A stretch of 64,000 nt of DNA. Source: Poriferisphaera corsica (GTDB lineage: Bacteria > Planctomycetota > Phycisphaerae > Phycisphaerales > Phycisphaeraceae). A model generated the notes under the pieces. It did not search any database. It had not been told where the DNA came from and was given only the letters and a program-made list of their open reading frames with translations. Location of the stretch: positions 496,001 to 560,000 of the forward strand of contig NZ_CP036425.1 in NCBI RefSeq assembly GCF_007747445.1, in the 5' to 3' direction. A program made the position numbers and the translations under genes. The first letter of the stretch is position 1. Every line of letters starts with the position of its first letter. This document shows, in pieces, positions 1 to 64,000 of the stretch.

Positions 1-964
1 GGTAGATCGTGTCTGTGTTAGATGCTGTCATATCCATGTAACGGTTGTGAAGTGATTTTGATGACGTTGATTCTAGGGCAGAAGTGGTTGTGTCATCAGG
101 CTGTTTTGTGAGCATGATTTGCGGGGTTTGATAGTTATCATCGCTGATAACGGTTGTTGCTTTGATGTTTGGTTCTTTGTTGCCGATACCAATGAGCCCG
201 ATTGCAGCTAAGCCAATCACAAATCCTCCGACAACTGTCAGAGAAGTTTTCACCCAAATACCTGATGTTGCAGCGGCTACAGAGGCTGTAGCTGCTGATG
301 ATGTTGTCGAGGAGAAAAGTGACAGTTTGCCAAGTTGTGTGGCCAAAGTTAATGGAACCGCTTGAGCTTCGTATTGTGTGAGAAGAATTAATAATGGTGA
401 TATTGACATGACGATGCCACGAGATTGCAACTTCTTACGTAATTCTTCAATTGCATGCTTCATACGCCGGGACATGGTTGCGGGGGAGAGATGATGTGTT
501 TCAGAAAGTTCCCGTTGCGATTTGCCCATCAGGAAGTGATCAATCAGAATGATGCGCATTTCCTCAGGCATGTCTGCGATCGTTTGATCGAGTTGTGGGA
601 AAACGTCCGCCCATTCAGCTGGTGTTAAGTTTCGCTTTCGTTCCAACTCAGCTTGATACGCTTGCTCACGCGAGCGGCGAGCTGTATTGGAGCGAAGCAT
701 ATCCAAACAAAGATGGGTAGCTGCTCGATGAAGCCAGGCCGGCAGACAGCGAGAAACCTGCTCGGGTTTTCGCATCAGCCGATAAAATGTTTCTTGGGTC
801 GCGTCTTCTGCAAGAGAGCGATCCGTGAGAACTCGTGAACAGGTATTGTAAACCAGCGCGGAGTATCGCCGCATGATTGCATCGAACGCTTGTGCGTCCC
901 CTTTCTCGCGGTAAAGTGCGAGCAACTCCAAGTCAGCGGTATTATCGGCTTGAGTACTTGTCAT
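1..964 (-). CDS. ECF-type RNA polymerase sigma factor with C-terminal membrane extension (3' truncated by window edge)
   Basis: The gene reads leftward from an ATG at 964-962 and stays open to base 1, giving 321 codons, so the C-terminus is missing. Residues about 10-75 form sigma region 2 (LYREKGDAQAFDAIMRRY, then a DATQETF motif). Residues about 120-165 form the region 4 helix-turn-helix (LMGKSQRELSETHHLS). After region 4 comes an unusual tail: a Ser/Ala/Thr-rich linker, one hydrophobic membrane segment (SLTVVGGFVIGLAAIGLIGI) and a polar, presumably extracytoplasmic, end. Sigma factors with C-terminal membrane and periplasmic extensions are common in Planctomycetes, where the tail may replace a separate anti-sigma factor. 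That regulatory role is inference. No anti-sigma gene is visible on this side. Confidence 0.85.
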   Translation of the reverse strand, partial: MTSTQADNTADLELLALYREKGDAQAFDAIMRRYSALVYNTCSRVLTDRSLAEDATQETFYRLMRKPEQVSRCLPAWLHRAATHLCLDMLRSNTARRSREQAYQAELERKRNLTPAEWADVFPQLDQTIADMPEEMRIILIDHFLMGKSQRELSETHHLSPATMSRRMKHAIEELRKKLQSRGIVMSISPLLILLTQYEAQAVPLTLATQLGKLSLFSSTTSSAATASVAAATSGIWVKTSLTVVGGFVIGLAAIGLIGIGNKEPNIKATTVISDDNYQTPQIMLTKQPDDTTTSALESTSSKSLHNRYMDMTASNTDTIY

Positions 965-1185
965 GTTAATTCTCGTTCTATGACGCCTGTCTGTGTCCTG
1001 TGAGTGATGCCCTTTGCGCATGCGAGCTGTCTAGGCTTAGTTTACACGATGTGGCTATTAATAAAGACGGAGTACTCAATAAACCGTTTCATATTAATAG
1101 AGATATGAGTTTGATTTCGCCTACCGGTATTTGTGCCGTATTGCACGGCAGGTAGCTATAACCAATTGTATATTAAGAGGTAACG

Positions 1186-2667
1186 TTGAAGATACTCGTC
1201 ACTGGGGCCACAGGTTATATTGGTGGAAGGCTGGTGCCTAAGCTATTGGCTGCAGGGCACCAAGTGCGCATATTGGTGCGTGATGCTTCACGCATTTCGG
1301 AGAGAGATTGGACAGATCAAGTTGAAATTGCAGAGGGTAATCTGTTTGATCGAGAAAGTATGACCCAAGCACTGACAGGCATCGAAGCGGCTTATTATTT
1401 AGTTCATTCGATGTGGGAGGGTAAAGGTTTTGAAACCAAAGATCGTGAGGCCGCTAATCTTTTTGTTTCGATATGTCAGGAACAGATTGAGCAAGGGGCG
1501 AATCAACTCACACATATTGTGTATCTAGGCGGGTTACAACCTGCGCCCGATCGGCAATCACGATTGCCCGTTGTCGTGAGTCGGCATCTGCAAAGTCGTG
1601 CTGAGGTAGGACAGATTTTGCGTGATGGATTGCCAGATCTCGTGACAGAATTTCGTGCTGGCCCTGTTATTGGTTCTGGCAGTGCATCTTTTGAGATGGT
1701 TCGTTATCTTACCGAGCGTCTTCCTGTTATGGTCGCACCACGATGGATATCCAATCCTGTACATCCAATCAGCATTCGAAACATTCTTGATTATCTAGTT
1801 GCAGCAGTGGCATGTGAACCTGTTGGTATTGTAGATGTCGGTGCAGATCGCCTCACCTTTAAGCAGATGATGAATATCTATGCGAAAGTTAGAGGATTGC
1901 GCCGTATTATCATCCCTGTTCCTGTTCTAACACCTGGGCTTGCATCTCATTGGGTTGGTCTGGTCACTCCTATCCCCAATAAACTTGCAAGACCATTGAT
2001 TGAAGGCGTGATTGAGCCGCTTAATCTTCAAAATAATCAAGCAGAAAAATGTTTCCCAGAAATTACCGTGATGAAGTATGAGGAAGCTGTACGTCGCGCG
2101 ATTCATCGAATTGAAGAAAGTGATGTCGATACGCGTTGGAGTGATGCACTTAATCTGAAGGATTTGCCTGCGGAGGTTGCTGAGCTCAAAGACTGGGAAG
2201 GGATAAGCACCGAGGTTAGGCGAATTCAGGTGAATGCATCGGCTGAACAGATCTATCGTGTGGTTAGTTCTCTGGGAGGTGAGACAGGCTGGCTTGTTTG
2301 GGAATGGGCTTGGTGGATTCGTGGTGCACTAGATCGTGCTGTAGGTGGGCCTGGCTTGCGTCGTGGTAGGCGTGACCCGCATCGAGTTTTGCCTGGCGAA
2401 GCAATTGATTTTTGGCGTGTTGAATTAGTTGAAGAACCGCGGTTATTACGACTTCGTGCAGAAATGAAACTTCCAGGCAAGGCATGGCTGCAATGGGACA
2501 TCAAACCTGAGGACAATCAAACCTGCACACTTATACAGACCGCAATGTTTGAACCCAAAGGTTTGCTCGGCACCCTCTATTGGTACTCACTCTATCCAAT
2601 TCATCGATTCATTTTTACCGATATGATCGAAGCAATCGCAAAACATGCAGAATCAAAAACCAGTTAA
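1186..2667 (+). CDS. NAD(P)-binding SDR-family protein with C-terminal DUF2867-like domain
   Basis: The 493-residue protein starts at TTG 1186, preceded by AAGAGG at 1175-1180 with a 5-base spacer; no ATG fits better. The N-terminus has the Rossmann glycine motif (TGATGYIGG, residues 7-15) of atypical or extended short-chain dehydrogenases of the NmrA/YwnB kind, followed by YYLVHSM and VYLGG segments. The C-terminal third (about 340-490) fits the DUF2867 domain often fused to such proteins, with a Trp-rich stretch (WLVWEWAWWIRG) and an Arg-rich loop. The substrate is unknown. The gene converges on pdxH with only four bases between stop codons. The family call is good; the biochemical role is not. 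Confidence 0.85.
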   Translation: MKILVTGATGYIGGRLVPKLLAAGHQVRILVRDASRISERDWTDQVEIAEGNLFDRESMTQALTGIEAAYYLVHSMWEGKGFETKDREAANLFVSICQEQIEQGANQLTHIVYLGGLQPAPDRQSRLPVVVSRHLQSRAEVGQILRDGLPDLVTEFRAGPVIGSGSASFEMVRYLTERLPVMVAPRWISNPVHPISIRNILDYLVAAVACEPVGIVDVGADRLTFKQMMNIYAKVRGLRRIIIPVPVLTPGLASHWVGLVTPIPNKLARPLIEGVIEPLNLQNNQAEKCFPEITVMKYEEAVRRAIHRIEESDVDTRWSDALNLKDLPAEVAELKDWEGISTEVRRIQVNASAEQIYRVVSSLGGETGWLVWEWAWWIRGALDRAVGGPGLRRGRRDPHRVLPGEAIDFWRVELVEEPRLLRLRAEMKLPGKAWLQWDIKPEDNQTCTLIQTAMFEPKGLLGTLYWYSLYPIHRFIFTDMIEAIAKHAESKTS

Positions 2668-2671
2668 ACAT

Positions 2672-3319
2672 TCATGGCGATATTCTTTGTATTGACCATG
2701 CGCCTTGTTCATCCTGTGAATACAGTAAACGATCATGCAGCCGATTGGTTCTGCCCTGCCAAAATTCAATTTTGACCGGCTTTACACAATATCCACCCCA
2801 TTCTTCTGGCCGCTCAATTTCTCTATCCGCAAATAGATCTTCAAGTGTTTCGAGTTCAGACTCTAAGACCTTGCGATTCGCGATAGGTTTACTCTGTTCT
2901 GATGCCATGGCTCCAAGTTGCGACCCCTTCGGCCGACTTAAGAAATACTCATCCGATTGTTCTTCTGAAACCTTACTCACGCCACCTAAGATCTTGACTT
3001 GTCTTTCAAGCGCAGGCCAATAAAAAACCAACGTTGCGTATGGGTGCTCTTCCAGTTGCTGTCCTTTGGTTGAACGATAGTTTGTATAAAATACAAACCC
3101 TCTCTGATCAAACGATTTCATCAGCACAATTCGAGCGTCCGGCATTCCCGACGGATCAACCGTTGCCAGCGTCATCGCATTCGGCTCAAACCATTCACCT
3201 TTATTAGCAGTCAACGCTTCATCAAACCACTTACGAAATTGCTCGATCGGATCTGCATTTGCATCCCGTTTTCGTAATGAACCCATGTCAAAGTCTCGTC
3301 GCATCGCATCTATCGACAT
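2672..3319 (-). CDS. pdxH: Pyridoxamine/pyridoxine 5'-phosphate oxidase
   Basis: This enzyme oxidises pyridoxamine or pyridoxine 5'-phosphate to pyridoxal 5'-phosphate with FMN, the last step of vitamin B6 synthesis and salvage. The whole family pattern is visible: FEPNAMTLATVD near the N-terminus, RIVLMKSFDQRGFVFYTNYRS (FMN and substrate binding), the ALERQVKI segment, SRPKGSQLGAMAS, and the C-terminal FWQGRTNRLHDR signature that carries substrate-binding Arg and His. Length is 215 aa, normal for PdxH. I start at ATG 3319 because GGGAG lies 8 bases upstream; a TTG two codons earlier is too close to that site. It converges with the upstream SDR gene. Confidence 0.96.
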   Translation of the reverse strand: MSIDAMRRDFDMGSLRKRDANADPIEQFRKWFDEALTANKGEWFEPNAMTLATVDPSGMPDARIVLMKSFDQRGFVFYTNYRSTKGQQLEEHPYATLVFYWPALERQVKILGGVSKVSEEQSDEYFLSRPKGSQLGAMASEQSKPIANRKVLESELETLEDLFADREIERPEEWGGYCVKPVKIEFWQGRTNRLHDRLLYSQDEQGAWSIQRISP

Positions 3320-3415
3320 TCTCAATACTCCCGCCCTCAGCGTAATAGCTGAGTGATATACATTTGTGAATCAACTGCATTATCTTAAGAAAAAAAAAGC
3401 TCGCCGTCAGCAAGG

Positions 3416-4099
3416 CTAACCAAATAGTGATGTCGGAGAGATGAATGACGGTTCGTCACGCGCAGCCGAATTAACTTCCGTGGATACAGGGTAATATGTC
3501 ATCTCATCAGCAGGGTAGGGCGCTAAAATACTATCTAAACCTTTCGCCGTCTGATTATCCGCGTCTAACCATTGGTTATATTTTTCGCGGGGTACAATCA
3601 CAGGCATCCGTTCATGCAACTCGCCAACAATTTCATTCGCCTTTGTTGTGATGATCGTGACCGTATCCACCTCAGCTCCGCCCGGATCCAAATATGTGTC
3701 CCACAAGCCCGCGAAAGCAAAAAGTGAGTCATCCAGCATTTTGATATAATGCGGCGTTTTTTTGCCCTTAACGATCTGTTTCCATTCATAAAATCCCGAG
3801 GCCGGTATCAAGCACCGCTTCAGTTTATAAAGCCCGCGAAATGATGGTTTTTCACGTAACGTTTCCGCACGCGCATTAATCATTTTCGTTCCGATTGACG
3901 GGTCCTTCGTCCATGAAGGGATCAACCCCCAATACGCATACGCAATCTCACGTTTTTTGGTGTCAAGATCCGTCCGAGCTATAGGTATGGGCTGTGTTGG
4001 CGCAATGTTATATCTCGGCTTTAAGTAAAACGATAACGCCACCTTAAGCATCGCTTCAAGTGCTCGTTCTTCATGTGTTAATACATATCGTCCACACAT
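3416..4099 (-). CDS. yedK: SRAP-domain (HMCES/YedK) abasic-site processing protein
   Basis: SRAP proteins covalently crosslink to abasic sites in single-stranded DNA through Cys2 and protect forks during replication. The start is fixed by MCGRYV, which places the catalytic Cys at position 2. Other family landmarks follow in order: RYNIAPTQPIP, WGLIPSW, INARAETL with the conserved Asn, CLIPASGFYEWK with the conserved Glu, and HERMPVIV with the conserved His. The 227-aa length is normal. The gene lies alone on the minus strand between pdxH and rluB with short gaps. Enzymatic details come from family knowledge; the residues are seen directly. Confidence 0.95.
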   Translation of the reverse strand: MCGRYVLTHEERALEAMLKVALSFYLKPRYNIAPTQPIPIARTDLDTKKREIAYAYWGLIPSWTKDPSIGTKMINARAETLREKPSFRGLYKLKRCLIPASGFYEWKQIVKGKKTPHYIKMLDDSLFAFAGLWDTYLDPGGAEVDTVTIITTKANEIVGELHERMPVIVPREKYNQWLDADNQTAKGLDSILAPYPADEMTYYPVSTEVNSAARDEPSFISPTSLFG

Positions 4100-4134
4100 A
4101 CCCGTATTATACGCGGACAGTGGAACTCAAAGAT

Positions 4135-5169
4135 CTATTTTTTGGTGTGTGTTGCTTTTTTCAAAGCAGAAATTTCATGAGCTGTTAACAGTCTGAATGA
4201 ACCGTTCGCGACACCCTTCAACCTTAATGGCCCAATCCCAACACGCTTCAATTTCCGTACGTTATAACCAAGCTGGGCTAGTAGCCTACGGATTTCGCGG
4301 TTTTGACCTTCTTTCAATGAAATACCAATGGTCGTCCGGTCACCGCGGAATCGGTCGCGCTCAACCCCCAAAATTTTGACAGACAAGGCCGATGCTTTTT
4401 TCGATTTTGGCGCGTTCCACGAAGTAGCCGATTGGTTGGCAAGGAACAACCCTTTTTTCATTCGAGCAGCATCTTCTTCTGTCAGCCGCCCTTTAATCTT
4501 TACCTGATATTGCTTGATGATCTCATACCGCGGGTGCGTTAATTTGTTCGCCATCTCACCATCATTGGTCAGCAAGATCAGGCCGGTTGAATCCGCATCC
4601 AGTCGGCCCACAGGAAACAGTCTTGGATTGCCGGGGATGTTGACAAGATCAATCACACGACGTCGACCTTCCGGGTCGTCATTCGTGGAAATCACACCCT
4701 TCGGCTTGTTCAGCATCACATAAAATTTCCGCCCCTTTGTTGCTTTCAGTTTGGGCGTATTGATTGGCTCCCCAAATACTTCAATCCGATCTTTTTCCGG
4801 ATCAACCCAAGCCGGTAACGTCGTTACTTTTTCGCCATTGACCATGACCCGCCCCTGCTCAATTAACGCCTCACAATCGCGCCGAGACGCCACACCAGCC
4901 TCTGCCATCGCCTTCTGCAAACGTATGCCACGTGAAGCATCGGTATAACTGTTGGATTTCTGCTTAGCAGTTTTCTTTTTCGATGTCTTCTTTTTGGTAT
5001 TCCCCGGTGCTTTACTTGGGGTCGCGCTTTTTGCTGCAGCTTCTTTTTGGTTCGCTTTTTTCTTAGCAGCTTTTCGATCCGCCTCATTGCGCGTGATCAT
5101 ATCCGCAATAGATTCAGCACCTTTTTTAACAGGCGCATTGCGACGGAACGTATTATCTGATTGAGTCAT
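4135..5169 (-). CDS. rluB: RluB/RsuA-family ribosomal large-subunit pseudouridine synthase with Lys-rich N-terminal extension
   Basis: The protein should convert a uridine in rRNA to pseudouridine. Residues about 1-80 are a low-complexity Lys/Ala/Ser-rich extension not found in the short bacterial enzymes. An S4 RNA-binding domain follows (IRLQKAMAEAGVASRRDCEALI ... VMVNGEKV). The RsuA/RluB catalytic domain contains GRLDADSTGLILLTNDG, with the catalytic Asp in the GRLD motif, and the later EGQNREIRRLLAQLGY motif. Length is 344 aa. The basic extension probably adds RNA affinity (inference). RluB is favoured over RluE/F by the S4 domain and layout, but the exact target nucleotide cannot be read from sequence. 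Confidence 0.9.
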   Translation of the reverse strand: MTQSDNTFRRNAPVKKGAESIADMITRNEADRKAAKKKANQKEAAAKSATPSKAPGNTKKKTSKKKTAKQKSNSYTDASRGIRLQKAMAEAGVASRRDCEALIEQGRVMVNGEKVTTLPAWVDPEKDRIEVFGEPINTPKLKATKGRKFYVMLNKPKGVISTNDDPEGRRRVIDLVNIPGNPRLFPVGRLDADSTGLILLTNDGEMANKLTHPRYEIIKQYQVKIKGRLTEEDAARMKKGLFLANQSATSWNAPKSKKASALSVKILGVERDRFRGDRTTIGISLKEGQNREIRRLLAQLGYNVRKLKRVGIGPLRLKGVANGSFRLLTAHEISALKKATHTKK

Positions 5170-5424
5170 GTTGAAATGCTTTTGTTTCCCGCATTTGAGC
5201 TGTAATTTCCAGACTTCACTTTTTGCACTTCATTGAATGCAAAGCTCCGTCTGCAAATTTTTACAACTTCCGGGGGGGAGCGGCGATTCACATCGCGGCT
5301 GTCAGGTTAGTCATATTGCCAGCCCATTGCAGGCCAGCCAGTCAAATATTGTAGCCCATTCAACCACCAAAACGAAATCCCCTCTTCCGCAGCAATGTTT
5401 ACTGTATTGCAGCCTACCTCAGAA

Positions 5425-6162
5425 TTAATCGAATTCATCACCTTTAAACGTCGAACCGAGGTACAGCTTCCTCACTTGCTCATTATTGATAATCTCTTTG
5501 GGTGTTCCCTCTGCGAACACATTCCCCTCGAAAATCACATACACCCGATCACACACCGACAAAATATGTTGCACGTTATGGTCTGTGACCAGCATCGCAA
5601 TATTCTGCTCATCTCTCAGCCGCCGAATCTCACGCTGTAAATCCTCAACCGCCACCGGATCCACCCCACTAAACGGCTCGTCCAGTAGAATCAATTGCGG
5701 CTCCGTAATCAGCGCTCTCGCAATCTCCAACTTGCGGCGTTCACCGCCCGACAATGTTCTTGCCGGCTGTTTCCTCGTCTTCGTTAGATCAAACTGCGTC
5801 ATCAGCTCTTCAGCCTTCTCACGCTGCTGAGCCCGTGTTAATGGCCGTGTCTCCAAAATAGCCATCAAATTATCCTGAACCGACAGCCGCTGGAAAATCG
5901 AAGGCTCCTGAGATAGATACCCCATCCCCCGCTGCGCTCGTTGATACATCGCCAGCTTTGTTACATCTTGACCATCAAAAATGATTTGCCCCGAGTCCGG
6001 CGTCAGCATTCCCACCGTCATCCTAAAGCTCGTTGTCTTCCCCGCACCATTACGCCCCAGCAATCCGACGATCTCACGTTCGGATACATCAAACGACACA
6101 TCATTCACGACCGTGCGGCCCGTGAACGTCTTCATCAAGTTGTTGACTTTCAGAATATACAT
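5425..6162 (-). CDS. lptB: LPS export ABC transporter ATP-binding protein
   Basis: This is the cytoplasmic ATPase of the LptB2FGC complex, which extracts lipopolysaccharide from the inner membrane. The 245-aa sequence has Walker A (GLLGRNGAGKTT), the Q-loop region (GMGYLSQEPSIFQRLSVQDNL, typical of LptB), the signature LSGGERRKLEIARAL, Walker B (LILLDEPFSGVDP) and the switch His in LVTDHNV. GGAG sits just upstream of the ATG. The usual neighbours lptA and lptC are not adjacent; the upstream gene on the same strand direction is absent and the next gene diverges. With kdsB in the window it supports an LPS-bearing outer membrane. Very similar branched-chain amino-acid ATPases are the main alternative. 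Confidence 0.92.
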   Translation of the reverse strand: MYILKVNNLMKTFTGRTVVNDVSFDVSEREIVGLLGRNGAGKTTSFRMTVGMLTPDSGQIIFDGQDVTKLAMYQRAQRGMGYLSQEPSIFQRLSVQDNLMAILETRPLTRAQQREKAEELMTQFDLTKTRKQPARTLSGGERRKLEIARALITEPQLILLDEPFSGVDPVAVEDLQREIRRLRDEQNIAMLVTDHNVQHILSVCDRVYVIFEGNVFAEGTPKEIINNEQVRKLYLGSTFKGDEFD

Positions 6163-6352
6163 CTCAACTCCACATCATACACCCATGCCGCCATCATGAC
6201 ACCCCTTCCTATCAATCACTTTAAACCTTGTGGATGAAACAGCTTGCATTATTAACTCTCTGGGGAAATTATCACGCATCGCTTGCCACCTCTCTGGTAC
6301 AATGCACATCTGCCTGCTTGTCTTCCCTAGACCCTGAATCAGGAGCCGAATC

Positions 6353-7642
6353 ATGCCCGCAGCATCTCGCTTTTTGTCTATCACCGCTTTAGCCACCTCA
6401 CTTCTCGTCGGCTGCGTCACACAGGAATCCGTTAATATGAAATCTGCGAACCCTTCTTCCGCATCCACACAATCCACACCCCTCGTCCCCCCCGCGCGTC
6501 CAGAGATCAGCACAGGCCATCTCCAAACGCTCATGCAATCCACACCAGAAAAATTCGTACCCATCCTCGCAACACCCGAAACCTTTCGTGCTCAAGCACT
6601 CCTCTCCATCATCCAACCCGATGGCTCCATCACCCGCCACGGCTACCGTCTAGATGCCGAATATTTCTATCCTGCTTCCACCATCAAAGCCTTCGCTTCT
6701 GTTGCCGCACTCATTCGCCTCCATGAACTCAATCAGCAAGACAACATCTCACTCACTCCGCAAACTCCCTTGGCGATCCATCCACTTTTCTCCGATGAAA
6801 CCTACCAGTTCGAGGATGCTTTCAACCTCAACGAAGGCAAGAAGACCATCGAACACGAGATCCGCCGTACGCTACTTGTTTCTTCCAACTCCGCCTTCAA
6901 TCACCTTTTCGAGTTTGTCGGTCAGCAGCGCATCAACGAACTCGCCAACGAATACGGCCTCGATCAAACCTTCTACATGCACCGCCTCGCAGAATTCCGT
7001 TCAATTGCTGAAAATCAAACCTCACCGCAAATCGATTTCCATCTCCCGAAAGATAAAATCCACACCGTTCCTGTCCGGAAAAGTTCACTCGTATTCGAAA
7101 ACACGCTCCCCGGCACAAAAATCGGTGTAGGCTTCCAAAATGCCGATGGCTCCATCACTCCCGGCCCACTCGATTTTAAAAATAAAAACCGCGCCTCACT
7201 CCGTGATCTGCAAGATGTTCTCATCAAAATCGCATGCCCCAACGTCGACCTCGGCACACCTCCCTTCAAACTAACCGACGCTGACCGCCAAATTCTATTA
7301 GACGCCCTCAGCACCTACCCACTCAACTCCAAATCACCTAAATACACCAAAGAAGACATAGGCAATTGGTACGGTGACGCACAGTTCATTCCAGGCCTCC
7401 TCCGCATCGATCCCGATCGCGATAATTGGCTTGTCTACGAAAAATCCGGCCAAGCTTGGGCCACAACCCTCGAAAACGCAGTCATCATCCACAAACCCAC
7501 CGGCATCACCTTCGCTCTCACTGCCTCCATCTACACCAATAAACGCAATATCCTCAACACCGATGATTACGAATACAAATTCGCCGACGCTTTCTTCGAA
7601 GACCTTGGCGAAGTCGTAGCCAAATCCCTCATCAAACAGTAA
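6353..7642 (+). CDS. Serine beta-lactamase/penicillin-binding-fold lipoprotein
   Basis: The 429-aa protein begins with a lipoprotein signal (hydrophobic core then LLVGC, lipidated Cys at about residue 21) and a Ser/Pro/Thr-rich linker. The rest fits the class A beta-lactamase fold: an SxxK motif in YPASTIKAF, a SxN-like motif in VSSNSAFN, and a KSG triad in VYEKSGQAW. The spacing fits the family, but the protein is longer than typical secreted beta-lactamases (about 290 aa) and has an insertion between the second and third motifs. It may be a cell-wall-active hydrolase or transpeptidase-like protein and not a resistance enzyme; a lipid anchor facing the periplasm is predicted. A hairpin terminator follows. 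Confidence 0.8.
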   Translation: MPAASRFLSITALATSLLVGCVTQESVNMKSANPSSASTQSTPLVPPARPEISTGHLQTLMQSTPEKFVPILATPETFRAQALLSIIQPDGSITRHGYRLDAEYFYPASTIKAFASVAALIRLHELNQQDNISLTPQTPLAIHPLFSDETYQFEDAFNLNEGKKTIEHEIRRTLLVSSNSAFNHLFEFVGQQRINELANEYGLDQTFYMHRLAEFRSIAENQTSPQIDFHLPKDKIHTVPVRKSSLVFENTLPGTKIGVGFQNADGSITPGPLDFKNKNRASLRDLQDVLIKIACPNVDLGTPPFKLTDADRQILLDALSTYPLNSKSPKYTKEDIGNWYGDAQFIPGLLRIDPDRDNWLVYEKSGQAWATTLENAVIIHKPTGITFALTASIYTNKRNILNTDDYEYKFADAFFEDLGEVVAKSLIKQ

Positions 7643-7669
7643 ACACTCCGCAAACAGATCACTTATAAG

Positions 7670-7694
7670 CCTCGCCTCATCGCGAGGTTTTTTT
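7670..7694 (+). terminator. Rho-independent terminator after the beta-lactamase-fold gene
   Basis: CCTCGC / GCGAGG form a 6-bp stem around a 6-base loop, followed by seven T residues. It sits about 30 bases past the stop codon. Confidence 0.85.
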
Positions 7695-7752
7695 CTGACA
7701 CTTCATTTCATACCCGTCTATAATCTCGATACCCAAACACAAAGGGCGGGAC

Positions 7753-9066
7753 ATGCCTGAAGATTCACAAGAACTAAACATCCTTATCGTCGCCGACAAC
7801 GCTTCCGCAACCTTCGGCGGCGAAGCCATCCTGCCGCTTCACTACTTTTCATTCCTTCGCAAGCAAAACCACAACACCCATCTCCTCGTCCACGAACGAT
7901 GCAAGAATGAACTCACCGCTCTCTTCCCAAATGATCTTGATCGCCTTCACTTCATCCCCGATACTTTCCTTCACAAATTTTTCTGGCGACTCGGCATGCC
8001 CCTCCCTTATCGCATCCGCAACTTCACCACAGAGCTCATCACGAATCTCCTGACGCAATTCCTCCAACGCCGACGCGCTAAACAACTCATCAAAACCCAT
8101 CAGATCAACATCGTCCACCAGCCCACGCCAGTCTCTCCCAAACAACCCTCCTTCTTATTCTCACTGGCACCAAAAAATCAAACTAAAATTATTCTTGGCC
8201 CTATGAATGGCGGTATGGACTACCCGTCTGCATTCAAATCACGTAATAAAAACGCGAAACTCGAATCCACATTCATTAAAACGGCTCGTCTATTCAGCGC
8301 TTTGGCTAACACCATCATACCCGGCAAACTCCACGTCAACCTTCTCCTCGTTGCAAACCAGCGCACCCACGACGCGCTCCCCGCCAACGTGAAACGCAAA
8401 CTGCACGAGCAAATTATCCATCTCCACGAAAACGCAGTCATCCCCGAACATTGGCCACCCATCGACTGGTCATTAAAAGCATTTCCTGAAAAGCACAACA
8501 ACCTCCCCACACTCAACATCGTCTTTCTAGGCCGTCTTCAATTCCTCAAAGCCGTTGACACACTCATCGACGCCATTCAACAAATCCGCGATCGCGCTCA
8601 TATCACACTCCACATCATCGGCGACGGTGAAGCCCGGTCTTCCCTCGAACAGCAAACCCAGTCCCTCAATCTGACATCCCAAATTACCTTTCATGGCTTC
8701 ATCCCTCAGCAACAATGCGCATCCATCCTTCAGAACGCCCACGCACTCTGCCTGCCCAGCATCCATGAATGTGGCGGCGCTGTTGTTCTCGAAGCCATGT
8801 GTATGCAGCTCCCAACCATCGTTGCCGACTGGGGCGGTCCCGCCGATTACGTCACGCCAAACACAGGCTTCAAAATCCCCGTCACCTCACGCGATACCCT
8901 CGTCATCGGCATCGCCGACGCGCTGCTCAACCTTGCCAACAATCCGTCATTGGTTCAAACCCTTGGCGAAGCAGGCCGCCAACGCGTTCTCTCCGAATTC
9001 AATTGGCCAAACAAAATCAACCAGATCCTCAACCTATATCAATCTTTAATGACAGATCAAAGATAG
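7753..9066 (+). CDS. Glycosyltransferase family 4 (GT-B) protein
   Basis: The 437-aa protein transfers a sugar from a nucleotide-sugar donor, probably to an envelope glycan. The N-terminal half holds an acceptor domain with an early GGEAILPLHYFSF glycine stretch. The C-terminal half has the GT4 donor-site hallmarks: VFLGRLQFLKAVDTLIDAI, LHIIGDGEARSSLEQ, FHGFIPQQQ, LCLPSIHECGGAVVLEAMCMQ (the EX7E motif) and PTIVADWGGPADYV. GGGCGGGA precedes the ATG. It stands alone, with a hairpin terminator upstream and a palindromic repeat 15 bases after the stop. Donor and acceptor cannot be deduced. Confidence 0.9.
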   Translation: MPEDSQELNILIVADNASATFGGEAILPLHYFSFLRKQNHNTHLLVHERCKNELTALFPNDLDRLHFIPDTFLHKFFWRLGMPLPYRIRNFTTELITNLLTQFLQRRRAKQLIKTHQINIVHQPTPVSPKQPSFLFSLAPKNQTKIILGPMNGGMDYPSAFKSRNKNAKLESTFIKTARLFSALANTIIPGKLHVNLLLVANQRTHDALPANVKRKLHEQIIHLHENAVIPEHWPPIDWSLKAFPEKHNNLPTLNIVFLGRLQFLKAVDTLIDAIQQIRDRAHITLHIIGDGEARSSLEQQTQSLNLTSQITFHGFIPQQQCASILQNAHALCLPSIHECGGAVVLEAMCMQLPTIVADWGGPADYVTPNTGFKIPVTSRDTLVIGIADALLNLANNPSLVQTLGEAGRQRVLSEFNWPNKINQILNLYQSLMTDQR

Positions 9067-9074
9067 CCATAAAC

Positions 9075-9135
9075 TTCAAGCCCACGACCGCTGGTCGTGG
9101 GGTGTACTTCTACTCATACTTCAATTGTCTGCAAA
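9075..9135 (+). repeat. Interspersed hairpin repeat, copy A
   Basis: TTCAAG is followed by a perfect 9-bp stem (9081-9089 with 9093-9101), loop GCT, then GGTGT and a partly conserved tail ending CAATTGTCTGCAA. It lies 15 bases after the GT4 stop. Family described in findings. Confidence 0.8.
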
Positions 9136-9163
9136 GCAGTCATCAATCTTAAACCTTAACATA

Positions 9164-9189
9164 CAAAAAAGCAGGTCTTTCGACCTGCT
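9164..9189 (-). terminator. Terminator of the superoxide dismutase gene
   Basis: Read on the minus strand, AGCAGGTC and GACCTGCT pair around a 4-base loop and are followed by six T residues, about 30 bases past the dismutase stop codon. Confidence 0.85.
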
Positions 9190-9220
9190 CAGCATTCAAT
9201 CATTTTTAACGATGTATCAG

Positions 9221-9880
9221 TTACTTCGCTTCCGCAAAGCGCCTTGAAACCTCGTTCCAGTTCACCACATCAAAGAATGACTTGATGTAGTCCGGGCGGC
9301 GGTTCTGGTAGTTCAGGTAATAAGCATGCTCCCATACGTCTAACCCAAGGATAGGTACGCAGCGGCAATCGCCATCTTTGCACCCACACTCAGACAGCCA
9401 CGTTGCGTTCGCATATTCACCCATCCGAGGATTGTTCTGATTGGGTGTCGAACAAATACACAACCCGCTGCTGCAGCCACACAACCAGGCCCAGCCACTC
9501 CCAAAACGCGTTGCCGCAGCCTTCGCGAACAGCTCTTTGAACGCATCCATCGAACCAAACGATTTGTCAATCGCAGCCTTCAGCTCAGCCGACGGCTCGC
9601 CGCCCTGACCCTTCGGCGCCAATATCGTCCAGAACAACGAGTGGTTCGCATGACCCCCGCCGTTGTTAATCACCGCCGTCCGCTTCGCGTCCGGAATATT
9701 ATCCAGATTGCTGATCAATTCACAGATACACTCTGGCGCCGTAATCCCCTCTAACGCCGCGTTTAAATTTGCAACATAAGCCGCATGATGCTTCCCATGA
9801 TGGATCTCCATCGTCTTCGCATCAATCGCAGGTTCCAACGCATTCAATGCGTACGGTAATTCAGGCAGTTCAAAAGCCAT
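9221..9880 (-). CDS. sodA: Mn/Fe superoxide dismutase with two CxCx4CxC motifs
   Basis: The enzyme dismutates superoxide to oxygen and peroxide. All four metal ligands are present: His27 (MEIHHGKHH), His80 ([10 protein letters not shown]), Asp181 and His185 (DVWEHAYYL). The Gly-rich stretch before HANHSLFW and Gln in STPNQNNP favour manganese or cambialistic use. Length is 219 aa. The unusual part is a cysteine-rich pair of elements around the STPNQ hairpin: C134-x-C136-x4-C141-x-C143 and C165-x-C167-x4-C172-x-C174, plus C51/C53. Typical family members have no such cysteines. No signal peptide is seen, so it is probably cytoplasmic. It has its own terminator and a long upstream region shared with a divergent sigma factor gene. 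Confidence 0.95.
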
Positions 9881-10379
9881 CGTGATATCTCCTTGTGCTC
9901 AACTCAGGCGTTTGGTTTCTCGTAATGCCCCACCGCCAATCATAACGCTGAGGTGATATAAAAAACGAGTTTAGGGGTGCCAGTACCACTGGTCAAGATA
10001 GTCATCATCACACATAGGCATAACACCTAATCAGACATTAGTATCTTCTTTACACAGTAAAAACACGCTTTTTCTCGCTTGATTAACACCTAACACCCCT
10101 TAATGATTCCCTGTAAGTATATAACCAGACATAAATTTTCTTGCATACGTCTTGGTTATATGAAAATGATTCATTAATGGCAGTTGCCGGAACATCCTTT
10201 CGGCCTGACTCGTTTTAACAAGAGAAGACGCTTACCTTTTCGCGCAAGCCTTTTCGGAACGATCGAATACGTGGGGTTTTGTCAGTTCAAAACCATTCGA
10301 TCCGCGTGGGTTGCAATCAACGTAGTTCAAATCGGCTCGCAGTTTCGCCGCCGATTGCAATGAGAAAGGTGTAGCTTTA
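9881..10379. other. Intergenic region between divergent sodA and sigma factor gene
   Basis: About 500 bases without a credible gene. It holds short direct repeats of a TAACACCTAA-like word (near 10022 and 10085) and a small inverted repeat CTAAT...ATTAG (10028-10043). Both flanking genes start here, so promoters must lie inside, but no strong -10/-35 pair was recognised. Confidence 0.5.
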
Positions 10380-11435
10380 ATGGTTACTCGTATTACGCGC
10401 AAAGACATCCAGGAAAAAGACGCACAGAACGTTCCTAAAACCTCAACACCAAACGTTACACTCGAATATGAGGTGCCGCATCGACTCGAATTCACACCCG
10501 GCCGTCGAACCATCGGCCCCGATGAAGAGCAAACCATCCGGTATATCTTTATCAATAAATACGAATACATCGATAACGAACTCTTTAAACACAAACCCAG
10601 CATTGCTGAAAAGAAAATCTTTGTCGACGCGCCATCCATCGAACTCCCCGATACAAGCTGGTACCACCCCGTCATGGACAACTTCGTCTCTGACAGTCGT
10701 GTAAACAAAAACGTTGGCACTGTCCTCCTCACCGGTGAAGAAGAACGTATCCTCTTCATTCAGTTCAACTACTGTCGGCTTCGTGTTTGCAAAATCCGTG
10801 ACAAACTCAAAAAAAATCTCGATAAACCCATCAAAACAGAAACCGCTGTCGAACTCCTCGAATGGCACAACCGCGCCGAAGCCCTCCGAGATCAAATCGC
10901 GCAAACAAACCTCGCGCTTGTTCTCGCGATGGCCAAGCGCACCCGCATGAGTGAAGTCGATTTCGCCGACCTTGTCTCCGAAGGCAACATGGCTCTCCTC
11001 CGCGCTGTCGATAAATTCGACGCCGCACGCGGCTTCAAATTCTCCACCTATGCTTGCCGTGCCATCCTCAAAGCATTCTCGCGTTCTGGCGTTAAACTCT
11101 CCAAATACCGCCAACTCTTCCCCACAGCCTTCGACCCAGCACTCGAACGCTCTAACTTTCAGGAAGAAAAGAACGCCTCTCACGAAATGGATTGCGTCGA
11201 CGAGGTTCACAAAATCCTTGAGGATAACCGCGCCGAACTCTCCGACATCGAAGTCGAAGTCATCAAGCATCGTTTCGGTATCGATAAACAACCCATAGGC
11301 GACGAAGAGCCCAAAGGTATGACCCTCGAGCAAGTCGGTAAGGTCATCGGCGTGACCAAAGAACGTGTCCGCCAAATTCAAAACAAAGCCCTCGTAAAAA
11401 TCCGCTCATCACTCGAAACCGACTTCCTTGAGTAA
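10380..11435 (+). CDS. Sigma-70 family RNA polymerase sigma factor with long N-terminal domain
   Basis: Residues about 117-137 resemble region 1.2 (LLTGEEERILFIQFNY). Residues about 173-236 are region 2 (TNLALVLAMAKRT ... DLVSEGNMALLRAVDKFD ... GFKFSTYACRAI). Residues about 280-345 are region 4, with the MTLEQVGKVIGVTKERVRQIQ helix-turn-helix typical of RpoD-group factors. Region 3 is much reduced, and the first ~115 residues match nothing I recognise. At 351 aa it is shorter than a housekeeping RpoD and longer than an ECF factor, so it is probably an alternative group 2/3-like sigma factor. The genes it controls are unknown. A strong terminator follows. Confidence 0.88.
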   Translation: MVTRITRKDIQEKDAQNVPKTSTPNVTLEYEVPHRLEFTPGRRTIGPDEEQTIRYIFINKYEYIDNELFKHKPSIAEKKIFVDAPSIELPDTSWYHPVMDNFVSDSRVNKNVGTVLLTGEEERILFIQFNYCRLRVCKIRDKLKKNLDKPIKTETAVELLEWHNRAEALRDQIAQTNLALVLAMAKRTRMSEVDFADLVSEGNMALLRAVDKFDAARGFKFSTYACRAILKAFSRSGVKLSKYRQLFPTAFDPALERSNFQEEKNASHEMDCVDEVHKILEDNRAELSDIEVEVIKHRFGIDKQPIGDEEPKGMTLEQVGKVIGVTKERVRQIQNKALVKIRSSLETDFLE

Positions 11436-11483
11436 GCTCGCCTTGCGATTGCTTCAATAACATCACAGAACATTCTTCCCTCG

Positions 11484-11511
11484 GGCTGACTTCCCAGAAG
11501 TCAGCCTTTTT
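11484..11511 (+). terminator. Terminator of the sigma factor gene
   Basis: GGCTGACTTC and GAAGTCAGCC form a perfect 10-bp stem with a 3-base loop, followed by five T residues. Confidence 0.9.
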
Positions 11512-11573
11512 CTTCATCCCCTTCTCAATGATATAATGCATCCTTAACCGCAACCTCAACCAAAGGCCGCATC

Positions 11574-12011
11574 ATGAGCGAACCAAGACCCGACTGGGAT
11601 ACCTATTTTTTAACCCTCGCCAAAGAAGTAGCCAAACGCTCACCCGATCCCTCAACCAAGCACGGCTGCGTCATCGTCGATACCGACAAACGCGTCGTCT
11701 CCACCGGTTACAACGGCCCCGTTTCCGGCCTTCCCAATGAGCTCGTCCCACTCACACGCCCCGAAAAATACGACTGGTTCATACACGCCGAAGATAACGC
11801 CGTAGCTTTCGCACGTTGCAACCTCTCCGGCGCTACCGCCTACGTCACCGGCCAGCCCTGTGCCCCATGCTTTCGCCGCCTCCTCCAAGTTGGCATCACC
11901 CGCATTGTCTTCGGTGCCGTCCAGTCCGCATGCATCAACGACAACGAAACCGAAGCATGCAAAGTCATGGCCAAAAACAAACACGTCGAAGTCGTCTGTC
12001 TCGACCAATAA
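11574..12011 (+). CDS. dCMP deaminase (cytidine/deoxycytidylate deaminase family)
   Basis: The enzyme probably deaminates dCMP to dUMP, feeding thymidylate synthesis. The zinc site is clear: HAEDNAV (His and catalytic Glu) and PCAPCFRRL (two Cys). The opening SEPRPDWDTYFLTLAKEVAKRS and SKHGCVIVD-like TKHGCVIVD segments match the dCMP deaminase/ComEB group more than cytidine or tRNA adenosine deaminases. Length is 145 aa. The start ATG is 11574. It stands alone; a palindromic repeat lies 41 bases after the stop. Confidence 0.88.
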   Translation: MSEPRPDWDTYFLTLAKEVAKRSPDPSTKHGCVIVDTDKRVVSTGYNGPVSGLPNELVPLTRPEKYDWFIHAEDNAVAFARCNLSGATAYVTGQPCAPCFRRLLQVGITRIVFGAVQSACINDNETEACKVMAKNKHVEVVCLDQ

Positions 12012-12047
12012 CCCCTCACCCGAAAAATGTCACCCCTAATTCATCCC

Positions 12048-12107
12048 CAAGCCCATGACCGCTGGTCATGGGGTGTCGTGCAACCTCATCCTCAATCGCC
12101 TGCAATC
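12048..12107 (+). repeat. Interspersed hairpin repeat, copy B
   Basis: CCAAG, perfect 9-bp stem (12052-12060 with 12064-12072), loop GCT, then GGTGT, CAACCT and a tail CTCAATCGCCTGCAAT shared with copies C and D. The remaining bases of the 12012-12334 gap show nothing else I can identify. Confidence 0.85.
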
Positions 12108-12334
12108 TACAACAACCAGCGAGCCTCCCTCCCACATAATCCTCCTTGCTCACTATTCACACACCCAGCATTTCGTTCCCCCGATAATCTTCACGGTCAT
12201 CGTCACCTATCATTCGCGCTTTCTCTACATGCTTTCCGCATCTCGCCTTTAAGACGCTAACGGCCGTACCCTTATCAGCCGAGCTTTAACAATGAGGCCC
12301 TCAAGTTCTCATTTCTCTAATCAAGGGATTGTCC

Positions 12335-12799
12335 ATGTGGTTTCGTTTCTCACACGTTACGCTCATCGCAACTGATTGGCGTAAACTCTCGCAGTTTTAC
12401 GTCGATGCCCTCGGCTGCGAAATCACGTACCCCGAGATCAACCTCGCTGGCCCTTGGCTTGACTCCGCCACCGGCATCAAAAACACACGCATCCGAGGTG
12501 TCAACCTCAAACTTCCCGGTTTGGATACCGCCAAAAACGGTGGCCCCTACATGGAAATTCTTCAATACACACCCGCGAAAAAATTACAGACCGAATCTAT
12601 CAACACACCAGGTTCCGGCCAAATCGCGTTTGAAGTCGAAGACGTTAAGATCGCCGCGCAAACATTAGCAAGCCTCGGCGCTTTGCCGCTCGGTAAATTC
12701 GAAAACATCTTCATGCCCGGTGTCGGCAACGTTCGGTTCCAATACTTTCATGACCCCGAAAAAAACCTCATCCAACTCATGCGGTGGGATCGAATCTAA
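12335..12799 (+). CDS. VOC-family (glyoxalase/bleomycin resistance-like) protein
   Basis: The 154-aa protein opens FRFSHVTLIATDWRKLSQFY, the usual first half of a vicinal-oxygen-chelate domain with a metal-ligand His, and has SGQIAFEVEDVKIAAQ and RFQYFHDPEKNLIQLM in the second half, where the DPEKN(L)I(Q)L ending is typical. The reaction is unknown. ATG 12335 is chosen because AAGGGA lies 6 bases upstream; a TTG two codons earlier would abut that site. It converges on the aldo-keto reductase gene across a shared hairpin. Confidence 0.85.
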   Translation: MWFRFSHVTLIATDWRKLSQFYVDALGCEITYPEINLAGPWLDSATGIKNTRIRGVNLKLPGLDTAKNGGPYMEILQYTPAKKLQTESINTPGSGQIAFEVEDVKIAAQTLASLGALPLGKFENIFMPGVGNVRFQYFHDPEKNLIQLMRWDRI

Positions 12800-12825
12800 T
12801 GCTCAAATAGTTTGATCGCCGTATT

Positions 12826-12864
12826 AAAAAAGGCTCACACATAAACGTGTGAGCCTTTGTTTTT
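12826..12864. terminator. Bidirectional terminator between VOC and aldo-keto reductase genes
   Basis: GGCTCACAC and GTGTGAGCC pair over 9 bp around a 6-base loop. A-runs lie to the left and T-runs to the right, so it can serve both convergent genes. Confidence 0.88.
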
Positions 12865-12875
12865 AAAAGTACAGA

Positions 12876-13862
12876 TTAATACCCAAGCACCTTATCAATC
12901 CGATTGAGTACATCTTCACTCAAATCATCCATCTCCAGCACCTTCACATTTTCTTCAATCTGACTTAGCCTGCTCGCTCCAATCAACGCGCTCGTCACAC
13001 GCTTGTCACGCAGTACCCATTTAAGTGACATCTGCGCCAAGCTCATCCCACATTCTTCTGCAATCGAATTCAGTTGTTGCAGTTTCCCAACCATCTCTTC
13101 CGTCACCGCACTCTCTTGCAAGAACCCATCCGGGTCAGCCGCACGCGAATCTTTAGGCACGCCATTCAAATACTTATTCGTCAACAATCCCTGAGCCAGC
13201 GGGCAGAACACTATCACCCCAAAGCCAATATCATCTGCCGCATCTAACAACCCATCCTCAATCCACCGATCCATCATGTGGTACAGCGGCTGATGAATCG
13301 TCAAAGGCACTCTCCCGCCTCTTAAACTTTCCGCAGCCAATCGCGTACGAGCCGCATCGTAACTACTAATCCCCGCATAGAGCGCTTTCCCTTGTTTTAC
13401 TAACTGTTCAAGCGCCCCCATCGTCTCGTCTAGCGGCGTCTCCATATCCGGCCTGTGCGAATAGAAAATATCAACATAATCAACACCCAACCGCTTCAAG
13501 CTCTGTTCGCAACTCGCAATCAAATACTTCTTACTACCAAAATCACCATACGGCCCAGGCCACATTCCCCAACCCGCCTTCGAACTAATCAATAGTTCGT
13601 CGCGATATCCCTTCAAATCTTTCTTCAACACTTCCCCAAGAACCTCTTCAGCTCTTCCGGGGGGCGGCCCATAATTATTCGCCATATCAATATGATTGAT
13701 CCCAAGATCAAACGCACCACACACCAACTCTTTCGTCTTCTCAAATTCCGTAAAGTTGTGCCATCCACCCAACGAAATCCGCGGCAGCTTCAGCCCGCTT
13801 CGACCACACCGTGCATATTCCATCTTCTCATACCGCGCCACATCAATATCATTCTGACCCAT
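12876..13862 (-). CDS. yghZ: Aldo/keto reductase, YghZ (L-glyceraldehyde 3-phosphate reductase) type
   Basis: An NADPH-dependent carbonyl reductase of the AKR superfamily. The close match to E. coli YghZ as I remember it includes CGRSGLKLPRISLGGWHNF, NNYGPPPGRAEEVLG, SSKAGWGMWPGPYG, DIFYSHRPD, GISSYDAARTRLAAE, FCPLAQGLLTNKYLNG and SALIGASRLSQIEENV. The catalytic Asp/Tyr (DMANNYG), Lys (SKAG) and His (FYSHR) are all present. Length is 328 aa from ATG 13862, which has AAGGA 7-8 bases upstream; an in-frame GTG five codons earlier overlaps that site. The physiological substrate in this organism is unproven. Confidence 0.92.
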   Translation of the reverse strand: MGQNDIDVARYEKMEYARCGRSGLKLPRISLGGWHNFTEFEKTKELVCGAFDLGINHIDMANNYGPPPGRAEEVLGEVLKKDLKGYRDELLISSKAGWGMWPGPYGDFGSKKYLIASCEQSLKRLGVDYVDIFYSHRPDMETPLDETMGALEQLVKQGKALYAGISSYDAARTRLAAESLRGGRVPLTIHQPLYHMMDRWIEDGLLDAADDIGFGVIVFCPLAQGLLTNKYLNGVPKDSRAADPDGFLQESAVTEEMVGKLQQLNSIAEECGMSLAQMSLKWVLRDKRVTSALIGASRLSQIEENVKVLEMDDLSEDVLNRIDKVLGY

Positions 13863-13982
13863 CACTAGTTCCTTCACTGTTTGAACAAAAACACCACCGC
13901 CCGAATCACAATACCAACTGAACTTTTATCCCACCTCGCCTATTCCTTCGATCTTATCAACCAACTCAAAAATATCTATCAC

Positions 13983-14012
13983 AAAAAAAGCCGCGACTCA
14001 CGCCGCAGCTTT
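13983..14012 (-). terminator. Terminator of nadA
   Basis: On the minus strand AAGCTGCG pairs with CGCGGCTT (one G-T pair) and a run of seven T residues follows, about 35 bases past the nadA stop. Confidence 0.8.
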
Positions 14013-14046
14013 TACTAATCATTTTAGTGTAACCATACACCTCGCC

Positions 14047-15210
14047 CTAAACCTTCACCGCTTCCCCCGTTGTCACACGAAGCATCCGCTCCATCGACAC
14101 CTTCGCCCAGTGTTGCACACCTTCAGGCACGCTCACCTGATTCACAACCTCCCCTTCAACCAACTGATCCATCACATAAAGCAAATGCGGCATATCAATC
14201 CGGTACATTGTCGTACATAAACATTGGCACTCCGACAGCATCCGCACCTCAACACCCTTCTCCTTCATCTCATCTCGCAACCGATTAACAAGATGCACTT
14301 CGGTGCCAATCGCCCACCGACTTCCAGCCGCCGACGCCGTCACCGCCTTGATAATCGCTTCCGTCGAACCACTACAGTCCGCCGCCTTCACCACCGCATG
14401 ATCACACTCCGGATGCACCATCACCGTCACGTCCGGCCACACCTCTTTCACCTGCCCCACATGCTCCGGCCGAAACAACTTATGCACCGAGCAATGCCCC
14501 TTCCACAAAATAAAACTCGACCGCCGCACATCCGCTTCCCCGCAAGCTTCAGGCTCCTTCGGATCGTAAACCACCATCTCCTTCTCAACATCAAACCCCA
14601 AATCCGCACCCGTGTTCCGTCCCAAATGCTGGTCAGGCAAGAACAAAATCTTAACCTGCTCCCCATCTTTCAATGGCTCATCACTACCCGCCAGCGCCCA
14701 CCTCAACATCTTCTCCGCATTACTGCTCGTACACACCGCACCCCCATGCTCACCACAAAACGCCTTGATCGCCGCCGTGCAGTTCATATAACACATCGGC
14801 ACGATCCTAACGTTCTCCCCTCGCACACACTCATGCAAATATTCCCACGCCTCAACCGTCTGCTCATAGTTCGCCATGTCCGCCATCGAGCACCCCGCCC
14901 CCATGTCCGGCAAGATCACCGCAACATCATCATCCGTCAAGATATCCGCGCTCTCCGCCATGAAATGCACCCCAGCAAAGATCACCCACTTGCTCCCCCG
15001 CTCAACCACAGCCTCCGCCGCCAACTGCGACAGCTTAAAACTGTCCCCGGTAAAATCGGCAAACCGCACCACATCGTCCTGCTGATAGTGATGCCCCAAA
15101 ACCACCAAGTCATCCCCTAACTCAGCCTTCCGCGCAGCAATCGCAACCGCCAACGCGTCATCGTCCATCTTCACATACTTATCCGGCAAAGGTGCCTGCC
15201 ACAACATCAT
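14047..15210 (-). CDS. nadA: Quinolinate synthase A
   Basis: NadA condenses iminoaspartate with dihydroxyacetone phosphate to quinolinate in NAD synthesis, using a [4Fe-4S] cluster. Seen motifs include VVLGHHYQQDDV near residue 40, FAGVHFMAESADIL, ILPDMGAGCSMAD, a YMNCTAAIKAFC region, FLPDQHLGRNTG, VHPECDHAVV, TEVHLVNRL and the cysteine-rich SECQCLCTTMYRI. Three of these Cys (in MNC, PECD and ECQCLC) are the likely cluster ligands. The 387-aa length is slightly above the common 350. nadB and nadC are not adjacent. A terminator follows. Confidence 0.95.
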   Translation of the reverse strand: MMLWQAPLPDKYVKMDDDALAVAIAARKAELGDDLVVLGHHYQQDDVVRFADFTGDSFKLSQLAAEAVVERGSKWVIFAGVHFMAESADILTDDDVAVILPDMGAGCSMADMANYEQTVEAWEYLHECVRGENVRIVPMCYMNCTAAIKAFCGEHGGAVCTSSNAEKMLRWALAGSDEPLKDGEQVKILFLPDQHLGRNTGADLGFDVEKEMVVYDPKEPEACGEADVRRSSFILWKGHCSVHKLFRPEHVGQVKEVWPDVTVMVHPECDHAVVKAADCSGSTEAIIKAVTASAAGSRWAIGTEVHLVNRLRDEMKEKGVEVRMLSECQCLCTTMYRIDMPHLLYVMDQLVEGEVVNQVSVPEGVQHWAKVSMERMLRVTTGEAVKV

Positions 15211-15375
15211 CAGTCCTGCTCCATTCGTGCAATTTCAATCCCATAACATCACGCCACCCCTCAAACCTCAAATTATAGCCAATCTCACCAATCGCCCCCA
15301 ATCTCCCCCCAATTCCCTTCCTAATTCCCTCCAATTCTTCCTTCAAATCCTCTCGATTATCCACCCCGAATCATT

Positions 15376-15433
15376 CTCAAGCCCATGACCGCCGGTCATG
15401 GGGTGTTGCGCAACCCGCTCTTAATCGCCTGTA
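15376..15433 (+). repeat. Interspersed hairpin repeat, copy C
   Basis: TCTCAAG, perfect 9-bp stem (15382-15390 with 15394-15402), loop GCC, then GGTGT, GCAACCC and TTAATCGCCTGTA. It lies between nadA and the 717-aa protein gene, about 50 bases past the latter's stop. Confidence 0.85.
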
Positions 15434-15450
15434 TCACCCCTTTCCTTCCC

Positions 15451-17604
15451 TTATCTTATCCGCCTCCAATTCCGCTCATTTTTCGACAATTCCTCTTCCT
15501 CCCCATTCATCCGGTGCAAGTAATTCCGACCGTCCCGCGCCACCTCATCCCAAAACGCTTTCGCCGTCTCCGGGAACAGCTCCGCATAAATCGCCTTATA
15601 CCCCTTCCCCGGTACGCTTAAATAAACAGTCACATCCCCGCCATCGTTATGCCACCCCGATATCCCCTGTGAGTTTTTCCCCCCATCATCCACCCCATTC
15701 TTACCGACTGAATACACCACGCACCCCGTCTCGCCCCTGCGATACCGTAATCCCTCTTTCGCCTCATCCATCAAATCCCGCGGCACATCCTCCAGCAACC
15801 CCGTCTCAACCAACACATTCAAATCTTCCGGATACCCATTCCCTCCGCTCGCCTCTTCCCCATACCTCACCCGCCACAATTCCAACGCAGCAGCCACCTC
15901 ATACAAATCCACCATCACCCGCGACTGCTTCATCGTCCGCCCATAAGTACTAAGCCCCGGCATAAACTCCCGCCAAAACATACCACTCACCAAATACCCC
16001 ATGGGGATACGCTCATAGGCATCATCAAGGTTCTCAATATCATATTCACCAACATCTAATGGCTGGATAGCCTGCTCGTATGTCTCAACCCCCCAAGCCA
16101 TATCCGCCGACATCACGCCCAGCTTATCCATCGACCAAATCGCCCCATAACTCGGCACTCCGTTCCCACCTGCCTGCGCAACCCACTCATAATCATTCAG
16201 CAAACGATCTCCCATTTCAACTAATTGTGTCCGTTCCGCAATCAAGGAATTTTTAAAAGATTGGATACCCCGCTCCTCTGAAAATCGGCATAGCTTCGCA
16301 ACTTCTACCAGTTGCTCTTCACTGAAAACATGCATACTCAAACAATCATCCACGACCCCCATCATCAACGCTCGAATACTCACCGCCACCAACTGTGCAA
16401 TGATCGTTGGCTCATCAATCCCAAGATCATATAACCGCCTGATCCCTCGCAGTCCCCTCAATGCCTCCCCGCCATCCCCTTCCTGTGTCTTCAACCAGAC
16501 ATACATCTGCAAAGTTCTCGCCGCTCGTCTCTGCGCCCCAAGTTGCGGCATCAAAAGCTCCCATAAATTCGAATAATCCCCCGGCCACCTCACCGCAATC
16601 TCCGCGTCTTCGCCTTTCACCAATTCCCCTTCTTCATTCATCACCCGAAAATACTCATCCCCCGGCCCATCCATCAGTCTTTCCAATTCATCCTCCATCA
16701 ACCCAACATACCGGCGCACGCCATCCACCATCACATCCGCCGCCCGTCCCTCAACCCACAAATCCGGCCCCATCCCGATCACCGGCAACTCCACCGGCTT
16801 TCCATAAAATAATTCAGAGACCATCCATGCACCGTAATTATGGCTTAATCCACCGCCCATCCCCATACTTTCATACATACCCGCCACTTGCCATTGACCA
16901 TCTGACTTCCGTTCCACCAGACTGACCTCATCATCCACCAACACCCACTCCTCCATAGACGTTGTCGATTCCTCATCCACCTCAGCTTCTTCAATCTCTT
17001 CACCTTCATCTATCATTCTGAAAGTTCCTATCCCCATGCCCATCCCCATCATGTCTAATCCAGAAAACTCATCCTCTATTTCCGTTCGCTCAATCTCAAC
17101 AAACACCGCATTCTTACGCCCCTCACCATTGATCGCCATCCAATCCCCATCCTCATCTTGGCCAAGCGCACCTTTCGCCAGAAGCGCATCCTTCACCTGC
17201 TGCTTGATGTGCCATACCGCAATGTCGCCCGCATCCCCCTGTATTGCTTGCGCCTCAAAACTCTCAACTTCTTCCTCTAGATCTTCAAACACACTCAAAT
17301 AAAATTCAGTGACATCCACCTCCCCATCATCAATCTGATACCACGCATCCAGATCCCCACCCGTGACCGGATACCCGTCTGCTCTAATCTGCGCATAGAT
17401 GGCCGCCAGCCGCGCTTCCTGTTCCCATTTCCAATTCACCTGCCACACCACACCAATCCCAATCAGCACCGCGCATACCGCCAAGACCACATACACCGCC
17501 TTGCGATGCTTGCCAATAATCTTTAACTCTAAATCAATCCCCGTCACCTCATCTCGCCCATAATCCTCAGCCTCCATCCCATGTTTCTTTTTCAATCTAA
17601 TCAT
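15451..17604 (-). CDS. Large membrane-anchored protein of unknown function
   Basis: I do not recognise a named family. The 717-aa product has a short basic, cytoplasmic N-terminus, one transmembrane helix at about residues 35-53 (AVYVVLAVCAVLIGIGVVW), and a long, strongly acidic extracytoplasmic region rich in Glu, Asp and Met/Gly. The last ~150 residues (AAALELWRVRYG ... GYPEDLNVLV ... YSVGKNGVDDGG) resemble the C-terminal pattern of planctomycete pseudopilin-like and secreted proteins, where YPE..L and G.NG.DDGG recur. That likeness is from memory. No secretion genes are adjacent. The start could also be the Met at residue 10. Confidence 0.75.
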   Translation of the reverse strand: MIRLKKKHGMEAEDYGRDEVTGIDLELKIIGKHRKAVYVVLAVCAVLIGIGVVWQVNWKWEQEARLAAIYAQIRADGYPVTGGDLDAWYQIDDGEVDVTEFYLSVFEDLEEEVESFEAQAIQGDAGDIAVWHIKQQVKDALLAKGALGQDEDGDWMAINGEGRKNAVFVEIERTEIEDEFSGLDMMGMGMGIGTFRMIDEGEEIEEAEVDEESTTSMEEWVLVDDEVSLVERKSDGQWQVAGMYESMGMGGGLSHNYGAWMVSELFYGKPVELPVIGMGPDLWVEGRAADVMVDGVRRYVGLMEDELERLMDGPGDEYFRVMNEEGELVKGEDAEIAVRWPGDYSNLWELLMPQLGAQRRAARTLQMYVWLKTQEGDGGEALRGLRGIRRLYDLGIDEPTIIAQLVAVSIRALMMGVVDDCLSMHVFSEEQLVEVAKLCRFSEERGIQSFKNSLIAERTQLVEMGDRLLNDYEWVAQAGGNGVPSYGAIWSMDKLGVMSADMAWGVETYEQAIQPLDVGEYDIENLDDAYERIPMGYLVSGMFWREFMPGLSTYGRTMKQSRVMVDLYEVAAALELWRVRYGEEASGGNGYPEDLNVLVETGLLEDVPRDLMDEAKEGLRYRRGETGCVVYSVGKNGVDDGGKNSQGISGWHNDGGDVTVYLSVPGKGYKAIYAELFPETAKAFWDEVARDGRNYLHRMNGEEEELSKNERNWRRIR

Positions 17605-17666
17605 CTATTAGCCTCCCGGATGTCCCCTTCTCCCTCAAAAAAAACAAAACAAGATCACAAATTTCT

Positions 17667-17725
17667 CAAGCCCGTCACCGCCGGTGGCGGGGTGTCCTCC
17701 AACCCACGTTCAATCACCTGCAATC
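17667..17725 (+). repeat. Interspersed hairpin repeat, copy D
   Basis: CTCAAG, 9-bp stem with one G-T pair (17671-17679 with 17683-17691), loop GCC, then GGTGT, CCAACCC and TTCAATCACCTGCAAT. It lies in the 17605-17971 gap between divergent genes; the rest of that gap shows nothing identifiable. Confidence 0.85.
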
Positions 17726-17971
17726 CACCCCATCGTCGCCGCGATACCCCGCTTCGCGCCGCTATGCGCTCGTTAAAAAATAAAGAGACATTGACTCACC
17801 AAGTATAACACCCAGCCCGACATGCCAATACACCTCATTCACATGTTTTCTGCATACACAAACCTGCGTTTTTCCGATACCATAACCAGTCACGTAACTT
17901 AAATAACCAGCCTGCATCATTCAGTACACGATTGATTGTTGCAGGCAGCTGCAGAGAGCCATTTCACAACC

Positions 17972-19423
17972 ATGCCCACTCACTTCCACGGCGGTATGAC
18001 CTTCCAAGCAGGTAAACCTTACCCCTTTCCCAGCCTGCCGAAAAATATCCCCGCCCATCCTCTGCGCATCACTGTCACCGACCCCCCCATCGTCACCGTT
18101 GGCCAAACCATCACCGCCTCCCAAAAACTCACCGAACCCTTCAAGCCTCAATCCCCCTGCTACTTCTCACCCATCCCCGCTACCGTGACCCACATCACCC
18201 CCTGGCAGCCCGATGACTTCCATCGCCACACCCACGCCCGCAATCCGCATGAAATAAATCACCCCACCACACAGCTTTACGACATCCACCTCAAACCCAT
18301 CCCCCCCAGCCCCCCCGCTGCCTCCGCATGCGATCAGTCCGCAGATGAAAACAACCCCTTAACCGTACCTGCCGCATTAAACATCGCGCCGCCCGACAAG
18401 CCCACACTCAAAAGCTGGTTTCAGCATTTTCGTGCTCTCGGCCCGTGGCCCCAAGACGAGATTGGCTGTGATCTGATCACACAACTCGCCGCAGTCCTGC
18501 ACAACAAGCATTACCAATCCAAACCCCCTAAGTCATTGATATGCATCGGGATGGATGCATACTCCCCGTACCCCGATCGCTCATCACTGCTGCTTTCTTA
18601 CCCCGATGATGCGGTGCTTGGCCTGCAAATCCTCGGCAACCTGCTCAACGTGAAACGCCCCAAGCTCGTCATCGATGCAAATCCGCACTTGGAAGGGTTT
18701 CTCAAAAACCCATGTAAGTCCTTCAAAATTAAACTCTTGTGTGCTCGCAATCGTTACCCCGCCCCAGACCCCACACTCATCGCCCACACACTTGAAAACA
18801 CCAAGCTTCCGCAGAACGGAAGTCCGACCGATGTCGGCATCGTCATGGTCACACCCTGGACAGTTATCCGCATCGCTCGCTGGATGACGCGGCGGCAACT
18901 CGATGTTTTACAACCGGTTATGATTGCCGAGCCGCATCGAGACAAGCACCCGCAGCGACACTTTGCCATGCCCGGCACGGAGATCTGCTGCGTCGATCAC
19001 ACCCTCCACGGCTGCACCGAGCGATTGCGCGGCAAACTCATCGCAGGCAACCCCCTGACAGGTAACCAGTTATGTGCCCCCGCTCTGGTCGCTCAACAGC
19101 AGGAGCATTCACGCAGAGCGCCTGATAGCTTGCCGCCCACGATTCGTCACGGCATGCAATTACTCACGAACCTCGCCTCCACGCATCATTTAGAGCCTGC
19201 GCCCTGTATCACTTGCGGGTGGTGTGTCGACGCGTGTCCGACCGGCTTGCAACCCGTTCATCTTGCGGAGCAGATTCATAACCATCAAAACAGCAAGCAG
19301 TTGCAAGATCATCTGCAGTACTGCATTGGTTGTGGGTTGTGTACACATGTATGCCCTTCTCACCTGCCGATTGCTCAGATTCTCGCTCAAGCCAATGCGC
19401 CAATTACCCCCCAAATTAAGTAA
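17972..19423 (+). CDS. RnfC-like iron-sulfur protein (orphan)
   Basis: Two classical ferredoxin-type cluster motifs lie near the C-terminus: CITCGWCVDACP and CIGCGLCTHVCP, as in RnfC, the cluster-bearing NADH-side subunit of the Rnf ion-translocating complex. The opening THFHGGMTFQAGK matches the RnfC start, and the next gene encodes an RnfD-like membrane protein. The Gly-rich flavin/NADH loop of RnfC (GGAGFPT) is not visible; its place is taken by RALGPWPQDEIGCDL, so NADH binding may be lost. I start at ATG 17972; the frame stays open to a TTG 12 codons earlier. The gene ends 67 bases before the RnfD-like gene, consistent with an operon. Confidence 0.78.
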   Translation: MPTHFHGGMTFQAGKPYPFPSLPKNIPAHPLRITVTDPPIVTVGQTITASQKLTEPFKPQSPCYFSPIPATVTHITPWQPDDFHRHTHARNPHEINHPTTQLYDIHLKPIPPSPPAASACDQSADENNPLTVPAALNIAPPDKPTLKSWFQHFRALGPWPQDEIGCDLITQLAAVLHNKHYQSKPPKSLICIGMDAYSPYPDRSSLLLSYPDDAVLGLQILGNLLNVKRPKLVIDANPHLEGFLKNPCKSFKIKLLCARNRYPAPDPTLIAHTLENTKLPQNGSPTDVGIVMVTPWTVIRIARWMTRRQLDVLQPVMIAEPHRDKHPQRHFAMPGTEICCVDHTLHGCTERLRGKLIAGNPLTGNQLCAPALVAQQQEHSRRAPDSLPPTIRHGMQLLTNLASTHHLEPAPCITCGWCVDACPTGLQPVHLAEQIHNHQNSKQLQDHLQYCIGCGLCTHVCPSHLPIAQILAQANAPITPQIK

Positions 19424-19490
19424 AAAATAGCATATTGATCGTTTGTAAGTATTTGTAGAATAAATAATTTAGGAGACCATAACGCAAGCC

Positions 19491-20702
19491 ATGAACACCG
19501 GCCAACACATCCCACTTACACCGCTCAAGCCGCATAAGGGCTTGCCAACCGATGGCCCCCCGTGGATCGATAACGCTTATTGTCGGCAAGGTTACGATGT
19601 CATGTGGATCGTAACTGCTTGTCTAATGATGGCTTACAGTCTTGTTTTCTGGGGATATCGGGCTGGAGCACTCATCATTACCGCGGTTTTCTGCACGATG
19701 GCTGCGAGTTTTTTGACCTCGAAAATCCGGTCTCGATTTTCTAAGTTAAGTTATGACAAAACGTTAACGTACTCATTTTGGAATGGTGCGTTGTTCGCGA
19801 TGGTGTTGCCGCTGGTTCGGGATTTTGGCCCGTTCATCGTGGGGGGGCTGACATTGGGTGTGTTGATGAACTTTTTTGGCCGCTCGCACCGGTTACGAAT
19901 TCATCCGATTGCATTAACGTTAGTACTTATTTGGCTTGTACCTACGTTAACCAGTGGTGGTGATTTATTGACCAGTCGGGGGATGATTGGGGAGCCGATT
20001 TCGACGATTTTGACGCCGAATCATCTGTTGGTGGGGGATGCATTTGAGGTGAGAGAGGGTGTGAGTGCGAGTGAGCCGGACACGCGCCCATGGATGCAAA
20101 CCATTGATTACCAAGAGGATGCGGTTGTGCGGTATAGTCCGCAGGTAGAGATGCTGTTGCATCAGCGTGAGTTATTAGATGATGTGGAATCTTTTTCTAA
20201 CTTGCTTGTTAGCAACACGATACTGCCGTTGGATGAGTTGCTTGTCGGGGTGGTTCCCGGATCGTTGGGCGCGGGGTCACCGGTGTTGCTGCTGGGGCTG
20301 GGTTTATTGTTGATTCACAGGCGGCATGCGAGTTGGCGGATGGCGGTGGCTGCGTTGGTTTCGATGCTGACGGTGTATTTGTTTATGCCGATGCGGACAG
20401 GGGGGCAGTGGACGGTGGTCATTTCGCAGTTGTCGCAATTAAATTGGCAGCAAGCGGTTACGTTTATGTCATATTTCTTTTTTGCTTCTCCTTGGTTGAT
20501 GATTGTGCTGATTTTGGGGCCGAGTGTTGATCCGATGTCGCGGAGTGGGCGGGTCGTTTTCGGGTTGCTTTTAGGGGGTTTGGTGGCGTGTGGTGTGTGG
20601 TTTTTTCAGTCGCCAGAGGCGATTTATGGGTCGCTGGTGATCGCTGGGCTGGTGTCACGGAAGCTGGATGGGATGCACCGATCTTCTTTTGTAGATGCGT
20701 GA
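19491..20702 (+). CDS. RnfD/NqrB-like integral membrane protein
   Basis: The 403-aa protein has about nine hydrophobic segments. RnfD/NqrB resemblance is clearest in LPLVRDFGPFIVGGL, FGRSHRLRIHPIALTL and VPGSLGAGSPVLLLGLGLLLIHRRHASWRM, the last matching the conserved GS.GE.S..A.L.GG..L...R...WR signature. The usual S-G-A-T flavinylation site is not seen; the matching loop reads ESFSNLLVSNTI. With the RnfC-like partner it may form a minimal electron-transfer module, but RnfA, B, E and G are absent here, so ion pumping is doubtful. The base composition of the gene switches from C-rich to G-rich after about residue 40. Confidence 0.72.
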   Translation: MNTGQHIPLTPLKPHKGLPTDGPPWIDNAYCRQGYDVMWIVTACLMMAYSLVFWGYRAGALIITAVFCTMAASFLTSKIRSRFSKLSYDKTLTYSFWNGALFAMVLPLVRDFGPFIVGGLTLGVLMNFFGRSHRLRIHPIALTLVLIWLVPTLTSGGDLLTSRGMIGEPISTILTPNHLLVGDAFEVREGVSASEPDTRPWMQTIDYQEDAVVRYSPQVEMLLHQRELLDDVESFSNLLVSNTILPLDELLVGVVPGSLGAGSPVLLLGLGLLLIHRRHASWRMAVAALVSMLTVYLFMPMRTGGQWTVVISQLSQLNWQQAVTFMSYFFFASPWLMIVLILGPSVDPMSRSGRVVFGLLLGGLVACGVWFFQSPEAIYGSLVIAGLVSRKLDGMHRSSFVDA

Positions 20703-21801
20703 TTTAATCAAATAAATGATTGGTATAGTCAATAAATAGGCGCGTTTGTGCGCGCATTTGGTGCGCTTATCGTGCATGTTGGCGCACAAAAATGCGCATT
20801 TCGCGGTGATAAGTCATTTTCATGATTGAGGTTACATGTAAATTGGTTCGTTATTTCAAAATGGCGTGTTTTGGCTGGATTTCGTCAAAGAACGGCTAAC
20901 TTTGGAAAGAAAAGTGTGAAAAGTGATCAGAAAAGGGCAAAGAATTGCGGGCTTGCGCTTTTTGTGTGCGCTTGGATGGCGAGGTGAGATGATTTTTGTG
21001 CGCGCAGGCGGATTGTTTACTTTTGGAAACCGCGATTGATGGGGTCGGAGTCATTCACTTTCAAGTGGATCGAAATGAGGGCATTCAGATGATGTGGGGA
21101 GCAGGCAGTCAGGGGAAACTGTGGATGGTGGCGGGTAACTTATGCGGGTCGTTAAAAGATGATCGAAATTTCACGTGTCAATTCAGATCAGCCACGTGAT
21201 CGTGGATGGGATGGTAATCAAGGTGTGACCATATGGCATGAAAAGATGTGGTGGGGGAGATTGGATTTGGTCAGGAAGGACAAGTTGGTTGTTAGAAGAT
21301 GGGTGCTAGTTTAGTGGTGTAAGGATGCAGATGTTGTCGATTCGAAGTGACGTTGTGTGTGGGGTAGGGTGAGGGGGGGATGAGTTGTGATTTCATGAGA
21401 TTTGCTGATGCCTTTCGGAACTAAACATGCGACTAAGGGTGTTGGGTATTTAGTTAGGGGTATTGAGTAGCTTTTAGTTGTCGTAGAAATATTGTGTGAT
21501 GTGGGTGGAGATCGCAAGGTCGCGATAGTCAGTTCTAACTAACAGTGAGTTAGTCAAAAAACCAAAGATTCTTGTTTTGTAATAGGGTTAACTTTATACT
21601 GTTTCGCTTGGATAAATGGGTTTACATGTTTTGTGGGAAGAACAGATTGGCGGAGTGGGGTTTGATCATGTTCTTCTACGATTAGGTGTATGGTGAGCGT
21701 ATGGGTGGGATTTTTTGTGACTAAAGCACATGAGAGCAAGATGCGCAAATTAGATCATTGGATTTGGTTTTACCTGTCGCGTATCGCATTTATTATTAAA
21801 G
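20703..21801. other. 1.1-kb gene-free region next to the main strand-composition switch
   Basis: No convincing coding sequence is present: the open frames are short (up to 68 codons), lack good ribosome sites and resemble nothing. Bases 20740-20805 contain several TGCGC/GCGCA words, with more at 20955-21005. Eight GATC sites occur. Only poor DnaA-box matches were found (TGTGGATGG at 21120). The + strand is G-rich here and C-rich left of 19.6 kb. Candidate origin or rearrangement boundary; see findings. Confidence 0.5.
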
Positions 21802-23259
21802 GTGAGAAAAGAATTGGAACCAGTTGAAACGCGAGAGCAGCCGGGGCATTTTAAAGCGTCATTTATTGATTATGTGTGGTTTTTGATCCCATCGTTGTTG
21901 GGTGTGTTTTTGTTTATCAGCCCGATCTGGCAGTCGAAGGTTGGTGAAGATGGTGAGGTGACGCGAGAGATCACGTTGCCGGTGGCGTGGATTGCGAACT
22001 GGGCGTCAGGCGAGTTAACAGATTTTTTGCCGAAGCTGACGCTGGGGATTTTGCTGGTGTCTGCTGTGGGTTCTTTGATTGTAAAGTTGGCTAAGCCTAA
22101 GCGTATATTAGATCATCCATTTTGGAGTAGTTTGTTTAATGTGAGTTGGTTCTGGGTTGGGGCGCGAACGCTTGGATGTTTGTTTGGGCTGATGGTGTTT
22201 TATGAGTATGGGACGGTGACGCTGTTTCAAACGGATACGGAGTATGTGGTGGATGGGGGGACAGGGAATTTTGCGTTTGGGGAGTTGGCGACGTTTTTGG
22301 TGGTGATTTTTTTCTTTGCGGGGTTATTCTTGCCGCTGCTGTTGGACTTTGGATTGTTGGAATTCATTGGGACGTTGATGTCGAAGATTATGCGTCCACT
22401 ATTTAAGTTGCCGGGCCGATCGGCGATTGATTGTGTGGCGTCGTGGGTGGGTGATGGTACGGTGGGTATTTTGCTGACGAGTAAGCAGTATGAGGCGGGG
22501 TTTTATACGTCGCGTGAGGCGGCGGTGGTGGGGACGACATTTTCGTTTGTGTCGATCACGTTTACGATTGTTGTGCTGAGTACGGTTGGGATAACAGATC
22601 TGTTTTTGCAGGCGTATTTGACGTTGGTTGTGGCGGGTTTGGCGGCGGCTGTTATTTGTCCGCGTATACCGCCGCTGAGTTGGAAGCCAGATACATTTTT
22701 TGAGGGGAAGCCGAAACGTGCAGAGCATAAGATGCCGCATGGAATGGGTTTGTTTGCGTGGGGTGTGAGGCGGGCGACGCATCGTGCGAATCAGGTTGAG
22801 GGGGTTATGCCTGCTGCGAAGTTGGGTGTTCAGAATGTGATGGATATGTGGGTGGGTGTTGTGCCGGTGGTTGTTGCGATGGCGACGGTGGCTGCGATCG
22901 TGGCTAATTTTACGCCGTTTTTTCAGTGGATGGGTGCACCGGTTGTGCCGGTGTTGAAGGCGATGGGGATTCCTGAGGCGGAAGAGGCGGGGTATATGTT
23001 TTTGATTGGATTTGCTGACATGTTGTTGCCGGCGATTTTTGCGGCTGACAAGATTGAGAGCGAGTTTACGCGGTTTATCATTGCGACGGTTTCATGTACG
23101 CAGTTGATTTACATGTCAGAGGTTGGGTCGCTGCTGATGGGTTCGAAGGTGCCTGTGAAGTTTTGGGAGTTGGTGGTGATCTTTGTGATTCGCACGATGA
23201 TTACGTTGCCGATTGTTGTGGGGATGGCGTATGGGATGCAGTGGTTGGGTTGGATGTAA
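21802..23259 (+). CDS. YjiH-type membrane protein with nucleoside-recognition (Gate) domains
   Basis: The 485-aa integral membrane protein matches the YjiH family: LLGVFLFISPI near the start, a central LLLDFGLLEFIGTLMSKIMRPLFKLPGRSAIDCVASW block, then DGTVGILLTSKQYEAGFYTSREAAVVGTTFSFVSITF, the Gate (nucleoside-recognition) domain pattern. A second Gate-like half lies near LIGFADMLLPAIFAADKI. Substrate transport is suspected in the family but not established. The GTG start at 21802 has a weak ribosome site, and TTG 21814 is possible. A strong terminator follows. Confidence 0.85.
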   Translation: MRKELEPVETREQPGHFKASFIDYVWFLIPSLLGVFLFISPIWQSKVGEDGEVTREITLPVAWIANWASGELTDFLPKLTLGILLVSAVGSLIVKLAKPKRILDHPFWSSLFNVSWFWVGARTLGCLFGLMVFYEYGTVTLFQTDTEYVVDGGTGNFAFGELATFLVVIFFFAGLFLPLLLDFGLLEFIGTLMSKIMRPLFKLPGRSAIDCVASWVGDGTVGILLTSKQYEAGFYTSREAAVVGTTFSFVSITFTIVVLSTVGITDLFLQAYLTLVVAGLAAAVICPRIPPLSWKPDTFFEGKPKRAEHKMPHGMGLFAWGVRRATHRANQVEGVMPAAKLGVQNVMDMWVGVVPVVVAMATVAAIVANFTPFFQWMGAPVVPVLKAMGIPEAEEAGYMFLIGFADMLLPAIFAADKIESEFTRFIIATVSCTQLIYMSEVGSLLMGSKVPVKFWELVVIFVIRTMITLPIVVGMAYGMQWLGWM

Positions 23260-23289
23260 AGGATTGATGGGGACTAATGACAAGATAGA

Positions 23290-23319
23290 AAGCTCACGAT
23301 GAAGGTCGTGAGCTTTTTT
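23290..23319 (+). terminator. Terminator of the YjiH-type gene
   Basis: AAGCTCACGA pairs with TCGTGAGCTT around a 6-base loop and runs into six T residues. Confidence 0.88.
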
Positions 23320-23369
23320 ATTTGTATAAGTGATGAAGGCATGAAAGTGGTCACACTTCCGGGGGGGGA

Positions 23370-25277
23370 TTAGCCTGTGCCGGAAAGTTTGCGGACGGTT
23401 TGGTCGAAGTTTTTGACCATCGCATTGAGCATGGCGGCGACGATGAAGAAGTAGCCGGCGGCGGCGATGACGGCGGAGATGGTCATGAAGATGCGAGAGA
23501 AGCCGGGGTGCGCGGGGAAGCCGGAGACGTAGTCCCAGGGGTTGATGATCATGAGTGCGGCGGTGGTGGGTGAGAAAGCGTTGAAGGTTGCGCCGAAGAT
23601 GACGGGTGTGTTGAGTGCGAGGTTGAAGCCGCAGAAGCCAAAGACGAGTGAGACGAGGCCGATGATTGAGACGGAGGGGATGACGGCGCCGAGTACACCT
23701 TTGGATTTGAGAGACCAGTACATGCCGGTGGCGACGCAGAGGGCAACGAAGGGGATGAGGACGAGTGCGAGGAGGAGTGCGGACTCGGGAAGCATGAGCA
23801 TGGCTTCGTTGATGCGTGTGGCGGAGGTTGTGGCGAAGGTTGATTGGTGGGTGTAGATGGCGCCTTGCCAGCCGAAGATTGAGCCGAGGATGCTGTAGAC
23901 GGAGACGAGTGCGACGGTGAGTACGGGGACGGAGATGAGGAGGATGAGGAACTGGACGAGGCCGCGGAGTTTGCCCCAGACGTATTGTTTTTGGGTCATG
24001 GGTGTGGTGAGTAGGAGGTCGAGTGTGCCGTCTTCACGTTCACGGGAGACGCAGCCTGCGGCCATGTAGAGGGCGACGAGTGCGATGATGAGTATTTCCA
24101 TGAGTAGGAGGATGTAGAGGCCTTGCTTGAAGGTTTCGACGGGGAGCTGGTTGACGCCGGTCATGGTGGTGTTGAGGGTTGGGAGTGAGTTGAAGTGGTA
24201 GAGAGCGAGCCAGAGGATGGCGAGGGCGAGGCCGATGACGAGGAAGGCGTAGCGAGAGAGGATGGCGTTGAGTGCGTTGCCACGGGTGTGGGATTCACGC
24301 CAAGCGATGGGGTTGCGGCCGGTGACGTGGCGGGGCTTGCGTTTGCGCGCGGCGCCGTCGGGGTTGAGTCGGAGTTTTGATTTGATGTAGATGACGAGTT
24401 TGGAGTCGCCGCGGCCGACGTTTCGGAGGACGAGGGCTGACCAGGTGATGAGGGTGAGTGAGGTTAATGAGGTGAGGAAGAGGAATGAGGCGAGGGGTTG
24501 GCCGAGGAGGTAGCGTGCGATTGGGCCGTAGGAGGCGAGCATGTCGGGGGTGTGGATTTGGTAGTTGTCGGGGCGTACGAGCGTGTCGAGGACGAGGAGG
24601 GGGTGGAAGGGTGTGAGGTAGGTGGTGTAGTTGCCGGGGGTGAGTCGTTGGATGATGAAGGAGTCGAGCATGTATGCGGCGAGGAGGTATGCGGCGATGG
24701 AGATGACGAATGTGAAGACGGCTTTGCGGCCGCCGAGTCGCATGACGGAGAGGAAGACGGCGACGGAGCCGACGAAGATGGCGGTGGTTGCGGCGATGGA
24801 GAATGCGTAGAAGACGGAGGAGGCGCGGACGCCGCCGAAGATGAGGAGGATGGCGAAGAGTGGTAGGCCTGAGGCGAGGAGTGAGAGGATGAAGAAGAGT
24901 CGTCCGATGAGGTTGCCGAGGACGATCTGCATGTTGGTGAGGGGGGTTGTGAGGAGGATGTCGTAGGTTTTGGCGGATTGTTCCTGGGAAATGGCGGCGG
25001 CCATGAAGAGGGGAGCGATGAGGCAGACGAGGACGATCTGGCCGTAGGCGATGATTTGGAAGATGGATGAGCCTGATGCGGCGAGGTCGGAGAGGGCGAC
25101 ATTGGAGCCCATGCCTTCACCGGCCATGAGACCGAAGAAAACGATGAGAACGAGTGCGCCGAGATAGCCCATGCGTAGCCAGAGATCGCGCATGCGGACG
25201 GAGCCGCCTGAGACGATACGGACGACCATGGGGTTGCCGGGGATCATACGCCAGAGCCAATGGGTCAGAACTTGCAT
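23370..25277 (-). CDS. Tandemly duplicated ABC-2 type transporter permease
   Basis: The 635-aa protein has about twelve hydrophobic segments in two homologous halves. Each half carries the ABC-2 permease motif that follows a transmembrane helix: residues 97-126 (ISQEQSAKTYDILLTTPLT) and 411-440 (VSREREDGTLDLLLTTPMT). Halves with the E(R/Q)..(G/K)TLDLLLTTP pattern are typical of the NosY/GldF-like permease superfamily. The linker at about 290-330 is basic and cytoplasmic. An ATP-binding partner is expected, but none is adjacent: lptB is 17 kb away and belongs to LPS export. The cargo is unknown. Confidence 0.85.
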   Translation of the reverse strand: MQVLTHWLWRMIPGNPMVVRIVSGGSVRMRDLWLRMGYLGALVLIVFFGLMAGEGMGSNVALSDLAASGSSIFQIIAYGQIVLVCLIAPLFMAAAISQEQSAKTYDILLTTPLTNMQIVLGNLIGRLFFILSLLASGLPLFAILLIFGGVRASSVFYAFSIAATTAIFVGSVAVFLSVMRLGGRKAVFTFVISIAAYLLAAYMLDSFIIQRLTPGNYTTYLTPFHPLLVLDTLVRPDNYQIHTPDMLASYGPIARYLLGQPLASFLFLTSLTSLTLITWSALVLRNVGRGDSKLVIYIKSKLRLNPDGAARKRKPRHVTGRNPIAWRESHTRGNALNAILSRYAFLVIGLALAILWLALYHFNSLPTLNTTMTGVNQLPVETFKQGLYILLLMEILIIALVALYMAAGCVSREREDGTLDLLLTTPMTQKQYVWGKLRGLVQFLILLISVPVLTVALVSVYSILGSIFGWQGAIYTHQSTFATTSATRINEAMLMLPESALLLALVLIPFVALCVATGMYWSLKSKGVLGAVIPSVSIIGLVSLVFGFCGFNLALNTPVIFGATFNAFSPTTAALMIINPWDYVSGFPAHPGFSRIFMTISAVIAAAGYFFIVAAMLNAMVKNFDQTVRKLSGTG

Positions 25278-25551
25278 AGTGACATCATAACTTCTGTAAG
25301 GGTGGGTGTTAATCGAAAAGGTTGTGCGGGTCGCATGTGTGGGGATGATGAGGTGAGAGGTTGCGTGTGAGGGGTAAGCGGCGTCCGTAGGTAGAGACGT
25401 TATTGAGGGGAGGATGTTTCAGGGAATTGGTGGTTGTGAAGAAAATGAAGCATCTGCGGCCAAGTATGATTGCGGCGAGGAATAGGTGGATACTTCACGA
25501 GTGGCGGTGGTGGGCTTGAAGGGGATGCGCAAGAGACACATTGAGGGGGGA

Positions 25552-25992
25552 TTAGTCGTGCTGTTCTACGAATTGTGATTTTGCGGTGGCGAGGGTGTGG
25601 GTGTCGGTGGTGATTTTGGCTGAGAGGCGATGGAGATTGCGGCGGGATTCGTCGATTTTTGCGGTGACGGTGTATGAGCCAGTGAGGGGGGCGGGGTTGC
25701 GGAAGCGGATGTCGAGGGTGGCGGTGACGGCGTGGATGTTGTTGAGGAGGAGGCATTGGGCCATGGCGGAGTCGAGTATTGCAGAGAGGATGCCGCCGTG
25801 GAGCTGGTTGGGGAAGCCTTTGAGATGGGGTCGGGGATTGAATGTGGCGGTAACGGTGTTGTCGGGGTTGAGGGTGCAGCGGAGGTTGAGGGAGTGGGGA
25901 TTGAGTTTGGAACAGATGATGCACTGAGCGTGAAGTTGATCGCGGAGGTTTTCGCCGGCGGGGGGTTCTGGAGGGATGTGTGTGGTGGTCAT
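25552..25992 (-). CDS. PaaI-family hotdog-fold thioesterase
   Basis: The 146-aa protein has the hotdog core of PaaI-type acyl-CoA thioesterases: CxxC near residue 24 (CIICSK), FQGFPN-like HLKGFPNQLHGGILSAILDSAMAQCL with the HGG motif and a catalytic Asp, then ATLDIRFRNPAPLTGSYTVTAKI. Two Cys at the start are seen in some members. The acyl substrate is unknown. The 270-base gap to the left contains nothing recognisable. On the right lies a hairpin repeat and the NifX-like gene on the same strand, but the two are separated by 220 bases. Confidence 0.87.
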   Translation of the reverse strand: MTTTHIPPEPPAGENLRDQLHAQCIICSKLNPHSLNLRCTLNPDNTVTATFNPRPHLKGFPNQLHGGILSAILDSAMAQCLLLNNIHAVTATLDIRFRNPAPLTGSYTVTAKIDESRRNLHRLSAKITTDTHTLATAKSQFVEQHD

Positions 25993-26149
25993 GGGTTTGG
26001 CTTTCAGTGTGAGGCGAGGCGGAGGGTCAAGGTCTGGCGAGAGGGGGGATGAATCACGTTTTACGTTTGCGTATTTTTAGAGTGTTTTTGCGTAAAAACT
26101 CATTTGTTGACCAGAAGGTCGATTGTTTGCGAACACTGTGGATCTTTGT

Positions 26150-26184
26150 CCCAAACACCCTGCCACCAGCGGTGGCAGGCTTGA
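26150..26184 (-). repeat. Interspersed hairpin repeat, copy E
   Basis: Read on the minus strand: CTCAAG, 9-bp stem (26171-26179 with 26159-26167), loop GCT, then GGTGTTTGGG. It is 37 bases past the stop of the NifX-like gene. Confidence 0.85.
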
Positions 26185-26215
26185 GGGGAGTACGTCAGAT
26201 TCAATGTGGTGCGTG

Positions 26216-26578
26216 TTAGTGATCGCAGTGATGCGGGTGATCGTGGCCGGGACAGACGGAGAGGTCGGCGCTGGAGGGGGCGGCGAGGTGCTGGGCGATG
26301 ATCTGGGCGGGGTCGTCTTGCGGGGAGGCGGGTTTGACTTGGATGTTACGAGCGAGGAGGCCGTTGAGTGCGCCTTGGCCGAGGCCACCAACGAGGACGA
26401 GGTCGATGTTGAGCGAGGAGATCCAGGTGGGGAGGCCGGAGCAGCCGTCGATGGTGCGGGGGAGGGTTTCGGAGTTGGTGATGGCGTTGTTGTCGTCGAT
26501 GGTGTAGACGGCGAGTGCGTCAGATTTGCCGAAGTGCCGGGAGAAGATGTTGTTTTTGAGTGGGATGGCGATGCGCAT
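26216..26578 (-). CDS. Dinitrogenase iron-molybdenum cofactor (NifX/NifB-C) domain protein
   Basis: The 120-aa protein is a single NifX/NafY-like domain: MRIAIPLKNN..SRHFGKSDALAVYTID, then IDLVLVGGLGQGALNGLLARNIQV, the standard pattern of proteins that bind iron-molybdenum or related metal clusters. The last 15 residues are Cys/His-rich (CPGHDHPHHCDH) and probably bind metal. No nitrogenase genes are present, so a general metal-cofactor carrier role is more likely. GGAG lies upstream of the ATG. Confidence 0.88.
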   Translation of the reverse strand: MRIAIPLKNNIFSRHFGKSDALAVYTIDDNNAITNSETLPRTIDGCSGLPTWISSLNIDLVLVGGLGQGALNGLLARNIQVKPASPQDDPAQIIAQHLAAPSSADLSVCPGHDHPHHCDH

Positions 26579-26964
26579 GTTGAAGCTCCAAAGAAAAAAG
26601 CCGCTGGATGGCCGAGGGATCGGCGGTTCAGGCGGCTGGGTGGTTCAGATTGAATACTAGATGATAAAGCAATCTCGTTAGTTTATGCAAGTGTGTAATT
26701 AGGCCTAGAAAGGAGCGAGTGATATACGGATATCATTATATTTAGCGACTATTTATAGGGTTATACCTTAAGTGGATGTTTCGTTTCGTCGATTTTTGAG
26801 GAGAGAACAGACCAAATTCCGTCGTAAGCGTCTTGCAGATATGAACAAAAGAGATGTAAGTCGTGATGATTTTGGGGGGAGCCAGCAGGTCGGTGAGTCG
26901 CCGGGGTTGTGCAGAAGCTGCTGAGAGATGGAATAAGAAGATCCTGATAGATGGAGGCATGATG
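26579..26964. other. Intergenic region upstream of the chemoreceptor gene
   Basis: About 390 bases. AT-rich near 26680-26760, where a promoter for the chemoreceptor may lie. The reading frame of the chemoreceptor extends back to 26863 but lacks a ribosome site there. No flagellar-type promoter was recognised. Confidence 0.4.
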
Positions 26965-28986
26965 ATGTCGAGAATTAAATCGCTCTTATCACAGAGTATT
27001 GGTGTGCGGATTACGGTGATTGTGTTGGTGTTGATCACGGTTTCGATGGGTGTGTTGTCGTGGATGGCGGTGAGCAAGGCGAGTCGGGCTTTGAATGATC
27101 AGGGGGTTGCGAGTGCGAAGCAGACGACGGAATTGATCGTTGCGATGTGTAAGCTGCAGAAGGAGATGATTGGTGCGAAATTGGTGTCGGATTTGCGTGT
27201 GGCGGAGGACTTGATGGCGATTGAAGGGGGTGGGCTTGAGCAGTGGGAGGGAGCGATTGGTTTTGAGGAGCAGGTGAAGCAGATTGGGAAGTATGAGGTT
27301 CCGCTGATGAAGGTTGGTGGGCGAGAGTTGACGGGTGATTTTGGATTGGTGGATGAGGTGTTAGCGCAGACGGGTTCGACGTGCACGGTGTTTCAGGTGT
27401 TGCCGCGGGAGTGGTTGCGTGTGACGACGAATGTGAAGAAGCCGGATGGGAGTCGTGCGGTGGGGACGACATTGGGGAGTGGGTCGCCGGTGTATCAGTA
27501 TGTGATGGGTGGTGAGACGTATTTTGGTTCGAATATGATTCAGGGTAAGCGTTATGAGACGGCCTATCGGCCGATTAGAGGCGAGGGTGGTGAGGTTGTT
27601 GCGGTGTTGTATGTGGGTGTGCCATACGAGCAGTTTAATTCGCTGAAGCAGGCGATGAAGGAGATGAAGATTGGGGAATCAGGGTATGCGTTTGCGGTGA
27701 ATATGGATGGAGACGCGGTGATTCATCCGACGGTTGAGGGTGAGAATATGAGTGATGCGGCCTTTGTGAAGGAGATGCTGTCGAATGAAGCGGGTGTTAC
27801 ACAGTATGCGTATGATGGGGTTGAGAAGTTGGTGGCCTACGAGCGGTTTGAGCCGTATGGCTGGGTGATTGGTACAGGGTATTCGGTTGAGGAATTGGAA
27901 GCGGCTTCGACGCAATTGAAGTATGAAGCGCTGATGATGACGTTGGTGATTTTAGGGATTGGTGCGGTGGTTTGCGTGTGGATGGGGCGCACGATTAGTA
28001 AAGGGATTATGCGGGTTGCGGATGCGGTTAATGGGATTGCTGAAGGGGAGGGGGATCTGACAAAGCGACTGGAGGTGACTTCGAAGGATGAGGTGGGTGA
28101 ATTGTGTCATCGTGTGAATGATTTTATTGGGAATATCCAAGAGATTATTAAAGAGTGTAAGCGTTCGTCGCATGAGGTGGCTTCGTTTGCATCACAGGTG
28201 GCGGCGAGTTCGGAAGAGATATCGCAAGGTCTTGAGGAACAGAAGCATCAGACGCAGCAGGTGTCGGCGGGCGTTGAAGAGATGAGCTCGAGTGTGGCGG
28301 AGGTGGCGACGCAGTCACAGAGCGCAGCACAGAATGCGATCGATTCGCGGTCACATGCTGAAGAGGGCAAGACGATTGTCAGTGATACGATTGAGTCTAT
28401 TCATGTCATAGATGGCATTGTGAATAAGACGGGAGATGCGATTGGTCAGTTGGGGAATCGGGCGGATCAGATCGGTGAGATTATTCAAGTGATTAATGAT
28501 ATTGCAGATCAGACGAACTTGTTGGCGCTCAATGCTGCGATTGAAGCGGCAAGAGCGGGTGAGCATGGGCGCGGGTTTGCGGTGGTGGCGGATGAGGTTC
28601 GAAAGTTGGCGGATCGTACGACGACGGCGACGGAGCAGATTGAGGAATCGATCAATCAGGTGCAGTCGGATACGCAGCAAGCGGTTAGCCGGATGGCGGA
28701 GGGAACGGAGTCGGTGAAGCGTGGTGTTGAACTGGCATCGGGTGCGGGTGATGCGCTTGATCAGATTGTGACGCGGTCGGGTGATGTTGCGGGTGTGATT
28801 CAGAATATCGCATCGGCGGCAGAGCAGCAGTCGGGCGCGGCGCTTGCGATTGGTGAAAATGTACAGCAGATTTCAGCGATTGCTGATCAGACGGGGCAAG
28901 GCGCGAAGCAGTCGGCGGAGGCGGCGATGGAGCTGAGTGCAAAGAGTAAGCAGCTATTATCGCTGGTTGATCGTTTTAAGGTTTAA
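26965..28986 (+). CDS. Methyl-accepting chemotaxis protein with Cache sensor
   Basis: A chemoreceptor of about 673 aa. A transmembrane helix near residues 14-35 is followed by a periplasmic Cache region (residues about 60-300; [13 protein letters not shown] and [19 protein letters not shown] are typical of Cache-3/Cache-2 fusions), a second helix, a HAMP linker ([18 protein letters not shown]) and the signalling domain with the hairpin tip ([40 protein letters not shown], positions about 28490-28610). GGAGG at 26953-26957 sits 7 bases before ATG 26965; two preceding Met codons are closer. No CheW/CheA genes are adjacent. The ligand is unknown. Confidence 0.93.
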
Positions 28987-29035
28987 ATAAGGTATATAGC
29001 GATTTCAACAGATGCATGGATGGCTAAGCTTGGAC

Positions 29036-29068
29036 GTTACCCCACACGCAGAGCGTGTGGGCTTGAAT
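29036..29068 (-). repeat. Interspersed hairpin repeat, copy H (divergent)
   Basis: Minus strand: TTCAAG, 9-bp perfect stem (29053-29061 with 29041-29049), loop TCT, then GGT. Stem sequence is wholly different from the other copies yet still pairs. It is 55 bases past the chemoreceptor stop. Confidence 0.75.
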
Positions 29069-29161
29069 TGAATCAATGATGCATTGTTTTGAAAATATGA
29101 CGAGTAGACATGTGATTTATTTAGGATATACCGCGATTGGAATGATTTAAACGCATATCTT

Positions 29162-29196
29162 CCAAACACCCTGCCACCGGCGGTGGCAGGCTTGAA
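29162..29196 (-). repeat. Interspersed hairpin repeat, copy F
   Basis: Minus strand: TTCAAG, 9-bp stem (29182-29190 with 29170-29178), loop GCC, then GGTGTTTGGAA. Same stem as copy G. Confidence 0.85.
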
Positions 29197-29260
29197 ACAG
29201 AATTGATCAATTCGTTGGTGGTGAAAATTGAAAGTAGACCATCCTTCGAGATGAGAATAG

Positions 29261-29290
29261 GGCTCACGCTGAGAGGCGTGGGCTTTTTTT
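29261..29290 (+). terminator. Hairpin terminator in the chemoreceptor/PAP2 gap
   Basis: GCTCACGC pairs with GCGTGGGC (one G-T pair) around a 6-base loop, then seven T residues. It probably ends transcripts entering from the chemoreceptor gene, although it lies 275 bases after that stop. Confidence 0.75.
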
Positions 29291-29337
29291 GTGTATGAAA
29301 AAGAGGTGTGGGGAGATAGAGGGGAAGGGGGGGCTAA

Positions 29338-30090
29338 TCAGGAGATAGGCGGTAGGTTGTTGTTTTGGCGGATGAGGTCACGCTGGTTGTAGAGATGCCA
29401 TGCGTAGAAGGTTTGGGCGATGGCGTAGGCGAAGATGGCGGAGCCGACGGTGTCGGAGAGGTAGTGACCGCGTGTGAGGATGCGGGTGATGGCACAGCCG
29501 ATTGCGAAGAGATAGAGGACAGGTGCAGTTTTTGGGAAGAGTTTGGCGAGGATGAAAGCGGCGGCAAATGCGATGATGGCGTGTGATGAGGGGAAGGAGA
29601 GGCCGCCGGTGTCGAGGAAGTCGTGGGTGGTTGAGTTGAAGGGGCGGTATTCGTAGAGGTGTGTAGAGTTGGTGGGGGGAGTGAGGTAGTCGGAGTAGTA
29701 TTTGTAGGGTCGCATGCGGCGGACGAGGAACTTGATGATTTCGGCGATGATGCCAGCCGAGACGGTGGTGAAGATGAGGAGCAGGCCGCGTGATGCGCAG
29801 ACGGTGCGGTTGAATTTTGGGAGGTATTTGTGTGTGTCGTGGAGGATGATTGCGATGGCAACGGCGATCCAGAAGGGGAGGAAGCCCATGATGCGGAGCA
29901 TGCGATAGGAGTCGGAGTCTTGCCACTTTTGGAAGCCGTTGTTGTCGATGGCGATGCGGTAGAGCGTGATGTCGAAGACGTGTGCGATGGCGAGTGTGAT
30001 GATGGAGATGGTGAGAAAAATGATGAGGTGCTTGAAGTTGATTTTCAAGGAGAGCGGCGAGCGGAGATTGTCGGGGTTGATTGGCTTCAT
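29338..30090 (-). CDS. PAP2-family membrane phosphatase
   Basis: The 250-aa membrane protein has five or six hydrophobic segments and the three phosphatase motifs: KFLVRRMRP (KX6RP), FPSSHAIIAF (PSxH) and TRGHYLSDTVG (RxxxxxHxxxD type). Such enzymes dephosphorylate undecaprenyl diphosphate or lipid phosphates on the periplasmic side. The next gene on the same strand, 35 bases upstream, is a GT39 glycosyltransferase that uses polyprenyl-phosphate sugars, so the pair probably handles lipid-linked glycan intermediates. The exact substrate is inference. Confidence 0.9.
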   Translation of the reverse strand: MKPINPDNLRSPLSLKINFKHLIIFLTISIITLAIAHVFDITLYRIAIDNNGFQKWQDSDSYRMLRIMGFLPFWIAVAIAIILHDTHKYLPKFNRTVCASRGLLLIFTTVSAGIIAEIIKFLVRRMRPYKYYSDYLTPPTNSTHLYEYRPFNSTTHDFLDTGGLSFPSSHAIIAFAAAFILAKLFPKTAPVLYLFAIGCAITRILTRGHYLSDTVGSAIFAYAIAQTFYAWHLYNQRDLIRQNNNLPPIS

Positions 30091-30125
30091 GTGATAGTCA
30101 GGTTAGCGAGGAAGGTGTGTGCGGT

Positions 30126-31865
30126 CTAGTGTCGTATGGGTTGTGATTGCGGATTGAGTTGTTGGTTGGTGAAGGTGTTGAGTTTTGGTGGAGAGGTTGG
30201 GCCTTGGAAGTTTGAGCCGATCATGAGTCGGTAGGTTGAGGAGGAGGTGGGGATGGCGGAGTCTTTGATGTTGGCGAAGCTGAATTCTTTGCGCCATTTT
30301 TCAGGTGTCAGGCCGATGAGAATGGCGGTGCGGTTGTGGAGTGATGGGTTGAGGAGATTTGTGTCTGCGAAGCGGTCGTAGTCGGTGGGGCGTTCGCCGT
30401 AGTAGTGTTGTGCGCTGAAGATTGTGGGTTGGCCTGGGAGGTAGAAAGCGAGGCGTGCGGTTTTTTGGTAGTTGTCGGTGATGATGATGGGTGCTTGGCC
30501 GGTTTGTTGGGTGGTGAGTTCGATTTGTTTTTGGATTTGAGCGGCGTCTTGTTTGAGGCCGGTGACGCGGCGCATGCCGGAGAGGTTGGGATAGATGTAT
30601 GAGAGGTAGGGTGCGGACATGATAATGAAAGCGGCGACTGAGCCCCAGCCGATGGCGAAGTGGAAGTTTGCTTGCCATGGGTTGGAAGGTTTTTTGCCGG
30701 GCTTGTTGTTGGCTTTCCAGTCTTTGAGGCGTTTGGTGTAGTCGAGGAGTTGTGGGACAGCGGGCAGCGCGATGAGGGGGAGGAGGGTGAGGTAGCCAGC
30801 AACGGGCCAATTGGGCTGGACTTTTTTGACGAATGCAACGGCGAGGTAGAAGAGGATGACGGGGAGGGCGGCGTAGAGGAGGAAGCACGCATCTAACCAA
30901 AGGTTAGGATTTTCGTTGCGCTGTTTTTTGATTAGTCGGTAAGAGATGAAGGTGAGGATGACGAGTGGGATGCCGAAGGCGCCGACTTGTGTGCCGATCA
31001 TTTCGAGGGGGTTGAGGATGAGCTTTTGGACGGTGAAGAATGAGGGGGCTTGTTCGATAACGCGGTCACCGCCTTCGACGCCGAGATGTCCGACGAGGTG
31101 TTTGACGGTGATCCAGTCGTGTTGTGCGTTCCAGATGAAGACAGGTGAGATGGTGATGAGGAGGATGATCGTGGCGGGGATGAGTGGGAGTAGGTTTTTG
31201 GGTTTGAATGTTTGGAGGGGTTTGTGGTGGATGAGTGCGAAGAGGATGAGGCCGGGGATGAGAAGGAGGATGGTGTATTTATAGAGGAAACCGAGGCCGA
31301 TGATGAAGGCGGCGAGTTGGTAGAGGAGGAATGGGGATTGGTTTTGTTGTTGTTTTTTGAAGGCTTTGAGTGTGAAGAATGATGCGATGATCCAGCAGGC
31401 GAAGAAAGGTTCGTCGATGGTCATAAACTGGCCGGCGGCGAAGAAGGGCGGGCATAGGGCGACGAGTGCAGCGGCGAAGAAGCCGGGGCGTTGATCGTTG
31501 TTGGCGATGAGGGTGGTGAGCCTGGCGGCGGTGAGCATGATGATGGCGAAGGCGATGAGTGCTGGGAGTTTGACGGTCCAGGTGTATGAGCCAAGGAGTT
31601 TGGTAGAGGCGAAGATGGTCCATGCGACGCCGGGGCCTTTGGTGAAATATGAGAGGGAGAGGTGTCTGGACCAGTCCCAGTATTGCGCTTCGTCGCCTGC
31701 GAGTTCATAGGGTGAGAGCAAGAGCAGGTAGAGGAGTCGAATGAGGAAGATTGCGATGGTGAGGAGGATTGTGTTTTTCCAGTTGGCCCATGGGAAGGCG
31801 GCTTGCAGGTGTGCAAGATGGTTGTCGGGCAGGGGTTGTGTGTTGGGGGATTGATCCTCATGCAT
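30126..31865 (-). CDS. GT39/ArnT-like membrane glycosyltransferase
   Basis: The 579-aa protein has about a dozen transmembrane segments. The N-terminal loop carries the catalytic acidic motif of GT39/GT83 enzymes (LAGDEAQYWDWSRHLSLSYFTKGPGVAW), where the Asp-Glu pair is the base region and KGP follows. The C-terminal soluble domain is periplasmic. These enzymes move a sugar from a polyprenyl phosphate carrier to lipid A, protein or another glycan. It lies 35 bases upstream of the PAP2 gene and likely shares its transcript. Donor and acceptor are unknown. Confidence 0.9.
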   Translation of the reverse strand: MHEDQSPNTQPLPDNHLAHLQAAFPWANWKNTILLTIAIFLIRLLYLLLLSPYELAGDEAQYWDWSRHLSLSYFTKGPGVAWTIFASTKLLGSYTWTVKLPALIAFAIIMLTAARLTTLIANNDQRPGFFAAALVALCPPFFAAGQFMTIDEPFFACWIIASFFTLKAFKKQQQNQSPFLLYQLAAFIIGLGFLYKYTILLLIPGLILFALIHHKPLQTFKPKNLLPLIPATIILLITISPVFIWNAQHDWITVKHLVGHLGVEGGDRVIEQAPSFFTVQKLILNPLEMIGTQVGAFGIPLVILTFISYRLIKKQRNENPNLWLDACFLLYAALPVILFYLAVAFVKKVQPNWPVAGYLTLLPLIALPAVPQLLDYTKRLKDWKANNKPGKKPSNPWQANFHFAIGWGSVAAFIIMSAPYLSYIYPNLSGMRRVTGLKQDAAQIQKQIELTTQQTGQAPIIITDNYQKTARLAFYLPGQPTIFSAQHYYGERPTDYDRFADTNLLNPSLHNRTAILIGLTPEKWRKEFSFANIKDSAIPTSSSTYRLMIGSNFQGPTSPPKLNTFTNQQLNPQSQPIRH

Positions 31866-32080
31866 GGTAGATATGATATCGGAAGATAGGTGTGAGGTGG
31901 GAGACGGGGGAAGAGTGAGGTTGAATGAGAGAAGGTTGAGGGGCTTTAGGGGGAAAGCATTAGAGGTGAGCCGGGGTTGTTTGAGGGATAAATTTTAGCT
32001 GAGTCTATGGGGTGGAAATGTGGGATTGGGTCTGGATATATGGCCGATAAGTGGGTTAAGGCAGGATCATAAGCAAAGGC

Positions 32081-33622
32081 ATGGAATCGGGTTTAGGTTC
32101 TTTGGTTCATGATAAGCGACAATGGTGCGATATGTGCAGGCGATGTGAGACAGTACTGCTGACGGTTGTGCTGTGCTTTTGCTTGGGTGGGGAAGTCGCA
32201 GGGTTTGAGTCGGTGGCGAGTGATGGGAAGAGCCGCGCGAAAGTGAAGGTGGATGCGAAGGCGGCTAAGGATGGGACTGATCAGAAAGATGAGCAGGGGA
32301 ATAAGCCGAGCCAAGATGGGGATGTAAAGACAGATGATGCGAAATCGGATGACGATAAGAAAGATGATGAATCGGATGGGGGTGGGGCAGATGATAAGAA
32401 GAAAGATGATGACGATGATGGCGGGGGAGATGATGATGCGAAAGCTAATGTGCCAACGCAGCAGGCGCCGGCGATTATGCCGAAGACGCGGAAGCGTGTG
32501 CCGATCAATTTGAATCCCTTGTTGATTGATACGCCGGTGCCGGAGATTCGGAATCCGTGGGAAGATTTTAAGTTTATGTTTTTAGAAGATTATCGTGTGC
32601 GATCTAATATTTATGACACGATTTTTTTTCAGCAAGCTTCGGAAGTCATGGGTGGTGGGCCGAAAGATCAGACGTTTAATCGATTGGATGTTGGTTTGAT
32701 TTGGGAGGTGTTGGCGCACAGACCGGAGACGTATCCGTTTATTGGTAATGGATGGGTTGAGTTTTTGCTGCGAAGTGGTGTGAATATTGATCATACGAGT
32801 CGATTTTTTAATTTGAGTGAGGAATCAGGTGTTCTGTCGCCAGTGAACTCGTTGTTTCAGCAGAACAATGTGTCGTGGAATATTATCTCGTACACGCAGA
32901 GCCTTTTTAAAGATGAGGTGTTTTTTACGGTGGGGAGGATTCACCCGAATCAGTATATTGCGTTGTTGACGGTAGCGAACGATGAGTCGTTGCAGTTTTT
33001 GAATTTAGCGTTTGATGGGGGATCGGTGATTCCGCAGATTGGTACGTATGCACCGGCATTGGCGATACAGGTGTTGCCAAACGATTGGTTTTCGTTTCAT
33101 GGTGTGGTTGTGAACAATGATGGGGGGCCGGGTGTTACGGGGTTGAATACGTTGGGGAATGGTAATTACACTTTTATGGCGGATTTGATATTTAAGCCAA
33201 ATATAAAGGGGGTTGGGCGAGGGCGGTGGCACTTGATCGCGTGGCAGTCGGAGGTTGAGGATAATGCGGCTGGGGGTGTGTCGACGATCATTGAACAGCA
33301 TTTTGGTGGTGGGATTGTGGCGTTTTTTCGGTATGGGTATGGGAATCATGCGGTAGCGCCGGCGAAGCAACAGGTGGCGGCAGGTGTGACGATCTTGGGG
33401 GCGATGAATCGGATTGGTGATATGTTTGGTGCGGCGGTGGCGTGGACAGATCCGTCGTCAGCAGATGAGCGACAAGAGACGGTATTTGAGGTTTTTTATC
33501 GTGTGCAGATTACGAACTACATGCAGATAACACCGGATTTTCAGGTGGTTTTTAATCCGGCGGACAATCCGACATCTGATCCGCTTTATTTCTGGGGGAT
33601 TCGTTTGAGGACTCAGTTTTAG
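32081..33622 (+). CDS. OprB-like outer-membrane porin with acidic linker
   Basis: After a signal peptide (hydrophobic VLLTVVLCFCLGG) comes an unusual 80-residue Asp/Lys/Gly-rich segment (about 45-125), which could be disordered or bind calcium. The remainder (about 150-513) is a beta-barrel resembling the carbohydrate-selective OprB porins: many aromatic-ended beta-strands, an FFTVGRIHPN stretch, and a C-terminal Phe after alternating residues, the outer-membrane sorting signal. The specificity is unknown. The start is uncertain: ATG 32081 or the ATG at 32132, which would give a shorter signal peptide; neither has a strong ribosome site. Confidence 0.78.
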   Translation: MESGLGSLVHDKRQWCDMCRRCETVLLTVVLCFCLGGEVAGFESVASDGKSRAKVKVDAKAAKDGTDQKDEQGNKPSQDGDVKTDDAKSDDDKKDDESDGGGADDKKKDDDDDGGGDDDAKANVPTQQAPAIMPKTRKRVPINLNPLLIDTPVPEIRNPWEDFKFMFLEDYRVRSNIYDTIFFQQASEVMGGGPKDQTFNRLDVGLIWEVLAHRPETYPFIGNGWVEFLLRSGVNIDHTSRFFNLSEESGVLSPVNSLFQQNNVSWNIISYTQSLFKDEVFFTVGRIHPNQYIALLTVANDESLQFLNLAFDGGSVIPQIGTYAPALAIQVLPNDWFSFHGVVVNNDGGPGVTGLNTLGNGNYTFMADLIFKPNIKGVGRGRWHLIAWQSEVEDNAAGGVSTIIEQHFGGGIVAFFRYGYGNHAVAPAKQQVAAGVTILGAMNRIGDMFGAAVAWTDPSSADERQETVFEVFYRVQITNYMQITPDFQVVFNPADNPTSDPLYFWGIRLRTQF

Positions 33623-33722
33623 AACGCCTTGCGTGATGGCTATTAATCAGGCAAATTGCTCTGGTGGCAATCATTCTTGTGTGATACTAAGTCTTGTTGC
33701 GTTTGGTGCAGAACGTTTAAGT

Positions 33723-33758
33723 TTCAAACACCCTGCCACCGGCGGTGGCAGGCTTGAG
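33723..33758 (-). repeat. Interspersed hairpin repeat, copy G
   Basis: Minus strand: TCTCAAG, 9-bp stem (33744-33752 with 33732-33740), loop GCC, then GGTGTTTGAAA. It is 110 bases past the porin stop. The rest of the 33623-33928 gap holds only the following terminator. Confidence 0.85.
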
Positions 33759-33815
33759 AAGGATTAGTCAGAATGAATTGTGATTAATTCAGAGTCAGTT
33801 GGATATTGATATGAA

Positions 33816-33846
33816 AAAACGCTGCGAGTTGCAGCGTTTTGATTTT
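33816..33846. terminator. Bidirectional terminator between porin and DUF481 genes
   Basis: AAACGCTGC pairs with GCAGCGTTT around GAGTT, with an A-run on the left and T-rich bases on the right. Confidence 0.8.
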
Positions 33847-33928
33847 TCGTTCTGTGTAGCGGTTGATTAGATTGTTTAATTGAGTTGTAGGTGGTTGTTT
33901 ATGAGGAAGTGTTACTGGGGAGAGTGAT

Positions 33929-34966
33929 TTAAAAGTCGTAGACGAGTGAACCGTAGTATTTGAGGTCTGAGCGTTTGGGGTTGCTGTCGGTGGTTAGGGT
34001 GTTGTATTCGTGAAGGAGGCCGAATTTTAGGGAGAGGCCTGTGAGTGTATCCATTTTGATTTTCCAGTCGAGGCTGGAGATGGCGCGATAGTCTTTGAGT
34101 GTGTCGGAGACGTCGGGGATGAATTGAGTTGAGCCGGTGATGGTGTTGTTATCGTTCATGTTCCAAGAGCCGTTGAGGCCGAGGGTTACTTCGGGGACAA
34201 ACTTTTCATCGACGTCGCCGAAGTTGTAGGCAAAGCCGGAACCGATTTGGGTTTTGAGTTTGAATTTATCGGTGTCGTAGATTTGGTAACCGAGGCCGGT
34301 GTTGGGTGCGATGCGGTGACGGAAGGCTTGGAAGGTGTCGTAGTCGTAGCGGGTTTGTGCGAAGATGAAGAGTTTGGAGTTTGTGAATTTCCAGTCGCGT
34401 GTGAGTTGGGCGAAGGCTTGGTTTTTGTTTTCTTTGCCGTCGGCTTTGCCGTAGAAGAAGGCGGAGTCGAAGTCCCAGCGGCGGTCATCGTTTTCGAATT
34501 TGGCTTTGAATCCGCCGTTTAAGTTAGAGGTTTGGGAGTTGCCTTCGTTGCCGTTGAAGCCGAGTTGGATGGATTTTTCCCAGTCTTCGAGGAAGGTGAA
34601 TCTAAAGGGTTTGAATTGTTCTTCAGTTTCTTTGAGTAGCGCTTCGGTGTCGGCTTTGGCGGCTTCTCTGGCTAGGGTTTGTTTTTTTTGTTCAGCTTTT
34701 TGTTCTGGGGTGGGTTGTGGTTTGGTGAGTTGCTTGGTGAGTGCGGTTGCGGTGATGGAGCCGGTGGAGAGTTTTGGAGATTCGATATTTTCAGTCGGGA
34801 TGATGAGTTGGCCAAGGAGTGGGTGTTGGACGATGACGCCTTGTGGGGTGACTTCTTTGATGACTGCGGAGAGGGTGTCGCCATTGGTGAGGACGATGGT
34901 TTCAGCTGAGAGGGCTGAGGTGATGAGCAGCGAGGCGGCTAGCGATAGGATGGCGAGGCGTTTCAT
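33929..34966 (-). CDS. DUF481 (YdiY-like) outer-membrane protein
   Basis: The 345-aa protein has a signal peptide (ILSLAASLLITSALSAE), a short N-terminal domain of the YgdI/SMc-like type (IVLTNGDTLSAVIKEV), a charged helical stretch (about 85-120), then a 200-residue beta-barrel with the DUF481 pattern: SIQLGFNGNEGNSQTSNLNGGF, DYDTFQAFRHRIAPNTGLGYQ, and a C-terminal YGSLVYDF ending in Phe. Such proteins sit in the outer membrane; function is unknown. I choose ATG 34966 (MKRLAIL); an in-frame TTG five codons earlier is less likely. Confidence 0.87.
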   Translation of the reverse strand: MKRLAILSLAASLLITSALSAETIVLTNGDTLSAVIKEVTPQGVIVQHPLLGQLIIPTENIESPKLSTGSITATALTKQLTKPQPTPEQKAEQKKQTLAREAAKADTEALLKETEEQFKPFRFTFLEDWEKSIQLGFNGNEGNSQTSNLNGGFKAKFENDDRRWDFDSAFFYGKADGKENKNQAFAQLTRDWKFTNSKLFIFAQTRYDYDTFQAFRHRIAPNTGLGYQIYDTDKFKLKTQIGSGFAYNFGDVDEKFVPEVTLGLNGSWNMNDNNTITGSTQFIPDVSDTLKDYRAISSLDWKIKMDTLTGLSLKFGLLHEYNTLTTDSNPKRSDLKYYGSLVYDF

Positions 34967-35065
34967 GGGGTAAAGATCCAAGCTTAAGGATTGCTGAAGA
35001 ATATTGATGCGATTGATTTATAAGGTGGAATCCTGAAGAACGCAACTTAGTCGCGGTAGGGTATT

Positions 35066-35093
35066 AAAAAAGGCTGCAAAGGCAGCCTTTTCG
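35066..35093 (-). terminator. Terminator of the CTP synthase gene
   Basis: On the minus strand GGCTGC and GCAGCC pair around a 4-base loop and six T residues follow. Confidence 0.85.
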
Positions 35094-35115
35094 TGTTCTT
35101 GTGGTCGGATATGGC

Positions 35116-36939
35116 TTATGCCTTGGAGCGAATATCCCAGCTATTGAGCAAGGCTTCGGTATCGATGTCAGGGTTGGCGTGCTTCATTGCAGCAGCGACA
35201 AGACCAAGGAACATCGGTTGTGGGTTGAGAGGGCGGCTGGTGAGTTCGGGGTGGAACTGTGCGCCGATGAAGTAGGGGTGTGTGTCTTTGGGTAGTTCGA
35301 GTATTTGCATGATGGGTTGCTCGGGATGACGGCCAGAGAAGATGAGACCGTTGGATTCGAGCTTTTCGATGAAGTTGGGGTCGACTTCGTAGCGATGGCG
35401 GAAGCGTTCACGGATGGTGAAGCCGTCGGCGTGAGGTTTGGAGGTGTAGTGATCGTCGTAGAGCTTGGCGGCGAGTGTTTGTGGTTTGACAAGGACGTCT
35501 TTGCCGCCGAGTCGCATGTTGCCGCCGAGACCTTCGATTTGTTTTTGTTCAGGGAGAAAGTCGATGACGGGTGCTGCGGTTTTTTGGTCGAATTCGGTGG
35601 AAGCAGCGTCTTTGAGATTGCAGACGTTGCGGGCGAATTCGACGACAGCCATTTGGAAGCCGAGACAAATGCCGAGGTATGGGACTTTGTTTTCACGGCA
35701 GTATTTGATGCATGCGATTTTGGATTCTGTGCCGCGATGTCCGAAGCCGCCGGGTACGACGATGCCGTCGAATTTTTTGAGTGCAGCGGGGATGTCGTCG
35801 GGCGCGATTTGTGTGGTGTCGAGCCAATCGAGTTCGATGTCTGCGCCGAGGTGTGTGGCGCAATGTTCGATGGCTTTGTCGATGGAGGCGTATGCGTCGC
35901 GGAGAGCGGCGTATTTGCCGGTGATACCGATTTTGATTTTGTGTGGGCGTTTGCTGTTGAGTTTTTTGATGTAGTTGCGCCAGCTGATGCGTGCTTCGTC
36001 TTCATGTACGACGTTGACGCGGTCGTGGAGGTTGAGCATGGTGAGGATTTGTGAGTCGAGGCCGGACTCGCGCATGGCATCGGGGATGGAGTAGATGGAA
36101 TCGCGGTCATGCATGGAGAAAACGCGCTTGATGGGCACGTTTGAGAACATGGCGATTTTCTGGCATGCGGATGCTTCGACAGGTTTTTGAGCGCGGACAG
36201 CGATGATGTCAGGCTGGATGCCTGCTTCCATGAGTTTTTTGAGGCCGAGCTGTGCGGCTTTGGACTTTTGCTCGCCGAGGGCAGGGGGCTCGATGACGTA
36301 AGTGAGTGCCACGAAGGAGACGGCTTTTTCGCCCTCTTCGAAGGCGAGTTCGCGGAGTGCTTCGATATAGAAGGAGTTTTCGTAGTCGCCAACTGTGCCG
36401 CCGACTTCGATGAAGATGACGTCTGCACGCTGCTTGAGGGCGAGTTCACGTAGGCGGTATTTCACCTCGCCGGTGACGTGTGGGATCATTTGAACGTCAC
36501 GGCCGAGATATCCGCCAGAGCGTTCACGGTCGAGGACGGTGCGGTAGATTTGGCCGGATGTGGTGTAATTGTCACGTGTGAGATTTTGGTCGAGGATGCG
36601 TTCGTAGGTCCCGAGGTCCATGTCGGTTTCGAGGCCGTCATCGAGGACGAAGACTTCGCCATGACGGTATGGGTTGAGGGTACCGGAGTCGATGTTGAGA
36701 TAGCCTTCCATTTTGATTGGAGCGATGGAGAGGCCTTTATCTTTGAGTAATTTGGCGAGGGAGGATGAGAAAATCCCTTTGCCGAGTCCGGAAATGACGG
36801 TTCCAAGGACGACGACGTACTTGTGGCGGCCTTTGATGTAGCCCTCGGGGATGGGGTTGAAAAACTCCGAGTCCTGAGTTTGGTGGCCAGCCTTGGTGAG
36901 TAGGTCTTGTGTGTCTTGGTTGGTTTGTTTGGTGGGCAT
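35116..36939 (-). CDS. pyrG: CTP synthase (divergent)
   Basis: CTP synthase aminates UTP to CTP with glutamine and ATP. Both parts are present: an N-terminal synthase domain (residues about 39-300) and a class I glutaminase (about 335-590) with Cys425 in YLGICLGFQ and QFHPEL carrying His and Glu. It is longer than usual (607 versus about 545 aa) because of a 38-residue N-terminal extension. Several signature residues differ: the usual SSLGKG loop reads SGLGKG (50-55), the KLDPY motif reads KMEGY (76-80), and the UTP-site KTKPTQ motif reads KSKAAQ (225-230). DGLETDMD and IEVGGTVGD are kept. Function as a CTP synthase is likely but these changes deserve testing. Confidence 0.88.
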   Translation of the reverse strand: MPTKQTNQDTQDLLTKAGHQTQDSEFFNPIPEGYIKGRHKYVVVLGTVISGLGKGIFSSSLAKLLKDKGLSIAPIKMEGYLNIDSGTLNPYRHGEVFVLDDGLETDMDLGTYERILDQNLTRDNYTTSGQIYRTVLDRERSGGYLGRDVQMIPHVTGEVKYRLRELALKQRADVIFIEVGGTVGDYENSFYIEALRELAFEEGEKAVSFVALTYVIEPPALGEQKSKAAQLGLKKLMEAGIQPDIIAVRAQKPVEASACQKIAMFSNVPIKRVFSMHDRDSIYSIPDAMRESGLDSQILTMLNLHDRVNVVHEDEARISWRNYIKKLNSKRPHKIKIGITGKYAALRDAYASIDKAIEHCATHLGADIELDWLDTTQIAPDDIPAALKKFDGIVVPGGFGHRGTESKIACIKYCRENKVPYLGICLGFQMAVVEFARNVCNLKDAASTEFDQKTAAPVIDFLPEQKQIEGLGGNMRLGGKDVLVKPQTLAAKLYDDHYTSKPHADGFTIRERFRHRYEVDPNFIEKLESNGLIFSGRHPEQPIMQILELPKDTHPYFIGAQFHPELTSRPLNPQPMFLGLVAAAMKHANPDIDTEALLNSWDIRSKA

Positions 36940-37341
36940 GTCCTACCGTACCACGGGGGAAGGGGCGATTCAAGTTGCCAGAGTCCTGTGTTTGTGGCTT
37001 GTGAATAATCATAGGTGCTAGATTGCCTAGGCGTTACAGAGGTATTTGGGGCTGGGGAAAAAAGTCGCTGAGTGGGGAATAAGAACGAAAGGGGTGCTGT
37101 TTACTGTATGGCCGAGACATGCGTGCAAGCGAGTGCTGTTCGGCAAAGCTTGTACGAAGTCTGTGTTGATTCGTCGTTCCTACTACAGCAGTATGTCTTA
37201 TAAGGTCATTTACCGGCACAACTAATTGAGATAAGAGATGCACACGGATGCTGAGAGCTGTTGTGTGCGCTCGTTAAGGGAGCTGCTTACATGGTGTGAG
37301 CGGCAGAAGCTATCACTTTTTCATATCAGGAGTCTGTGTTT
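36940..37341. other. Intergenic region between divergent pyrG and PEP-CTERM gene
   Basis: About 400 bases with no gene, repeat copy or clear regulatory element that I can support. Confidence 0.4.
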
Positions 37342-38163
37342 ATGTTGAAGAAAGTAAAAACGGCGTTTGTTACATCAATGGTTGCGGGAACGTTTGGCGT
37401 GATGGGTGTGGCGAATGCGTCAGGAATTGAAGTGACGGTCGAAAATCTTGCGGCGAGCAATGGATTCTTTTTAACGCCGACATGGGTTGGATTCCATGAT
37501 GGCTCGTTTGATGTTTATGATACGGATGCAAAAGCAAGTGCGGGTTTGGAGAGATTGGCAGAGGATGGTAATACATCGGTTCTGTCGAGTGAGTTTGCTG
37601 CGGTGACGACGCGTGGTGCGGGCGGTGTTGATGATGTGATTTTTGACGGCGGGCCGATTGCACCGGGTACAAGTGCGAGCAAGATGTTCGATGGTTTGGA
37701 TAAATTGGATAACCGCTACTTTTCATATGCGGCAATGGTCATTCCAACGAACGATGCGTTTATTGCTAATGGATCTCCATCTGCATATGCACTATTTAAT
37801 GATGCGGGTGAATTTACAGGCCCGATCGTGATTAATATTTATGGTAAAGATGTGTTGGATGCTGGTACGGAAGTGAACGATGAGTTTGGCGTTGCGTTTT
37901 TGACAGGTACAGGTGGCCAAACGTCGGCTGATCAAGGAAGTGTTGAGAGTAATCTGGTAGGCGCACATGCGGGCTTGCTTGATGGTGGTAATATTCTTGG
38001 CGGTACGACTGCTGCGGGTACTGTGTTTGGTGATGACATTATTGGTTCGGATACGTTATTAGCACGTATTACGATTAATCAACTGCCGGAGCCGTCATCA
38101 TTGGGGCTGCTTGGCTTGGCTGGTTTGGCGATTGTGGGACGTCGTCGAAAAACTCAAGGCTAA
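37342..38163 (+). CDS. Secreted spondin-domain protein with PEP-CTERM sorting signal
   Basis: The 273-aa precursor has a signal peptide ending near VANAS, then a spondin_N-like domain (IEVTVENLAASNGFFLTPTWVGFHDGSFDVYDTD ... SYAAMVIPTNDAF). The C-terminus is a textbook PEP-CTERM signal: PEPSSLGLLGLAGLAIVG followed by RRRK. Such proteins are processed by an exosortase and exported to the surface or biofilm matrix; no exosortase is encoded in this window. AGGAG at 37328-37332 lies 9 bases before ATG 37342, preferred over GTG 37336. A terminator follows. Confidence 0.9.
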   Translation: MLKKVKTAFVTSMVAGTFGVMGVANASGIEVTVENLAASNGFFLTPTWVGFHDGSFDVYDTDAKASAGLERLAEDGNTSVLSSEFAAVTTRGAGGVDDVIFDGGPIAPGTSASKMFDGLDKLDNRYFSYAAMVIPTNDAFIANGSPSAYALFNDAGEFTGPIVINIYGKDVLDAGTEVNDEFGVAFLTGTGGQTSADQGSVESNLVGAHAGLLDGGNILGGTTAAGTVFGDDIIGSDTLLARITINQLPEPSSLGLLGLAGLAIVGRRRKTQG

Positions 38164-38196
38164 GATAAATCTTAATGCTGAGACGAATTAAAATAA

Positions 38197-38224
38197 AAGC
38201 TGCTCCAGATGGGGCAGCTTTTTT
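38197..38224 (+). terminator. Terminator of the PEP-CTERM gene
   Basis: AAGCTGC and GCAGCTT pair, with an imperfect inner stem, then six T residues. Confidence 0.8.
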
Positions 38225-38244
38225 AGTTTTGATAGGTAGATGGT

Positions 38245-39009
38245 TTATTGGCTGTTGAAGCGATTGACGAAGGCTTCGTATTGCTCGGGGGTATCGATAC
38301 CGTGGTGTTGGACGTTGGCTTTGATGATGGCGATTGGGTAGCCGTGTTCGAGGGGGCGGAGTTGCTCGAGTTTTTCGGCGTTTTCGAGCGGTGTGGGTTC
38401 GAGATTAATGTAAGTGTTGAGGAAATCTGGGCGGTATGCGTACAGTCCGGGGTGCTTGAGTGGTTTGAGTGGGGTGTCGCCGTCACGGTTGTGAGGGATG
38501 AGTGAGCGTGAGAAGTAGATGGCGTGGCCTTTAAGGTTGGTGATGAGCTTGACGATGTTGGGGTTTGAGGGGTCTTCGTTTGGGGCAAAATCTGAGGCAA
38601 GGGTTGCCATGGGTGCGTTGGTATCGTCGTGCAAGCCGTTGATGAGCGTATCGATGACGTCGGGCTCTACTTCAGGTTCATCGCCTTGCACGTTGACGAT
38701 GATTTGAGGCATGATTTCGCTTTTTGAGTGGTATTCAGCTTTGAGCTTTTCGACGACTTCGGCGATACGCGATGTGCCGTTGGGATGGTCTTTGCGAGTC
38801 ATCATGGCTTCTGAGCCGCAATCTGTGACGGCGTCAAAGATGCGTTGATCATCAGTGGCAACGATGATGCGTACGACACGTTTTGTGCGGCGGACTTGCT
38901 CGATGACGTGTTGTATCAATGGTTTGCCGGTTTTGTTTGCAAGGGGCTTGCCGGGGAAGCGGGTTGAGTCGTAGCGGGCTGGGATGATGGCGATTGCTCG
39001 TGCGGACAT
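38245..39009 (-). CDS. kdsB: 3-deoxy-manno-octulosonate cytidylyltransferase
   Basis: KdsB couples Kdo to CMP before its transfer to lipid A. The 254-aa protein has IIPARYDSTRFPGKPLA at the N-terminus (CTP-binding Arg and Lys), VIVATDDQRIFDAV, MTRKDHPNGTSRIAEV with the Arg in the NGT(D/S)R motif, NVQGDEPEVEPDVID (metal-binding Asp), and HPGLYAYRPDFL. All are family landmarks. I prefer ATG 39009; the frame is open to a TTG six codons earlier. Together with lptB it supports an LPS-type outer membrane. The gene lies head to tail with the TPR gene, separated by a terminator. Confidence 0.95.
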   Translation of the reverse strand: MSARAIAIIPARYDSTRFPGKPLANKTGKPLIQHVIEQVRRTKRVVRIIVATDDQRIFDAVTDCGSEAMMTRKDHPNGTSRIAEVVEKLKAEYHSKSEIMPQIIVNVQGDEPEVEPDVIDTLINGLHDDTNAPMATLASDFAPNEDPSNPNIVKLITNLKGHAIYFSRSLIPHNRDGDTPLKPLKHPGLYAYRPDFLNTYINLEPTPLENAEKLEQLRPLEHGYPIAIIKANVQHHGIDTPEQYEAFVNRFNSQ

Positions 39010-39059
39010 TTTTGTTTTCCAATCCAACTAACAGGTCGATAGATGGTTGATATTGTTTT

Positions 39060-39088
39060 ATTGAAAAGCCCACGATGTCGTGGGCCTT
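39060..39088 (-). terminator. Terminator of the TPR gene
   Basis: On the minus strand GCCCACGA and TCGTGGGC pair over 8 bp around a 2-base loop and TTTT follows. Confidence 0.8.
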
Positions 39089-39125
39089 GGTGGTCTTGGT
39101 TGTAAAAACGGCAAGTAAGGAAAAC

Positions 39126-40613
39126 TTAAGAAAGCTTATCGACGAGAGCGCGAAGTTTATTCATGCGGTCTTTAATGTCGCGGTAGTTGATGTTGGCTTG
39201 AAGGATGTTCGAGCCGATATCACGTGCTTCTTTGGCGAGTTCTACGTTTTCCTTCTTAGTTGCGGCTTTTTCAAGTGCATCCATGAGGAGATAGTTTAGG
39301 TCGAGTGCGATGCGGTCGTCGGGTACCTTGTGGTTCTGAATACCTTCCTTGAGGGTGTCGATGGCTTCGTCGGCCCAGCCTTTTTTGAGGTAGCAGTCGC
39401 CGAGGAAGTAAGACGCGATAGAACGGCGTTTGGGATCTTGTTTGGCGATCTGGAATGTGCCGATGGCATCATCGATCATGCCTGCCTGATGTTGGCGACG
39501 ACCCAGTTCGAACTTGAGGCCCAGGTCGGTTGGGTAATTCTTAACGCGTTCATCGTATTCTTTGAGATCAAAGACAAGCTGCTGCTTACGTGCTTCTTGG
39601 TAATCCTTCTTGAGCTGCTCGTTGCTGGTGTCGTCTTGGAGTTGCTCGCGGAGTGCACGGATTTTGCGGTTGGTCTGCTTCATGAGGATATCGCCAATTT
39701 TAACTTTGTAGCGATATTGACTGGTTTCATCGAAGACAGATTGGTAGATGTCGATGGCTTCGTTTTCCGAGTCCATTTCTTCTTTGCGGAGAAGCGCATC
39801 TGCGAGTTTGAGTTTACGGTCGGTGTCGTTGGGTTCTTCTTCGACATCAGCACGTTTGGCGGCAATGAGCTGATCGAGTTGGGAGAGTGTGACGGTGGTT
39901 GCGTTTTCGATTTCAGTGATGGCTTGGCCTTCTTCGTCACGGATGTTGTCACGGAAGGAGCCGCTGCCGCTATCACGTCTCATACTGTATTCAGCAGCTT
40001 CGAGTTGTTTGAGTTGGAAACGAAGTTTGTCGTTGTTGGAGTTGTTGCGTACGAGCCATTTGGAGGCTTCGACGGCTTTGTCATAAGCGCCGATTTCAGC
40101 AAAAAGCTCCAAGGCGGTTTTGTAGAGCTTGTCGCTTTTCTTTTGTTGGGTGTTGAAATCGATGAGCTGTGACCCGATCCAATAGGCAACGTCTTCGATC
40201 ATGAGATCGTCGTTGTCTTCTTCAACGGAGTCGACTGCGTTTTTCATGAAATCGGCCATGAGATCGCAGTTGAGCATATCCTTGAGCCAAATTTTTTCGG
40301 CGTGAAGCATTTTTTCGATAGGGGTGGAGCCGCCGCCTTTCATTTTTTCCATGAAGGAAGCGGGTTTGCCGCCACCGACTTTGCGGCGTTTGGCAACGTC
40401 GAGCAATGCGTCATGAACCTGCATGTTGTCAGGGTCATGCTTTAGACCACTGATGTACATTTCGATGGCACCATCGTAGTTGCGTGAGTCAGCATAGGTG
40501 TTTGCGTGCTCGAAGAAGCGTCGTGCTTTTTTGAGGTCGCGTTTGAAGCCGCTGGCTTTTGGTTTGGACTTCGTCTTGGTTTGATCTTCAGTTTTCTTGC
40601 CGAATAGAGCCAA
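39126..40613 (-). CDS. Tetratricopeptide repeat protein
   Basis: The 495-aa product is almost entirely helical. TPR-type units are visible near residues 30-70 (ARRFFEHANTYADSRNYDGAIEMYISGLKHDPDN), 170-205 and 390-445 (ELGRRQHQAGMIDDAIGTFQIAKQD; SYFLGDCYLKKGWADEAIDTLKEGI). The N-terminus is Lys-rich (FGKKTEDQTKTKSKPKASG) with no signal peptide, so it is probably cytoplasmic. TPR proteins act as scaffolds; no partner is indicated by the neighbours. The gene has its own terminator and diverges from dapB. Confidence 0.85.
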   Translation of the reverse strand: MALFGKKTEDQTKTKSKPKASGFKRDLKKARRFFEHANTYADSRNYDGAIEMYISGLKHDPDNMQVHDALLDVAKRRKVGGGKPASFMEKMKGGGSTPIEKMLHAEKIWLKDMLNCDLMADFMKNAVDSVEEDNDDLMIEDVAYWIGSQLIDFNTQQKKSDKLYKTALELFAEIGAYDKAVEASKWLVRNNSNNDKLRFQLKQLEAAEYSMRRDSGSGSFRDNIRDEEGQAITEIENATTVTLSQLDQLIAAKRADVEEEPNDTDRKLKLADALLRKEEMDSENEAIDIYQSVFDETSQYRYKVKIGDILMKQTNRKIRALREQLQDDTSNEQLKKDYQEARKQQLVFDLKEYDERVKNYPTDLGLKFELGRRQHQAGMIDDAIGTFQIAKQDPKRRSIASYFLGDCYLKKGWADEAIDTLKEGIQNHKVPDDRIALDLNYLLMDALEKAATKKENVELAKEARDIGSNILQANINYRDIKDRMNKLRALVDKLS

Positions 40614-41015
40614 GGTATCACTCGCTAAAACTTGAGGTTTACATGATGATGTCAGGGGACCGGTTTAATCGCTTGATACAAGCCTTTGTGGTGGGGCAAC
40701 AGGCGGGGGTATGGCGGCAGTATCACTGGAATGCGTTTAATTCGGTGTGCAGACGCGGTTTAACCATGTTCTGCTTGTGTCAATTTTAACGCATATTCCC
40801 GTTGCTGTATACCAAATGTGCCTCGGAAAGGGTCATGAACGTGTGTAGTTTCGTCATATTCGCTGTGAATAGCCTAGCTTGACGTCTAAACACGAGTAGA
40901 TGGGGCAGGGTTGGCAGGTGGTATGTGTGTATTTGATCATAATCGATGGTGCTATTATGTTGCACTGGTTTCCTGTAGAACCCGAGATAGATTGATATAA
41001 GAATGGTGGTGTGAC
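40614..41015. other. Intergenic region between the TPR gene and dapB
   Basis: About 400 bases between divergent genes. No RNA gene or repeat copy was seen; a TATTAT near 40958 could be a -10 element for dapB but lacks a convincing -35. Confidence 0.4.
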
Positions 41016-41822
41016 ATGACTAAAGTCGCAATATTTGGCGCAAATGGCCGTATGGGTCGTCGATTGGTGGCTCTAGCAACAGAGATGGAGGGATTATCTG
41101 TTGTGGCTGGGGTTGATGGTGCCGGCTCGCCACAGATCGGTGAGGATATTGGAGTGTTGGCAGGTGTTGGTGAGTTGGGCGTACCACTAACGGACCAATT
41201 GTGTGGGGATGTAGAAGTGGATGTTGTGATTGATTTCTCGGTTCCTGCAGCGTTGGCTGGGGTGATTGAGGAGTGTTGTAAGCGGAAGTTGCCGCTTGTA
41301 ATCGGTACGACTGGGATCGGGGATGAGCATCAAGCCATGATTGATGAAGCGGGTCAGCGGATTCCGATTATTTGGGCGTCGAATTTTTCGTTGGTGGTTA
41401 ACGTGCTGAACGTGCTTGCTGGTAAGGCGGCTCAATTACTCGGTTCAGATTTTGATATTGAGATTATGGAAGCACATCATCGCTTTAAGAAGGATGCACC
41501 ATCAGGGACCGCGATCACGCTTGCAAAGCATATCTGTGATGCGAGTGATCATGATTTTGATCGAGATGTTGTTTTTGAGCGCCATGGTGACGATTGCCTT
41601 CGTCAGCCCAATGAGATTACGATTCAGACGCTACGTGTTGGTGATCATCCGGGCGAGCATACTGCGTATTTCGCGACTCTCGGTGAACGATTGGAAATCA
41701 AGCATGTCTCAACATCACGTGATTCGTATGTGATTGGAGCGTTGAAAGCGGCAAAGTGGTTATCGCTACAGAGTGCGGGGCGATATACGATGTCGGATGT
41801 ACTAAAGCTTGATCGTGTCTAA
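41016..41822 (+). CDS. dapB: 4-hydroxy-tetrahydrodipicolinate reductase
   Basis: DapB reduces the dihydrodipicolinate intermediate in lysine and diaminopimelate synthesis. Seen: the NAD(P)H loop GANGRMGRRLV (residues 8-18), VVIDFSVPAAL, VIGTTGIG, and the catalytic EIMEAHHRFKKDAPSGTA segment with the His-His pair and Lys, then HTAYFATLGERLEIKH near the C-terminus. Length 268 aa is normal. Start ATG 41016. dapA is not adjacent. It is followed by the WecA-like gene after 130 bases. Confidence 0.95.
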   Translation: MTKVAIFGANGRMGRRLVALATEMEGLSVVAGVDGAGSPQIGEDIGVLAGVGELGVPLTDQLCGDVEVDVVIDFSVPAALAGVIEECCKRKLPLVIGTTGIGDEHQAMIDEAGQRIPIIWASNFSLVVNVLNVLAGKAAQLLGSDFDIEIMEAHHRFKKDAPSGTAITLAKHICDASDHDFDRDVVFERHGDDCLRQPNEITIQTLRVGDHPGEHTAYFATLGERLEIKHVSTSRDSYVIGALKAAKWLSLQSAGRYTMSDVLKLDRV

Positions 41823-41952
41823 GGTGAATGTTGATTTTACATTAATGATTCAGGCGATCGCCAGTGCATCGGCTAGCGGGTACACTATGTGGGTCTTGCT
41901 TTAGCATATTTCAGTGATATAAATTCTACTTATCTAATCGAATAGTCATCTG

Positions 41953-43089
41953 ATGATCTGGATCTGTTTATCATTTATTGCGATATCATTTTTGATCGGT
42001 TTTCCGATTCTTGCTGTCATTTTGTACGCATCACGGCGAGTAGGGCTGCTTGATCAGGTTGGTTTAGAATCACATAAGCGACATCAAGTACCCGTTCCAA
42101 ATACCGGTGGGCTTGGGATTTTTTGGGCGGTAGCGATCCCGATGATCCTTGTACTGTTTGGTATCTGGATTATTCAGCCCGAGACCTATGCGGAGTATGT
42201 GCCGCAGTTGTATGCACATTTGCCGGGGCTAAGATCGCGTACATCTATGGGAGGGGTGGTGCTGATTGCATTAGCGGTATTACATTTGATGGGGATAATT
42301 GACGATCGTAAGCCGTTGGGACCGTACATTAAACTGGCCGTGCAGTTATCCGTTTCAGCTGCATTGGTGATTGTTGCTGATATGCGTGTGTTGCAGTTTC
42401 TCGAGACGCCAGAATTGTTGGGCGGCTTGGGCTATGTCATTTCGATTGTGGTTTCGATCGTTTGGTTTACCGTGATTATTAATGCGTTCAACATGCTTGA
42501 TAATATGGATGGATTGTCAGCTGGTGTGGCGATGATATGTACCGCGATCTATCTATCGGCAACCATTATCAGTGGGCAGTGGTTTGTCGCATCGTTAGCG
42601 GCGATGTTACTGGGTGCGTTACTTGCATTTCTTTGCTTTAACTTTCCGCCAGCGAAGATGTTTATGGGGGATGGCGGATCTTTGGTGATTGGGATGCTGA
42701 TCGGTGTACTGTCTGTTCGTACGACATACTTTGATCCTGCGTCTGTGGTGAGGCCGGGTCATTGGTATGGCGTTTTGATGCCGTTAATGATTTTGGCGAT
42801 TCCGCTTTATGACTTTGTTTCTGTCACCTTGATTCGGTTGGCACAGGGGCGCTCTCCATTTACTGGAGATCATCAACACTTTTCACATCGGCTTGTGGCG
42901 AAGGGTTTATCGCGTCGTGCTGCGGTACTGATTATTTGGCTATGTACTGTTGTGACCGGGTTGTCGGGAATAATGCTTGGCACTTTGGATAAATGGCAAG
43001 CAATATTGGCGGCTATTAATTCATTGGCTGTGATCGTATTGCTCGCGATTCTAGAGCATACAACATCACGGGCTGATCGTCTCAATTGA
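41953..43089 (+). CDS. wecA: WecA/MraY-family undecaprenyl-phosphate sugar-1-phosphate transferase
   Basis: This polytopic enzyme attaches a sugar phosphate (commonly GlcNAc-1-P) to undecaprenyl phosphate, starting a surface polysaccharide. The 378-aa sequence has about ten membrane segments and the superfamily motifs: GIIDDRKPLGPYIKL (DD Mg-binding), NAFNMLDNMDGLSAGVA, FMGDGGSLVIG, and SPFTGDHQHFSHRLV in the C-terminal cytoplasmic loop. The HQHxxHR ending favours WecA/TagO over MraY. Its last 24 bases overlap the convergent gene end on the minus strand. Sugar specificity is not determined by sequence alone. Confidence 0.9.
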   Translation: MIWICLSFIAISFLIGFPILAVILYASRRVGLLDQVGLESHKRHQVPVPNTGGLGIFWAVAIPMILVLFGIWIIQPETYAEYVPQLYAHLPGLRSRTSMGGVVLIALAVLHLMGIIDDRKPLGPYIKLAVQLSVSAALVIVADMRVLQFLETPELLGGLGYVISIVVSIVWFTVIINAFNMLDNMDGLSAGVAMICTAIYLSATIISGQWFVASLAAMLLGALLAFLCFNFPPAKMFMGDGGSLVIGMLIGVLSVRTTYFDPASVVRPGHWYGVLMPLMILAIPLYDFVSVTLIRLAQGRSPFTGDHQHFSHRLVAKGLSRRAAVLIIWLCTVVTGLSGIMLGTLDKWQAILAAINSLAVIVLLAILEHTTSRADRLN

Positions 43090-43725
43090 ATTGGTCGGTA
43101 TTGGAGCGGCTTGTTGTGGTGGAAGTGTTGGAATATTGCTTGAACGGATCAGTCTAAAGTTTTTACCATTTTGCGTTACTTCCCATTCAGAATGAAGTGT
43201 TTGTTTCCAAATGCCATACATGCCGACCAGATCCTCACTTTGATAGATATCGTCTAATCCATGGCTATACGCTGTCGGGATAACATAGAAAGACATTTCA
43301 ATATCGATATTGCAGATGCCGTTCATGATACGATTTTTACAATGGAATAAACTTGCAGTATCTGCGAGGCCATAGGGATAACCGTTGATCAAGTTCATCG
43401 GTAAACCATCATAGGCCACCTTATCTACGTAAGCTTTGATCTGGAAAACATCATCCCATGGCGTGTCCTGACTGGTACGAGATGTTCGGGTTTGGCCTGA
43501 AAACCTCAATGCGTAAGTGTAGGCTGGTGAATCATCATAAAAACGATAAGTGATACTTTCTATCGCAATTGGACGATACCTCATTTTCGCGATGTGGACG
43601 ATACTCTGTGTGTTGAGTGTTCCTTTCTCCAAAGCAAGTTTGAATACCGGTACGATAAATCTATCGGAATTTCCTAGATTTGTTGATTGTAACTTTGTTT
43701 GATATCGCTTAATGATCACATTCAT
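43066..43725 (-). CDS. C-terminal part of an interrupted zinc-ribbon membrane protein
   Basis: A 219-codon frame from ATG 43725. It has no signal peptide or known domain; a Pro/Gln-rich C-terminus overlaps the end of the wecA-like gene by 24 bases. It is in the same reading frame as the upstream 141-aa gene: sixteen codons join its ATG to the TGA at 43774-43776, and those codons read as a plausible continuation (QELAARIRDDHITSED). It is therefore more likely the ectodomain of one protein broken by a stop codon than an independent gene. If translated alone it would need restart at ATG 43725, which has only a weak GAAG upstream. Confidence 0.6.
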   Translation of the reverse strand: MNVIIKRYQTKLQSTNLGNSDRFIVPVFKLALEKGTLNTQSIVHIAKMRYRPIAIESITYRFYDDSPAYTYALRFSGQTRTSRTSQDTPWDDVFQIKAYVDKVAYDGLPMNLINGYPYGLADTASLFHCKNRIMNGICNIDIEMSFYVIPTAYSHGLDDIYQSEDLVGMYGIWKQTLHSEWEVTQNGKNFRLIRSSNIPTLPPQQAAPIPTNSIETISP

Positions 43726-43773
43726 GTCTTCAGAAGTGATATGATCATCTCGGATTCTTGCTGCGAGTTCTTG

Positions 43774-44199
43774 TCAAAGCAGTGGGTTTTCAAATTGTGT
43801 TTGGAATTGTAAAAGAAACACATCATTTTTGAGCGATTGATATATTCTTTCTAATCTGGCAATATTCTTTTTGGGAACAGTTATTGCGGCATAGCTAAAC
43901 AAGCCAAGCCATGGCAGAGCTAGTAACAGTAATCCAATTAATAGCGGCCGTAGTGAAATTGCACGCTGGAAGTGAATATTCTTTGAATCGCTCAGATCGT
44001 TATCACAATGTTGGCATGTTTCAGTGAAAGGTGCAGATGACAAGGTAACATGCTTATGGCATTGATTACATTGAGGTTTAAAGGGGGATCGACTAAAAAT
44101 TCCCGAGAAGAGAAGAATCAGTACACCGGATAATGTTGGAATGTATATCCAGATGATCCAATTTAACCAAGGTATTTGCTGGAGCCAATCCGATATCAT
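43774..44199 (-). CDS. N-terminal part of interrupted TM-zinc ribbon-TM membrane protein
   Basis: The 141-aa piece has a transmembrane helix at about residues 12-34, a cytoplasmic zinc ribbon (C44-x2-C47 and C62-x2-C65), and a second helix at about 82-104, then stops at a TGA. The layout copies that of the upstream gene product (helix, CxxC...CxxC ribbon, helix, large outer domain). Its ATG overlaps the stop of that gene in an ATGA, so the two are translationally coupled. The missing outer domain is encoded immediately past the TGA in the same frame. It is either a recent nonsense mutation, a sequencing error or a recoded stop. Confidence 0.7.
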   Translation of the reverse strand: MISDWLQQIPWLNWIIWIYIPTLSGVLILLFSGIFSRSPFKPQCNQCHKHVTLSSAPFTETCQHCDNDLSDSKNIHFQRAISLRPLLIGLLLLALPWLGLFSYAAITVPKKNIARLERIYQSLKNDVFLLQFQTQFENPLL

Positions 44200-45752
44200 T
44201 GTTGTGGTCTATTTGTTTGAGAGTGCAAATGATCTAAACGCAGAACGGGTATATTTTTGAACTCTCTTCGGCCGCTTGGAATTTGTTCTATCGATAAGTC
44301 TTTTTTTATGGTTTCCGCTTCGTCGATTAAGACAATATCGACAGATTCAAAGTCCCAGCTGTCAGGGATGGATAGCTCGAGATGCGAACCACTAGACAAG
44401 CTATATATCAGGGGCATCGTAATATCATCAACAATGCCCGTAGTTGATTGCTGTGCTTTGTGTGGTCTGATATGCACCCCTAATTCATAAGGCATAGAGT
44501 TTAGGTAATGGCTGAGATCGCTATTGAAGCCGATTTGTAAAAATCGTTTTCCTTGTCGATATCGGATCTGGCAATAGCGAAGGTTGACCTTCGTATCGAG
44601 CCAATTTTGGAACTCCTTGTTTACGACACGTTTAATTGCTTGCCGTTCATTTTTGTAGACGATGAAATCAAATTTTTTTGTTTCAATTTGATATGACACA
44701 GTTTTTTTGGGCCAATTCTTTCGCCAGTACTTGGTATTGCGATCAAGAATATCATTAACGAATGCTTGTTCGAACAGAATTTTTAGTGTGTGCTTACCAG
44801 GTTTAAGATCATGGTTTGTGGTTAGATGAATTTCGTTGAAAATAATGTCTGGAGAGACAGATTCATCAATGTTGATTTCATTGCCATCAATCCACATTTG
44901 TCTGACCCAGACAAGGCTATCCAAGCCGGTGATGTTAATAATGTGATCTATATCAAATAGAAGTATGAATACGTATTTGGAATCCTCTTTGAACATACGT
45001 TCTTCTAATCTAATTCGAAGTGGATTCCCGTATAGCCGGCGTGCTAAATCAACTGCGTGTTGTACATCTAGTGTGTCATATTGGCACAAATCAACAAGAG
45101 TGCGGATCTCGGGAGATGATATTGAGGACAGGCTGCCATTGTTGTACGGCAGATTTTCAATTTGCTGGATGAGATTTTCTTTCGCAAAATCTACAAGGTC
45201 TTCACTGATCTGTTGGTACTGATGCCGGCGTGTGATTTCACTATATAAGGTAGCATCAAATTCCTTATTCTCTAATTTGGTGAGTATTTCTTTGCTCGTC
45301 AAATATCGCGCTGATTTTAATGGCTTTTTTGCTTCAGTGATTTGTTTGAGTGGCTGTTTTTTTTCTTTAGGTATCAAATCTAAATAAATGATATGTACAG
45401 ACCATATCGCGCATAACACAATCAGTGGTATGGCGGCCATTACTGCAAGCTGCTTACTCAAGATGTATTTTGCATGAAGTATTGATTTGGGTTTTTTGAG
45501 ATTTATGCCACATTCAGGGCAACAGAAGTCTGTTCCATCATGGATGTTGCTGCGTAGATCATATTTACATTTTCTGCATCGTGGGCTATGCCATCGGAGC
45601 TTTATTGTTGCGGCGTTATACAACAGGAGTGCTATAGCAAGCCAAAGGCCTGAGCTATATGTGAGTGATGTGATTAGTTTGAAAAACACTTTGAAGCCCG
45701 GGGAAAAGTCGATTCGTTGCAGTGTGTTGTTTACTGTCGCATATTTTAACAC
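44196..45752 (-). CDS. Membrane protein with zinc ribbon and large outer domain, unknown function
   Basis: The 518-aa product has a transmembrane helix at about 30-48, a zinc ribbon with the planctomycete-type motif CRKCKYDLR ... CCPECG (C59, C62, C78, C81), a second helix at about 100-123, and a 390-residue outer domain with no recognised homology except a carbohydrate-module-like PGKHTLKILF strand. The start is GTG 45752, uncertain because no clear ribosome site is seen. It is the first gene of a two-gene operon with the interrupted paralogue. The operon is noticeably more AT-rich than its surroundings. No function can be assigned. Confidence 0.75.
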   Translation of the reverse strand: MLKYATVNNTLQRIDFSPGFKVFFKLITSLTYSSGLWLAIALLLYNAATIKLRWHSPRCRKCKYDLRSNIHDGTDFCCPECGINLKKPKSILHAKYILSKQLAVMAAIPLIVLCAIWSVHIIYLDLIPKEKKQPLKQITEAKKPLKSARYLTSKEILTKLENKEFDATLYSEITRRHQYQQISEDLVDFAKENLIQQIENLPYNNGSLSSISSPEIRTLVDLCQYDTLDVQHAVDLARRLYGNPLRIRLEERMFKEDSKYVFILLFDIDHIINITGLDSLVWVRQMWIDGNEINIDESVSPDIIFNEIHLTTNHDLKPGKHTLKILFEQAFVNDILDRNTKYWRKNWPKKTVSYQIETKKFDFIVYKNERQAIKRVVNKEFQNWLDTKVNLRYCQIRYRQGKRFLQIGFNSDLSHYLNSMPYELGVHIRPHKAQQSTTGIVDDITMPLIYSLSSGSHLELSIPDSWDFESVDIVLIDEAETIKKDLSIEQIPSGRREFKNIPVLRLDHLHSQTNRPQQ

Positions 45753-45796
45753 GATTGACGATCCGATGGATTGACTGCACGTTTTGATATATGCAT

Positions 45797-45835
45797 AAAA
45801 AAACCGCTGATCTGAGGAAGATCAGCGGTTTTAGC
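45797..45835. terminator. Strong terminator downstream of the secretin gene
   Basis: CCGCTGATCT pairs with AGATCAGCGG over 10 bp around GAGGA, with a seven-base A-run on the left, making it an efficient terminator for the minus-strand secretin gene. Confidence 0.9.
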
Positions 45836-45855
45836 TCTTTACGCGTTGTTGAGTC

Positions 45856-48800
45856 TTATTGGCTCAACATTACTTCACCGATATTGAAGCTTTCAGCTGA
45901 TTGCTGCATACCTGGGAAGTTCTTTTCTTCTTCTTCGCTCAGGATGATGATCGTTGGTTTGATCAGGATGAGCAAAGTTTTCTCGTCCTTAGCCGTGCTG
46001 CTGTTAGTGAACAGACGGTTGAGGAATGGGATCTTGGAAAGAACTGGTACACCAGCTTCAACTTCAACTTCTTCGACCAAACGCTGGCCACCGAGAAGGA
46101 TTGTGCCGCGGTCAGGAACGCTGACAGTTGCACGCACTTCGGTGATTTCAGTTTCAGGTACTTCGATGAAGCCTTGGAGGACGATGGTTTGATCGTCCGT
46201 GTTGTCATTACCATTATTGATGTCGGTCGTGCCGATGACAGGGTAGCGTTTGAACGGAGCCTTAGCACGGCTGAGGCTTGGGTGAACGGTCAGTGTCACG
46301 TAGCGACGGTCAGAAGAGATCGTGCCTTCAACTTCGAGGAGTGTACCGCTGGTGAGGACAGAGATTGTGATATCCCAGCCTGCAGCATCGGAAACTGGCT
46401 CAAGGTCAGAAACGAACGCGATCTGACGTGCAACGGTGACCCATGCTTGCTGACCGTTAAAGAAGGTCAGGCGTGGGGCTGTGAGAGAGATCGAACGTTG
46501 ATTCGCTTGGGTCGCACGAACGAGCAGGTTGACTTCAAGGTCATCGATGTAGGAGATGCCAAAGTCCATACTGCGGAGTGTACGTGTGAGGCCTTCGCCT
46601 GGGTTGAACGAATTTGGTGAGAGCCAATCAAAATCGCCCTTAGCGTTGGAACGATCGAATGGTGTGAGAGAGGTGGTTGCACCCTGAGCGATGGACATAG
46701 AGTCCTGCCCAAGAGCGATTGGGCCGAAGCCGCCACCGAGGTTATTGAGCTTGAGGTCAAGGTCGACGCCAACGTCTTCGAGGAAGTTCTGATCGACAAC
46801 CAAGAAGCGAGATTCGACATTGATCTGGACCGCACGTGTTTCACGGAGCTGGCTGAGCAAGCCCATGATTTGCTTATGGTTACGTGGGGTGGATTTAACG
46901 ATGAGTTGGCCGTTGAGTTCGCGGAGGCTGGAAACTTCGCCACCGTTGACATCCCATTCGTCGAACTGGCCGACGGTGTCCATGATCAAGTTCATGATCA
47001 TTTCGATGGTTGCTTCACGGTCGAGTTGGCCTTCGTTCTCGTCGTTGTTGCTATCGCTGCCAAAGAGGCTGTTGCTGCTGCCGCCTGAGCCACCTGAAGA
47101 GGTGTTGCTAAGTGCATCGTTCAGGTCGAAGCTTGGAGCGTTTGAAAAGTTAGGCACTTGGACGAGAAGGTCACGGATATCGTAAGTACGAATCTTCGTT
47201 TCCTTCTGAAGGTCACGTTCTGTGGAGATCGTGAGGATGCCTTCGTTGATTGAGTAGCCTAAAGGATCGAATTCTACTTCAGCTGAAACCTGTTGGAGGA
47301 TGAGCTGGAGTGCTTTTTCAGCTGGGACATTGTTGAGTTGAAGATCAACGAGTGTGTCACGATCAATACCAGCGTTTTCCAAAGCAGTCCAGTTGACGAA
47401 GATATTGACGCCAGTAGTTCTGCGGATGAAGTTGACGGTGTTGACGAACTGCCAGTTGTCGAATTCGACGGGGATTGGTTCAGCGAGCTTACGTGTGATA
47501 CGGCTGTTTGCTTCAGCTTCTTCGCCACTCTCTTCGAGACCCTTGAGGCGGGTTTCAGTGAGCTGTGGCCAATCAGCTGGGTAAGTGATGAGCTCGTTGA
47601 TGGGGATCGTACGCTCGTTGTTCATGAGGCTGGACTGAGCGATGGCGAGATTACGCTGGCGGTTAAGCTTGCCAGCTTGAACCATCACCTGGGTGTCCTG
47701 GATCATGTCACGGAAGCCCTTGGCAACGAAGTTCGTTGGGTCAAGGAACAGAGCGTTATCGAGAAGCTCAAGAGCTTCTTCGTATTTCATTTCATCACGA
47801 AGAGCGAATGCACGGCGGATCAGAGATTCAACCTTGGCACGGTTCTCAGCATCTGCACGTTTGCCTTCAATGGTGTTTTTACGATCACGCTTGATCTTTT
47901 CAGATTCGAGCTGATTCTTCAGTGCAATCATTTCAGCTGACTGGATCGCAGCTTCCATTTGGGTTGCATCATTACGTAGCTGTTTGTACTCAACATCCGG
48001 GAGGATGAGGCGAGCACTGTCCAAAGCATTCTTGGCAGAGTTCAGAGCATTCTTTGCAGCAGCAAAGTCTTTCTGGTTTCCGCCTTCAGCAGCATTATTC
48101 ATGTACTGCTGGTAACGGGCACGTGCCTGCTGTGCTTGAAGGACGCGTGACGTTTGAAGATCTTGAATGGGGCTGTTTGGAGATGACTTGGCAGCGTTCA
48201 TTGATGTGATCGCAGCCAGTTCATTCTTGTAAGCCTGATTTTCAGGGTCGTTTTGGATTGCTTGGCCTAGAAGCTTGATGGCAAAGTCGGTCTGACCTTT
48301 TGCTTTTGCTTTCTGTGCTTGCATTGCTGAACGCTTGGCGGCAGCGATGCGTGCGGCCTGCATCAAGTCGGCTGAGCTGGCGATGCTTGCTTCTTCTGCA
48401 GCAGCAGCTTCAGCTTTAGCCTGCTCAAGAGCAATTGCGACTGCTTCGGCTTTTTCAGCTTCAGCGGTAGCCTGTGCTTTGGCAACAGCCTTGGCGACTG
48501 CGGCTTCGCGCTCGGCTTCAGCTTGAGCAAGCTTAGTCGCTTGTTCAGCCTGAAGAGCCTTCAAAGCTTCTTCAGCTTCAGCTTTCGCTGCAGCTTCTTC
48601 GGCTTCGGCTTTCGCGAGTGCTTCAGCCTTCTCGGCTTGAGCTTTTGCGAGTGCTTCAGCTTCTGCAGCGGCTTCAGCTTCTGCAGCGGCCTTGGCGGCT
48701 TCTGCGGCTTCAACTTCTGCGAGCTTTGTAGCCTGCTCAGCTGCTGCGAGAGCTTCTTTTCGCTCAGCAACGGTGCTTGCAAGACTATTCATGCGGCCTG

Positions 48801-49470
48801 CATTAAACCAGCCAAGCTCTGCTCCGGCTTCCTTGATATTTTCAAGGCGAGCCTGCGCTTCATCAAGGCGACCTGCTTTGAGGTCTGCTTCAGCCAACGC
48901 AAGGGCTTTGAGAGCCGTATTGACGTTTGACTTAAGCTCACGCTTGATTTGAGCAAGTCGAGCATTTGCCGTTGCCTTGACAGGTGCATCTGCACCTTCG
49001 CTGGCAATGATCAGCTCGTAAATGGCTGCGGCCTTAGTCGTATCAGAGAGAGTGTCAGCCTCAGCGAGCATTTCTGCTGGCGTAGGGGCTGGAGCCACTT
49101 CTTCAACGACTTCAACAGCTTCTGCGGCAACTTCTATTGTTGCAACTTCAGCTGTTTCAGTGACTTCTGCGACTTTCGCGACTTCGGCCTTTTCGGCTTT
49201 CGGTGCGACTGCAGGAGCTTGATCCAAAGATTTCAGCGATTCGTACAAGCGTACGCGCTGGTCTTTTGGCAGCTGCATCGGGTCGATCTTGTGAAAGATC
49301 TCCCGGGCTGATTGAAGATCGCCTGATTCGAACATGTCCATACCGCTGACATAGAGTTCAGCAGCGGTTGGGGCAGTCGCAGCGGGTTCTTCTGCGTTTA
49401 GGTAAAGTGCTGAGCCGGTGATTAGACCGGTACACACTACGAATACGGAAAGGTGCTGACGGGTGAACAA
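45856..49470 (-). CDS. Secretin-family outer-membrane channel with Ala/Glu coiled coil and TPR region
   Basis: The ~1204-aa protein starts with a signal peptide (VFVVCTGLITGSALYLNA). A TPR-like region (residues about 35-220) is followed by an extended Ala/Glu/Lys-rich coiled coil (about 225-375) and more TPR units (about 395-580). A short STN/N0-like domain (VEFDNWQFVNTVNFIRRTTGVNIFVNWTAL) precedes N-domains and the C-terminal secretin barrel (about 900-1190), which has VSVPDRGTILLGG, VEAGVPVLSKIPFLNRLFTN and LLILIKPTII. This matches type II/IV secretion or pilus secretins. No other secretion genes are adjacent. TTG 49470 is preferred because GGGAGG is 7 bases upstream; a TTG five codons earlier overlaps that site. 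Confidence 0.9.
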   Translation of the reverse strand: MFTRQHLSVFVVCTGLITGSALYLNAEEPAATAPTAAELYVSGMDMFESGDLQSAREIFHKIDPMQLPKDQRVRLYESLKSLDQAPAVAPKAEKAEVAKVAEVTETAEVATIEVAAEAVEVVEEVAPAPTPAEMLAEADTLSDTTKAAAIYELIIASEGADAPVKATANARLAQIKRELKSNVNTALKALALAEADLKAGRLDEAQARLENIKEAGAELGWFNAGRMNSLASTVAERKEALAAAEQATKLAEVEAAEAAKAAAEAEAAAEAEALAKAQAEKAEALAKAEAEEAAAKAEAEEALKALQAEQATKLAQAEAEREAAVAKAVAKAQATAEAEKAEAVAIALEQAKAEAAAAEEASIASSADLMQAARIAAAKRSAMQAQKAKAKGQTDFAIKLLGQAIQNDPENQAYKNELAAITSMNAAKSSPNSPIQDLQTSRVLQAQQARARYQQYMNNAAEGGNQKDFAAAKNALNSAKNALDSARLILPDVEYKQLRNDATQMEAAIQSAEMIALKNQLESEKIKRDRKNTIEGKRADAENRAKVESLIRRAFALRDEMKYEEALELLDNALFLDPTNFVAKGFRDMIQDTQVMVQAGKLNRQRNLAIAQSSLMNNERTIPINELITYPADWPQLTETRLKGLEESGEEAEANSRITRKLAEPIPVEFDNWQFVNTVNFIRRTTGVNIFVNWTALENAGIDRDTLVDLQLNNVPAEKALQLILQQVSAEVEFDPLGYSINEGILTISTERDLQKETKIRTYDIRDLLVQVPNFSNAPSFDLNDALSNTSSGGSGGSSNSLFGSDSNNDENEGQLDREATIEMIMNLIMDTVGQFDEWDVNGGEVSSLRELNGQLIVKSTPRNHKQIMGLLSQLRETRAVQINVESRFLVVDQNFLEDVGVDLDLKLNNLGGGFGPIALGQDSMSIAQGATTSLTPFDRSNAKGDFDWLSPNSFNPGEGLTRTLRSMDFGISYIDDLEVNLLVRATQANQRSISLTAPRLTFFNGQQAWVTVARQIAFVSDLEPVSDAAGWDITISVLTSGTLLEVEGTISSDRRYVTLTVHPSLSRAKAPFKRYPVIGTTDINNGNDNTDDQTIVLQGFIEVPETEITEVRATVSVPDRGTILLGGQRLVEEVEVEAGVPVLSKIPFLNRLFTNSSTAKDEKTLLILIKPTIIILSEEEEKNFPGMQQSAESFNIGEVMLSQ

Positions 49471-49916
49471 CGCGTAGCCTCCCAAGAGCTATGAAAGAAC
49501 GTAAACGTCGGTAGATTGCGACGATCTTCACAGTGCGGATCACTGTGAAGCCAATGGGGTACAGCATATACAACAAATCTGATTTCCCACCAGTGACGCA
49601 GTCTAAACGACCCTTACCGCGTCTGCAAGTGAATGTTGCGACCTTATTTGACAACAAATTCATTCTCAGAAATGAGTAAAAAAAACGCTTGATATCTATT
49701 TACGACTATGTTAAGCCCACAATGAACATTGTTTCATACATTTGACCCAATCGCTCGATCATCGTGAAACTCATAAAAGTCTTTGTTTGTAGGGTAAAAA
49801 CAATGTTTAGTCCGTTGATGCTAAATCTCACACTTGTATAGGTGTGTTATTTTTAAGCTTAAAACCTTGCGGTTTGAATGAAATTAATTGACTATGGCTT
49901 CCGGAGTTTAATTTTT
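49471..49916. other. Intergenic region between secretin and epimerase genes
   Basis: About 440 bases holding the promoters of two divergent genes. AT-rich at 49680-49860. No repeat or RNA element was recognised. Confidence 0.4.
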
Positions 49917-50843
49917 ATGAAAATTCTTCTCACAGGGATAGCAGGCATTTTGGGGGCAACAGTCGCAAGAGCGCTTGATGCGTTAGGACATGAGATTATT
50001 GCGGTCGACAATAGGCCCAATCCTTCAGTACCGATGCGTGTCTATCTTTGCGATTTAGCAGCCCCTAATTTACGTTTGCCAGAGGTCGAAACGGTCGACG
50101 CTGTAATACATTTGGCGAACCTCCCGAACATGATTGGAAAGCAACCAAATGAGGTCTTAATTCAGAATAACGCGATTAATGCCAATGTATTTCACATGGC
50201 AGCAATTTCAGGTGTGAAGCGTGTTGTTTTTGCTTCTTCGATTCAAGCAATCGCCGGTTATGAAGCAAAATGGACGATTCAAGATTTTCCAAGCCCCCGA
50301 ATGACATATTTACCTCTAGATTCGAACATGCCGCAAAATCCCGGATCGAATTGGTATGCTTTGTCGAAAGTGCATGCGGAGTTGATGCTTGAAAATTTGG
50401 CGATGGAATATCCGGGTCGCACGTTTATTGCCGCAAGATTTCCATGGATTCTTACTGAATTACTTCATTGGAAATATATGACAGATAGCATTAATCATCA
50501 GTCATACCCCATACTGAATTATCTAGAGGGGTTTACGTATCTCTCAGTTACTGATGCGGCTACTTTTGTGCTTAAATGCCTTGATTCTGAACTGGTGGGA
50601 TATCATAACTATCTGCCATCACAGTGTTTTCGTTTTTCAGATGTGTCACATAAACGCGTATTCCACGACTTTTTCGCAAGTATTCCACGACGAAATGAAT
50701 CAAATCTCCCCAATACAACGGTTGATATTCGGAAAATTACGGATGAAATTGGCTGGGAGCCGCTTCATCCGCAGTGTCGCGTGCCGTTAGAGCCGATTGT
50801 TGCCAAATACTTTCCGCACTTGGGGTCTGCAATCGCCCCTTAA
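49917..50843 (+). CDS. NAD-dependent epimerase/dehydratase
   Basis: The 308-aa protein has the Rossmann motif TGIAGILGATVARAL and the Asp after strand 2 (AVDNRPN), then HLANLPN, VFASSIQAIAGYE and the catalytic YALSKVHAE (YxxxK). It is an extended short-chain dehydrogenase acting on a nucleotide sugar, probably for surface glycan or LPS synthesis. Substrate unknown. ATG 49917 starts MKILLTG directly at the family start; GGAG lies 11 bases upstream. The frame is open 13 codons further back. Confidence 0.87.
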   Translation: MKILLTGIAGILGATVARALDALGHEIIAVDNRPNPSVPMRVYLCDLAAPNLRLPEVETVDAVIHLANLPNMIGKQPNEVLIQNNAINANVFHMAAISGVKRVVFASSIQAIAGYEAKWTIQDFPSPRMTYLPLDSNMPQNPGSNWYALSKVHAELMLENLAMEYPGRTFIAARFPWILTELLHWKYMTDSINHQSYPILNYLEGFTYLSVTDAATFVLKCLDSELVGYHNYLPSQCFRFSDVSHKRVFHDFFASIPRRNESNLPNTTVDIRKITDEIGWEPLHPQCRVPLEPIVAKYFPHLGSAIAP

Positions 50844-50982
50844 CTTGCCTCGCACCCCCCGATTCCGCTATACTGCTCCGCCCAAAGGGTTTCCCGAATG
50901 GGGCGCTCTATCATTGACAGATCAAAAACACGGGACGCAGCTTGCACCATAACTGCCCCCGCATTGCCCAAAGAGGTGACAC

Positions 50983-51222
50983 ATGGCACATAAAAAAGGT
51001 CAAGGTTCAACCAAGAACGGTCGTGATTCAAACCCACAATACCGCGGCATTAAGCTCTACGGTGGCCAGACTGCAAAAGCTGGTTCTATCATCGTTCGCC
51101 AATGCGGCACCAAGTTCAAGCCTGGCTACCAAGTCGGCATGGGTAAAGACTACACCCTCTTCGCTCTGACCGAAGGTGTCATCGAATTCCAGGGTAAAAA
51201 AGTCCACGTCCGCTCTGCCTAA
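50983..51222 (+). CDS. rpmA: 50S ribosomal protein L27
   Basis: The 79-aa sequence is L27: [29 protein letters not shown], then [33 protein letters not shown] precedes the ATG. L27 lies near the peptidyl-transferase centre. It precedes obgE as in most bacteria, but the usual upstream partner rplU (L21) is absent here. A hairpin terminator separates rpmA from obgE. Confidence 0.97.
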
Positions 51223-51257
51223 TAGCGAGTCGACTGCCCAAATAAACAAGAACGCTC

Positions 51258-51293
51258 ACAACGGGTGCCCAGTTAGGTGCCCGTTGTTCTTTA
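51258..51293 (+). terminator. Terminator of rpmA
   Basis: ACAACGGG and CCCGTTGT form an 8-bp stem with a larger internal loop, followed by TTCTTT. Confidence 0.7.
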
Positions 51294-51381
51294 TGTAGAC
51301 AGAATTTGACTACCGCTGATACCGCTACCGATGATGTCTTAGCTGAAGATGATTTCGGTATGCCAAGATAGACTGCAAAAA

Positions 51382-52464
51382 ATGATTGTTGACTCCGCAA
51401 AAATCTTCGTCTCTTCTGGTAAAGGCGGTAATGGCTGCTTGTCGTTTCGTCGTGAAAAGTACATCGCCAAAGGCGGGCCTGATGGTGGTGATGGCGGTGA
51501 TGGTGGCTCAGTTATTCTCAAAGCTTCGCCCGATGTAGAAACGTTGCTCGACTTTGCAGGCCGTCATCACTGGAAAGCGGATAAGGGGCAGCCGGGGATG
51601 GGCAAGAACATGCACGGTAAGGCGGCTGACGACCTGACAGTCAATCTGCCCATTGGCACGTTAGTGTACAACGATGATACCGGTGAATTGATTGTTGATC
51701 TGACCGATGAAGGGCAGGAATACACCATCGCCAAAGGTGGCAAGGGTGGTCGTGGGAACGATCGATTCAAGACGCCCACAAATCAAGTGCCGACCGAGTG
51801 GGAACCGGGCGGCGAAGCTGAAGAGTTTAATCTACGTTTTGAACTTAAACTGATCGCGGACGTTGGGCTTGTTGGCAAACCGAATGCAGGTAAATCAACA
51901 TTCCTCTCAGCAGTTTCAGATGCAACACCTAAAATTGCTGATTACCCCTTTACGACATTAACACCACAGCTTGGTATTGCCTCAATTATTGGTAATCGGC
52001 GTTTGGTTATTGCCGACATCCCCGGCCTTATCGCGGATGCGCACCTTGGTACCGGTCTCGGACATCAATTCCTTCGCCACGTTGAGCGCACTCGTCTTTT
52101 GCTCCACATTATCGAAATTGAACCAACCGATAATTCGGATCCGATTGAGAATTATCACACGATTAGGCAAGAACTTGATGCTTACTCATCTATCTTGGGA
52201 GATAAGCCTGAAGTTCTCGCACTTTCTAAGCTGGATTTGTTGGGAACCAAGGAGGATCAGCAAGTAGCCATTGAGTTGATTCAAGATCATCTCGGCACTG
52301 ATCGTAAGATTTTCCCGATTTCATCAGCAACAGGGCAGGGCACAGAAGCATTACTAGAAGAGTGTTGGCGTTTGCTTCGGGATTCACGTGATCGCGATCA
52401 AAAAGGTTGGGGGCGAGATGATGAGGCAGATGCATACGACCAGCGAGAAGAGAATGATTCGTAA
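51382..52464 (+). CDS. obgE: Obg-family GTPase
   Basis: ObgE is an essential GTPase linked to 50S assembly and stress. The 360-aa protein starts with the Gly-rich Obg domain (IFVSSGKGGNGCLSFRREK ... GPDGGDGGDGGSV), then G1 GLVGKPNAGKST, G2/G3 PFTTLTP and VIADIPGLI, and G4 LSKLDLLG. I choose ATG 51382 because Obg proteins begin a few residues before the FVD..KI strand; the frame is also open to an ATG at 51349. Start is the only doubt. Confidence 0.95.
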   Translation: MIVDSAKIFVSSGKGGNGCLSFRREKYIAKGGPDGGDGGDGGSVILKASPDVETLLDFAGRHHWKADKGQPGMGKNMHGKAADDLTVNLPIGTLVYNDDTGELIVDLTDEGQEYTIAKGGKGGRGNDRFKTPTNQVPTEWEPGGEAEEFNLRFELKLIADVGLVGKPNAGKSTFLSAVSDATPKIADYPFTTLTPQLGIASIIGNRRLVIADIPGLIADAHLGTGLGHQFLRHVERTRLLLHIIEIEPTDNSDPIENYHTIRQELDAYSSILGDKPEVLALSKLDLLGTKEDQQVAIELIQDHLGTDRKIFPISSATGQGTEALLEECWRLLRDSRDRDQKGWGRDDEADAYDQREENDS

Positions 52465-52503
52465 CATCTTCTCATTTAGCGGGCAATCTGGCCTAATGCT
52501 TGA

Positions 52504-53373
52504 TTAAAGTTTGATGTCGTTTTCTGCAATATCAAACACACTGACGCGATATCGTCCCCAAAAAGGCACACTCATTGTTTCGAGTAGTCTGATTTTCCAT
52601 GCAAGACGTCGCATGATGCTTGCACCCGATTCAGGTAGAGTCCGTGACTCGCGAAGTGCCAGTCTTTCGTCCATAATCTCGATTTCATCAATGTCTTTGA
52701 TGACCCAGTGAAATTCAAGCCCGCTTTGCCCCTGATTCGCATGTATCATTTTGCCCGGTTTTAAAAGGCGGCGATATAATTCTGTTTGTGTGTCGAATGC
52801 AATCCGTCCGCCACCAAAGTACCTGCTAATTAAGTCGAAAAATCGTCTGACGTCTTTACGTTCAAAGTAAGGCAGTACTCCCTCAACGATCAGCATGCAT
52901 GGCCCTTCTTCGCGTACAACTCTTTGTATCCAGTTGCTTTCAAGCATCGAATCAACAATGTATTCGCATCGATTTTCTGCGGGGATTAATTTTTCACGTA
53001 ATGCCATGCCTTGCGGTAAATCAAGGCAATACCAGTTTACTTCGCCATTATCAACCCGGTTGAATCGAGTGCTGAGACCGCAGCCTAATTCAACGACAGT
53101 GCCTCTTGGATAATCTGTCATGAAATCGCGGACGTAATCATCAAGTATTTTTCCTCGTGTAACTAATCTAACATTAAGATAGTCCATGAGTGTTTTGTTG
53201 TTTTCAATGATTGAAAAATCATAATCAAGTGTATCGATAATTTCTGCCGCATTTTCATCGCGTATGATAGGAGATGTTTGTTTTTGCTCTATGCCACGTG
53301 CCCACAAGGGGATGAGCATCGTTTCTTCAAATGCGTTAAGGTTGATTTTTACTTTTTGGTTGGGCGCAACCAT
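52504..53373 (-). CDS. SAM-dependent methyltransferase (leucine carboxyl methyltransferase-like/TcmP family), copy 1
   Basis: The 289-aa enzyme has the SAM-binding core VVELGCGLSTRFNRVDNG and the following WYCLDLP strand with an Asp that binds SAM ribose. The EGVLPYF and GGRIAFD segments match the Ppm1/Ppm2/TcmP (LCM-like) family that methylates carboxyl or hydroxyl groups of small molecules or proteins. GAGG precedes ATG 53373. A homologous gene lies 23 bases upstream on the same strand, so the two form a tandem pair. The substrate is unknown. Confidence 0.87.
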   Translation of the reverse strand: MVAPNQKVKINLNAFEETMLIPLWARGIEQKQTSPIIRDENAAEIIDTLDYDFSIIENNKTLMDYLNVRLVTRGKILDDYVRDFMTDYPRGTVVELGCGLSTRFNRVDNGEVNWYCLDLPQGMALREKLIPAENRCEYIVDSMLESNWIQRVVREEGPCMLIVEGVLPYFERKDVRRFFDLISRYFGGGRIAFDTQTELYRRLLKPGKMIHANQGQSGLEFHWVIKDIDEIEIMDERLALRESRTLPESGASIMRRLAWKIRLLETMSVPFWGRYRVSVFDIAENDIKL

Positions 53374-53396
53374 TGTAAACCTCGTTCTGTTTGAAT

Positions 53397-54296
53397 CTAT
53401 GTAGCACTTGCGTGCTGGTTTAATAGAACGTATCCAATCTGGGTTTTACTTTGATCCGATCGGAACCATTCCAATACTTTCTCTTTTTTGGGCAAACGTT
53501 TGAATGCTCGTGTTCCTCGCTGTGGTATAAGCATGCTATCAGCGACTTTGAAACGATTATCCCAATGCTCAATCTCTTGGAGATTGGATGGGCACCAGCG
53601 AAACTCTGCGGTGAATGTTTTCATAAGTTGCAGATGCCCTTTCTCGCGGCGTAGTTTGAGCCAAGGTGTAATCGTGTCCATCAAGCAAACGCCATTTGGA
53701 AAAGCATCACTGAATTGGGTCAGTATGTGCCGAACTTGATGTTCATGAAAATACATGAGTACACCTTCGCAAATAATCAGACAATTTCCATTGAAGTTTG
53801 GATCGTGTTTGATCGTTTGTATCCAATCCGTATTCAAAATCGATCCTGCAAGATGATGACGTCTTTGGTGTTCTTCAATGATGGATTTTCTGAGCGTGAT
53901 CGCATCAGCAAGGTCAACGTCGAACCAACGAAGTTGGCCGTTGTCCAGACGGTCGAATCGAGTGCTCAAGCCACAGGCCATTTCAACAACCGTGGATGAG
54001 GGATGAAGATCGATATACCGTTTGGCAAATTCATCAAATGCAGCATGCCTTGCCGCCATCACGACCTGGCTGAATGCGTCATTACCTAGTTTGTCCAGAT
54101 CGCAGTCGATCCGTGACGCAACAGTGCTTGCAGCTTCATCCACAATTAATGGGTCTTTTTCCTTTAACTCGCGTACGCGTGCCCACAACGGCAAAAGCAT
54201 GGTCTCTTGGACTGTGCCCAGCTTCAGTTTAGATTTGTCCGAGACGCTCGAAGTTGTTGTTTTACCGCTGTTTTGTAAGGTTTTTGAAGCCATCAT
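53397..54296 (-). CDS. SAM-dependent methyltransferase (TcmP family), copy 2
   Basis: The 299-aa protein is the paralogue of its downstream neighbour: VVEMACGLSTRFDRLDNGQLRWFDVDLADAITLRKSII versus the same block there, an EGVLMYF motif and the shared MLLPLWARVRELKEKDP N-terminus. It therefore shares the LCM/TcmP fold. GGGAG lies 5 bases before ATG 54296. Similarity is moderate across the whole length, so this is an old duplication. Function unknown; a secondary-metabolite role is possible but no biosynthetic genes are adjacent. Confidence 0.87.
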   Translation of the reverse strand: MMASKTLQNSGKTTTSSVSDKSKLKLGTVQETMLLPLWARVRELKEKDPLIVDEAASTVASRIDCDLDKLGNDAFSQVVMAARHAAFDEFAKRYIDLHPSSTVVEMACGLSTRFDRLDNGQLRWFDVDLADAITLRKSIIEEHQRRHHLAGSILNTDWIQTIKHDPNFNGNCLIICEGVLMYFHEHQVRHILTQFSDAFPNGVCLMDTITPWLKLRREKGHLQLMKTFTAEFRWCPSNLQEIEHWDNRFKVADSMLIPQRGTRAFKRLPKKEKVLEWFRSDQSKTQIGYVLLNQHASAT

Positions 54297-54574
54297 GATT
54301 ACTCCCTGTCATGTTGCTGCTACGCGTAAACCCTAGTGTTGCGCATATCGACTCGACTGGCTCTGTCAAACCAGATGAGCGAAGGGGTGAATGTTAGGCG
54401 TCTTCCACACGACTATCCTCCCAGCAATCGCCCTCGTTTTTCACGGCCGCGCTTTCCCGCTACACTTTCTAGTCAGCAGCCGCGGTTCCTTCTGGCTTGA
54501 TCTAAGTAGTTCTACGCGTCAGACCGGCTGAATTTTGATATCTCGATTCCACCTAGTCAGACTGAGTAACACTG

Positions 54575-55354
54575 ATGACCAAAGTTAATCTGCTTGCCGT
54601 TAGCGTTGGAAACACACGCACTCGTCTTGGGGCATTTGTTGATGGCGATCTCGTTGAGACCGCGACCTACGTCAACGGCCGTGAAGCCAAGCTCTGTGAT
54701 GCGATGACCCATTCATTCGAACAGCTCCGCGACAAAGACGACGTTGTGATTCTCATGTCTTCGGTGAATGCCGCAGCCGAGCCACAAATCGAAAAATTGC
54801 TTAAGGACAATCTCGGCAACGTTGATATTAAACACGTCGAGCGAGACATACCCATCCCCATTGGCCGTCAGCTTGATCCAGAAGCGATCGTTGGTGAAGA
54901 TCGTCTGCTTGATGCCGCTGCCGCTTACGAGGTACTCAAGCAAGCTTGCGTCATTGTTGATGCAGGAACTGCGATCACCGTTGACTTCGTTGATGGCGCA
55001 GGTACCTTCCATGGCGGTGCAATTGCTCCCGGTGCACAACTCCAACTCGACTCGCTCCATAACCGCGCCGCTCAACTTCCAGAGCTCTTCATCGAGAAGC
55101 CTATTGAAGCAATTGGTCACAACACCATCGAGGCGATGCGTGCTGGCGTTTTCTACGGCTTACGCGGTATGGTTCACGAATTAGTTGAGAAATTTGCTGA
55201 AGAAACTGGTCAATTCCCACTCGTCATTGCAACTGGTGGCGATGCGAACCTCCTTTTCCGTAACTACGAGCTTGTTGATCGTATCGTTCCCAACCTCACC
55301 TTGAACGGTATCGCAACCACACTCCGCAAGGCACTCGAAGCCGAAGAAGCTTGA
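54575..55354 (+). CDS. coaX: Type III pantothenate kinase
   Basis: CoaX phosphorylates pantothenate in the first step of coenzyme A synthesis. The 259-aa protein has GNTRTRLGAF, GEDRLLDAAAAYEV, CVIVDAGTAITVDFV, GGAIAPGAQL and VIATGGDANLL, all CoaX landmarks. The first phosphate loop normally reads D(I/V)GNT; here residue 10 is Ser (LAVSVGNT), so the usual metal-linked Asp is missing. The later Asp residues are intact. Function as the pantothenate kinase is probable but this loop change should be noted. A terminator follows. Confidence 0.87.
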   Translation: MTKVNLLAVSVGNTRTRLGAFVDGDLVETATYVNGREAKLCDAMTHSFEQLRDKDDVVILMSSVNAAAEPQIEKLLKDNLGNVDIKHVERDIPIPIGRQLDPEAIVGEDRLLDAAAAYEVLKQACVIVDAGTAITVDFVDGAGTFHGGAIAPGAQLQLDSLHNRAAQLPELFIEKPIEAIGHNTIEAMRAGVFYGLRGMVHELVEKFAEETGQFPLVIATGGDANLLFRNYELVDRIVPNLTLNGIATTLRKALEAEEA

Positions 55355-55376
55355 TCAAAAGGCAATGGATATCCCA

Positions 55377-55408
55377 AACGCTGATCTTTCAGGTCAGCGT
55401 TTTTTTTC
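55377..55408 (+). terminator. Terminator of coaX
   Basis: AACGCTGA pairs with TCAGCGTT across a 9-base loop, followed by seven more T residues. Confidence 0.88.
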
Positions 55409-55439
55409 TGCACATCTCAGATTCAAGTAGAATAAGCAT

Positions 55440-55904
55440 ATGCCTGATTCATCGACGCAGACTCATGGTGACCAAGAGCACATCCGACGTGTGTTAATTG
55501 TGATGCGCCTCGCCTACTTCGCATTGCTCTCTGGCCAGCTCGGCGCAGCAATCACCTTGCTCGCATTGTTTAGAGGTCGTATGCCCAATCCTCAGCCAGA
55601 GCTCGCCCCCACGATTACTATTGCGCTCATCGTTATTTTTCTCGTGACGACTCCGCTGACATTTTTCATCCGGATGCAGACCTACAAGAAGCATTGGAAA
55701 GGCGATCGAATATCGCCGCAAGCTTACATTTTTGCGACGCTTTTGGTTGTGACGGCGCAGCAGGCGATTTTTCTGGTTTCAGTGGCGGCGGCGTTTATTA
55801 CGCAGGCTTATCTGGTGACGTTGGTTCCGGCGATGCTGGCACTTTTGGTGCAGCTGGCGAACTATCCAACGGGGAAGCCGCTTGAGCGGGCATCGGTGGT
55901 GTAA
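55440..55904 (+). CDS. Small membrane protein, unknown function
   Basis: The 154-aa product has four predicted transmembrane helices (about residues 19-45, 56-76, 92-114 and 118-138) and no recognised domain. It begins at ATG 55440, 32 bases after the coaX terminator. The first ~80 codons are C-rich at third positions and the rest strongly G-rich; the change occurs around base 55690, inside the gene. It may be a fused or recombined gene (see findings). Confidence 0.65.
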   Translation: MPDSSTQTHGDQEHIRRVLIVMRLAYFALLSGQLGAAITLLALFRGRMPNPQPELAPTITIALIVIFLVTTPLTFFIRMQTYKKHWKGDRISPQAYIFATLLVVTAQQAIFLVSVAAAFITQAYLVTLVPAMLALLVQLANYPTGKPLERASVV

Positions 55905-56054
55905 CCTTAACTTGAATGCTGGAAATGAATTAGCATGGCAAAGATTGTTGCTGGCGGAGCTGTTATGTGGGGTTTGTCTTAAATAAAATTAAAAAATAAT
56001 TAAAATAGTTTATTTTATCTTGAATAATGTTGAAAAATATTAGATATTATTTAT

Positions 56055-56363
56055 ATGGATAAGACTCAGACTCAACGTGAAAACTGGCTTGATGTGCTTA
56101 GCGAAGAGGATTCAGCATTTTTGAAGCGGTTCTTGCTGGCGTCCGGCTCGCTGAAGCAGCTGGCGAAGGAATATGACGTTTCTTATCCGACGGTGCGTGC
56201 GCGGCTGGATCGGTTGATTGAGAAGGTACAGTCGTACGAGCAGGAGCATACCAAGAGTGAATTTGAGCGGATCCTTCTTGCAACATATGCAGAGGGGAAT
56301 CTGTCGCGTGAAACGATGAAAGTCTTAATAAGGGCATATCAAAATGAAACAGCTGCAGAATAA
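56055..56363 (+). CDS. DUF2089-family helix-turn-helix protein
   Basis: The 102-aa protein matches the DUF2089 family: FLKRFLLASGSLKQLAKEYDVSYPTVRARLDRLIEKV, in which residues about 32-58 form a helix-turn-helix. It is probably a DNA-binding regulator. The following gene, a small membrane protein, overlaps its last 20 bases, so the two are translationally coupled. DUF2089 genes often sit with small membrane protein genes, which suggests the regulator works on or with them; this is inference. Confidence 0.85.
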   Translation: MDKTQTQRENWLDVLSEEDSAFLKRFLLASGSLKQLAKEYDVSYPTVRARLDRLIEKVQSYEQEHTKSEFERILLATYAEGNLSRETMKVLIRAYQNETAAE

Positions 56364-56802
56364 ACAATGGTTGGTGGTGCTTTCGCTTTTGGTCATCAGT
56401 TCGATCGTTGCGATGGTGTTTTCGTATCAACTGCTTGACTTGATTTATGGCAATATTGAAGGCACAGGGAGCGAGCAGATGAGAGCCAGCGCTCTGATTG
56501 GGAGTATGGTCGGCGCTTGGATCGGTGTAACCGTCAGCGGGGCTGTGACGATTGTCGCATTCGGCAAAACCAGGTGGGTGTTTGTCGTTCAACGTGTTTT
56601 ACTTGGTTTGCTTTGCGTATTCTCGCTATATGGGCTTATCGGTTTTCTTGTGAAAGGATGGCAATCTCATCTGGCGTATTACATACCGGGTTACATCGTT
56701 TTTGGCATTGGTGTGGTTGCATTTCTATATCTTCAAAGAATACCTAAGCGTCAAATAGATGATCTCGGCTTCGAAAAAATCAGATCGAAAGACGCTGTTT
56801 AA
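56344..56802 (+). CDS. Four-helix membrane protein coupled to the DUF2089 gene
   Basis: The 152-aa protein has four transmembrane helices (about 9-32, 46-71, 79-102, 110-129) and a charged C-terminus. No named family is recognised. The start ATG lies inside the DUF2089 gene, overlapping its last 20 bases. A second membrane protein of similar size and topology follows at 56966, consistent with an operon of regulator plus two related membrane proteins. Confidence 0.75.
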   Translation: MKQLQNKQWLVVLSLLVISSIVAMVFSYQLLDLIYGNIEGTGSEQMRASALIGSMVGAWIGVTVSGAVTIVAFGKTRWVFVVQRVLLGLLCVFSLYGLIGFLVKGWQSHLAYYIPGYIVFGIGVVAFLYLQRIPKRQIDDLGFEKIRSKDAV

Positions 56803-56817
56803 ATAAGTGAGGCAAAA

Positions 56818-56925
56818 ATGGAACCGAGCAATACATTCAACAAAATGGGGATTGTAATAAACGCTAGCGGAGTCGCACTGATTTCACAGAAGAAAGACAG
56901 ATGGCGTATGAGCAGCAGCGCATAA
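56818..56925 (+). CDS. Possible 35-aa small protein
   Basis: An ATG at 56818 with GAGG 4-8 bases upstream opens a 35-codon frame ending at TAA, in the gap between the two membrane-protein genes. The product (MEPSNTFNKMGIVINASGVA ...) is short, has no clear membrane helix and no recognised relatives. It could be a degraded third copy of the membrane protein, a leader, or spurious. Confidence 0.3.
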   Translation: MEPSNTFNKMGIVINASGVALISQKKDRWRMSSSA

Positions 56926-56965
56926 ACAAGTTGAATACATAGATGTAATCTGATTGGAGGCAAGT

Positions 56966-57475
56966 ATGTTAATCGCAAATTATCCGAGGTTATCAATCAT
57001 GGCAAAATCACAAGCTACCGAGTTACTCAAGGTTATTGCAATGGGAGTTGGGATCAATGTTATCTCGCTGATCTATATGATAATTGTGATTGGTGTTGAG
57101 CCAGATCGCTCATATTTTGCGGGGGATGTTAGTCCAGAGTTGCTGCAACATATTGAAGGCGCTTCGGCGATGGCTTTATTGGTGTTTTTGCTGTGGACAG
57201 TGAGTGTGATTGTAATGAGTCAACTGGGGCGGAAAAGCCGTTGGGCTTGTCGCATTCATGGTTGGCTTTTGAAGGCGGAGATGGTAACTGGCGGATTGTT
57301 GGTTATCGGGGGGTTGATGATGCCGATCTGGAACGTGCCGCTTCATGTGGGGCTGGTGTTTACTGCACCCGGATTGTTTTTGATGTGTGCGGGGATAATG
57401 ATGCTGTACCTGACGCGGCGACAAATGATCGGTATTGAATCGAAGATCATGCGAACGAAAGATCTATCAGATTAG
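56966..57475 (+). CDS. Four-helix membrane protein, second of the DUF2089-linked pair
   Basis: The ~169-aa protein has four predicted helices (LIYMIIVIGV, a MALLVFLLWTVSVIVMS segment, VTGGLLVIGGLMMPI and VGLVFTAPGLFLMCAGIMMLYL) and a polar C-terminus. It resembles the preceding membrane protein in size and layout only. ATG 56966 has GGAGG at 56956-56960 with a 5-base spacer, preferred over TTG 56954. Unknown function. Confidence 0.72.
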   Translation: MLIANYPRLSIMAKSQATELLKVIAMGVGINVISLIYMIIVIGVEPDRSYFAGDVSPELLQHIEGASAMALLVFLLWTVSVIVMSQLGRKSRWACRIHGWLLKAEMVTGGLLVIGGLMMPIWNVPLHVGLVFTAPGLFLMCAGIMMLYLTRRQMIGIESKIMRTKDLSD

Positions 57476-57487
57476 TTTGCGTGTGCT

Positions 57488-58618
57488 TCAAACATAACCT
57501 TCAAGCGAGTCTACATTCCTTCTCGCCACCGCTATTCGCAGCGTTTCGCAAAACGCCCAGAGCGGCATTTCACTCGTTTTATCCAGCAACAGATTCAGCC
57601 CCAAAACCTCAATGATTTGTTTTTGCAAAGTATCTAAACCATAGCCCGTCATTGCGGAAACCATGACTGTACTTTTATCGCAACCAGACTTTTGGTCTTC
57701 TGCAATCTGTTTATTATCGACTTTGTTCATCACATATAAATCGGGCACACAATCAAGTCCCTTAAGTTCAGCAAAACCTTGTTCAGTATCACGCATGGCA
57801 ATCAACACATCCGCATCATCCAAAACTCTTTTCGCCAACTTAATTGCTTCTTGCTCTATTTCATCATTAGATGTTCGAAGCCCCGGCGTGTCATGCCATC
57901 TCACCGCGACATTATTGGATAGTTGTACCTCATCATTTAATGCGCTATCTGATATTGCCAGTTCAACAAAAGCGCCCACCCAATCCCGCGTCGTGCCCGG
58001 TAAGTCTGCCACGATTGCAGTATTCTGTCCCGTCAAGTAATTCAAAAGCGCTGATTTTCCAACATTCGGCCGCCCCACCACCGCAACCTTGGGTGCCTTC
58101 AATAACTGATTCAATCGCTCACTATCACGCTCAACAGCACCCCAATCCACCACTTCCTGATTCTCAATCACTTCGTACCATCTTTGTGTCTGCGATGCTA
58201 AGAGGCCAATCGCTGCAGGCGATGCTGCACTTGCAATTGCCGCCAGAACATCCGCTTCAAGCCGTGAGTTGGCTTCTGGATACATCAGCATCGTATCCAT
58301 CTGTTCTTCATATATCGCACCTAGCGAGACCAGATAATCCGTCATTTTTTGCACCACACGCAGTCCGCCATGTGGCATCAGTTGCGCAGTAACCTGATGA
58401 TCGATACGCTGCACCGGCAACACCGCCGTCAATCCATGATCGATTCCAGCGTAGTCCGTCAAATAGACACGCCGATCTTCGTAGCGCTCACGTCCTGTCA
58501 ATCGCTTTAGCAGCGGCAGCACCTCATCACGCCGTCCACTCAATTGTAAAATCGCCACCGCGCCCGGTTGGGCAGGCGTCGTCACCGTAAACACGACTTC
58601 ATGACCTTTTCGTTGCAT
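57488..58618 (-). CDS. MnmE-like GTPase, shortened and divergent
   Basis: MnmE modifies the wobble uridine of tRNAs together with MnmG. This 376-aa protein has the TrmE N-terminal pattern ([15 protein letters not shown] ... [10 protein letters not shown]) and a complete G domain: [42 protein letters not shown] and MNKVDN. It is about 75 residues shorter than typical MnmE: the helical domain is reduced, and the C-terminal FC(I/L)GK motif with its functional Cys is absent, replaced by [13 protein letters not shown]. It may still act on tRNA or be a repurposed paralogue. mnmG is not adjacent. Confidence 0.8.
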
Positions 58619-58648
58619 CTCTCTATTTTACGGCACCTCCGCGCCAAA

Positions 58649-58676
58649 TAAAAAACGCCCGCATTGAGCGAGCGTT
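58649..58676 (-). terminator. Terminator of floA
   Basis: On the minus strand AACGC..GC pairs with GC..GCGTT with one mismatch, followed by TTTTTTATTT. Confidence 0.7.
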
Positions 58677-58714
58677 GATCGTTTCAATCAAGGCGAAGTC
58701 ATCCTTCTCACGGA

Positions 58715-59776
58715 TTACTTCTTACCTTTATCGTCCTTATCCCCACCACCAATATTGTCACGCATCGACGTGTCAGCCTGAATGTTCTTCATACGGTAGA
58801 AATCCATGATCCCCATGTTGCCGCTCCTGAATGCTTCTGCCATCGCCTTAGGCACTTCCGCCTCCGCTAGCACAACTAACGCACGACTCTTCTGCACCTC
58901 AGCTTTAAATTCCTGTTCCTGAGCGATCGCCAATGCACGCCGTTTCTCTGCCTCAGCCTGGAATCGCTGCTTGTCAGCTTCTGCCTGTTCTGCCTGCAAC
59001 TTAGCACCAACATTCGCCTCCCGGTCAACGCCCGCCACGCTCACATCCGCAATATCAACCGACAAGATCGAGAACGCGGTTCCCGCATCCAGTCCACTTT
59101 CAAGCGCACGTTTTGCGATCTTGTCCGGGTTCTCAAGCACATCCTTGTAGCTTCCCTGTGAGCCGATCGCAGACACAATCGCTTGGCCAACGCGGGCAAT
59201 GATCGTTTCCTCTGTCGCACCGCCCACAAGCCTCGCAAGGTTGGTTCGCACCGTTACGCGTGCTTTACAGAGCAATCGGATCCCGTCTTTAGCGACCGCA
59301 TCCAGCTTGTCTCCGCTTGATGATGCAGTGCTTGGGCAATCAATCACCTTGGGGTCAACACTCGTTCGAATGGCTTCAAGAATATCACGCCCCGCCAAAT
59401 CAATCGCACACGCCTCATCGAAAGGTAATTGGATTTTTGCTTTGTCTGCTGCAATCAATGAATTCACGACGCGTGGCACGTTACCGCCAGAAAGATAATG
59501 ACCTTCCAGCATTGATGTTGAGATGTCAATCCCCGCACGCACCGACTGAATCCTCGACAGTACGATCACTTTCGGATTCACTTTTCGTAGCCACATCCCT
59601 ACCAGATCAATGAACTTCACCGGTGCTTTCGATGTCTGAGCCTGGATCCACAGATTCGCAAACTTAAACACAAAGAACAAGAAGATCAGCAGAAATATCC
59701 CACCAACCAAAAACGCGACCACAGAAATCGCAGCCCACGGGTCAATACTCTGTGCCAGTGATGTGACAGTATCCAT
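58715..59776 (-). CDS. floA: FloA-type flotillin-like protein
   Basis: Flotillin-like proteins scaffold functional membrane microdomains. The 353-aa protein has an N-terminal hydrophobic segment ([21 protein letters not shown]), then the YqfA/FloA pattern: [102 protein letters not shown] coiled coil and [33 protein letters not shown]. Its C-terminus is short and charged. The match is strong across its length. Its divergent right-hand neighbour region is long. Confidence 0.94.
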
Positions 59777-60371
59777 TTCAACGCTCCTCTGTTGAGCAAT
59801 CAGTCTTAAACTTGGCCTAAATCATCAGTGCGCATGCTTATGCGCCAATACCCCAGATGATTTGTCAATCATAGCCTACCGCCCCACGCATTCTCTCGCT
59901 AGCCCTAACCGTGACTTCTTCACACCCTTGGCAATCTTGCGATGCGAATTCTCATCCTTGCACGTATCGAATCCCCTTATTCATTTTCAATCATTACACC
60001 GTGATAGCTTGGGCAAACTGTTCCGAAAACGCCTTGGCCAGACCCAACTTTTTATTTTTTTACGTAATTGCAACACATTTTTTTATTTCCCCAACATGCA
60101 GTAGAGCCTACAGCACCGTCCCCGAAATGTGGGGCAGGCATTTCCCATAAATGCTGCAAAACCGTGACAATCCGTACTTTATAACCGGAGTTCACATCAA
60201 AAATCAGTTTGGTAACACTTTGTAAAGCTTTATAATGCCTCTCCCCCACGCACAAACGTACCTCGGCATCCGCCACTTGTGCGTAACACCGGCCTGCTTA
60301 AATACCCGCTGAATCGGCTGCCCGGTTGAGGATGAAAGCTTCAGCACATCTTCTCTCACGGAGATATTCAA
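59777..60371. other. 595-base intergenic region
   Basis: Between divergent floA and the kinase-like gene. The open frames are short and lack ribosome sites. A CCCCGAAATGTGGGG motif at about 60120-60134 is a partial palindrome. GGAG at about 60359 belongs to the downstream gene. Nothing else was recognised. Confidence 0.4.
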
Positions 60372-61493
60372 ATGCGTGCAATTATCACAGGTCAGGTCGG
60401 GATGGATAAACGGTCTTATTTCGAAAGGACCGCTAACTTCGCGAGTTCGCAAGGCCAAGACATCCAACTCTTCAACGTCGGCGACATGATGTACGCCGAA
60501 GGACGCGACGTTCCCAAGGGCCGTATCCTCGACCTCCCGCTCTCACGCCTCAACACACTTCGCCGCTCTGCCTTCAAGGACATCATCTCCCAGTCCGTCG
60601 GCAACGAGAACATTCTCGTAAACACCCACGCCACCTTCCGCTGGCGTCACGGCCTCTTCTCAGCCTTCGACTTTGACCAGATCAAAGCCCTCAAACCAGA
60701 CACCCTCATCTGCCTCGTCGATAACATCGAAGTCGTCCACGATCGCCTTCACACCGAGCACACCGTCGACGCCACCTTGAAAGACCTCATGGTCTGGCGT
60801 GAAGAAGAAATCATGGCCACCGAACTACTCGCACAGGCCCTCGGCCTCTCCGACAAGTTCTACGTCCTCTCACGTGGTCGTCACGAAGACACCATCGAAA
60901 CTTGCTACAAACTCATCTGCCGCCCCGAGATGCGCACCGTCTACCCCTCATTCCCTATGACCCACGTCGTTGGCATGCCCGACGTCCTCGCCGAAATCGA
61001 CGCCTTCCGCGCCGAACTCGCCAAGCATTTCATTACCTTCGATCCAGGTGATGTTGATGAGAAGCTTTTACTCGATCAAGCCATCGCTGCCGCCAAAGAT
61101 GGCAAAGACTTCATCGAAACACAAGCACACTCATTCAGTGGCAGCAAAGAACCCGTCCGTGTTTCCGTCAAGCAAGTCCTCGACATCGCAGGCGATATCG
61201 ACGGCCAGATTTACGCACGTGACTTCAAACTCATCGACCAATCCGACATCATCGTCTCGCTTGTTCCCGAATTGCCCGATGGCATGCCCGGCCTATCCTC
61301 CGGAGTCGAACGTGAACTGCAACACGCCTTCGAGCACGGCAAAGAGGTCTACGTAGTCTGGAAACCACAAATCAAACAACCCAGCCCCTTCATCACCGAA
61401 ACCGCTACCAAGGTTTTCAAAACCACCGATGAAGCCCTCAAATACTTCGAAGAAAAAGGCATGTTCCCCACCGCCAACCTCTTTGGCCAATAA
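60372..61493 (+). CDS. Adenylate-kinase-like P-loop protein fused to a deoxyribosyltransferase-like domain
   Basis: The 373-aa protein has two parts. Residues 1-200 resemble a nucleotide kinase: MRAIITGQVGMDKRSY at the N-terminus is P-loop-like, although the usual GxGK(S/T) reads GMDKRS (residues 10-15), with NVGDMM, ILVNTHATFRW and LICLVDNI following. Residues about 230-345 resemble nucleoside 2-deoxyribosyltransferases: YARDFKLIDQSDIIVSLVPE, then GLSSGVERELQHAFEHGKEVYVV, with Glu313 at the position of the catalytic acid. The substrate is unknown. GGAG lies 9 bases before ATG 60372. The fold assignments rest on motif likeness only. Confidence 0.7.
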   Translation: MRAIITGQVGMDKRSYFERTANFASSQGQDIQLFNVGDMMYAEGRDVPKGRILDLPLSRLNTLRRSAFKDIISQSVGNENILVNTHATFRWRHGLFSAFDFDQIKALKPDTLICLVDNIEVVHDRLHTEHTVDATLKDLMVWREEEIMATELLAQALGLSDKFYVLSRGRHEDTIETCYKLICRPEMRTVYPSFPMTHVVGMPDVLAEIDAFRAELAKHFITFDPGDVDEKLLLDQAIAAAKDGKDFIETQAHSFSGSKEPVRVSVKQVLDIAGDIDGQIYARDFKLIDQSDIIVSLVPELPDGMPGLSSGVERELQHAFEHGKEVYVVWKPQIKQPSPFITETATKVFKTTDEALKYFEEKGMFPTANLFGQ

Positions 61494-61561
61494 GCCTTGC
61501 CCCTGTGACATCTATCTCCGCACATCCATCAACGTGCTGGGGATCAACAAACTGGTGAGAG

Positions 61562-61593
61562 GAAGCAACCCCCGTGGTTGCTTCTTTTCTTTT
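61562..61593 (+). terminator. Terminator of the kinase-like gene
   Basis: GAAGCAACC and GGTTGCTTC pair over 9 bp around CCCGT, followed by TTTTCTTTT. The remaining 61594-61978 gap is AT-rich; a weak inverted repeat (TTTAGAGA...TCTCTAAA, about 61711-61745) ends in a T-run and may be another terminator. Confidence 0.85.
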
Positions 61594-61978
61594 GATCCTT
61601 TTTTAAGTTTTACAAACTTATTCACCCGCATTTTTCTGCTCTTACACAGCTTTTGCCGTGGATCCAAGTGAAAAAACCTTCCCATTTGCCCGATTTCATG
61701 TAAAAATAGAATTTAGAGAGATTTCTATGAATGCAATCTCTAAATGCATTTTTCTCTGATAATCTCCTTGGCGAGTGTATTGCGGTTTGGTTTATTGGCG
61801 GTTGTTGAATTTTGAATGTAGCTTGAACAGGTATTCTTCAAGTTTGAGATAGTCATCCGGGTCACAACTTAACGTCTCATTCACGCATGCTTTGTCATGC
61901 TTTTTTCGCCGCACTCATTTAACCAATTCGCGGCCATATATTTTTAGATTAATCTGTCACATCTTTCTGGAGAGTACG

Positions 61979-62662
61979 ATGGGTAAGATGCAATGGTTGC
62001 AGAAGCTGTGGGCGGCGGGAGGCGTTGCCGAAGCCGGTGGTGTGGATCTTGACGCCTTTTATCACGACAAAATCAAAGCCATGGGTAAGCTCCTCGGCCA
62101 TCGTCAGCCTTTCGTCTTCAAAGACCTGCTCAAGGATGGCAAGATCGAAGTCCGTGAGTTTGAAGGCAAACTCACCGGCACAACCATGGCCACCGTCCAA
62201 ATGATCGGCCCCGATGGCTCCGGCCCTCTCCCCAATAAACTCGGCACCTATGAGTTGGTCATGTTTACCAAAATCAAACGCCCTGAAGGCTTCGTCATTC
62301 GCTATAACGCCAATGATGTCACCGAGTTTGATCGTTCCTACTTTAAGCTCTATTTGACGCTTAGAGATATTATGGACAAGGTTGCTAAACTCGCCAAGGA
62401 TGAAGTCATTCAGCCCAAGGATGCCCTCGACATCTCATGCGAAGTCACCGGCCGTACCTATCACTGCGTCTTTGATGAACTCAAATTCAAACGTAACCAC
62501 TTCGAATTTGAAGGCCAGGACCACGGCCTCCTCCTTTGCGTACTCGTCTTCGAATCCGAATACATCTTCGCCAAAAACAACGGCGTCCGCGCACTCATGA
62601 ACGAATTCAAAAAATCAGAAATCTATCCCTACTCAACACTCAAACGTAAACCCGTTATATAA
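61979..62662 (+). CDS. Unknown protein, possibly suppressor-of-fused-like
   Basis: The 227-aa protein has no signal peptide or membrane helix. Weak resemblance to suppressor-of-fused (SUFU) domain proteins is seen in LGTYELVMFT in the middle and in the ending LLLCVLVFESEYIFAKNNGVRALMNEF, where those proteins have a hydrophobic strand followed by E..(F/Y)A...G...L. I give this low weight. GGAGAG precedes ATG 61979; the frame is open to 61892 but without a ribosome site. It stands alone, with a strong bidirectional terminator after it. Confidence 0.75.
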   Translation: MGKMQWLQKLWAAGGVAEAGGVDLDAFYHDKIKAMGKLLGHRQPFVFKDLLKDGKIEVREFEGKLTGTTMATVQMIGPDGSGPLPNKLGTYELVMFTKIKRPEGFVIRYNANDVTEFDRSYFKLYLTLRDIMDKVAKLAKDEVIQPKDALDISCEVTGRTYHCVFDELKFKRNHFEFEGQDHGLLLCVLVFESEYIFAKNNGVRALMNEFKKSEIYPYSTLKRKPVI

Positions 62663-62684
62663 CCCGATACTGGAATAACAATAA

Positions 62685-62716
62685 AAAACGCGAAGCAATG
62701 TGCTTCGCGTTTTTTA
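62685..62716. terminator. Bidirectional terminator between the unknown gene and the M20 peptidase gene
   Basis: AACGCGAAGCA pairs with TGCTTCGCGTT over 11 bp around a 3-base loop, with A-runs and T-runs on its sides. Confidence 0.92.
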
Positions 62717-62734
62717 TTTGATTGATTAAGCCAT

Positions 62735-64000
62735 TTATACCTTCTTCATTTTGCTGAAATTTTCCAGCAATGTTGCCAGCGTTTTAATCCCCAACTTATG
62801 CCGATCTAATCCGAAATGTTCATTCGGTGAGTGGATCGCATCTGACTCTAAACCAAATCCAATCAGCAGCGAATCGAGCCCAAGAATCTGCTTGAAATCT
62901 GCCACAATCGGTATCGTCGCGCCCTCTCTTACCAGTGCAGGCTTCTTTCCTGCGATCGCTTCTATCGCCTCGATAGCCGGCTGTATATATGGCGAATCTA
63001 GCGGCGTTGCGACCGGATATGCCACACCATGCGATTCTAATTTCCATTTCAAATCCGCAACTGGTTGATTGTTCAGCCAATCCGTAAACAGCTTCGCCGT
63101 TCGCACAGGATCCATCGATGACGGAATCCGAAACGATACCTTTGCCCCTGCAAACGATGGAATCACCGTTTTGGCACCTTTGCCCATATACCCCCCATAA
63201 ATACCGTTCACATCACACGACGGCCGTCCCCACCTTCGCTCCAATGTCGTATACCGGTGTTCACCATACGGCTTCGCATCCACATCCCCTAAAAATTCAT
63301 TCTCATCAAATGACAACCGATCCCACGATGATTTTTCTTCATCCGTAATTGGATCAACCTCATCGTAAAACCCCGGGATATTAATCCTATTCTTATCATC
63401 GAATAGATTGCCCAGCACTCGCGCCAAAATATTACACGGGTTCGCAAGCGTGCCTCCAAACACACCGGAATGCAGGTCACGTGATGGCCCATGCAACTGA
63501 ACATCAAAATACAACAACCCACGCAACGCATACGTGATCGCCGGCGTCGTCGCATTCCACATCGACGTGTCACACACCAAACAGATATCAGCCCCCAGTT
63601 TGTCCACATTATCCTTAATAAACTTCGGCAAATGCTCCGACCCGCATTCTTCTTCGCCCTCGATTACCAGCGTCACATGGCAAGGCAATTCCCCATCTTT
63701 TCGTGTTGCCTTTAATGCCCGAAGTGCTTCCAGAAAACAGGTGACCTGCCCCTTGTCGTCACACGCCCCGCGAGCATAAACTTTCCCGTCCTTCACCACC
63801 GGCTCAAACGCTGGCGATTCCCACAAATCCTCCGGATCTGGTGGCTGGACATCGTAATGCCCATAAAACAAAACCCGTGGCGCATCAGGGTTCGAAACAT
63901 CCTCGTCACCCGTCTTCACAAACACCACAGGATGCCCCGGTGTCTCCAGCGTTTCTGCCTTCAAACCCAAATCATTCTTAATCAAATCCACCAAGAAGTC
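62735..64000 (-). CDS. M20-family metallopeptidase (dipeptidase), 5' end beyond window
   Basis: The reading frame stays open to the right edge (…DFLVDLIKNDLG), so the true start lies beyond 64000, roughly 40-50 residues away. Metal-binding landmarks of the M20 dipeptidase/CNDP type are visible: VLFYGHYDVQPPD, ARGACDDKGQVTCFLEALRA, VIEGEEECGSEHLPKFI (the catalytic Glu pair), then GLESDAIHSPNEHFGLDR at the C-terminus. The central dimerisation domain (LRGLLYFDVQLHGPSRDLHSG) is typical. It cleaves small dipeptides or amides; substrate unknown. Convergent with the upstream gene across a shared terminator. Confidence 0.92.
   Translation of the reverse strand, partial: DFLVDLIKNDLGLKAETLETPGHPVVFVKTGDEDVSNPDAPRVLFYGHYDVQPPDPEDLWESPAFEPVVKDGKVYARGACDDKGQVTCFLEALRALKATRKDGELPCHVTLVIEGEEECGSEHLPKFIKDNVDKLGADICLVCDTSMWNATTPAITYALRGLLYFDVQLHGPSRDLHSGVFGGTLANPCNILARVLGNLFDDKNRINIPGFYDEVDPITDEEKSSWDRLSFDENEFLGDVDAKPYGEHRYTTLERRWGRPSCDVNGIYGGYMGKGAKTVIPSFAGAKVSFRIPSSMDPVRTAKLFTDWLNNQPVADLKWKLESHGVAYPVATPLDSPYIQPAIEAIEAIAGKKPALVREGATIPIVADFKQILGLDSLLIGFGLESDAIHSPNEHFGLDRHKLGIKTLATLLENFSKMKKV

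Follow-up and report, generated by a model that had tools for sequence, protein, structure and literature searches.

The strand switch near 19.6 kb of the window, a 64,000-nt stretch of the single 4,291,168-bp chromosome of Poriferisphaera corsica (contig positions 496,001–560,000), is probably a bidirectional replication origin, one of about 100 that are specified by sequence and dispersed over that chromosome. We assign this interpretation, which is drawn from sequence patterns, a probability of roughly 0.7.

The strand switch and its surroundings

The cumulative GC skew of the window reaches its minimum at position 19,560, confirming the abrupt change from C-rich to G-rich that the earlier note had placed inside the RnfD-like gene (Table 1). 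The skew passes from −0.37 over the 10 kb on the left to +0.42 over the 10 kb on the right and, in 2-kb windows, from −0.53 at 15–17 kb to +0.41 at 20–22 kb. The top 10-kb contrast, 0.80 at 20.0 kb, compares with a permutation maximum of 0.44 (500-bp bins, n = 5000), and the AT skew changes alongside in the matching direction. The four base counts on which the claim had been based (26 C/7 G, 27 C/5 G, 25 G/10 C and 25 G/15 C) were reproduced exactly. The description of an adjacent gene-free region containing TGCGC words and only poor matches to DnaA boxes also proved accurate: the stretch lacks long ORFs, and neither TTATCCACA nor TT[AT]TCCAC boxes, and hence no DnaA-box cluster, occur within 20,400–22,000. 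An array of GCGCACAAA-type sites spans 20,744–21,004. Scanning of the window for Rfam families and tRNA found nothing.

Table 1. Features at and around the strand switch (window coordinates)
Feature	Position	Strand	Basis or remark
C-rich + strand flank	3000..19560	.	skew profile; sign reverses near 2–3 kb
RnfC-like gene, left neighbour	17936..19423	+	Pfam matches, 4Fe-4S dicluster domains
Skew switch zone, proposed origin	19400..21004	.	from minimum 19,560 to motif array
RnfD-like gene, contains cumulative minimum	19491..20702	+	PF03116, E 2e-13
G-rich + strand flank	19560..57000	.	fades from ~40 kb; reverses between ~49 and 57 kb
Intergenic stretch with motif array	20703..21801	.	no ORF of at least 100 aa
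Strict motif site YGCGCACAAAM	20744..20754	-	motif search
Relaxed motif site GCGCACAA	20782..20789	+	motif search
Strict motif site YGCGCACAAAM	20994..21004	-	motif search
Gate-domain (nucleoside recognition) membrane protein gene, right neighbour	21802..23259	+	PF07670

A sawtooth along the chromosome

Across 1.64 Mb out of the first 1.7 Mb (39% of the chromosome), 41 C→G jumps were found at a mean spacing of about 41 kb, with gradual declines in between; by extrapolation, the whole genome would hold about 100. Either side of the jumps carries the sign of a G-rich leading strand. The earlier note had regarded the existence of many such switches as grounds for abandoning an origin. Many exist, yet noise or rearrangement is not the cause, because they recur regularly, are sharp only in the upward direction and bear a shared motif. 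Accordingly, the proposal of a candidate origin stands as far as the origin-type switch is concerned, while the notion that it is the chromosome's one origin does not: a single oriC at the window was rejected, given 41 like jumps in place of one minimum.

Sharp steps numbered 26 up and 1 down (3-kb arms, threshold 0.5). A looser setting (6-kb arms, threshold 0.35) yielded 41 up-steps and 19 down-steps, which counts against a multi-origin reading. The mean skew in 0–1.7 Mb is +0.094, and crossings lie at fraction 0.60; in contig coordinates, the interval to the left of the window switch (478,430–515,560) crosses at fraction 0.54 and that to the right (515,560–571,176) at 0.68. That the composition does not depend on the gene-carrying strand, as the earlier note had it, was confirmed with 1,130 ORFs from the genome. 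One skew sign persists across genes of either strand, and for ORFs no more than 20 kb from a jump, third-position skew is explained by the side of the jump (R2 0.72) and not by gene strand (R2 0.00). Genes show no co-orientation with the proposed forks (fraction 0.497, n = 880), which again counts against multiple origins.

A motif common to the switches

The TGCGC words flagged earlier turned out to be the mark common to the switches. The word GCGCACAAA, discovered at jumps within 0–0.9 Mb, lies at most 2.5 kb from 37 of the 41 jumps, as compared with 14.5% of random points, whereas the reversed word, used as a control, is found near 6 of 41 (12.4% of random points). The relaxed form GCGCACAA is absent within 2.5 kb of two jumps. 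In the unseen region from 0.9 to 1.7 Mb, the strict form taken from 0–0.9 Mb predicted 15 of 20 up-jumps, leaving five without a strict site, and none of the seven down-steps had such a site within 2.4 kb. Among the 32 strict sites of this region, 81% showed a contrast above 0.35, as compared with 12% of random points; 3 of 19 strict clusters lacked a jump, two of them inside a skew-free island. The jumps without a site and the clusters without a jump count against the multi-origin reading. Strict sites are mostly intergenic, 59 of 64 falling outside ORFs at an ORF coverage of 82%. Motif copies were seen at 147-bp spacing, a figure that comes without a shuffled control. The strand switch is displaced by about 1 kb from the array; in an oriC both would coincide, so that the displacement counts against an origin.

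DnaA boxes were rejected as the mark of the switches, since few motif clusters carry them (TTWTCCACR in 5 of 37; 5 sites against 0.55 expected). Nor does the window neighbour a dnaA gene, the nearest DnaA-domain matches lying at contig positions 361 and 230,859. P. corsica has two DnaA paralogs. DnaA2 was discarded as a genus-specific initiator because DnaA2-like proteins are present across the order. The recognition-helix stretch GRKTHSTV of both Poriferisphaera proteins recurs in one relative, G026 (L162), which has no motif excess (8 matches, control 5), and the dnaA2 loci of P. corsica and P. heterotrophicis ZRK32 contain no GCGCACAA.

Occurrence in relatives

P. heterotrophicis ZRK32 displays the same sawtooth and the same motif. 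The synteny comparison recommended by the earlier note places a ZRK32 switch next to the ortholog of the Gate-domain gene, with motif arrays kept there. Two places agree between the genomes, namely the window switch and a switch near 8 kb; one jump in ZRK32 is unmatched in P. corsica, and across 18 matched genes the gene-to-jump distances show no general agreement (rho 0.02, p 0.93). The sawtooth was absent from the sampled DNA of four other family members. In overlapping samples of 101, 61 and 148 genomes, only the two Poriferisphaera genomes exceeded 100 motif matches (175 and 252; the next, G027, had 76), and a family- or class-wide feature was therefore rejected. A moderate motif excess was observed in genomes G016, G027, G065 and G103.

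Discussion

We infer that the process underlying the sawtooth is replication, operating today. The intergenic array would mark an origin and presumably bind an initiator, and the leading strands would part about 1 kb from the motif on the side of its 3′ end, where the crossing is seen. Most copying of the C-rich flank of the window would fall to forks moving left from the window origin. Between neighbouring origins, whose mean spacing is 41 kb, forks would meet in broad zones around mid-interval. Strand-specific mutation would render the leading strand rich in G and T, so that the average fork direction would be written into the sequence. At usual fork speeds, some 40 kb per origin would make for very short replication, which counts against this reading; slow forks or asynchronous copies would consequently be needed. 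A more ambitious proposal, for and against which we see even odds, is that the genus Poriferisphaera evolved a eukaryote-like programme of about 100 discrete origins, each with a dedicated GCGCACAAA array and a new or re-specialised initiator. These origins would fire in the majority of cycles, their forks would merge at varying points in mid-interval, and no one origin–terminus axis would dominate.

Regular, motif-marked switches are the pattern expected if copying of a chromosome begins, as it does in eukaryotes, at many origins and not at one. In human replication N-domains, an abrupt skew change at initiation-zone borders and a gradual reversal between them are read as a gradient of fork polarity (PMC3320577). 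The P. corsica skew is likewise N-shaped, with abrupt up-steps and gradual opposite declines (apparent in the sharp-step counts and the metaprofile), and is independent of gene orientation; however, human N-domains are of megabase scale, whereas the bacterial intervals measure about 41 kb and share a short motif at their borders. Multi-site replication has been reported for a bacterial chromosome in Synechocystis sp. PCC 6803. Multi-origin cyanobacteria combine irregular skew with asynchronous, DnaA-independent replication, and the accessible part of PMC7198777 names no fixed motif-marked sites, whereas P. corsica would have discrete sites at regular intervals, marked by a motif. Archaeal chromosomes (Haloarcula, Haloferax, Sulfolobus) carry several sequence-defined origins, and a shared sequence element accompanies the P. 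corsica sites too; yet three origins each are named for Sulfolobus and Haloferax mediterranei in PMC3936714, PMC4595724 and PMC4403523, as against the approximately 100 inferred here for a bacterium with two DnaA proteins. Skew switches and an initiator-type motif also lie behind the putative bacterial double oriC, but these number two per chromosome and, unlike the sites in P. corsica, have DnaA-box clusters adjoining replication genes; as of 2015, according to PMC4403523, two functional origins on one chromosome had not been shown.

Alternatively, the motif sites may launch another strand-asymmetric process in both directions, for instance DNA synthesis triggered by recombination or breaks, or long single-strand exposure, while one oriC replicates the chromosome. 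The switch lies about 1 kb off the array, which leaves room for this explanation. We nevertheless consider it unlikely, because a fixed reach per site fits worse than meeting in mid-interval: decay of fixed length from each site was rejected (R2 0.64–0.67, as compared with 0.75–0.76 for a sigmoid about mid-interval; a line with shifted jumps reached at most 0.17). Moreover, skew at 8–12 kb from a site rises with interval length (Spearman 0.64), and the 3′ tails left by resection at breaks would be expected to yield the opposite sign. The sawtooth might also be the record of multi-origin replication that is now disused or limited to some life stage, since skew sums over long times and cannot date a process. 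This is a slightly less likely account: the arrays can still be made out at almost every jump, mostly in intergenic DNA, and have been retained beside the switch shared with ZRK32. Skew is known to arise from transcription, and regularly placed transcription units could create asymmetry directly or through R-loops; the irrelevance of gene strand already contradicts this very improbable reading, unless noncoding transcripts of tens of kilobases leave each array. Rearrangement and misassembly produce extra skew switches (PMC7111523), but an origin of the sawtooth in many inversions or assembly errors on a single-origin chromosome with strong skew is scarcely credible and already contradicted, because inversions would make sharp down-steps as common as sharp up-steps, the switches have a motif in common, and the separately deposited ZRK32 genome looks the same and has a switch beside the same ortholog. 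On the step counts, the inversion boundary considered in the earlier note is not supported.

In the full-text literature outside subscription journals and preprints, we recognised no paper describing the pattern in Poriferisphaera. If the multi-origin reading is true, a bacterium available in culture has about 100 origins defined by sequence and breaks the rule of one origin per bacterial chromosome. Models of the cell cycle, reasoning from gene dosage and the estimation of growth rates from read depth all rest on that rule. For such genomes, neither growth estimates from depth nor assembly checks by skew would then work. Direct tests would also become possible of why bacteria hold to a single origin, how control to one firing per cycle could be extended to many origins and how multi-origin replication can arise.

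Results

The abrupt strand-composition switch that the earlier note had claimed near 19.6 kb of the window, inside the RnfD-like gene, is beyond chance, and the base counts given for it were exact on recount. The cumulative GC-skew minimum lies at 19,560; measured in 2-kb windows, skew drops to -0.53 at 15–17 kb and climbs to +0.41 at 20–22 kb. The profile is not a flat two-state step; it decays on both sides of the switch, changing sign near 2–3 kb on the left and, on the right, somewhere from about 49 to 57 kb.

The P. corsica chromosome is a single contig of 4,291,168 bp, the length also reported for strain KS4 (PMC7783415), of which 1,664,000 bases (39%; most of 0–0.9 Mb, all of 0.9–1.7 Mb and the last 20 kb) were read; the window occupies positions 496,001–560,000. 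With 6-kb arms, a threshold of 0.35 and a separation of 12 kb, 41 such changes of the + strand from C-rich to G-rich (jumps) were found, 21 in 0–0.9 Mb and 20 in 0.9–1.7 Mb, at a mean spacing of 41.3 kb (median 38.1 kb), together with 12 and 7 down-steps, respectively. Linear extrapolation from the 39% read would give about 100 jumps per chromosome. An inversion boundary, previously offered as an alternative to an origin, is not borne out, since inversions are expected to sharpen both signs equally and the sharp steps (3-kb arms, threshold 0.5) comprise 26 up versus 1 down. Over positions 1–1,700,000 the skew averages +0.094, and its zero crossings fall at an interval fraction of 0.60 rather than 0.50; a master origin may superimpose a weak global wave on the sawtooth. 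One stretch of about 70 kb amid the sawtooth is almost without skew, and its ORFs resemble, by eye, a phage-like or defence island. Near-zero skew is what recent acquisition predicts for DNA that has not yet taken on the skew of its host.

Gene orientation does not account for the pattern. Among 1,130 long non-overlapping ORFs, called mechanically and some surely spurious, third-position + strand skew at 1–5 kb left of jumps was -0.56 for + genes and -0.46 for - genes, and at 1–5 kb to the right +0.64 and +0.59. For ORFs within 20 kb of a jump, gene strand alone gave an R2 of 0.00 versus 0.72 for jump side alone. No co-orientation of genes with the proposed forks was seen (fraction 0.497, n=880).

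The longer the interval, the higher the skew 8–12 kb from a jump (Spearman 0.64, p 1e-5, intervals <90 kb); plotted in fractional coordinates, intervals of 20–35, 35–45 and 45–70 kb have almost identical profiles. Over 1,467 1-kb bins, with one 112-kb interval left out, a sigmoid about mid-interval (four parameters) reached an R2 of 0.75–0.76, a line in fractional position (two) 0.68 and exponential decay from each site (three) 0.64–0.67; the jumps were picked on the data fitted, from which all models gain, and the line model gave at most 0.17 in 200 shifted-jump controls. A process of fixed length starting from each site is disfavoured by the dependence on interval length and by decay fits below the sigmoid.

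When the window's intergenic DNA was searched against the genome, a second place was found adjoining the next jump (Table). In 0–0.9 Mb, word enrichment within 1.5 kb of the 21 jumps was strongest for GCGCACAA and its extensions, from whose sites the strict form YGCGCACAAAM was picked by eye; it occurs 175 times genome-wide versus 16 for the reversed control. The 0.9–1.7 Mb region, which played no part in motif discovery, holds 32 strict sites in 19 clusters. There, contrast exceeded 0.35 at 81% of the sites versus 12% of random points, and a strict site lay within 2.4 kb of 15 of 20 up-jumps versus none of 7 down-steps. Three clusters (945, 1,275 and 1,294 kb) had no jump, the latter two sitting inside the skew-free phage-like island. 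Within 2.5 kb, YGCGCACAAAM was found at 32 of all 41 jumps, GCGCACAAA at 37 and GCGCACAA at 39 (random-point rates 0.116, 0.145 and 0.227), and the reversed 8-mer at 6 (0.124). Conversely, 59 of 69 strict sites lay within 2.5 kb of a jump, and 59 of 64 in the DNA read fell outside ORFs, though ORF coverage is 82%.

Skew crosses zero about 1 kb 3' of the motif (27 oriented clusters with a jump), and offsets differ between plus and minus clusters (p 0.009, n=11 and 13). The window switch lies 1.2 kb left of its array, the side that fits the array's two strict minus-strand sites. In a count that had no shuffled control, 19 of the 74 GCGCACAA pairs up to 400 bp apart were spaced at 140–159 bp. Some sites form the palindrome TTTGTGCGCACAAA (e.g. 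at 304.9, 1,018.7 and 1,080.5 kb), GGTGAGAAA and AGAAATGG are likewise enriched in the clusters, and TTWTCCACR boxes occur in 5 of 37.

Table. Coordinates of features in P. corsica and in G073, a member of another genus of the family
Feature	Location	Remark
RnfC-like and RnfD-like genes	window 17936-20702	adjoin each other
Motif array	window 20,744-21,004	intergenic
Overlapping short tandem repeats	window 48565-48720	periods 9-33 bp, GCTTCAGC words; within the ORF below
1,209-aa ORF	window 45856-49485	minus strand
Second match of window intergenic DNA	chromosome 572,564-572,594	
Stretch almost without skew	chromosome, about 1,240,000-1,310,000	
Second, divergent DnaA (DnaA2)	G000:C1:230376-231932	GRKTHSTV where DnaA1 has GGRDHTTV
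G073 two-copy motif stretch (example)	C3:132,128-132,239	copies 101 bp apart; coincides with a skew switch
G073 two-copy motif stretch (example)	C37:151,411-151,522	copies 101 bp apart

The pattern is shared within the genus. Poriferisphaera heterotrophicis ZRK32 (5,234,020 bp; PMC10945688) showed 7 jumps in 200 kb, 5 with a strict and all 7 with a relaxed motif within 3 kb. In ZRK32, the gene related to the Gate-domain gene of the window (best segment 60% identical) also adjoins a switch, with two motif copies; no Rnf-like neighbours were seen by eye among the ORFs nearby. The P. corsica switch near 8 kb is common to both, and the ZRK32 jump at 2,535 kb, the weakest there, has no counterpart at the matching P. 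corsica place, which suggests that sites come and go. Distances to the nearest jump showed no general correlation between the two genomes across 18 gene matches. No jump of 0.25 or more was present in the 494 kb sampled from four further members of the family (G046, G064, G094 and G021). In the 446 kb of G073 there were two jumps of 0.32–0.35, each with a strict motif no more than 0.7 kb away, and several motif sites without a jump; its motif pairs sit in a stretch that recurs in similar form, frequently at contig ends, and that may be a mobile or homogenised origin-like repeat. Across samples of the order, relatives and the class, a large motif excess was limited to the two Poriferisphaera genomes.

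Discussion

The P. corsica genome encodes two DnaA proteins, DnaA1 matching the ATPase and DNA-binding domains and DnaA2 the N-terminal domain as well. They differ in a stretch that reads DNA boxes. DnaA2-like proteins occur throughout the order (at least two matches in 47 of 51 genomes, some being pieces of one gene), and the DnaA2 form of this stretch is common to ZRK32 and G026, a genome without motif excess. DnaA2 would therefore be at most a re-used part of the putative initiator.

Chromosomes with multiple origins are known in archaea and eukaryotes. Among bacteria, asynchronous multi-site replication has been reported for some cyanobacteria (PMC7198777), more than one origin per chromosome has been proposed according to the Achromatium paper (PMC5587575), and double oriC has been proposed from skew and DnaA boxes, in a text which cautions that origins need not sit at skew minima (PMC4403523). 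The SkewDB text consulted mentions multiple origins a single time, as something that might explain one Salmonella anomaly, and does not name Poriferisphaera (PMC8941118). The word 'skew' is absent from the main text of the P. corsica paper (PMC7783415), as is 'GC skew' from that of the ZRK32 paper (PMC10945688), whose record holds one occurrence, perhaps in a supplementary legend. Our full-text literature search returned no report that we recognised as describing this skew pattern.

We consider dispersed, sequence-specified bidirectional origins the probable explanation (probability roughly 0.7). The sawtooth, its independence from genes, its motif, the prediction on unseen DNA and its sharing within the genus are matters of observation; we infer that the process behind it is replication, that a putative initiator binds the motif and that the proposed origin process acts today. 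Forks from adjacent sites would meet at variable points in mid-interval, which predicts a sigmoid-like shape. The sign reversal in nearly every interval would imply that most forks crossing a flank come from the adjacent site, and thus that in most rounds the sites of P. corsica would be active, instead of a single one out of 100 each time.
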